Positions 1 to 24,706 of a stretch of DNA of 24,706 nucleotides are shown one piece after another. A program made the translations under genes and the position numbers. Below the pieces are notes generated by a model. It was not told where the DNA came from. It did not search any database and worked only from the letters and a program-made list of their open reading frames with translations. This DNA is from a virus. The stretch is from IMG/VR virus record IMGVR_UViG_3300027782_000347, positions 1-24,706 of that record; one strand, 5' to 3'. Positions within the stretch are counted from its first letter, which is position 1. Each line of letters starts with the position of its first letter.

Positions 1-1000
1 CTTGTGTACCTAAACCAAAATTTCTACCTGTTGTATAAGCATATCCTACATTTGTCCAACCAGATGGGTGAGCCATCCAGTAGATATACTTAGAATTCTG
101 ATGAATATAATTTTTGTAGTAAACATTATTTCCTACTTCATCAGTAGCAGCTGCGGCTTTGGAAAGATTAGGAAATACTTCAAGAATTGTATTAGCAACA
201 CCAGAGAAACGACCATCTTCGTCGACAACTACGACATGAACTTCATCGTTGGAACCTCCGTTACGAGAAACAGAAGTTGATGTTCCTGGAGCATTTGGTA
301 CGTTAGAATAGAATTCCCAACGACGAGAAGCACCACTAATAGTTACTGTGTTACCAGAATACTTAGTCTGAAGAACAATAGCTGTAGAGTTGACAGAAGC
401 AACCTTATTCTGCTGCTTATCTGGTCCGCATAAAATAATGTCACCAGCGATAACCTTAGCTGATTGATTCGAAGCTGTTGTTACAGTTATAGAATTATTC
501 GTGAATGTGAAATTACCAGTTAGTGTGCTTTCGTAAGCGTTTGCGGTTGGGCAAACAGCAACACGAAGTGAGTTGCCTAAATCGCCAGCATAACGAGCAA
601 CAAACGAACCTACGCCGGTCAATCCGCTATTCGCATATAGATTATCGTATTGTTCGTCGTTCTTAACGATAAGAACTTTCGTATTTGCTGAATTTGTCGT
701 AGCATTACGAGCACAAACAGAATCTGTATTGGTCGTATTAGCACGAACCGCACGAACAACATACAGCGAATTACCATAAGATAGGAAATTCGCAGCAGTG
801 AACCAATCAGGCGCAGTATTTGTATTAGGGAAACCGAAATTGTTAAGCAACGTTGTTTCGTTATCTACTAACACACGCTGATTAACAGGACCCCATTTAG
901 TGTGGGCCACAACAGCTCCAGTAGATGAAGATACGGCCGGAATGATTGTTGTGAGATCAATCTCACTAACATTTACGCCGGGAGAAACTTGAAAAGCCAT
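1..1000 (-). CDS. 18: Tail sheath protein, gp18-like (partial, C-terminus outside window)
   Basis: Contractile tail sheath subunit, which polymerises around the tail tube. About 333 codons are visible; the T4 protein is 659 residues, so the C-terminal half lies beyond base 1. I translated it from an ATG at 998-1000 preceded by AAGGAG. The N-terminus reads MAFQVSPGVNVSEIDLTT, followed by STGAVVAHTKWGP and then FLSYGNSLYVVRAV. These match the T4 gp18 pattern (SPGIELKE, STGTAALAGKFQWGP, FLQYGNDLRVVRAV). It follows the large terminase gene, as in T4. A perfect late promoter word lies about 60 bases upstream. Family assignment is confident; only the missing C-terminus limits it. Confidence 0.93.
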   Translation of the reverse strand, partial: MAFQVSPGVNVSEIDLTTIIPAVSSSTGAVVAHTKWGPVNQRVLVDNETTLLNNFGFPNTNTAPDWFTAANFLSYGNSLYVVRAVRANTTNTDSVCARNATTNSANTKVLIVKNDEQYDNLYANSGLTGVGSFVARYAGDLGNSLRVAVCPTANAYESTLTGNFTFTNNSITVTTASNQSAKVIAGDIILCGPDKQQNKVASVNSTAIVLQTKYSGNTVTISGASRRWEFYSNVPNAPGTSTSVSRNGGSNDEVHVVVVDEDGRFSGVANTILEVFPNLSKAAAATDEVGNNVYYKNYIHQNSKYIYWMAHPSGWTNVGYAYTTGRNFGLGTQ

Positions 1001-1018
1001 TGGACTCATCTCCTTTTT

Positions 1019-1063
1019 ATAAAACGAAGTAATTCTTCGCACATTAAGTTCTGCTCGTTTTAT
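1019..1063 (-). promoter_or_regulatory. Inverted repeat linking late promoter and gp18 leader
   Basis: Nine-base arms ATAAAACGA and TCGTTTTAT (1055-1063 and 1019-1027) are perfectly complementary. Between them a second short hairpin (CGAAG/CTTCG, 1025-1039) competes for part of the same bases. The 5' arm overlaps the promoter and would lie upstream of a T4-spaced start site, so the long stem could form only in RNA read through from gp17. The 3' arm ends about 5 bases before the AGGAG of gp18. Confidence 0.5.
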
Positions 1064-1068
1064 TTATA
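1061..1068 (-). promoter_or_regulatory. T4-type late promoter TATAAATA for gp18
   Basis: The minus strand reads TATAAATA here, a perfect match to the T4 late promoter word used by the sigma factor gp55 with the clamp. It lies in the 83-base gap between the gp17 stop and the gp18 start. With T4 spacing, transcription would start near 1055. Confidence 0.8.
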
Positions 1069-1083
1069 AAAACGGCACTTTTA

Positions 1084-2694
1084 TCATAAATTCATGCCAT
1101 CAAGACCATCATTAAAAGAGTCTTCCATAGAATGCTGAGAACCGCCATCGTCGATGAATCCAGCAGGCAACAAATCATCATGTACGTCTTTCATCGTTTC
1201 GTTAGCCAAATTACGACGAATATCGTTATTTGTTAGATCTTTAAAATATGGTTGGGTGATAAGCCAACCGAAAAGAACCAAAGTCATAGCTAAGTCGTCA
1301 TGACAACCTTCTTCGGCTTTGTAAGTATCTTTATCTTCAACGAAAGTCGTAAGTTCTTCAATAGTTTCAAAATCATTGATAAGCAACTTATCACTTTCAA
1401 TGATTGTTTTTAAGTTTGAACAACCAATTTTCTTAACAGATTTAGTTGTACGAATACCGAATGCAGAACGAGTACTGAATCCACCACCCACTTTTATATT
1501 CTTATTCTTGGTGAATGTAGCAATTACGTTCTCATATTCTAGGTCCATGAATAAAGAGTTAACCACCTGTTGACCGATATTGTTCGTTTCGCCCAACACA
1601 TATGCGTTGTTGTAAAATTTACAGAAACGATAGATAACATCAGGAAACATTAGTGGCGTAACTTCGCGACTTCTGTATTTAGCGACTTGTCGATATGGGA
1701 ACTCAGTCACATCAATAATGGAAAGTGCTGAGTAGTCGTTACCCACACCTTCGGAAACGTCAAACACTCCAATATACGCTCTACGAGCATCAGGCATTTT
1801 ATAAATGTCAAGACCCCATTTATCTTTTTGAGGCTTATTCCAAGTCAGCTCGCGTAGTTTCATTGGGTGAATAAGTGTGCTTGATGAACCAATAAACTCA
1901 CACTCGAATTCCTGACGGAACTGCTCTTCGCTGGTGTTGGCAATAGTTTGCTGTCTCCAAGCTTCATCGCGACCAGGTACGTCATTCCACATAATTTCGA
2001 TAGGAATATACTCGCTACGACCCTCACTAGCATCTGTCCACATCTTGAAGAAATGGTTCATACCGAGAGGAGTCGATACGATAATAATCTTGGTTGTTTT
2101 ACCAGATGAAATCGTAGGATATGTAGAAGCGAAAAACGCATCGGCTAGGTTTCGCTGAACGTGGGCAAACTCGTCGAGAAAAATTAGGTTGAACGAACCA
2201 CCGCGGATGGCGCTTGATGAGGTAGCAGCAGCAAGAACTTTTGAACCATTCTCAAGCTCGATGTTACCTTTGTTCCAAGTAACAACGCCTTGTTGTAGCC
2301 ACTTAGGTAGATATTCGTACGCGAGCTGTAGTTTGGCTAATAGGTCTCGCGCGAGCGCTCCCTTGTTCGCGAGGATAGCAACGTTCTGTTGATCAGTGAA
2401 AAGAACTAACCAAAGAATATACGCAACCGATGTCGTAGACTTACCGACCTGACGAGGAAGCTTACAGATAGAAAAGCGATTGTTAGCGAATGTGTGGAGC
2501 ATCTTCGCTTGGAAGTCCCACATATTAAATGGCATAAGACCAAGATCCACGTTAACGATCTTGACGTAATTGCGAGCAAAATACTCTACGTCTTTAGCAC
2601 ACTTAATATATTCGTCAGCTTCCTGCTTAGTGTACTGATGTATGACACCAACAGCTTTGAGGTTGGGATTACCTAGATACGTTTTGACAGCCAT
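1084..2694 (-). CDS. 17: Terminase large subunit, gp17-like
   Basis: Packaging motor ATPase and headful nuclease, 536 residues (T4 gp17 is 610). The N-terminal ATPase domain has a Walker A-like loop PRQVGKS at about 80-86, a Walker B LIFLDE at about 170-175 and the coupling motif IVSTP at about 205-209. The C-terminal RNase H-fold nuclease shows acidic residues in GVFDVSEG (Asp about 312), in LGET (Glu about 369) and in CHDDLAM (Asp about 466-467). The ATG overlaps the stop of the small terminase gene as TAATG, a sign of translational coupling. Gene order and motifs make this a firm call. Confidence 0.97.
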   Translation of the reverse strand: MAVKTYLGNPNLKAVGVIHQYTKQEADEYIKCAKDVEYFARNYVKIVNVDLGLMPFNMWDFQAKMLHTFANNRFSICKLPRQVGKSTTSVAYILWLVLFTDQQNVAILANKGALARDLLAKLQLAYEYLPKWLQQGVVTWNKGNIELENGSKVLAAATSSSAIRGGSFNLIFLDEFAHVQRNLADAFFASTYPTISSGKTTKIIIVSTPLGMNHFFKMWTDASEGRSEYIPIEIMWNDVPGRDEAWRQQTIANTSEEQFRQEFECEFIGSSSTLIHPMKLRELTWNKPQKDKWGLDIYKMPDARRAYIGVFDVSEGVGNDYSALSIIDVTEFPYRQVAKYRSREVTPLMFPDVIYRFCKFYNNAYVLGETNNIGQQVVNSLFMDLEYENVIATFTKNKNIKVGGGFSTRSAFGIRTTKSVKKIGCSNLKTIIESDKLLINDFETIEELTTFVEDKDTYKAEEGCHDDLAMTLVLFGWLITQPYFKDLTNNDIRRNLANETMKDVHDDLLPAGFIDDGGSQHSMEDSFNDGLDGMNL

Positions 2695-3110
2695 TACTTA
2701 CGTCCATTAATCAAAGCCTGTAGCTCAGCTGAGGTTCCCACAAAAATAGCATTTTCGGCTTGGATATTCTGAGCAGGCGCTCTAGGATCGTCAGATTTCT
2801 TGAGTTCTTTGAGTTTCTTTTGGATATCCAATAGGTCTTTATTGGCGTCTACCATTGTTTTGATAAGTTGCCCGACGACTTCGAATGCGCGTGGATGTTC
2901 TGATGTTTTCGCAACCATGAGCGCCTCTTCGAGTGCATCGTTGCCTTTGTGTATAATCTGATGCAGATTATTTCTAACCTTAGCAAAATCGTCATCAATA
3001 TCCGCATTAGGATCCACCTCTATTGGTGCTAATGGTTGTACCATCGGCTCAGATTCTGGTAAATTTAGAGCATTCTCAACATTCATTTCAAAATTACTCT
3101 TGTGGTTCAT
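2694..3110 (-). CDS. 16: Terminase small subunit, gp16-like
   Basis: Likely DNA-recognition and regulatory subunit of the packaging motor. I place the start at the ATG 3108-3110 (MNHKSNFEM), preceded by AGGA, giving 138 residues. A start at 3176 would add 22 residues lying wholly inside gp15. The middle (about 45-105) is rich in Lys, Glu and Leu and looks helical or coiled-coil, including DLLDIQKKLKELKKSDD, as in T4 gp16 (164 residues). It overlaps the end of gp15 by 17 bases and the start of gp17 by 1. Assignment rests on position between gp15 and gp17, size and the central coiled region; sequence conservation in this family is low. Confidence 0.82.
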   Translation of the reverse strand: MNHKSNFEMNVENALNLPESEPMVQPLAPIEVDPNADIDDDFAKVRNNLHQIIHKGNDALEEALMVAKTSEHPRAFEVVGQLIKTMVDANKDLLDIQKKLKELKKSDDPRAPAQNIQAENAIFVGTSAELQALINGRK

Positions 3111-3984
3111 CTTGTCCTGTCTTTGGATTGTACTTATAACCATCAGTGAAGAAATACGAATTCGAGCAGAATCCATAGTCGTCTACTGGGTTAATCATTG
3201 TGTATGGGATAGACGCAGCGCTATTTGTTGTTGGTGAACCGTTAGCTAGTAGTCCAGGACGCACAACAACTCGAGAACTACGGCCAGTGCGAGCAACATC
3301 TTCTAGCGTAATATTCGAACCATAACTCGTATTTGCAGTAACAATACCAAAGTCGATTTGCGCACGTTTGATGATGCCAGCACGACGCACAGGACCATAG
3401 AAATATGCTTTAACTGTGAAATCGAATGTGTATATCAAAGCTCGGCGCGTGTTAAAGTCGCCTTCATATGTATCTTCTATTGATACTGTATTAAGAATTG
3501 TAGGGACGTCTAAGGTGACACTAGTTTGTGGTATTAATCTAATTTGATTAGTCCATTCTGGACCAAAGTAAGGAACTATTTGCTCAAGAATTTGCGCACC
3601 ATCATCTGCGTTACGCACGTATGCGTATAGATTAAACTGCAAATCATATGGAACAGGCATATAGTTAAAGTCGAGTTTATTATCGTCGGTCGTAATCTTT
3701 ATGTTTTTAGTCAGACCATTCAAACGTCTAACGCCATCATAGTTCAGCGTAGTCATTTCAAACCCCATACGAGGAAGTTGTATGGCAACGGGCTGATCTA
3801 GATTAGGGTCTTGGACAGTACGAACTAGAAATTTTTCTTTAGGTCCATACGCAAGTGGTATTGTTATGGCGCTTATGTTATTGTTGTTCGAATCGTATCG
3901 ACGAATAACAATGTCATTAAACATATTACCAAACATGATAACATATTTACGCAGCGATTGATGATAAAACTGTGATCCAAACAT
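3094..3984 (-). CDS. 15: Tail completion / sheath stabiliser, gp15-like
   Basis: Forms the terminal hexamer of the contractile tail and joins it to the neck; 296 residues (T4 gp15 is 272). The start MFGSQFYHQSLRKY followed by FGNMFNDIVIRR tracks T4 gp15 (MFGYFYNSSFRRY, GDLFSNIQIKR), which fixes the ATG at 3982-3984 even though the Shine-Dalgarno signal is weak. IPLAYGPKEKFLVR is another family signature. The ATG shares a base with the gp14 stop (TAATG), so translation is probably coupled. The C-terminal about 60 residues are Ser/Thr/Gly-rich and look less conserved. Confidence 0.92.
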   Translation of the reverse strand: MFGSQFYHQSLRKYVIMFGNMFNDIVIRRYDSNNNNISAITIPLAYGPKEKFLVRTVQDPNLDQPVAIQLPRMGFEMTTLNYDGVRRLNGLTKNIKITTDDNKLDFNYMPVPYDLQFNLYAYVRNADDGAQILEQIVPYFGPEWTNQIRLIPQTSVTLDVPTILNTVSIEDTYEGDFNTRRALIYTFDFTVKAYFYGPVRRAGIIKRAQIDFGIVTANTSYGSNITLEDVARTGRSSRVVVRPGLLANGSPTTNSAASIPYTMINPVDDYGFCSNSYFFTDGYKYNPKTGQDEPQE

Positions 3985-4820
3985 TAGTAGCGATCCACTT
4001 CAGAGAATGGGTTACGTTCGCTGAAGTCGAGGAATTCAAACGACTTCGAGGTGAAGTATTCGTTATTAGCCAACTTATCTTGCGTTTCGACTCTGTATTC
4101 CCACAGAATTGATTCACCGTCTTCGTTGAGTATCGAACCAGTTCCGTTTCCTGTTTCTAGTGTGATCTGATACTGTAGGATATCAGGAACGTAAAGAGTA
4201 CCGATAGCGTCGATTTCCGTATTGCCTGTAGCAATAGTACCGAGACGATCGACGAGTTCGCAGTTTAGTTCGTATGTGTAAAGTTTGCCGTGCTGATAAA
4301 ACACCTGCTCATTTTCTACGAACTTGATTTCATATAGTTTTCTATTCAGAGGAAAGTAAATCCAATCACCTTCGAACGGTCTCGACGAAACCGTTTGATA
4401 AAGTTCTGAGGTGCCCGCTTCCAAACGCAATGCGTTACTGTTACCCCATTCGTTTGTATTAGCGTCTTCGAGCTGAATGTTATATCCTACTTCCGTCAGA
4501 ATCTTTTCGTTAGACACTTGCTCCCAACGCTTACGAGCCATAACGAACGTAATCGAGTCACGGATTTCTAGGTTGAACTTGGAAAGGAAATCGCCTTCAC
4601 CCTCGAATCCTTGCGTATTTTTAATATACATTTCGATATCAATAGCGTCGTTAAATGCGGATGATACGTCTTCACCTAGCAATGCGTCAGGGTTCACGAG
4701 CGTGCGCGGCATGTATTTCACGTCGATACCGTAGATCTTAATCGACTGAACGATTAAGTCTTCAGCCAGATCTTGTTGACGACCAAAGGTGAACGGACGG
4801 AAATACTTGTTCGTTGCCAT
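3984..4820 (-). CDS. 14: Neck protein, gp14-like
   Basis: Head-tail connector (neck) protein, 278 residues (T4 gp14 is 256). Recognisable features are DLIVQSIKIYGIDVKYMPR, VNPDALLGED, then GDFLSKFNLEIRD and later GDWIYFPLNRKLYEIKFVE and FYQHGKLYTYEL. Each has a counterpart in T4 gp14 (VAESIQMRGVECYYVPR, VNPDLIFGED, GDLIYFPMDNSLFEI). The gene starts 2 bases after the gp13 stop. In T4, gp13 and gp14 act together to finish the head and allow tail joining. Nothing in the sequence suggests damage. Confidence 0.93.
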   Translation of the reverse strand: MATNKYFRPFTFGRQQDLAEDLIVQSIKIYGIDVKYMPRTLVNPDALLGEDVSSAFNDAIDIEMYIKNTQGFEGEGDFLSKFNLEIRDSITFVMARKRWEQVSNEKILTEVGYNIQLEDANTNEWGNSNALRLEAGTSELYQTVSSRPFEGDWIYFPLNRKLYEIKFVENEQVFYQHGKLYTYELNCELVDRLGTIATGNTEIDAIGTLYVPDILQYQITLETGNGTGSILNEDGESILWEYRVETQDKLANNEYFTSKSFEFLDFSERNPFSEVDRY

Positions 4821-4822
4821 CG

Positions 4823-5566
4823 TTATCCAATCATGTCTGTAACAGGCAAGCTGTAATCATTAATAACCGTATCTTCTAGCTTTTGAATTTCTTCCTGAGC
4901 TTCATCCCAGATCTTCTGACCATTAAACGTAACGCCGCCTGGAAGGTTCATGCCTTCGTATAGCTTAAGATGCTCACCCCACTGGCGCTTAACCAACTGA
5001 GTAGCGTATTGTCTAAGCCATGGTTCATCCCATACGTCTGGATTTTCTTCTGGATTGACTTCGCGATAACCGTCGATCATAATGTACTGACCTACTTGTG
5101 TATCTTCACTCCAAGCCATGTCAATATAAAGTCTATCAGTATTACGATTGTATCGGATAGGTTTCTTACCTACGAACACTTCTTCAAGGAACTCGATATG
5201 ACGCATCGCTACGACGTATGGGGTGACCGATACGCTGGAAATATTGAACAGTTCGTTTAGATGAAGCTGATATCGGATATTGAACAGATTCATAGCACCG
5301 AATGAATCGTTGATATCAAAAATGCGAGTTACACCTACGAAATCTTCCGGAAGCGTAACATATTGATTGGTGATATCCGTTTGTGTCAGCCTATGTGGAT
5401 AGTACACATGCTGCATACCGTCGAAATGATAATCGCGATATTTAAGCAAAGCGTCGTCAATACGGTCTTCGATCTGTTCGTCATCGACGTTGATGTCAAT
5501 AACAGGAGCACCTAGGCGACGTAGAATATACTCTTTAAATTTTTCTCTAGAAGTAATTTTAGCCAT
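4823..5566 (-). CDS. 13: Neck protein, gp13-like
   Basis: Head-completion/neck protein, 247 residues (T4 gp13 is 309). The N-terminal REKFKEYILRRLGAP, then DDALLKYRDYHFDG and LPEDFVGVTRIF, are typical of T4-like gp13 in marine phages. The C-terminal helix-rich part includes WLRQYATQLVKRQWGEHL. The ATG at 5564-5566 has GGAG 8 bases upstream, and a late promoter-like word AATAAATA lies about 28 bases upstream. It is the first gene of the neck-terminase-sheath operon; the curli-like operon lies directly upstream. Confidence 0.92.
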   Translation of the reverse strand: MAKITSREKFKEYILRRLGAPVIDINVDDEQIEDRIDDALLKYRDYHFDGMQHVYYPHRLTQTDITNQYVTLPEDFVGVTRIFDINDSFGAMNLFNIRYQLHLNELFNISSVSVTPYVVAMRHIEFLEEVFVGKKPIRYNRNTDRLYIDMAWSEDTQVGQYIMIDGYREVNPEENPDVWDEPWLRQYATQLVKRQWGEHLKLYEGMNLPGGVTFNGQKIWDEAQEEIQKLEDTVINDYSLPVTDMIG

Positions 5567-5568
5567 AA

Positions 5569-5595
5569 AGGGAACTCCAAAATCTGTGCTCCCCT
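5569..5595 (-). promoter_or_regulatory. Possible leader hairpin holding the gp13 ribosome binding site
   Basis: AGGGGA (5590-5595) can pair with TTCCCT (5569-5574) through one G-U wobble, placing the GGAG of gp13 in the loop beside the stem. The 5' arm lies between the promoter word and the expected start site, so RNA started at the late promoter should lack it. Weaker than the hairpin at 11430-11445 because the ribosome site is looped, not paired. Confidence 0.35.
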
Positions 5596-5602
5596 ATTTA
5601 TT
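5595..5602 (-). promoter_or_regulatory. T4-type late promoter AATAAATA for gp13
   Basis: The minus strand reads AATAAATA (7 of 8 bases of TATAAATA), placed against the stop codon of the cyclase gene and 28 bases before the gp13 ATG. It would start the neck-terminase-sheath operon separately from the curli-like operon. Confidence 0.65.
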
Positions 5603-7659
5603 CATTTGGAATTCGTCCTATATACACCATCCCAATCTTTCGGTAGTGGATTGGCTTTATATTCTTCGATACGCTCGACCATCATCTGATAATACTCTTT
5701 CATTTCGCCTTCGAAAGCTAGTTCGACATACGGAATATATTCAAGAGCTTTATCCCAATTCATCTCACGATAGTATTGGAGAAAATCCGCATGCGCGCGA
5801 GCGTAAGCTATGTTAAGTCCATTCTTGTTTACGATAGTGTATATGTTAACGCCTTTTGTTTTACCTTTAACAGCAAGACAATCAAGCTCTAAGCATAGGT
5901 ATTCATCCTTAACATACTCATATGTTTGTGGTCCGATAACCATCTTTACATGATATGGTTTTGATTGACCTTCTAACCTCGAAGCCAAATTAACAGTATC
6001 ACCCAAACATGTGTAATCAAAACGCTGAGAACTTCCCATGTTACCCACAACAACACTACCAGTGTTAATACCCAATCCCATACCGAAAGCAGGAACTCCT
6101 TCCAAAGCGATTTCTTTATTAAATCGTTCCAAATCATCTAACATCTCCAACGCCGTTTTTACTGCATGTCTAGCGTGCATTTCATCATCTAGTGGTGCAT
6201 TCCAAAACGCCATCTGAGCATCACCGATATATTTGTCTAGCGTGCCTTCGTTATCAATAATTTTCTTGGTCATCGCGGTCATGTAGCGATTCATAATCTG
6301 AGTAAGTCCTTGAACATCGGAACCATAATGCTCAGATATAGTAGTAAAGCCGCGAACGTCAGTAAACATAATACTAAGTTCTCTCGTTTCTCCTCCAAGA
6401 CGTAATAGCTCAGGATTTTTCTGAAGTTTTTCTACAAGTGCAGGTGATAGGTAAGTACCGAACTGCTTTTTGATTTGCTGCTTTAGTCTAAACTCGCGAG
6501 CGAAATTGTTGAATACCAGATGACCAAATGTTACTGATCCTGCTAGGATAATATAGCTAGGATCCCATAGTTGAAGTTCTGTTTTGAATAAGTAGTAGCA
6601 ACCAAATGCTATTCCGGAAACGAGAACCACATAAAATGGAACCGTCATCATTACACTCAATCTTGGAACTGTATAGAGACATAGCATTAGTATTAGGGTC
6701 AGTAATGTGCCTTCTAGTAATCGTGAATGCGATGATCGACTGATAGAAGTTCCATCTACCAGTGTTTGTAATGCTTGCGCTTGAATTTCGTGTGCCCACT
6801 TTTCGCCGATTGGTGTTCCAATGATACCGCCGACACCCTCAATCGTTAGACCAAGAACAACAATCTTATCTTTCACGCGAGCGTCTATTTCAGTTGCTTC
6901 TAGTGTATCGAACTTGGTATTCCATGCTAACCAGATACGACCTCGTTCGTCGGTTGAGATTGCTGGGAATGCTGGAACTCTGACGGCTTCGATGCCGCTT
7001 TCGTTCGTCTTAACTTGGAAGCTAGGGTCTCCAGCAGCGACACGAATGGTTTCCAGAGGAATACTTGGATACAGACCAGATGCAATATTGACCAATAGAG
7101 GAACACGACGAACCACACCGTCCAGTTCAGGAACTGTTGCGACCACACCCACGCCTGAGGCAGCTTCGGCATACTGGTCAAGAGGGCGTAATCCACCAGC
7201 CCAACGATAGACAAACCGAGCAGGGTCAACAGGACCGATAGCAGCGAACCCGCGACGGACAGAATCGGGTTTAGCATTTTGAGTAGTTGGAGTTTGAGCG
7301 AGGATAACACCGTCAAGAGTTTTTGCCAATTCATCGTCACCACCAGCTCTATCTTTCTCTGAGAACAATATAGGCGCAACGATTACCGCAGCACCGTTTT
7401 CTTTTAGCTTATCAATTGTCTTTGCGATATCGCGTCTGTCGAATGGCCACTGACCAAACTTTTCAACTGATTTCTCACCAAAATTGACAACAACAATTTC
7501 GTCCGATTGTTTCTTATCAAGCGAAGTGATAAGGTAATCAAAGGTCTTTAGCTGGAGCGTTTGAATCGCGCTTGGATTGATAACATACAATGTCAACAGG
7601 AGACAGGCGCTGATAACAGCTGCCCATGTGCCAGTGAGATATATTCCTATCTTTTCCAT
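5602..7659 (-). CDS. CHASE2-domain class III adenylate cyclase, membrane-bound
   Basis: Probably makes cAMP from ATP at the inner membrane. The 685 residues read as an N-terminal membrane segment (about 8-27), a periplasmic CHASE2 sensor domain (about 30-310, with FDYLITSLDKK and the WPFDRRDIAKTIDKL block), three further membrane segments (about 315-330, 337-357, 366-384) and a cyclase catalytic domain (about 395-610). Metal-binding Asp434 (FTDVRGF) and Asp480 (KYIGDAQMAFW) are present. So are Lys476 and Thr550, the adenine-selecting pair of class IIIb enzymes, and Asn557 and Arg561 (DTVNLASRLEG). All catalytic residues look intact. The ATG lies 2 bases after the stop of the small curlin-like gene. 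About 75 C-terminal residues, helical-looking and Tyr/Glu-rich, follow the cyclase domain. Such a gene is very unusual in a phage. Confidence 0.9.
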   Translation of the reverse strand: MEKIGIYLTGTWAAVISACLLLTLYVINPSAIQTLQLKTFDYLITSLDKKQSDEIVVVNFGEKSVEKFGQWPFDRRDIAKTIDKLKENGAAVIVAPILFSEKDRAGGDDELAKTLDGVILAQTPTTQNAKPDSVRRGFAAIGPVDPARFVYRWAGGLRPLDQYAEAASGVGVVATVPELDGVVRRVPLLVNIASGLYPSIPLETIRVAAGDPSFQVKTNESGIEAVRVPAFPAISTDERGRIWLAWNTKFDTLEATEIDARVKDKIVVLGLTIEGVGGIIGTPIGEKWAHEIQAQALQTLVDGTSISRSSHSRLLEGTLLTLILMLCLYTVPRLSVMMTVPFYVVLVSGIAFGCYYLFKTELQLWDPSYIILAGSVTFGHLVFNNFAREFRLKQQIKKQFGTYLSPALVEKLQKNPELLRLGGETRELSIMFTDVRGFTTISEHYGSDVQGLTQIMNRYMTAMTKKIIDNEGTLDKYIGDAQMAFWNAPLDDEMHARHAVKTALEMLDDLERFNKEIALEGVPAFGMGLGINTGSVVVGNMGSSQRFDYTCLGDTVNLASRLEGQSKPYHVKMVIGPQTYEYVKDEYLCLELDCLAVKGKTKGVNIYTIVNKNGLNIAYARAHADFLQYYREMNWDKALEYIPYVELAFEGEMKEYYQMMVERIEEYKANPLPKDWDGVYRTNSK

Positions 7660-7661
7660 CG

Positions 7662-7928
7662 TTAGTATTGATTAACAATATAAGGACTGTTAGGGCAATT
7701 ACTACCGCAATTGACACTAAGGCTAAAGCTTTGAGGTGTGCTTCCATACTGAGAAACAATAGCTGTGATATTGTTACCGCTGAGATTAAGAGTAGCAGAA
7801 TGAGCAGAACCAGACTGAGTAATACTAACACTTTGATTAGCTCCTTGTATATTCACGGTTGCATTATTATTAACTGTCTGCGAAAAAGCAGATGAAGTCA
7901 TTAGTAGGAGTGCAAATAATGTTTTCAT
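7662..7928 (-). CDS. Small secreted curlin-repeat-like protein
   Basis: An 88-residue protein with a clear signal peptide (about 1-16, cleavage after AFS). The mature part is rich in Asn, Ser, Gln and Gly. It has alternating segments SVSITQSGSAHSATLNLSG and ITAIVSQYGSTPQSFSLSV, which fit the curlin repeat layout (hydrophobic-x-hydrophobic-x-Gln-x-Gly with about 20-residue spacing). Two cysteines (CGSNC) near the C-terminus are unlike E. coli CsgA. It could be a minor subunit or nucleator in the manner of CsgB, or a chaperone-like partner; the sequence does not decide. It lies between the FecR gene (1 base upstream) and the cyclase gene (2 bases downstream), so it is tightly tied to both. Confidence 0.72.
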   Translation of the reverse strand: MKTLFALLLMTSSAFSQTVNNNATVNIQGANQSVSITQSGSAHSATLNLSGNNITAIVSQYGSTPQSFSLSVNCGSNCPNSPYIVNQY

Positions 7929-7929
7929 G

Positions 7930-9048
7930 TCAGTTACTCTGCTTTATGGTTATTGTTGTTGAACCTGGACCGTTTACATATTGCTTGATGCCTACATTGT
8001 CTTGATTTATATACACTGTACCTTGTCGAGTCGTTTCCATCTTTAGATCCATATAGTGATTATTCGTTTCACGATATAGAATAACCTGATCACCTTCGAC
8101 GTAATATTTTAGTCCCGTAGTCTTATCATATTTAGGCAGTAATGATCCATATTGATCTAGTTCGTTTGTTAGTGTTTGTGTAGCCATGATATCTAGCACA
8201 TTAAGTAGATAATCTGCTCCTAGGAAATTCTTATCAAGACCAGTAGGTTTATCGAGCGCATTTTTGTCTAAAGCGTCGTATTTCAACAGATCTTTATCGA
8301 GGAAATTTTCGTCTAGGAAATTGAAACCTTTCGTTTGGTTTCTACTAACTTCTTGTTGACTGAGTTTGGGGGGTGATACTATTAACATATTGTTGATCTG
8401 GTCTAAACTCAGGTTCAATATGTTAGATTTTGGTGTTGTCACTGAAGAAGATATCGTTACAGCTTCAAATGGTTTCGTTAACCAAATTGTACCACCCAGA
8501 ACAGTGGTAACACTAATATTACCAGTAATGCAATCGCGAGCGATATCACGCCACCCGACTGGGCAAGATGGTAACAGTATGATTGTTGACTTTCCTGTTT
8601 CGTCAACTGTCCCCGAAAAGTCCGTACCTCTAACTCCAATTGTTGCAGTAGGAGTTTCGACCATGACTTGCTGGGGGTCGTTCTTTGCGATTTGTCCTGA
8701 AGCATATTTTATAGTCCCTAATGCCATCTTAATACCAAGCTTGCCAGTTTTCTTTTCGCCGTCGTAGACGAAAGTATCAATAACCAGCTTGGATTGTTCA
8801 GTTATTTGTACTTTAGTATCATCACGAAACGTGATACCTGTTTTACTATTAGCGGTCGTAACAACGTCGTTCATCTCGACCTCCGAAGAGATCTCGCTAG
8901 GAACAGAATTCTTACTTCTTGTTATTTCAGTGGGACCAGTTTGCTCTGTTACTTTTCCGACTTCACCATTACTGGTGGTTAGACTTAATAGTAATAGTGT
9001 TGCTAGAACCATTGATCGTGCTGTTAACTTTCGAATCAGTTGAGCCAC
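7930..9048 (-). CDS. Secreted FecR-domain protein, partner of the CHASE2 cyclase
   Basis: A 372-residue exported protein. I chose the GTG at 9046-9048: AGG lies upstream and the reading adds a basic n-region (MAQLIRKLTARS) to the hydrophobic signal peptide core (about 13-26). The ATG at 9012 has no ribosome site. The FecR domain spans about 50-145, with NDVVTTANSKTGITFRDDT and the hallmark VETPTATIGVRGTDF. Cys162 and Cys173 may form a disulfide. Residues about 243-283 carry a five-residue periodicity (FLDEN, FLDKD, ALDKN), like a degenerate pentapeptide repeat. The tail (VYINQ, IKQYVNG, TTITIKQSN) is curlin-like. FecR-domain proteins beside CHASE2 cyclases are a known bacterial pairing; here it probably senses the periplasm for the cyclase two genes downstream. 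Confidence 0.85.
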   Translation of the reverse strand: MAQLIRKLTARSMVLATLLLLSLTTSNGEVGKVTEQTGPTEITRSKNSVPSEISSEVEMNDVVTTANSKTGITFRDDTKVQITEQSKLVIDTFVYDGEKKTGKLGIKMALGTIKYASGQIAKNDPQQVMVETPTATIGVRGTDFSGTVDETGKSTIILLPSCPVGWRDIARDCITGNISVTTVLGGTIWLTKPFEAVTISSSVTTPKSNILNLSLDQINNMLIVSPPKLSQQEVSRNQTKGFNFLDENFLDKDLLKYDALDKNALDKPTGLDKNFLGADYLLNVLDIMATQTLTNELDQYGSLLPKYDKTTGLKYYVEGDQVILYRETNNHYMDLKMETTRQGTVYINQDNVGIKQYVNGPGSTTITIKQSN

Positions 9049-9643
9049 CCTGACCTATGATTATGTTGTTTAATGCACCAACAATAGCCAAGTCAAGTTT
9101 ATGACCAAGAGTAGAAGCAACGCCAGTCTGGTCTACGGAAAGTTGATTTCCGTTACCACCAGATATATTAATGACGTTGTTGACACCAGCAACAGATGAC
9201 GTATTATTTGTCAGCGTTACTGTATTATTATCCGATTCAATTGTTAAAGCTGTATTGTTCAAGTTTTCGTTAGTGATAGTGACTAAGTTGCTACTACCTG
9301 TTATGGTCGTAGTAAAATTAGAAGCTGTACACGATTGACAATCTATATCAACTTGGTTTGTGTTACCAGTGATTGTTGACAATAGTGTGAAACCGTCACC
9401 AGTCATGTTAATTTTCTGACTGTTCTGATTACCTATCTGCGAAACTGTAACTGTGTTATTTGTGCCGCTGAACGAACTGCGCTCAGAAGGAGTTCCCAAA
9501 TTATTACCACTTCCTGTTTGCGTAATACCGATAACAGCACCGTCACCAATTTGATCCATATAGATACTGTTACTTGCCGCATGAGCATATTGAAACATAA
9601 CCAAGAATGTCATAAACGCGACTATTCTTGTTAATAGTTTCAT
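8969..9643 (-). CDS. Secreted curlin-repeat-like protein (candidate fibre subunit)
   Basis: A 224-residue protein with a signal peptide (about 1-22, cleavage after AHA). The mature region is Asn/Thr/Ser/Gly-rich and predicted beta, with curlin-type units IYMDQIGDGAVIGITQTGSG and VTVSQIGNQNSQKINMTG near the N-terminus. More degenerate NxVTI/NTVTL units follow, and LSVDQTGVAS near 165. It has a CxxC (CQSC, about residue 103) not found in E. coli CsgA. The ATG overlaps the CsgG stop as ATGA; its own 3' end overlaps the FecR gene by 80 bases. By position right after CsgG it is the best candidate for the exported amyloid subunit. Repeats diverge from the classic S-x5-Q-x-G-x-x-N-x-A-x3-Q pattern, so a non-amyloid adhesin remains possible. 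Confidence 0.75.
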   Translation of the reverse strand: MKLLTRIVAFMTFLVMFQYAHAASNSIYMDQIGDGAVIGITQTGSGNNLGTPSERSSFSGTNNTVTVSQIGNQNSQKINMTGDGFTLLSTITGNTNQVDIDCQSCTASNFTTTITGSSNLVTITNENLNNTALTIESDNNTVTLTNNTSSVAGVNNVINISGGNGNQLSVDQTGVASTLGHKLDLAIVGALNNIIIGQGGSTDSKVNSTINGSSNTITIKSNHQ

Positions 9644-10452
9644 TTTTTCTTCCCTTTCTTATAGCTCCAAACCTTTTTATTTACGCCTTCCTTTATCATA
9701 TCTACAACAGCCGCTTCTATCGCCACTCGGATAGCATAAGTCGTAGGTTCATTAATAGACGATCCTGCCTCAAATTCGAACGATTTAGTTCCTGCGTCAA
9801 TGAACTTCATGATATTCGTGTTGTATCCTGTGCTGTATATGGTTTTTGTCGCACCTGTGGATAGTAAAATTTCACCTGTGTTGACCGATATAAGTCTAAG
9901 CATGACTGTGACTTCATCTTTACGATACTGTTGATCAGCACCGACACCCAGAAAACGAGCTCCAATCCCGCCAGTCCCAATGTTACTATCGTACCCAACG
10001 ATTCCCCCATCGATCATTACTCCCGCGACTACGAGCGGAACAAGTGGTTTTGCTTGTTCTTTTTCGTATGTTTCTCTCTGCGAACGTATGAGTTGACGTT
10101 CTTTAACTAGATTCTCAAGACCAACACGTTCTACAGGAATAAACCATTTACCTTTACCTGCGTCCTGTAATGCCTTAATAAGAAAAACTTCACTTCCCTG
10201 AGTCACAGCAGAACTTAAACTGGCATAGTTATTATTAGGTTTACGTTGACCAGTCATATCTTGAAAACGATAAACAGCAACAGGAATAGGTTCTCCTGAT
10301 GGCAATTGAATCTCGGCTATTTCATTGAATCGCTGACGAGTGATAATTTCTGGAGCATCAATTTCTGATTCTACAGATTGCTGTGTAGTGAAATTTTTAC
10401 CAGAACAACCAGTCAACAATAGCGCGAGTGTAATTGCTATATACTTTACCAT
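9640..10452 (-). CDS. csgG: CsgG-like outer-membrane curli secretion pore lipoprotein
   Basis: A 270-residue lipoprotein (E. coli CsgG is 277). It starts MVKYIAITLALLLTGC, a lipobox with acylated Cys16. Family signatures follow: PVAVYRFQDMTGQRKPN, SSAVTQGSEVFLIKALQDAG, WFIPVERVGLENLVKERQLI and later EVTVMLRLISVNTGEILLSTGATKTIYS. In bacteria nine CsgG subunits form an outer-membrane channel that exports unfolded curlin subunits. The ATG overlaps the end of CsgF by 7 bases, and the stop overlaps the curlin-like gene by 4, so the pore and its likely cargo are translationally coupled. No obvious damage. A CsgE-like adaptor was not found in the window. Confidence 0.93.
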   Translation of the reverse strand: MVKYIAITLALLLTGCSGKNFTTQQSVESEIDAPEIITRQRFNEIAEIQLPSGEPIPVAVYRFQDMTGQRKPNNNYASLSSAVTQGSEVFLIKALQDAGKGKWFIPVERVGLENLVKERQLIRSQRETYEKEQAKPLVPLVVAGVMIDGGIVGYDSNIGTGGIGARFLGVGADQQYRKDEVTVMLRLISVNTGEILLSTGATKTIYSTGYNTNIMKFIDAGTKSFEFEAGSSINEPTTYAIRVAIEAAVVDMIKEGVNKKVWSYKKGKKK

Positions 10453-10889
10453 GCTAAACTCCCGTACGGAACCACGACTTCTGTAACGCTCCCTCCTGGA
10501 TCCGTAATAGTTAACGTGATATTAGTACCATCAGAAACCCATTGTAGATGATTACCACCTAGATCAAACTCACCCTGCGTAGCTCCACCAGACTTAAACA
10601 ATTCGGCAGCTATGTTCTGTGATATCGTAGCGTAGATACGGCTCTCAAGATTGTTTAGAAACTTAGCAAGATTGGTATTTTTAGCGTCTGACGCAATTTT
10701 AGCAGCTTCAGTTTTTCTATCATCTATAATCTTTTGTCTTCGAGTTGATTCTAGGTTCTCAATAGTGAGTACATGTGACGAGTAACCATTTCCGCTGAAT
10801 GCAGGGCTCTTGAATCCAAATTGTATTTCTGCTGCTAATACGTTACTGCTTAGGAGGATGCTCAATGCTATCAGCATGCATCTGTTCAT
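10446..10889 (-). CDS. csgF: CsgF-like curli assembly factor
   Basis: A 147-residue exported protein (E. coli CsgF is 138). The start is the ATG at 10887-10889, with a strong GAGGAG 8 bases upstream; an in-frame upstream extension to 10934 lies inside the previous gene and would bury the signal peptide. Signal peptide about 1-19 (cleavage after VLA). The mature N-terminus IQFGFKSPAFSGNGYSSH matches the CsgF segment (FQFRNPNFGGNP) that inserts into the CsgG channel and forms a second constriction. The remainder has a helical, Lys/Ala-rich middle and a beta C-terminal domain (LTITDPGGSVTEVVVP). CsgF immediately before CsgG supports an assembled CsgG:CsgF pore. Confidence 0.9.
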   Translation of the reverse strand: MNRCMLIALSILLSSNVLAAEIQFGFKSPAFSGNGYSSHVLTIENLESTRRQKIIDDRKTEAAKIASDAKNTNLAKFLNNLESRIYATISQNIAAELFKSGGATQGEFDLGGNHLQWVSDGTNITLTITDPGGSVTEVVVPYGSLAW

Positions 10890-11148
10890 ATTTCTGCTCC
10901 TCGATTTGTTGTCCTCGTAAAGTAAGAACAACATTAACCTTCTGATTCAAACGAATAAGGTCATTGTCTAGCATTCGAATACGATCAATCAGCGCAATCA
11001 GAACTGTGTTAGCTTCGGACAGTATAGGTTTGATTTCTTGAGTAGCCCATTTCCATACGTAGAATATGAGATATCCCATTCCACCAGCGGCGACGATAGG
11101 AAACCCATACTTGTTAATCATGTCTACTAGGTCATTGGGTCCAGTCAT
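10843..11148 (-). CDS. Small holin-like membrane protein, copy 2
   Basis: A 101-residue protein with one N-terminal membrane segment (about 13-34, YGFPIVAAGGMGYLIFYVWK) and a predicted coiled coil after it (about 38-75, with IALIDRIRMLDNDLIRLNQKV). It is a clear paralogue of the upstream gene: both share FPI, GY.x.F, K, then I.AL..R...M..D.IRI. The layout recalls small BhlA/UviB-type holin-like phage proteins, but I cannot confirm membership. The ATG overlaps the upstream stop (TAATG) and has AAGGAG; its 3' end overlaps CsgF by 47 bases. Possible roles are an inner-membrane hole or an inner-membrane partner of the CsgG pore. Existence as a gene is firm; function is not. Confidence 0.65.
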   Translation of the reverse strand: MTGPNDLVDMINKYGFPIVAAGGMGYLIFYVWKWATQEIKPILSEANTVLIALIDRIRMLDNDLIRLNQKVNVVLTLRGQQIEEQKYEQMHADSIEHPPKQ

Positions 11149-11426
11149 TAATCTCTCCTTGCGTCGTTTTTGCCGTCCGCGCGAGCGATACGATCAGTGT
11201 CTGGCTTAATACCTAGCGCATTTGACACGAGCGTGTCGATACGAATAACGTCATGATTCATGGTCTTTACTCGATTATCGAGCGCAGTAATAATTCCGCT
11301 CATACCCTTTACAGAACTCATAACACCCGCTAGAATGAACTTAAGAGTTAGAAATACGAAATAGCCAGCGGCTATTGACGACGCAATAGGAAATCCCACT
11401 TCAGCCACGAGTTTAAAGAAATCCAT
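11148..11426 (-). CDS. Small holin-like membrane protein, copy 1 (first gene of curli-like operon)
   Basis: A 92-residue protein with one membrane segment (about 9-35, VGFPIASSIAAGYFVFLTLK), a helical stretch with ALDNRVKTMNHDVIRIDTLV, and a charged C-terminus (KNDARRD). It is paralogous to the next gene, probably a tandem duplication. The ATG at 11424-11426 has AAGGGGG just upstream, partly inside a hairpin, and a late promoter word directly before that. Being promoter-proximal in a late operon fits a lysis or envelope function, in the manner of BhlA/UviB-type small holin-like proteins, but this is inference. Confidence 0.65.
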   Translation of the reverse strand: MDFFKLVAEVGFPIASSIAAGYFVFLTLKFILAGVMSSVKGMSGIITALDNRVKTMNHDVIRIDTLVSNALGIKPDTDRIARADGKNDARRD

Positions 11427-11429
11427 AAC

Positions 11430-11445
11430 AGCCCCCTTTTGGGCT
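11430..11445 (-). promoter_or_regulatory. Leader hairpin covering the ribosome site of the curli-like operon
   Basis: AGCCC (11441-11445) pairs perfectly with GGGCT (11430-11434) around the loop AAAAGG, and the AAGGGGG ribosome site of the first gene spans loop and 3' stem. With T4 late spacing, transcription from the promoter at 11445-11452 begins near 11439, so the 5' arm is absent from late RNA and present only in read-through RNA. This is the geometry described for T4 lysozyme gene e. It is not a terminator: no U-run follows on either strand. Confidence 0.55.
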
Positions 11446-11452
11446 ATTTATT
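11445..11452 (-). promoter_or_regulatory. T4-type late promoter AATAAATA for the curli-like operon
   Basis: The minus strand reads AATAAATA (7 of 8 to TATAAATA), overlapping the stop codon of the upstream PP-loop gene, 18 bases before the ATG of the first holin-like gene. The eight genes from 11426 to 5602 follow without gaps large enough for another clear promoter. Confidence 0.65.
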
Positions 11453-12368
11453 ATTCTTTGCCTCTCAATAATTCATATTCCGCTTCTTTGGTTAAATTCC
11501 ATTGTACCAAAGTCTGATCTAGAGGAGGATTAAATTCTACTGTATCATACCATTCTATACATTGTTGTTTGGTAATAATTTTTCTTGGAGCAGGATTCCT
11601 GTTAGGAAATGCAACACCTTCTTTTTGAAATAGAGGTTGTTCGTTTTCTAAATAAATCCAATTGATTATATCCATATCTCGATTTCCGCCACCGTATTCT
11701 CTATTTTTTTCTTTTCTCCAGTTATCGAAATCATCAGCATTCCAACCTTTAGCGATAAGTCTTCTGACCACAATATCGCATACAGTTTTAGATTCTGGTC
11801 GTTTAGTATCTATAGATTCTGACAAATGTTCGGGCATATACTTTAGTACATGCCATCTAGTGAAATTTTGATGAATATCATGGGTCAGCAAAGGTTGCCA
11901 TATTTTACTTTTATCTATGATATTAGGAGTATGGTTATATTCTACCCTACAACGCAACATTCCTTGATATTCTTTTGCGGTTCGACAACCATAAATATAT
12001 GCGTCGTCTTGTTCGTAGGTGAGACCAGAAGCTATCCTATCATATTTTCCTTCATTTAAATCTTGTGCGAACAGATTGATGCTATAGTTATGCCAATGAT
12101 CATTAACGAATGATTGCACTTGTTCTTTTCGCGGAGTATGAACGATAACATTAAATTTTCTGTATTTGTGTAATTCTAGCATAGGTTCTATGACAGCAGG
12201 TAAATCGTAGTAATTTACGCCGCTACTTAATATATGTTCGTCGATTCCTCCACCTTTTAACAATACAACAAGAGTAACATCATCAGATGTATCTGCGAGT
12301 AGCTTATATGTTAGATAAACACTATCACGTCCACCACTAAATAAAACTAGAGTCTTTTTGTTCGACAT
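11451..12368 (-). CDS. PP-loop ATPase, QueC/adenine nucleotide alpha hydrolase-like (subfamily A, copy 1, no zinc motif)
   Basis: A 305-residue PP-loop ATPase: SGGRDS at residues 11-16 after the strand KKTLVLF binds the pyrophosphate of ATP. PP-loop enzymes activate a substrate by adenylation (QueC, TilS, asparagine synthase and others). It shares with two neighbouring genes the block KYDRIASGLTYE and the late motif WRKEKNREYGGG followed by WIYLE. It lacks the CGxCxxC cluster those two carry, so either the zinc site was lost or the role differs. The C-terminal about 70 residues (RKIITKQQCIEWYDTVEFNP onward) are longer than in the paralogues. It is separated from them by a divergent TctC gene and a terminator. 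Substrate unknown. Confidence 0.85.
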   Translation of the reverse strand: MSNKKTLVLFSGGRDSVYLTYKLLADTSDDVTLVVLLKGGGIDEHILSSGVNYYDLPAVIEPMLELHKYRKFNVIVHTPRKEQVQSFVNDHWHNYSINLFAQDLNEGKYDRIASGLTYEQDDAYIYGCRTAKEYQGMLRCRVEYNHTPNIIDKSKIWQPLLTHDIHQNFTRWHVLKYMPEHLSESIDTKRPESKTVCDIVVRRLIAKGWNADDFDNWRKEKNREYGGGNRDMDIINWIYLENEQPLFQKEGVAFPNRNPAPRKIITKQQCIEWYDTVEFNPPLDQTLVQWNLTKEAEYELLRGKE

Positions 12369-12397
12369 AACAACACCAACCTTATAGGAGATCTATT

Positions 12398-13384
12398 GTG
12401 TTCAAAATGATATTGATGATACTATTGTGCCTAATTAATACTAGCGTTTTAGCAAACGATTTTTACAAAGGCAAAGAACTAAAAATTATTATTGCTTCTA
12501 TCATCAGCCCTACTATGAGTTTTGAACTTAATACTAGGATCATGGGTAAGTATATAGTCAGGTATATTCCAGGTAATCCTTCGGTCGTGTTTAAGAATGT
12601 TCCTGCTGCGGCGGGTATTGCTGGAACAAACATGATAGCAAACGAATCGGTTCAGGATGGCACAACTATCGTGTTCCCTATAACAAGTGTGGCTATCAGG
12701 GGTGTTATGAAAGACTCTCCCGAAATTCAATACGATTCTAATACTTTAAATTGGATTGGTGCTGTTAGTAACGGCACAGATGATCCACAATTACTTTTTA
12801 TTAGAAAAGACGTAGAACTGCTACCTGATTTTAGTAATATGTTATATGGCGATACTTCTTCAACGAAAACTATGGAACCTGGACCTGTTCTCAAAAATAT
12901 CTTAGGATATAAACCACAACTCATATATGGATATAAGACCAAACAAGAAATAGAATTGGCTATGCAACGAAAAGAAGTCAATTCATATACAACAGCTCTT
13001 AGTCTATTGAAACAATCGAACTACGATATCGTAAATGAATTTGCTAGACCGGTTATTCAATACGGTTCTAATAAGAGAAATTCTTTGTTTCCTGATGTAC
13101 CTACATTACATGAATTCGCGAAAACTCAAGAACAATTAGATTTTGTAGAATTCACTCAGTTTACATATTACATGACAAAAAGTGCAGCAGTAGGTCAAAA
13201 TGTGCCTAAAGATAGAGTAGCAATTCTAAGAAAAGCATTCGTAGACGTTTGTAACGACCCAGAATATCTAGAAGAAATGAAAGAAAAATTATTACCTGTT
13301 AGCTGTGTAGAAGGCAGTAAAGTGCAGGAAATCGTTCGAAATAATACAGAAAGACATGAAAGAATTAAACATTTGATAAAATAA
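12398..13384 (+). CDS. TctC-family periplasmic solute-binding protein
   Basis: Extracytoplasmic substrate-binding protein of the tripartite tricarboxylate transporter (TTT/Bug) type, 328 residues, and the only plus-strand gene. The GTG at 12398-12400 is chosen because AGGAG lies 7 bases upstream; an ATG at 12407 is too far from it. Signal peptide about 1-19 (cleavage after VLA). NDFYKGKELKIII, then YIPGNPSVVFKNVPAAAGIAG and DGTTIVFP, match the family consensus (FYKGKTIKIVV, HIPGNPTIVVQNMPGAGG). The usual Gly-rich pocket loop after the first strand is replaced by ISPTMSFELNTRI, which may change the ligand. No membrane subunits are present, so it would have to feed a host transporter. Acquired from a bacterium, by inference. 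Confidence 0.86.
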   Translation: MFKMILMILLCLINTSVLANDFYKGKELKIIIASIISPTMSFELNTRIMGKYIVRYIPGNPSVVFKNVPAAAGIAGTNMIANESVQDGTTIVFPITSVAIRGVMKDSPEIQYDSNTLNWIGAVSNGTDDPQLLFIRKDVELLPDFSNMLYGDTSSTKTMEPGPVLKNILGYKPQLIYGYKTKQEIELAMQRKEVNSYTTALSLLKQSNYDIVNEFARPVIQYGSNKRNSLFPDVPTLHEFAKTQEQLDFVEFTQFTYYMTKSAAVGQNVPKDRVAILRKAFVDVCNDPEYLEEMKEKLLPVSCVEGSKVQEIVRNNTERHERIKHLIK

Positions 13385-13408
13385 GAATAGGCGCCTGCGC
13401 CTATTCTT
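13383..13408. terminator. Bidirectional intrinsic terminator
   Basis: AAGAATAGGCGC (13383-13394) and GCGCCTATTCTT (13397-13408) are perfect 12-base inverted arms around a 2-base centre. T-rich stretches follow on both strands (CTTTT on plus, TTATTTTATC on minus). It sits between the converging ends of the TctC gene and a PP-loop gene, whose TAG stop lies inside the stem. It should stop transcription from both sides. Confidence 0.88.
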
Positions 13409-14267
13409 TTGGTTGAAATATACCTTCCCATATACCATATGTCAGTTTATCAGCATTAGTAAACAAAGGGTGGTTTCTAATATTTACTGCAACGCTAGGT
13501 ATAACATTTCCATCTAATCCCATTTCTTTTCTAATCCAAAATAAAAGCGGAGCCATCAGACCATTTTCGCCATATTCAATAGACTTTTGCTTTTTCCATT
13601 GCAAAATTTCTTCTGGAGTTTTACCAGCGGATAACATATCAGAAGACAATTTGTTTTCTAAACATTTCCTACAATGACCACAATCTACGTAATTTTCAAT
13701 ATCGTTGTTATACTCTGGCGAATCGCAAGAAGCTACTACGTTCTTTATGTTAGTTGGTAGGTCTTTCATTGCGAAAGCTCTGTTATAGTTTTGATAAAAC
13801 ACATCACCTTTTAACAATGGTTCCCACAATTCACCTCTAGTACATAGTCTGTTGAATAGTCTATCTACGACATAGTATGTTGGGAAGTAATCCAAGTGAG
13901 GTAGAATTTTACAAGAAACGTCTTCATAAGAAGCGCCATGAACAACTCTATCATATGTGCCGTTATTAACGAATGGTGCTACATACTGCACAAACTGTAA
14001 ATACTTAAGATACGTTTCTTCAGTGATATCAGACGGCTTTATCTTATATGAAATAAATTCAAAATTACGAATCTTACGCAGTTCGTCTACGACTTTTTGC
14101 GCTCTAATGTATTGAACATATTCTTTTATCGTTCCGATATCTGTAATAACAAATTGGCTGTCCAAATAAACAGCTGTAACTTCGTCATCCGTTTCTGTAA
14201 GCAATTTCCACAAAATGAATGTAGAATCCCATCCACCAGAGAATGCGAGTACTGTTTTTTTCGTCAT
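13401..14267 (-). CDS. PP-loop ATPase, QueC-like with zinc motif (subfamily A, copy 2)
   Basis: A 288-residue PP-loop ATPase with SGGWDS at residues 10-15 following KKTVLAF. Four cysteines (Cys181, Cys196, Cys199, Cys202; CGHCRKC) form a QueC-type zinc site, and WKKQKSIEYGENG follows it. It aligns along its full length with the copy at 14990-15859 (shared ILWKLL.ETDDEVTA.YL, AAPF-like VAPFVNNGTYDR, SYED, LFN.LC.RGE.WEPL). The ATG has AAGG 8 bases upstream, inside the short gap after copy B1. QueC itself makes 7-cyano-7-deazaguanine, but no QueD, QueE, FolE or transglycosylase gene is in this window, so that product is not implied. It ends inside the terminator stem. Confidence 0.87.
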   Translation of the reverse strand: MTKKTVLAFSGGWDSTFILWKLLTETDDEVTAVYLDSQFVITDIGTIKEYVQYIRAQKVVDELRKIRNFEFISYKIKPSDITEETYLKYLQFVQYVAPFVNNGTYDRVVHGASYEDVSCKILPHLDYFPTYYVVDRLFNRLCTRGELWEPLLKGDVFYQNYNRAFAMKDLPTNIKNVVASCDSPEYNNDIENYVDCGHCRKCLENKLSSDMLSAGKTPEEILQWKKQKSIEYGENGLMAPLLFWIRKEMGLDGNVIPSVAVNIRNHPLFTNADKLTYGIWEGIFQPKE

Positions 14268-14280
14268 CTGTTAAACCTTC

Positions 14281-14964
14281 TTACAGCCATAAATTTATGA
14301 ATTGTTTGTATGTACCTCGTACATTCATACCAAAATTTATCGTACCAAAAACATCATCTGTAGAAACCCATTCACTATATTCATTTCTAGCTGCTTTTTT
14401 AATAATAGATAATTGTTTTTGTCTAATATCTTCGATTGTAGAACCAGAATTTTCCATAATCACTGAAGGTTGATAAAACGCATTAGTAGTACACAATGCA
14501 AGTAATTCAACTGGTAATTCTTTAGTGACTTGGTAATTGATTTTATTACTTTCTCGTATAGGATACGATACGTTCACCGTATCTTTTATTTTGTTGATAG
14601 CATTTCTAATATAATTGTGTGTCAATAGTTCATCTTTGAAATCGTCATTAAACACAACATTATCAATAGCATTGTCTTTAGCATAATTCACAATTTCTAG
14701 TGCAGGAAAACCAGAATATTTGGGATCATAGTTATCTAAAGTCAAAACAATAAACTGTATTGGCCTGATGTTCGCAGAAACCCAATTAGCTATCGCCTCA
14801 GCTGTTGATTTAACACCTTTTGGTTCTGCGTCTTTCTGATAATTGTTTACATAATAGTCGATATCTACGAAAATCGCAACGATTTCGTCTGATGTGTCTT
14901 TAGCTAGTTGCCATAGATTGTATGCGCTGCCATATCCGCCGCTAAGTGAAACTGCTGTTTTCAT
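14281..14964 (-). CDS. PP-loop-like protein with altered loop SGGYGS (subfamily B, copy 1)
   Basis: A 227-residue protein starting MKTAVSLSGGYGSAYNLW. The PP-loop signature SGGxDS is present except that Gly replaces Asp, at residues 8-13. It shares with the copy at 16401-17132 IFVDIDYY/VFVDIEYF, LDNYDP.YSG.P.LEI.NYA and V.FNDD.KD. It has no zinc cysteine cluster and is shorter than subfamily A. The start is supported by GAGGAA 6 bases upstream, and a perfect late promoter word lies 23 bases before the ATG. It may bind nucleotide without normal ATP-pyrophosphatase chemistry, or act as a partner of a subfamily A enzyme. Function unknown. Confidence 0.82.
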   Translation of the reverse strand: MKTAVSLSGGYGSAYNLWQLAKDTSDEIVAIFVDIDYYVNNYQKDAEPKGVKSTAEAIANWVSANIRPIQFIVLTLDNYDPKYSGFPALEIVNYAKDNAIDNVVFNDDFKDELLTHNYIRNAINKIKDTVNVSYPIRESNKINYQVTKELPVELLALCTTNAFYQPSVIMENSGSTIEDIRQKQLSIIKKAARNEYSEWVSTDDVFGTINFGMNVRGTYKQFINLWL

Positions 14965-14986
14965 TTGGGTTCCTCAGTCGTTATGG

Positions 14987-14994
14987 TATTTATA
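14987..14994 (-). promoter_or_regulatory. T4-type late promoter TATAAATA for PP-loop genes B1 and A2
   Basis: A perfect TATAAATA on the minus strand, overlapping the end of the upstream PP-loop gene (14990) and 22 bases before the ATG at 14964. It would drive the last two genes of the cluster up to the terminator at 13383-13408. Confidence 0.75.
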
Positions 14995-15859
14995 CGGATT
15001 TTGGATTAAGAATACCTTTCCATATACCAACATCAGGTAAACCTTTTAGATTAAAATGACCAGTTTTTGCGAAATCTGACATAACTTGTTCTTTAGTTTT
15101 AGTTATACCTATGCCGGTTTCGAAATAGATCCATTCTTGTGGGGTGAGCATGAATTTTCCTCCACCATACTCGTACGCTTTCGTTTCTCTCCAATCTGTG
15201 ATTTCGTCAGGAGTCATTCCTTGAGAAAGCAGTTCAGTATACTTACGTTTCATGTTACACTTATAGCATTTTCCACACTCTACAAATTCATCAGAAATAA
15301 CATCAATTTGCGGAGAACTGCATCCAGTAGTCATTTCTATGATGTGTGTTGGTAGTTCTAATAGAGCATGAGACCTATTATATCTTGGATGCCAATCTCC
15401 ATGCACTAGCGGTTCCCAATATTCGCCTCGATTACACAGTTTATTGAAAAGATTGTGAGCTGCGTAATAGAGAGGCGTGTACTCTAAGTGTTCGACGACT
15501 TTCTGGTGTTTGTCTTCATAACTACCACCTGCCGCGATTCTATCATAAGTTCCGTTGTTTATGAATGGAGCAGCATATTGTATAATTATCAACGCTTTAT
15601 TATTGATTTGTTCGCTGATATCAGTGTTTTTCACATTATACTTTATGTATTTAAAATCGCGAATTTTTCTCAATTCTTCCGCGAGAATCAAAGAACGTTG
15701 ATATTGGATAGGAGATTTGTCAGCATAAATTTGACTATGGTAATGCTCTTCTCCTAGATACATCGCAGTGACTTCATCATCCGTTTCGTGAAGAAGTTTC
15801 CATAGTATGTAAGTAGAATCTACACCGCCAGAATAAGGCACAAGAGTTTTTGTTGGCAT
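14990..15859 (-). CDS. PP-loop ATPase, QueC-like with zinc motif (subfamily A, copy 3)
   Basis: A 289-residue PP-loop ATPase with SGGVDS at residues 10-15, a complete canonical signature. Cys180, Cys195, Cys198 and Cys201 (CGKCYKC) form a QueC-type zinc site, followed by WRETKAYEYGGG and WIYFETG. It is clearly homologous to copies 1 and 2 and closest to copy 2. The ATG shares a base with the stop of the hydroxylase gene (TAATG), so the two are probably co-translated. The exact substrate is not evident; family options include QueC-like nucleobase chemistry, RNA thiolation or lysidine-type chemistry, and amide or peptide bond formation. Confidence 0.88.
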   Translation of the reverse strand: MPTKTLVPYSGGVDSTYILWKLLHETDDEVTAMYLGEEHYHSQIYADKSPIQYQRSLILAEELRKIRDFKYIKYNVKNTDISEQINNKALIIIQYAAPFINNGTYDRIAAGGSYEDKHQKVVEHLEYTPLYYAAHNLFNKLCNRGEYWEPLVHGDWHPRYNRSHALLELPTHIIEMTTGCSSPQIDVISDEFVECGKCYKCNMKRKYTELLSQGMTPDEITDWRETKAYEYGGGKFMLTPQEWIYFETGIGITKTKEQVMSDFAKTGHFNLKGLPDVGIWKGILNPKSV

Positions 15860-16404
15860 TATCTAAACTGAGGTCCATGAAACCAGTTGACGAGTGAATA
15901 TCTTGTTCCTTTGGTTACAGGAACAACTCGATGTTTAATGAAAGAAGGGAACACGATAATAGAACCTCTCGCGCGAGTATCTGGTCGTGTGCTGTTTTCG
16001 AATTCAAAATATCCTTCTTCGTAATCATTTGGATCTGTAATCGTTATCACTATACTTAGCTTACGATAATCGTTATCACCTACTCTTGCCGAATCTTCAT
16101 GAAACTCGTAGAATCCACCTGGTTCGTACACAGTAAATTGAGCTTCTTCACAACCAACAAGCTCGTAGTTCCATGCTTGTTTATTAGCTAAATTTACATA
16201 ATGACTAGTTAATCCGCATACCCATGAATCTGATGGAAACCATGAAGTCTTAGATATTCTGATAGATTCATCGGTTCTTTTTTCTTCATGATAACCTACG
16301 ATAGCTTCCTCCATAGGCAATTTCATTCCTTCATCAATAATAGCTTGGCAAACAGATCCTGGTAGTATAGAATCCCATTTCCAATACATTGGATCAACTA
16401 TCAT
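15859..16404 (-). CDS. 2-oxoglutarate/Fe(II)-dependent hydroxylase (prolyl hydroxylase-like)
   Basis: A 181-residue dioxygenase of the PKHD/prolyl-hydroxylase fold. The ATG at 16402-16404 overlaps the upstream stop as ATGA and has GGAAGG nearby; a GTG at 16419 would add only 5 residues. Iron ligands are His102 and Asp104 (FHEDS) and His158 (FIKHRVVPV); Arg168 and Ser170 (GTRYSL) bind 2-oxoglutarate. The spacing and the flanking YEPGGFYEFHED, RKLSIVITI and GSIIVFPSF are textbook. Such enzymes hydroxylate proline or other residues using O2, releasing succinate and CO2. They are frequent in marine T4-like phages, with targets largely unknown. Here it sits between PP-loop genes in one operon, about 1.5 kb from a Gly-Asn-Pro-Gly-rich adhesin. 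Confidence 0.92.
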   Translation of the reverse strand: MIVDPMYWKWDSILPGSVCQAIIDEGMKLPMEEAIVGYHEEKRTDESIRISKTSWFPSDSWVCGLTSHYVNLANKQAWNYELVGCEEAQFTVYEPGGFYEFHEDSARVGDNDYRKLSIVITITDPNDYEEGYFEFENSTRPDTRARGSIIVFPSFIKHRVVPVTKGTRYSLVNWFHGPQFR

Positions 16405-17132
16405 ACCTTTTCCTTCCACAGCTTAATATATTGTGGGTATTGATACATCAATTCTTTCGCAAAAATGATTTCACCAAAATCCTTATCTGTATCAGCAATC
16501 CATACTTTATTTTTTTTAGGGTCTGTATGATTTGTTAGCACAGCATTTTTGGCCACAGTGATTTGTTTTTCTACAATTTGTTGTTCCACAAAACCTTGAT
16601 TTTCTAACAACACAGATATATCGGCTATTTTGTTTGTTACACATAATTGTTTTAATTCTGATGGTAATAGTTTAGAACATTGAAAATTTGTTAAACCATT
16701 TTCTATCAGTGGATACTCAACGATAACGTAGTTACCTTTCAGGCGATTATTTACTTTTCGTAATAATACTTGATCAGGGACAACATCTTTTATGTCATCA
16801 TTGAATATGACTTTATCGTATTCTTTTATTCTAGCATAATTTATGATTTCTAATTGAGGAATACCTGAATATTGTGGATCATAGTTGTCTAGATCTAACG
16901 AAACGAATTTTATTTTTCTGACGTTTCTATTAATCCAATTCACTATTTGATTAAATGCAAAAATATCACCTCTTTTTGATAAGTGTGTTCCTGTTGGGCA
17001 AGGCATTACGTTTGAATTAAAATACTCAATATCTACAAACACAGCTAGTATTTCATCGTGAGTAGATTTAGCTAAATTCCATAAGTTGTAAGCACTACCA
17101 TAACCACCAGTCAAAGAAACGACTGTTTTCAT
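16401..17132 (-). CDS. PP-loop-like protein with altered loop TGGYGS (subfamily B, copy 2)
   Basis: A 243-residue paralogue of the gene at 14281-14964. I start it at the ATG 17130-17132, which overlaps the upstream stop as ATGA and gives MKTVVSLTGGYGSAYNLW, matching its paralogue; a TTG at 17144 is less likely. The loop TGGYGS replaces both Ser with Thr and Asp with Gly of SGGxDS. Shared blocks are AVFVDIEYF, LDLDNYDPQYSG, LEIINYA and VIFNDDIKD. The two copies are quite diverged, suggesting an old duplication or separate acquisition, yet both keep the Gly. No zinc cysteines. Function unknown. Confidence 0.82.
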   Translation of the reverse strand: MKTVVSLTGGYGSAYNLWNLAKSTHDEILAVFVDIEYFNSNVMPCPTGTHLSKRGDIFAFNQIVNWINRNVRKIKFVSLDLDNYDPQYSGIPQLEIINYARIKEYDKVIFNDDIKDVVPDQVLLRKVNNRLKGNYVIVEYPLIENGLTNFQCSKLLPSELKQLCVTNKIADISVLLENQGFVEQQIVEKQITVAKNAVLTNHTDPKKNKVWIADTDKDFGEIIFAKELMYQYPQYIKLWKEKV

Positions 17133-17833
17133 TTCTTTTCCCAAAATTTGTCTCTATACAAACTAGCCCACGAAGATCTCATGCTCTGCTCGTGTCTCAA
17201 CTTATCTATATCATTCTTATTCATTGTTCTAACAACAGCTGTCTTATCAAAATTACGTTTGAATGGAATCACTTGCATTAGCGGATGCCCACGATTCATA
17301 GTAAATGTGCCTTCTCTTGCTTTTAAAAATCCTGGAAAATTGACATATTCTTGATGTTTGTCTGTTTCAACGATACCACTCATAAGTTCTATAGTATCAT
17401 CAGGTCTATTCAATGGCATAGTGAACAAACACGACCATCCAGGAGGAGTTCGTATGAGCCAATGATTGATAAACTTGAGAGGGATTGTAGGGTAATTAGG
17501 ATGGGTTGATAATTGTTTGATGCTATGATGTTCTATTATATTTCCATGAAAAAAATCAGTTTTCCACGAAACACCGCGACCATTATCAACAACTTTAAAT
17601 GTAACATCTGCTGCTAGAGGGATAATCCAACCAGTAGACATAGCGTCTAGGAATGGAGGACAACGCTTGAGCGTTGGCATTTCCATTCCTTCATCATTTT
17701 CGGTAAAGTTAGTTAATTTTTTATACCAGTCTGGAATCAGTTTGCGCGCAGGATAAGGTTCTGGTATGACATTCTTACCCTTTACTTCTTCACAAATAAA
17801 CTCAATCTTACACTCTTTCTCAGTAAACCACAT
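17129..17833 (-). CDS. Conserved phage protein, probably DUF6065-like
   Basis: A 234-residue soluble protein, function unknown. Motifs are PARKLIPDWYKKL, TLKRCPPFLDAMSTGWIIPL, VSWKTDFFHG, HWLIRTPPGWSCLFTMPLNR, GIVETDKHQEYVNFPGFL and, near the end, VIPFKR. I recognise this block order from uncharacterised proteins in marine T4-like phages and believe it is the family called DUF6065, but cannot check. The many conserved Trp, Pro and Gly residues suggest a compact beta-rich fold. It is the first gene of the PP-loop/hydroxylase cluster and overlaps the next gene by 4 bases, which ties it to that pathway. No promoter word is visible in the 20 bases before it. Confidence 0.75.
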   Translation of the reverse strand: MWFTEKECKIEFICEEVKGKNVIPEPYPARKLIPDWYKKLTNFTENDEGMEMPTLKRCPPFLDAMSTGWIIPLAADVTFKVVDNGRGVSWKTDFFHGNIIEHHSIKQLSTHPNYPTIPLKFINHWLIRTPPGWSCLFTMPLNRPDDTIELMSGIVETDKHQEYVNFPGFLKAREGTFTMNRGHPLMQVIPFKRNFDKTAVVRTMNKNDIDKLRHEQSMRSSWASLYRDKFWEKK

Positions 17834-17853
17834 AAAATCATCTCACAAGTTAA

Positions 17854-20598
17854 TTATTGAAGATCATAAGCAACTGTTACGCTAGTTCCTGGAGCAACTG
17901 TTACGGTATATGTAGTCAGAGAAGGAGTGGTTGAATTTTGTGTTGAGTTTGTAGTTGTGCCGCCTGCATTACCTGGATTACCAGAAGTTGCTCCTGTTCC
18001 CGCAGTTCCCGCAGTTCCCGCAGTGAATCCAGTTCCGGCAGTTCCAGCAGTTCCGTTAGTTCCGGCTATTCCTAGATTAGCAGTTCCCGCAGTTCCCGCA
18101 TTCCCTGAACCAGAACCAGCAGTTGCTCCAGTTCCATTAGTTCCAGCAACACCAGCATTTCCAACACCACCTGCTGTTCCTGTGTTTCCTGCTATTCCTG
18201 ATGTTCCTAAATTTCTTGTTCCAGCAGTGCCAGCAATTCCTGCTGTGCCTATTCCACCAGCAGTAGCACCTGTTCCGGCAGAGCCTGGGTTTCCTGCGCC
18301 ACCAATAGTTCCTGCAGTTCCTGCTGTGCCAGGTGTTCCAGCAGTTGCTCCAGTTCCAGATGTTCCTGGAAATCCTCCAGTTCCACCATAACTAGCTCCT
18401 TGAGTACCAGCAGCTCCTGCTGTACCAGCATTACCTGGCGTTCCATCAGTCGCGCCAAAACCAAATGAACCGCCAGCTCCAGGACTTCCGCCACCACCAC
18501 TGCCACCAGGACTACCTCCTCCGCCGCCACCGCCGCCATAAGGTCCGGTACCAGGATTACCGGGATATGAAGCGATGGCTGGGCCGCCTCCGCCGCCACC
18601 ACCGCCAGAACCAGCAGCTCCAGGTAAACCGGAAGTTCCTGTATTACCTGCTAAACCACCAATACCAGCATTTCCGCGAACACCGTTGTTTCCTGCATTA
18701 CCTGCTGCGCCTGTTGATCCAGCTATTCCATTGGTTCCGGGATTTCCAGGATTTCCGGCAGAGCCTCCTGGTCCCCTATTACCTGCATTGCCCGGATTTC
18801 CAGCTGTGCCGCCTGGTCCACCTGTTCCTTGATTACCAGCAGCTCCTGCTGTACCGGCTATTCCGTTTGTTCCAGGATTACCAGCATTAGCAGTTCCGCC
18901 TATGCCGTTTGTACCAGCGTTTCCGACGCCGCCAGCCGTGCCACCAGTTCCAGCAATACCTGGATTTCCTGGGTTTCCTGCGGCTCCTCCTGGACCAGCA
19001 TTTCCAGGATTACCAGCAGTAGCAGTTCCAGCTATTCCATTGGTTCCAGGATTGCCTGGATTTCCTGCAGTTCCTGCTGCGCCATTGGTTCCTGGATTTC
19101 CTGCAGTTCCAGCTAATCCAGCAGTTCCCGCATTACCCGCAGCTCCTCCTGAGAATGTAGCATTAAAAGGTGTTCCTATAACAGAAGTTGCATTTCCTGC
19201 AGTTCCTGGATTTCCTGCAGTTCCCGCAATTCCAGAAGTACCTAGCGTTGCGCCAGTTCCTGCTGCTCCTGCAGTTCCCGCATTACCTGAGGTTGCTCCT
19301 GTTCCGTTAGTTCCAGCAATACCTGGATTACCAGCTCCACCAGCTCCACCTGAAGTTCCTGCTATTCCTGATGTACCTGGATTAGCTGTTCCTGCGGTTC
19401 CAGCAGCTCCAGGATTACCTGAAGTTGCGCCTGTTCCGTTAGTTCCCGCGATACCTATAGTACCTGAAGTTGCGCCTGTTCCTGCTGCTCCTGCTGTTCC
19501 TGCAGCTCCAAAACCGCCGGCAGTTCCTGTATTACCTGCTGCACCAGGATTACCAGCACCTCCTGGGTTTCCTAGATTACCAGCAGCGCCTGCTCCTCCG
19601 CTAGTTGCGCCAAAACCGTTAGTTCCAGCAGTTCCGATAACACCAGCATTAGCTCCGGTTCCATTATTACCAATAGTACCTGGGTTTCCGGCAATGCCGG
19701 CGTTTCCTGCATTTCCTGCTGTTCCACCTTGGCCTGTACCGCCAGATCCTCCACTATTTCCGTATGCGATGTTGTATGATTTTCCAGCTGGAATAGCGAA
19801 AATGCTTGATCCACCAGATCCGCCTGGATAACCTCCCGCATAAGAAGCTCCAGGATTTCCTTCACCACCGTAGTAAAAAGCATAAGATTTTCCTGAGGAG
19901 TACCAACCAGATGGGCCGCCAGCGTTTCCTCCGCCTCCACCGGCGCCACCAGTTCCTTGACCACCGGCGCCACCATAAACACCAGGATTACCTGGGTTAC
20001 CGGGATTTCCAGGATTTCCAGCTGTGCCGCCTGGTCCGCCTACCCCAGTATTTCCCGGATTTCCTTCAGTACCAGCAGCACCATTGGTACCAGCATTACC
20101 TACACCTCCAGCAGTTCCACCAGTTCCACCTGTTCCTGTATTACCTACACCACCGGCTGTTCCGTTAGTCCCAGGATTTCCATTAGTCCCAGCATTACCT
20201 GCCGAACCCGCAAGTCCTGCGATACCAGGATTTCCAGGATTTCCAGCTGTGCCGCCTGGTCCACCTGTTCCTTGATTACCAGCATTAGCAGTTCCGCCTA
20301 TGCCGTTGGTTCCAGGATTTCCTGCGCCACCAGCTGTACCACCAGTTCCCGCGATACCCGGATTTCCTGCAGTTCCAGCTAATCCAGCAGTTCCTGCCGC
20401 ACCATTAGTGCCAGGATTTCCAGCTGTTCCGGCGACACCATTAGTGCCCGGATTTCCAGGATTTCCAGCTGTTCCATCACCGCCTCGACCAGTCACACTA
20501 ACTGTACGAACTCCGTAAGGGACAGTGTATGTCCCTGGAGCATTGAAAGTAGTAGAACCAGCCGGAATTAAGCTTTTGATGAACAGAGCTAAAGGCAT
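17854..20598 (-). CDS. Giant collagen-like Gly-X-X repeat protein, likely tail adhesin
   Basis: 914 residues, mostly three-residue units such as GNP, GTN, GTA, GAA and GIA. The N-terminal cap (about 1-38, TFNAPGTYTVPYGVRTVSV) and C-terminal cap (about 890-914, TTYTVTVAPGTSVTVAYDLQ) are beta-like and resemble glycine-rich domains of phage tail adhesins. Three non-repetitive aromatic or Gly-rich inserts break the repeat at about 228-285, 470-487 and 665-722. Gly-rich segments alternating with variable loops recall gp38-type adhesins of T4-like phages, where polyglycine II helices pack into a sandwich. It may instead form a collagen triple helix. Its GC is higher than that of neighbours because of glycine codons. 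It lies among tail-fibre genes, which supports host recognition. Internal DNA duplications are present. Confidence 0.82.
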   Translation of the reverse strand: MPLALFIKSLIPAGSTTFNAPGTYTVPYGVRTVSVTGRGGDGTAGNPGNPGTNGVAGTAGNPGTNGAAGTAGLAGTAGNPGIAGTGGTAGGAGNPGTNGIGGTANAGNQGTGGPGGTAGNPGNPGIAGLAGSAGNAGTNGNPGTNGTAGGVGNTGTGGTGGTAGGVGNAGTNGAAGTEGNPGNTGVGGPGGTAGNPGNPGNPGNPGVYGGAGGQGTGGAGGGGGNAGGPSGWYSSGKSYAFYYGGEGNPGASYAGGYPGGSGGSSIFAIPAGKSYNIAYGNSGGSGGTGQGGTAGNAGNAGIAGNPGTIGNNGTGANAGVIGTAGTNGFGATSGGAGAAGNLGNPGGAGNPGAAGNTGTAGGFGAAGTAGAAGTGATSGTIGIAGTNGTGATSGNPGAAGTAGTANPGTSGIAGTSGGAGGAGNPGIAGTNGTGATSGNAGTAGAAGTGATLGTSGIAGTAGNPGTAGNATSVIGTPFNATFSGGAAGNAGTAGLAGTAGNPGTNGAAGTAGNPGNPGTNGIAGTATAGNPGNAGPGGAAGNPGNPGIAGTGGTAGGVGNAGTNGIGGTANAGNPGTNGIAGTAGAAGNQGTGGPGGTAGNPGNAGNRGPGGSAGNPGNPGTNGIAGSTGAAGNAGNNGVRGNAGIGGLAGNTGTSGLPGAAGSGGGGGGGGPAIASYPGNPGTGPYGGGGGGGGSPGGSGGGGSPGAGGSFGFGATDGTPGNAGTAGAAGTQGASYGGTGGFPGTSGTGATAGTPGTAGTAGTIGGAGNPGSAGTGATAGGIGTAGIAGTAGTRNLGTSGIAGNTGTAGGVGNAGVAGTNGTGATAGSGSGNAGTAGTANLGIAGTNGTAGTAGTGFTAGTAGTAGTGATSGNPGNAGGTTTNSTQNSTTPSLTTYTVTVAPGTSVTVAYDLQ
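18794..18840 (-). repeat. 47-base direct repeat inside the glycine-rich gene, copy 1
   Basis: By eye identical over 47 bases to 20237-20283 in the same gene. The two copies are about 1.4 kb apart and in the same frame, so they encode the same peptide (ending GTGGPGGTAGNP). Exact identity beyond what the amino-acid repeat requires points to recent duplication or recombination. Confidence 0.85.
20237..20283 (-). repeat. 47-base direct repeat inside the glycine-rich gene, copy 2
   Basis: Partner of 18794-18840. It overlaps a second exact 34-base repeat (20274-20307) whose other copy is at 18876-18909, so the two repeat pairs are nested but spaced differently. This indicates an insertion or deletion between them in one copy. 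Confidence 0.85.
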
Positions 20599-20614
20599 TA
20601 TTTTCCCTTAATTG

Positions 20615-20953
20615 TTAGCTAATTTTAACAGCTTTTGCAAGAAAATCACTTGGTAAATCAGCACTCTTAACTGCATATTTTCTTTTAGAAGCGATAACAG
20701 ATTTGTCATCTGATTCCCAATAGATTTCATCATATGTAAACACAGGCATTTCAGCGAATTGAACTTTTCCGCCGTTGCCGTCTTCGAACCAAGTGCTTAA
20801 TGCAGCTAAACAAGGAGAAACAGCATCTTCCGTGAATTCCACATCTCTAAAAGCAATGCTATTATCTATCAAATATTTCTTAAAGTCAGCAGAAGCTTTG
20901 TGTCCGAACTGAGAATGAAAGAAAAGATTATCATACTTGATTGGGGTAGCCAT
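20615..20953 (-). CDS. Hypothetical protein, possibly thioredoxin/glutaredoxin-like fold
   Basis: A 112-residue soluble protein, not recognised. The order strand (YDNLFFHS), helix (ASADFKKYLIDNS), strand (AFRDVEFTED), then FAEMPVFTYDEIYWESDD with a possible cis-Pro position, resembles a glutaredoxin scaffold, but no CxxC active site is present. A catalytic redox role is therefore unlikely. The ATG has AGAGGA upstream. Placed between the tail fibre and the glycine-rich adhesin genes, it could be a fibre chaperone or assembly factor, by position only. Confidence 0.6.
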   Translation of the reverse strand: MATPIKYDNLFFHSQFGHKASADFKKYLIDNSIAFRDVEFTEDAVSPCLAALSTWFEDGNGGKVQFAEMPVFTYDEIYWESDDKSVIASKRKYAVKSADLPSDFLAKAVKIS

Positions 20954-20980
20954 AGTTTTATTTTCCTCTTTTTGCTATTA

Positions 20981-22261
20981 TTACGCTTCGTAGAAGCCCA
21001 TTGAAACGTACCATCTTGTATCGCCATCAAATTTCATACACTGATAAATCGTTACTTTATTAGCTCCGGTCTGATTAGCCGGTTGTGTTGCTGAATTATT
21101 ATACACAATCGTTTCACCAGATGGAGGAGCAAGAGTAACGACATAAGTACCAGTCGCATTTTCTTTAAGAACAATAATGATATTCTTAACGGAAGTGGAC
21201 TGATTAGGCATACCGGCGGGCAAAGTAAGAGTTGCCGTGCCTGTTACTGTATAGCGCACTACGTTAGAATTTGTAGGAACAGTAACAGAACCAGTAAGAT
21301 TCGTATATGCAGTAGCATTTTCTGTATAGTTTACGAGCTTATTTCCCGCGAGCGCGATGTTGCCGTTTGCGACAGTTACACCACCAGCAGTAACAGTAGC
21401 GCCACCAGCTGTTACGGTCAATCCACCAGAAGAAACAGTAAGAGTCGTGACAGAAGGCGAAGTTGCTAATACTAAACTTCCTGTGCCTGTTACTGTATTC
21501 GCTAATGTAACGCCGCCGTATCTAATGGTAGAACTGAATACAGGACTTGCGATTATAGGGCTTCCATCAAATACAAACTTACCAGTTCCTGTAGCACCAG
21601 TAGCAGTGACGCCTTCAATAGTCGGATGACCAGTAATAGTTGGTGCCGCAGAAAGCACCATACTACCAGTTCCGGTGACAGTATTTGCTAGTGTAACACC
21701 ACCGTATCTAAGAGTAGTTCCTAGTACAACAGCACCTGAAAATACTGCACCAGATAATAGTGCATAATTTGATAGAGCGGGTAGAGCATCCCAGTATACG
21801 TTTGTTCCGTTTGTGCGAAGGAAATATCCCGCAGTACCTAACGAACTGTTAGCTCTAAGTCCAGCAACAGTAACGGATCCAGTAAAAGTAGGAGAAGCAG
21901 AAAGCACAAGACTTCCTGTACCCGTAACGGTATTCGCTAATGTTACTCCACCGTATCTTAATGTTCCTGTTAAGATAGGTGAATCTTTAAGAACTAGACC
22001 ACCTGTACCTGTAGCAGTATTAGCTAACGTGACACCACCATATCTAATGGTAGAACCAAACACCGCAGCACCAGTCTGTAGCATAGTAGTTTGATGAGTA
22101 ACTGCACCTTTCGAAGTAAATGCTACGTTAGCAGTTATTGTGTTCGCATACAATGAAGCTTCGTTAATCGCAAACTGATTTAGTCGCGTGAAACCAATAT
22201 TCGTGCGAGTACGCCACGTTTCAAACGTATTAGTAAGGGCGACGTTAGCGATTACAGCCAT
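20981..22261 (-). CDS. Tail fibre-like structural protein with RYGGVTLANT repeats
   Basis: 426 residues. The N-terminal part (TFETWRTRTNIGFTRLNQFA) is typical of virion fibre attachment regions. Four copies of RYGGVTLANTVTGTGSLVL begin near residues 73, 102, 185 and 248, with variable spacers between them. The related phrase NTVTGTGSLVL..SPT is widespread in phage fibres. A short valine/threonine/glycine beta stretch (about 272-300) leads to a C-terminal domain (about 305-426) with VKNIIIVLKENATGTYVVTLAPP and YQCMKFDGDTRWYVSMG, probably the tip or trimerisation domain. Likely a trimeric beta fibre. The ATG lies 3 bases after the preceding stop, with AGGA upstream. Confidence 0.82.
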   Translation of the reverse strand: MAVIANVALTNTFETWRTRTNIGFTRLNQFAINEASLYANTITANVAFTSKGAVTHQTTMLQTGAAVFGSTIRYGGVTLANTATGTGGLVLKDSPILTGTLRYGGVTLANTVTGTGSLVLSASPTFTGSVTVAGLRANSSLGTAGYFLRTNGTNVYWDALPALSNYALLSGAVFSGAVVLGTTLRYGGVTLANTVTGTGSMVLSAAPTITGHPTIEGVTATGATGTGKFVFDGSPIIASPVFSSTIRYGGVTLANTVTGTGSLVLATSPSVTTLTVSSGGLTVTAGGATVTAGGVTVANGNIALAGNKLVNYTENATAYTNLTGSVTVPTNSNVVRYTVTGTATLTLPAGMPNQSTSVKNIIIVLKENATGTYVVTLAPPSGETIVYNNSATQPANQTGANKVTIYQCMKFDGDTRWYVSMGFYEA

Positions 22262-22264
22262 TGC

Positions 22265-22480
22265 TTATCCTATCTTTTCTAAAATGCGCTGCATGAGCAC
22301 TTTAATGTCGTTGATTTCATTCTTCATAGTATTTATATCTGTGATAGTATCGTTTAGCTCTTTTTGCTTTTCGCGTTTTCTTTTATAGGCTTGCAGTGCT
22401 GTACCATCTGTGTGCAGCACTGCATTTGTGTCCATATCGCGAACATAACCAGGAGTATCTTTCACTTTAGCTATTTTCAT
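22265..22480 (-). CDS. Small conserved virion-linked protein with coiled coil
   Basis: A 71-residue protein. The N-terminal VKDTPGYVRDMDTNAVLHTD is followed by a basic linker (YKRKREKQKE) and a coiled coil (about 40-71, INTMKNEINDIKVLMQRILE). I recall similar small proteins beside structural genes in other marine T4-like phages, without assigned function. AGAGG lies before the ATG. It sits between two tail genes, 2 bases after one and 3 before the next, so it is likely a minor tail or assembly component. Confidence 0.7.
   Translation of the reverse strand: MKIAKVKDTPGYVRDMDTNAVLHTDGTALQAYKRKREKQKELNDTITDINTMKNEINDIKVLMQRILEKIG
22330..22337 (-). promoter_or_regulatory. Possible late promoter TATAAATA upstream of the tail fibre gene
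   Basis: A perfect TATAAATA on the minus strand, inside the small coiled-coil gene and about 69 bases before the tail fibre ATG. It could be a chance word in coding sequence (Asn-Thr codons), but strand, spacing and the absence of another promoter word nearby make it a candidate. Confidence 0.45.
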
Positions 22481-22482
22481 GA

Positions 22483-24706
22483 TTACCTCTGTAATGCGAT
22501 TGCTCTAAGCTCGCGCACGCGAGGAGGATTTGATGAAGTTTCGTTGACAAGAACAACCTTGACGGCGAAATACTTAAATCCTACAAATCTAGCACGATTA
22601 CTATTACGATATTCTACGATGCTCGAATTGGTTGTATTAGCGCCAGCACGAGCAGTATCAGTGTATCCTGGGATCTTATACGTCATTTCGAAGAAATCTT
22701 CACGATTTTCGCTGCTTGAGTAACGAGTTTCGCTAGTGAATCCTTCACTTGTATCACGATCCATTGGGTGCCATTTAGCATCACCAAATGCGTCGCTATC
22801 TTCTGCATTAAGAACCTTATAGTACACTAGAACGTTAGAGTTTATAGGCTTATAAGCAGATAGATACACACGAAGGTCTTCTGCGTCCTGGCCATCAGCC
22901 AGAGTTACAGTTCTCGTAATATATTTAACTTTAGCATCACCACCACTAGAAACATGGTCTTCTGTAGACTGAATATTTGTGTTAGAATTAATTAAATTAT
23001 GATTTCCAACAAGAGAAATTCGTTTCAAGTCGATAGCAGGTGAAGCTACGATATTACGACATTCTAGCTCAAACTTAATTGTTGCCGAGTTTGAAGTAAG
23101 CGTAGAAGATTCGGTTGTATAGCTATAGATATAACGAGGCGAAGTAAATTCTGTAGAACCATTAAGATTCAATTTCATATAATCGGCTACAACTGATGGT
23201 GCTGTTGCTAACTTACCATACGCAGTAATTGTTGTATTTGATGGTAAGATCGTAGAAGCGTAAACAGTAGCATCATCCATTACAATAGAATCAATTGAAC
23301 TAATTGTAGCTGTGTAGCCGTTAGTTTGACCACGAAGCGCCATTCCAGAAGTAAAATTCTTTCCTGTTGTAATAGAAGTAGTGTTGATGTATGAGCTGTT
23401 AGATAAATACAGTTTAGTATCAGTATAATTCGCAGCATCACGCATAGATACTTTACCTACAGGTGTAACAGCAGAAATAATAATTCCTGTAGAGTTACCT
23501 ACGATAGTTCCAGTAGAAGCACTATATCCACCAGTACCAACATTAGTTCTAATACGAATACGTTCATTAGCTTGGAACTTATTGTCGAGTGTTACGTTTT
23601 TAACTCTGATCTGTGAAGATGAGAACGAAGTGATAACACCCTTAGCGAGTGAAGTCATTCCCTGAACATACGAAGCACCGTTCGAGAACACAGTTTTCGT
23701 ATTAGCGAATGTGCCACGAATAGTCGTTTCCCCATACACTAGTTCGCCAATACGATTCAGCGGACCAGATTCATCGGAAATCGTAAATATGTCGCGATTT
23801 TCGTTCTTAACGATCAAGTTACCAACTGCACTTCTATCAAACTCAGCATAGTAGGCGGTGAATTTCAGATCTTCGTTCTGAATAGTTTCCCACTTTCTTT
23901 CGTTTGACGAAATATGCAATTCACCAGCAGCAGGTTGAGAAGTTACTCGAGAACCTGTGAGTATATCTTCTTCGCCAAGAACAGCTGTATATACAGCATA
24001 GTTTGGATTATTAGCACCAGGCGCAACAACAACCGAATACTGAGCATTTTCGTTCAGATACACCGGAGATTCAAAATATATCGGCGTTGCTAATGAACCA
24101 TCATCACTCACGTTGATTTGTGATGATGGAACATTCACACGACTGAAAGGAATAATCTTAGAAGTTATTACACCAGAAGCAGGATCTACTTCTTGCAACT
24201 GAACAGTAATGCCTTGAGTTTCGTCTTTCTGAGAAAAGTATAGATCAACCTTAGTCAGATAAACACCAGAGGTTGATACCTTTGTAGAAAGTAGTCCTGC
24301 AACAATAAATGTTTGCGCTAAAGGATCGCTGCTTTCAGGTCTCACCCAGCCTCTTTTACCAAGAACAAATCCTTGTAAACTATCAATATTCAAACATCTA
24401 TTAGTTTTACCTGTTCTTCCAAAAATTTCTATTCCAATTAGGCAACCGTTGCCATCAACCGGCGGTGGCGGCGGTGGAGGTGGAGGTGGAGGTGGTGGAG
24501 GAGGCACATAACCACAAGAAGGTGAATTGGATTGTGTGAGCACAGTTTCATAAGGACCGCCGTTAGCGGTGGTTAAGATAGTCATTCTATCATAACCCTC
24601 ACAATAAGTCGTAATCACAATACCAGCTGGAGGAGCAGGTGGTGGAGGCGGCGGCGGCGGCGGCGGCGGTGGAGGCGGTGGAGGCGGTGGAGGCGGCGGC
24701 GGCGGT
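22483..24706 (-). CDS. Large virion structural protein with polyproline tracts (partial, N-terminus outside window)
   Basis: The reading frame stays open to the window edge, so about 741 codons of a longer protein are seen. A GTG at 24618 looks like a start but lies in the middle of the open frame. The block DPLAQTF, then SGVYLTKVDLYFSQKDE, IPFSRVNV, SPVYLNENAQYSVVV, LGEEDILTGSRV and LKFTAYYAEF, is typical of large tail or baseplate-associated proteins of marine T4-like phages. Beta-rich, Ser/Thr/Asn-rich repeats follow, and a C-terminal domain (ISLVGNHNLI, VYLSAYKPINSNVLVYYKVL, FVGFKYFAVKVVLV, RVRELRAIALQR). Two proline tracts separated by about 40 residues containing Cys-x-x-Gly act as rigid spacers near the visible N-terminus. 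Confidence 0.8.
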   Translation of the reverse strand, partial: PPPPPPPPPPPPPPPPPPPPPPPAPPAGIVITTYCEGYDRMTILTTANGGPYETVLTQSNSPSCGYVPPPPPPPPPPPPPPPVDGNGCLIGIEIFGRTGKTNRCLNIDSLQGFVLGKRGWVRPESSDPLAQTFIVAGLLSTKVSTSGVYLTKVDLYFSQKDETQGITVQLQEVDPASGVITSKIIPFSRVNVPSSQINVSDDGSLATPIYFESPVYLNENAQYSVVVAPGANNPNYAVYTAVLGEEDILTGSRVTSQPAAGELHISSNERKWETIQNEDLKFTAYYAEFDRSAVGNLIVKNENRDIFTISDESGPLNRIGELVYGETTIRGTFANTKTVFSNGASYVQGMTSLAKGVITSFSSSQIRVKNVTLDNKFQANERIRIRTNVGTGGYSASTGTIVGNSTGIIISAVTPVGKVSMRDAANYTDTKLYLSNSSYINTTSITTGKNFTSGMALRGQTNGYTATISSIDSIVMDDATVYASTILPSNTTITAYGKLATAPSVVADYMKLNLNGSTEFTSPRYIYSYTTESSTLTSNSATIKFELECRNIVASPAIDLKRISLVGNHNLINSNTNIQSTEDHVSSGGDAKVKYITRTVTLADGQDAEDLRVYLSAYKPINSNVLVYYKVLNAEDSDAFGDAKWHPMDRDTSEGFTSETRYSSSENREDFFEMTYKIPGYTDTARAGANTTNSSIVEYRNSNRARFVGFKYFAVKVVLVNETSSNPPRVRELRAIALQR
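24460..24504 (-). repeat. Polyproline tract of 15 codons
   Basis: Fifteen consecutive proline codons, mixing CCG, CCA and CCT. The mixture argues for selection for proline, not a simple slipped trinucleotide. Runs of this length usually need EF-P to be translated. Confidence 0.95.
24628..24705 (-). repeat. Polyproline tract of at least 25 prolines, running out of the window
   Basis: Twenty-six codons, all proline except one alanine (24634-24636), continuing to the window edge. Pure GGC-type runs are present (24649-24669), so slippage variation is likely. It is part of the same gene as the tract at 24460-24504. Confidence 0.9.

Follow-up and report, generated by a model that had tools for sequence, protein, structure and literature searches.

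The window, that is, the whole stretch of 24,706 nucleotides that was analysed, comes from an uncultured, T4-like marine phage, and a direct similarity search of its DNA against phage records gave no match. Comparison of gene order with S-RSM4 and Mosig showed that it contains the T4-like host-recognition region, with variable genes between the tail fibres and gp13-gp14. All the genes described here are on the minus strand. The gene of a tail or baseplate protein with polyproline runs (22483..24705; phrog_358, E = 9e-81) is incomplete at the contig end and is followed by that of a 426-aa repeat protein (20981..22261), which is probably a tail-fibre protein from its position and repeats and for which the Pfam search found no family. 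A conserved 112-aa protein (20615..20953), with homologues at the same place in other loci, is encoded directly upstream of the gene for a Gly-X-Y (GNP-rich) collagen-like protein (17854..20598). Then come a DUF6065 protein (17129..17833; PF19541, E = 5.9e-11; phrog_7084, E = 4e-49), a QueC-like PP-loop paralogue with a degenerate ATP motif (16401..17144) and a 2OG-Fe(II) hydroxylase of the PKHD/P4H type (15859..16419). Four other PP-loop paralogues, recognised by alignment, lie further downstream: a QueC-like one directly after the hydroxylase (14990..15859; phrog_1550, E = 3.6e-8), one with a degenerate ATP motif (14281..14964), another QueC-like one (13401..14267; phrog_1550, E = 1.2e-7) and a last one at 11451..12368 (phrog_1550, E = 1e-3). 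Two of the PP-loop proteins were searched by tblastn in phage records and gave no match. The PP-loop gene inserted between the DUF6065 and hydroxylase genes has no counterpart at that position in the closest relative, L097.

The original prediction described the product of 17854..20598 as a collagen-like protein rich in Asn-Pro-Gly, and this was borne out: its 914 residues include 329 Gly, with 33 GNPG, 34 NPG and 49 Pro-Gly. The longest unbroken Gly-X-X run was 41 triplets, whereas 500 composition-preserving shuffles gave at most 12, and 186 triplets lay within runs of at least eight. The protein matched Pfam Collagen (PF01391, E = 1.1e-19) and, weakly, the PHROG annotations "collagen like minor tail" and "tail fiber". 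However, Pro occupied the X position in 6 of the 186 triplets (3%) and the Y position in 33, while typical collagens have about 19-31% Pro at X (PMC8968730), which means that the Pro-rich X position of collagens is absent here. Charge was also low (about 1%), and Lys was scarce in the protein (3/914). At this X-position Pro content and charge, a triple helix is hypothetical. The protein's composition and the strand motifs at its termini would suit a polyglycine II helix bundle on a fibre-tip scaffold, as in S16 gp38, but the AlphaFold model of an orthologue (431 aa, 5 sequences) was too poor to tell, with a pLDDT of 34. Salmonella phage S16 has a fibre-tip adhesin, gp38 (polyglycine II sandwich, PDB 6F45), that is also rich in Gly motifs and has variable loops. 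Its description counts ten short glycine-rich motifs within a domain of 73 residues, whereas the window protein has GNP-type triplets by the hundreds, and mentions no hydroxylase (PMC6851490). The Gly-X-Y protein probably sits at the fibre tip and binds the receptor, which would make it a virion adhesin.

The hydroxylase had been predicted to carry complete iron and 2-oxoglutarate ligands, and H107, D109, H163 and R173 were all found. The iron ligands (HxD...H triad) were identical in 132 of 132 non-redundant homologues, and the 2OG-binding basic residue R173 was kept in 131 of them. The protein matched PF13640 (E = 1.3e-13, 52.1 bits against a cut-off of 27) and PHROG 61, "2OG-Fe(II) oxygenase" (E = 7e-35), and its sequence profiles matched solved structures of the 2OG-Fe(II) oxygenase superfamily, whose fold is the double-stranded beta-helix. 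Its true start is probably ATG 16404 rather than GTG 16419, because the closest relative begins "MIVDDPLYWKW". Among the solved structures, the top sequence match was PKHD-type PiuC/YbiX (PDB 9ghl, 9qn0-9qn4, 3dkq), which shares the HxD...H triad, Arg at the 2OG site and the motif "H.v.PVt.G.Ry...W"; the match is limited to the C-terminal half, and PiuC is a chromosomal iron-related gene with no link to fibre genes. Enzymes of the collagen P4H group have Lys at the 2OG site, so with Arg in its place the assignment to collagen P4H was dropped, and by sequence the enzyme is nearer to PKHD/PiuC. The prolyl 4-hydroxylase of Bacillus anthracis (PDB 3itq, 5hv0), whose gene is chromosomal unlike that of the phage, gave a profile match across nearly the whole domain (E = 2e-8); it hydroxylates collagen-model peptides in vitro with a preference for the Y position (PMC8968730, review).

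The original prediction placed the hydroxylase next to the collagen-like protein. The two genes do belong to the same block on one strand, but they are not adjacent, since the PP-loop and DUF6065 genes intervene. The order [110-aa protein]-[Gly-X-Y protein]-[DUF6065]-[hydroxylase] recurred in uncultured phages, and a homologue of the 110-aa type was found directly upstream in 28 of the 34 Gly-X-Y/DUF6065 loci with room for it. In the open-licence papers searched, this block is described nowhere. The strongest counts came from viral DUF6065 loci, of which 37 were distinct (non-redundant) and had sufficient flank: 25 had both the Gly-X-Y protein and the hydroxylase, 8 the hydroxylase only, 4 neither, and 0 the Gly-X-Y protein without the hydroxylase; these counts are not fully independent, because the query alignment came from known blocks. 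The model of DUF6065 (pLDDT 70.8) gave only weak, dUTPase-like PDB matches (TM by query length 0.34, no E below 0.001), and we do not claim it as a dUTPase. The 8 loci with DUF6065 and hydroxylase but no Gly-X-Y neighbour speak for another substrate. Candidates are DUF6065, a different tail protein (the polyproline one, for instance) or a host protein, with EF-Tu as an example because a Pseudomonas prolyl hydroxylase acts on it (PMC4543633). However, hydroxylases without DUF6065 were still near Gly-rich genes (32/66 versus 38/840 for unrelated genes), and cellular DUF6065 loci had neither hydroxylase nor Gly-X-Y neighbours. We regard a different substrate as improbable.

Co-occurrence of the hydroxylase with Gly-X-X proteins across phages had been proposed as a check, with its absence as the refuting outcome, and co-occurrence was found, within limits: it was sampled from the best 80 matches, and most Gly-rich partners in the wider hydroxylase family are not Gly-X-Y. 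The isolates Mosig, S-RSM4, S-SM1, P-RSM4 and HTVC033P encode a Gly-rich protein just upstream of the hydroxylase, and the annotations of isolates list tail-fibre genes nearby. Gly-rich genes within 2 kb upstream of the hydroxylase were counted and the counts compared with permutations inside each locus, so that region and phage type were controlled for. The pooled count was 45/79 against a null mean of 13.8 and maximum of 25 (2000 permutations), an independent hydroxylase-anchored set gave 32/51 (null mean 15.5, maximum 23), and eight isolates plus one single-cell genome gave 5/9 (null mean 0.6, maximum 4). In the set anchored on gp13 (T4 neck), adjacency was not significant (3/20 versus a null of 1.4), in part since many hydroxylases of this set lie on the opposite strand. 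Counted without restriction, 12 contigs of the set had both genes, 15 had the hydroxylase alone, 10 lacked both and none had Gly-X-Y alone, but this table carries little weight because the hydroxylase-negative contigs are shorter.

The gp13 result would suit a passenger linkage, in which fibre and accessory genes are swapped jointly with no enzyme-substrate relation, and the oxygenase has its role in 2OG turnover, in DNA repair or in metabolism. Hypervariability of this region, as a genomic island, is known (PMC7029224). 2OG oxygenases are abundant in marine phages, and those of cyanophages have been proposed to act on 2OG levels or in DNA repair (PMC3037559). However, the permutation rejected chance proximity in three of four sets, the catalytic ligands are invariant, and gene ends overlap where the block recurs, which it also does in contigs without nearby T4-type neck genes (L012, L017). 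Passenger linkage is the least probable of the alternatives considered. The cyanophage and pelagiphage enzymes of PHROG 61 belong to the same family and are encoded at the same place, with tail fibres on one side and neck genes on the other (PMC3037559, PMC7029224); the nine isolate and single-cell loci have Gly-rich fibre-type proteins and no Gly-X-Y neighbour, whereas the window has a Gly-X-Y protein.

The repeat had also been predicted to place Pro directly before Gly, where collagen P4Hs act. In 30 block proteins, triplet Pro was at X 77 times and at Y 575 times (88% at Y, directly before Gly), whereas 34 other phage Gly-X-Y proteins had 431 at X and 186 at Y (30% at Y). This bias agrees with the predicted site, but the enzyme, with Arg at its 2OG site, is nearer to PKHD/PiuC than to the collagen P4Hs. 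Since Asn-Pro-Gly readily forms turns, the bias to Y may also have a structural origin. Pro-Gly was not enriched in Gly-rich partners without Gly-X-Y (27% of Pro followed by Gly versus 33% expected). The enzyme could also act on the Gly-rich adhesin at another residue, either Asn, Asp or Lys or a Pro that lies outside Gly-X-Y, such as one in a loop, and this hydroxylation might precede glycosylation. Across the family the partner is conserved as Gly-rich and not as Gly-X-Y, and most block proteins have Asn at X more often than any other residue. Behind the hydroxylase homologue of phage S-SCSM1 come a gene annotated as protein O-fucosyltransferase and a further 2OG oxygenase. To our knowledge, PKHD-type enzymes are not established as prolyl hydroxylases. 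Against this, the Pro-at-Y bias of the block members is what an X-Pro-Gly hydroxylase would favour, and we consider modification of another residue unlikely, although it is the most credible of the alternatives.

A dedicated modifier of the Gly-rich adhesin is our best reading, with prolyl hydroxylation as its likely activity. We give a probability of about one half to the reading that the locus serves fibre modification, as a block of genes within the hypervariable host-recognition region whose hydroxylase most likely modifies the Gly-X-Y adhesin, with Pro of Asn-Pro-Gly favoured; substrate, residue and benefit are inferred. Hydroxylation of these prolines is plausible because an intact hydroxylase recurs in the block beside the Gly-X-Y protein. 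The enzyme, made beside the putative fibre-tip protein, would hydroxylate it during assembly at the Y-position Pro, and the added hydroxyls might change surface hydration, stability or recognition. The suggestion that the hydroxylase acts on the collagen-like protein thus gains from co-occurrence and the Pro-at-Y bias, but not from the type of enzyme, the partners that often lack Gly-X-Y or the gp13-anchored adjacency. Two genes part enzyme and putative substrate in the window, and the family also accompanies Gly-rich proteins that are not Gly-X-Y; both points count against the proposed substrate.

More tentatively, the block may represent a phage module that is widespread but undescribed, whose dedicated hydroxylase, together with DUF6065, turns prolines of Gly-X-Y receptor-binding proteins into hydroxyproline. 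This would be the bacteriophage parallel to the maturation of collagen, with an effect on host recognition. Mimivirus is a precedent for a virus that hydroxylates collagen of its own and, like the window, it encodes a collagen-like protein together with a modifying 2OG enzyme (hydroxylase/glycosyltransferase), but that enzyme is the lysyl hydroxylase of a giant eukaryotic virus (PMC8968730, review), whereas the window protein has only the three Lys. The consistent pairing with Gly-rich fibre-type proteins offers a concrete candidate substrate for the marine phage oxygenases, and cultured isolates carry it. If the reading is true, adhesins that are modified after translation would add a common layer to the way in which phages recognise their hosts.

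The tail protein at 22483-24706 had also been put forward as a polyproline substrate; nothing beyond the presence of the Pro runs is specific for such a role. The start of the gene is missing because the contig ends inside the first Pro run, and the frame begins with an unbroken stretch of 23 Pro, besides which it contains another Pro run.

The window is a virus record of 24.7 kb, whose terminase shared about 55% identity with cyanophage and pelagiphage terminases and with that of the Methylophilales phage Melnitz. The minus strand carries, in order, the polyproline tail protein (22483-24705), a fibre-like protein, the 112-aa protein (20615-20953), the Gly-X-Y protein (17854-20598), DUF6065 (17129-17833), a PP-loop protein, the hydroxylase (15859-16419), four further PP-loop proteins and a curli island, followed by the genes for neck, terminase and tail sheath. 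The hydroxylase had been described as lying next to the Gly-X-Y gene; the two are on the same strand and close, but DUF6065 and PP-loop genes lie in between. In pelagimyophages the tail fibre-to-neck slot is a hypervariable host-recognition region (PMC7029224), and in cultured relatives this slot was occupied by arrays of 2OG oxygenases.

The hydroxylase matched PF13640 (E=1.3e-13) and PHROG 61 (E=7e-35). As a single sequence, its nearest solved structure was the PKHD hydroxylase PiuC, and a seven-sequence profile matched PKHD enzymes, a viral P4H, a Pseudomonas enzyme and the P4Hs of B. anthracis and Chlamydomonas. Its catalytic residues are intact, as the original prediction of complete iron and 2-oxoglutarate ligands had it: H107, D109 and H163 were invariant in 132 homologues and R173 was retained in 131 of them, whereas collagen P4Hs have Lys in place of this Arg. 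Because of these family and structure matches and the conserved ligands, we take the hydroxylase to be an active 2OG oxygenase that probably acts on protein.

The Gly-X-Y protein is a repeat protein with 186 triplets in runs of at least 8 (longest run 41) and just 13 charged residues among 914. The predicted Gly-Asn-Pro-Gly repeats, with Pro directly before Gly, were confirmed by 33 GNPG motifs and by Pro at Y in 33 of the run triplets and at X in 6. Weak PHROG matches pointed to collagen-like minor tail and tail-fibre families, and together with position and composition they suggest a virion adhesin. Both ends had beta-strand motifs also found in orthologues ('TFN..GTY.VP.GV..V.V.G.G' and 'Y.VTV..G.SVT..Y'). 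With so few prolines at X and hardly any charge, stabilisation of the collagen type is possible but not the favoured reading; these features would also fit the kind of polyglycine II bundle described for S16 gp38 (PMC6851490).

Searches with hydroxylase relatives, the T4 neck gene gp13 and DUF6065 revealed a recurring block, in the order 112-aa-type protein, Gly-X-Y protein, DUF6065 and hydroxylase. Where a locus extended far enough, the gene immediately upstream of the Gly-X-Y gene was of the 112-aa type in 28 of 34 cases. Among viral DUF6065 loci with near-duplicates removed and flank on both sides, 25 had Gly-X-Y gene and hydroxylase, 8 hydroxylase only, 4 neither and none Gly-X-Y only; the two Gly-X-Y loci without hydroxylase both ended within about 1 kb. 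At cellular DUF6065 loci neither gene was found. In the tree, the hydroxylase was sister to that of the related locus L097 (support 0.999), inside nine block-associated sequences (support 0.95), with weak deeper nodes. Earlier work covers the enzyme family, collagen-like proteins in phages and, in mimivirus, the hydroxylation of a viral collagen; no description of the block was found in the open-licence literature. The DUF6065 model (pLDDT 70.8) had a weak predicted likeness to dUTPases, and halophage HF1 has a DUF6065 gene near ribonucleotide reductase.

Because the DUF6065-anchored counts are inflated by a query drawn from loci in which the block was already known, the predicted co-occurrence was tested separately for each way of finding loci: every hydroxylase was set against randomly chosen other genes from its own locus, and a Gly-rich gene no more than 2 kb upstream was scored. 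Such a gene was present in 5/9 of L003-L011 (eight isolates and one single-cell genome; null mean 0.6, maximum 4), 32/51 hydroxylase-anchored loci (15.5, maximum 23) and 31/38 DUF6065-anchored loci (9.1, maximum 19), while 3/20 in the gp13-anchored set (1.4, maximum 5) was not significant. For Gly-X-Y genes specifically, only the DUF6065-anchored set gave a clear signal (25/38 against 7.7; hydroxylase-anchored, 6/51 against 2.2). The pairing is thus recurrent and the co-occurrence held in part: the general partner is a Gly-rich protein, and Gly-X-Y proteins are a subset tied to DUF6065.

We infer that the Gly-X-Y protein is the hydroxylase substrate and that Pro is the modified residue, and hydroxylation might then bring hydration, stability or altered recognition. 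In 30 non-redundant block Gly-X-Y proteins (3918 triplets) Pro was at X 77 times and at Y 575 times; 34 phage Gly-X-Y proteins not belonging to the block (1806 triplets) gave 431 and 186. According to a review (PMC8968730), prokaryotic collagens favour Pro in the X position and Thr in the Y position. The block bias fits the substrate of an X-Pro-Gly hydroxylase, and it could also reflect Asn-Pro-Gly turns. Pro-Gly was not enriched in Gly-rich partners lacking Gly-X-Y (27% vs 33% expected), so a single proline rule does not hold across the whole family. On L028, a contig without DUF6065, a 1077-aa protein (2328-6101) with a 19-triplet Gly-X-Y run ended one base before a hydroxylase homologue, and its Pro was mainly at X (24 vs 7 at Y).

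Five paralogous PP-loop (QueC-like) genes (11451-12368, 13401-14267, 14281-14964, 14990-15859 and 16401-17144, minus strand) flank the hydroxylase, two with a degenerate SGGxDS motif; homologues were near hydroxylases in the compared loci L097, L107, L128, L146, L157 (four) and L179 (three), and they possibly supply a second modifying activity on protein or nucleotide. Among the four past the hydroxylase sits one plus-strand gene for a TctC-like solute-binding protein (12398-13384), under the Pfam cut-off. The curli island (5602-10934, minus strand) encodes CsgF, CsgG, FecR, a curlin-repeat protein and a CHASE2-adenylate cyclase, a gene order shared with Melnitz. The csgA/csgB genes are reported missing in Melnitz (PMC9004378), whereas the 88-aa protein here (7662-7928) scored above the Pfam Curlin_rpt cut-off and is a candidate curlin subunit. 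Outside the window, many relatives had a second, highly charged Gly-X-Y protein (about 50% of X/Y) some 8-9 kb downstream of gp13, past the portal gene (L092:9413-10528, L095:9515-11074, L103:10335-12046 and others). In S-SCSM1 (L003:11968-14385), a hydroxylase homologue precedes a gene annotated as GDP-fucose protein O-fucosyltransferase and a further 2OG oxygenase, possibly a hydroxylation-glycosylation pair.
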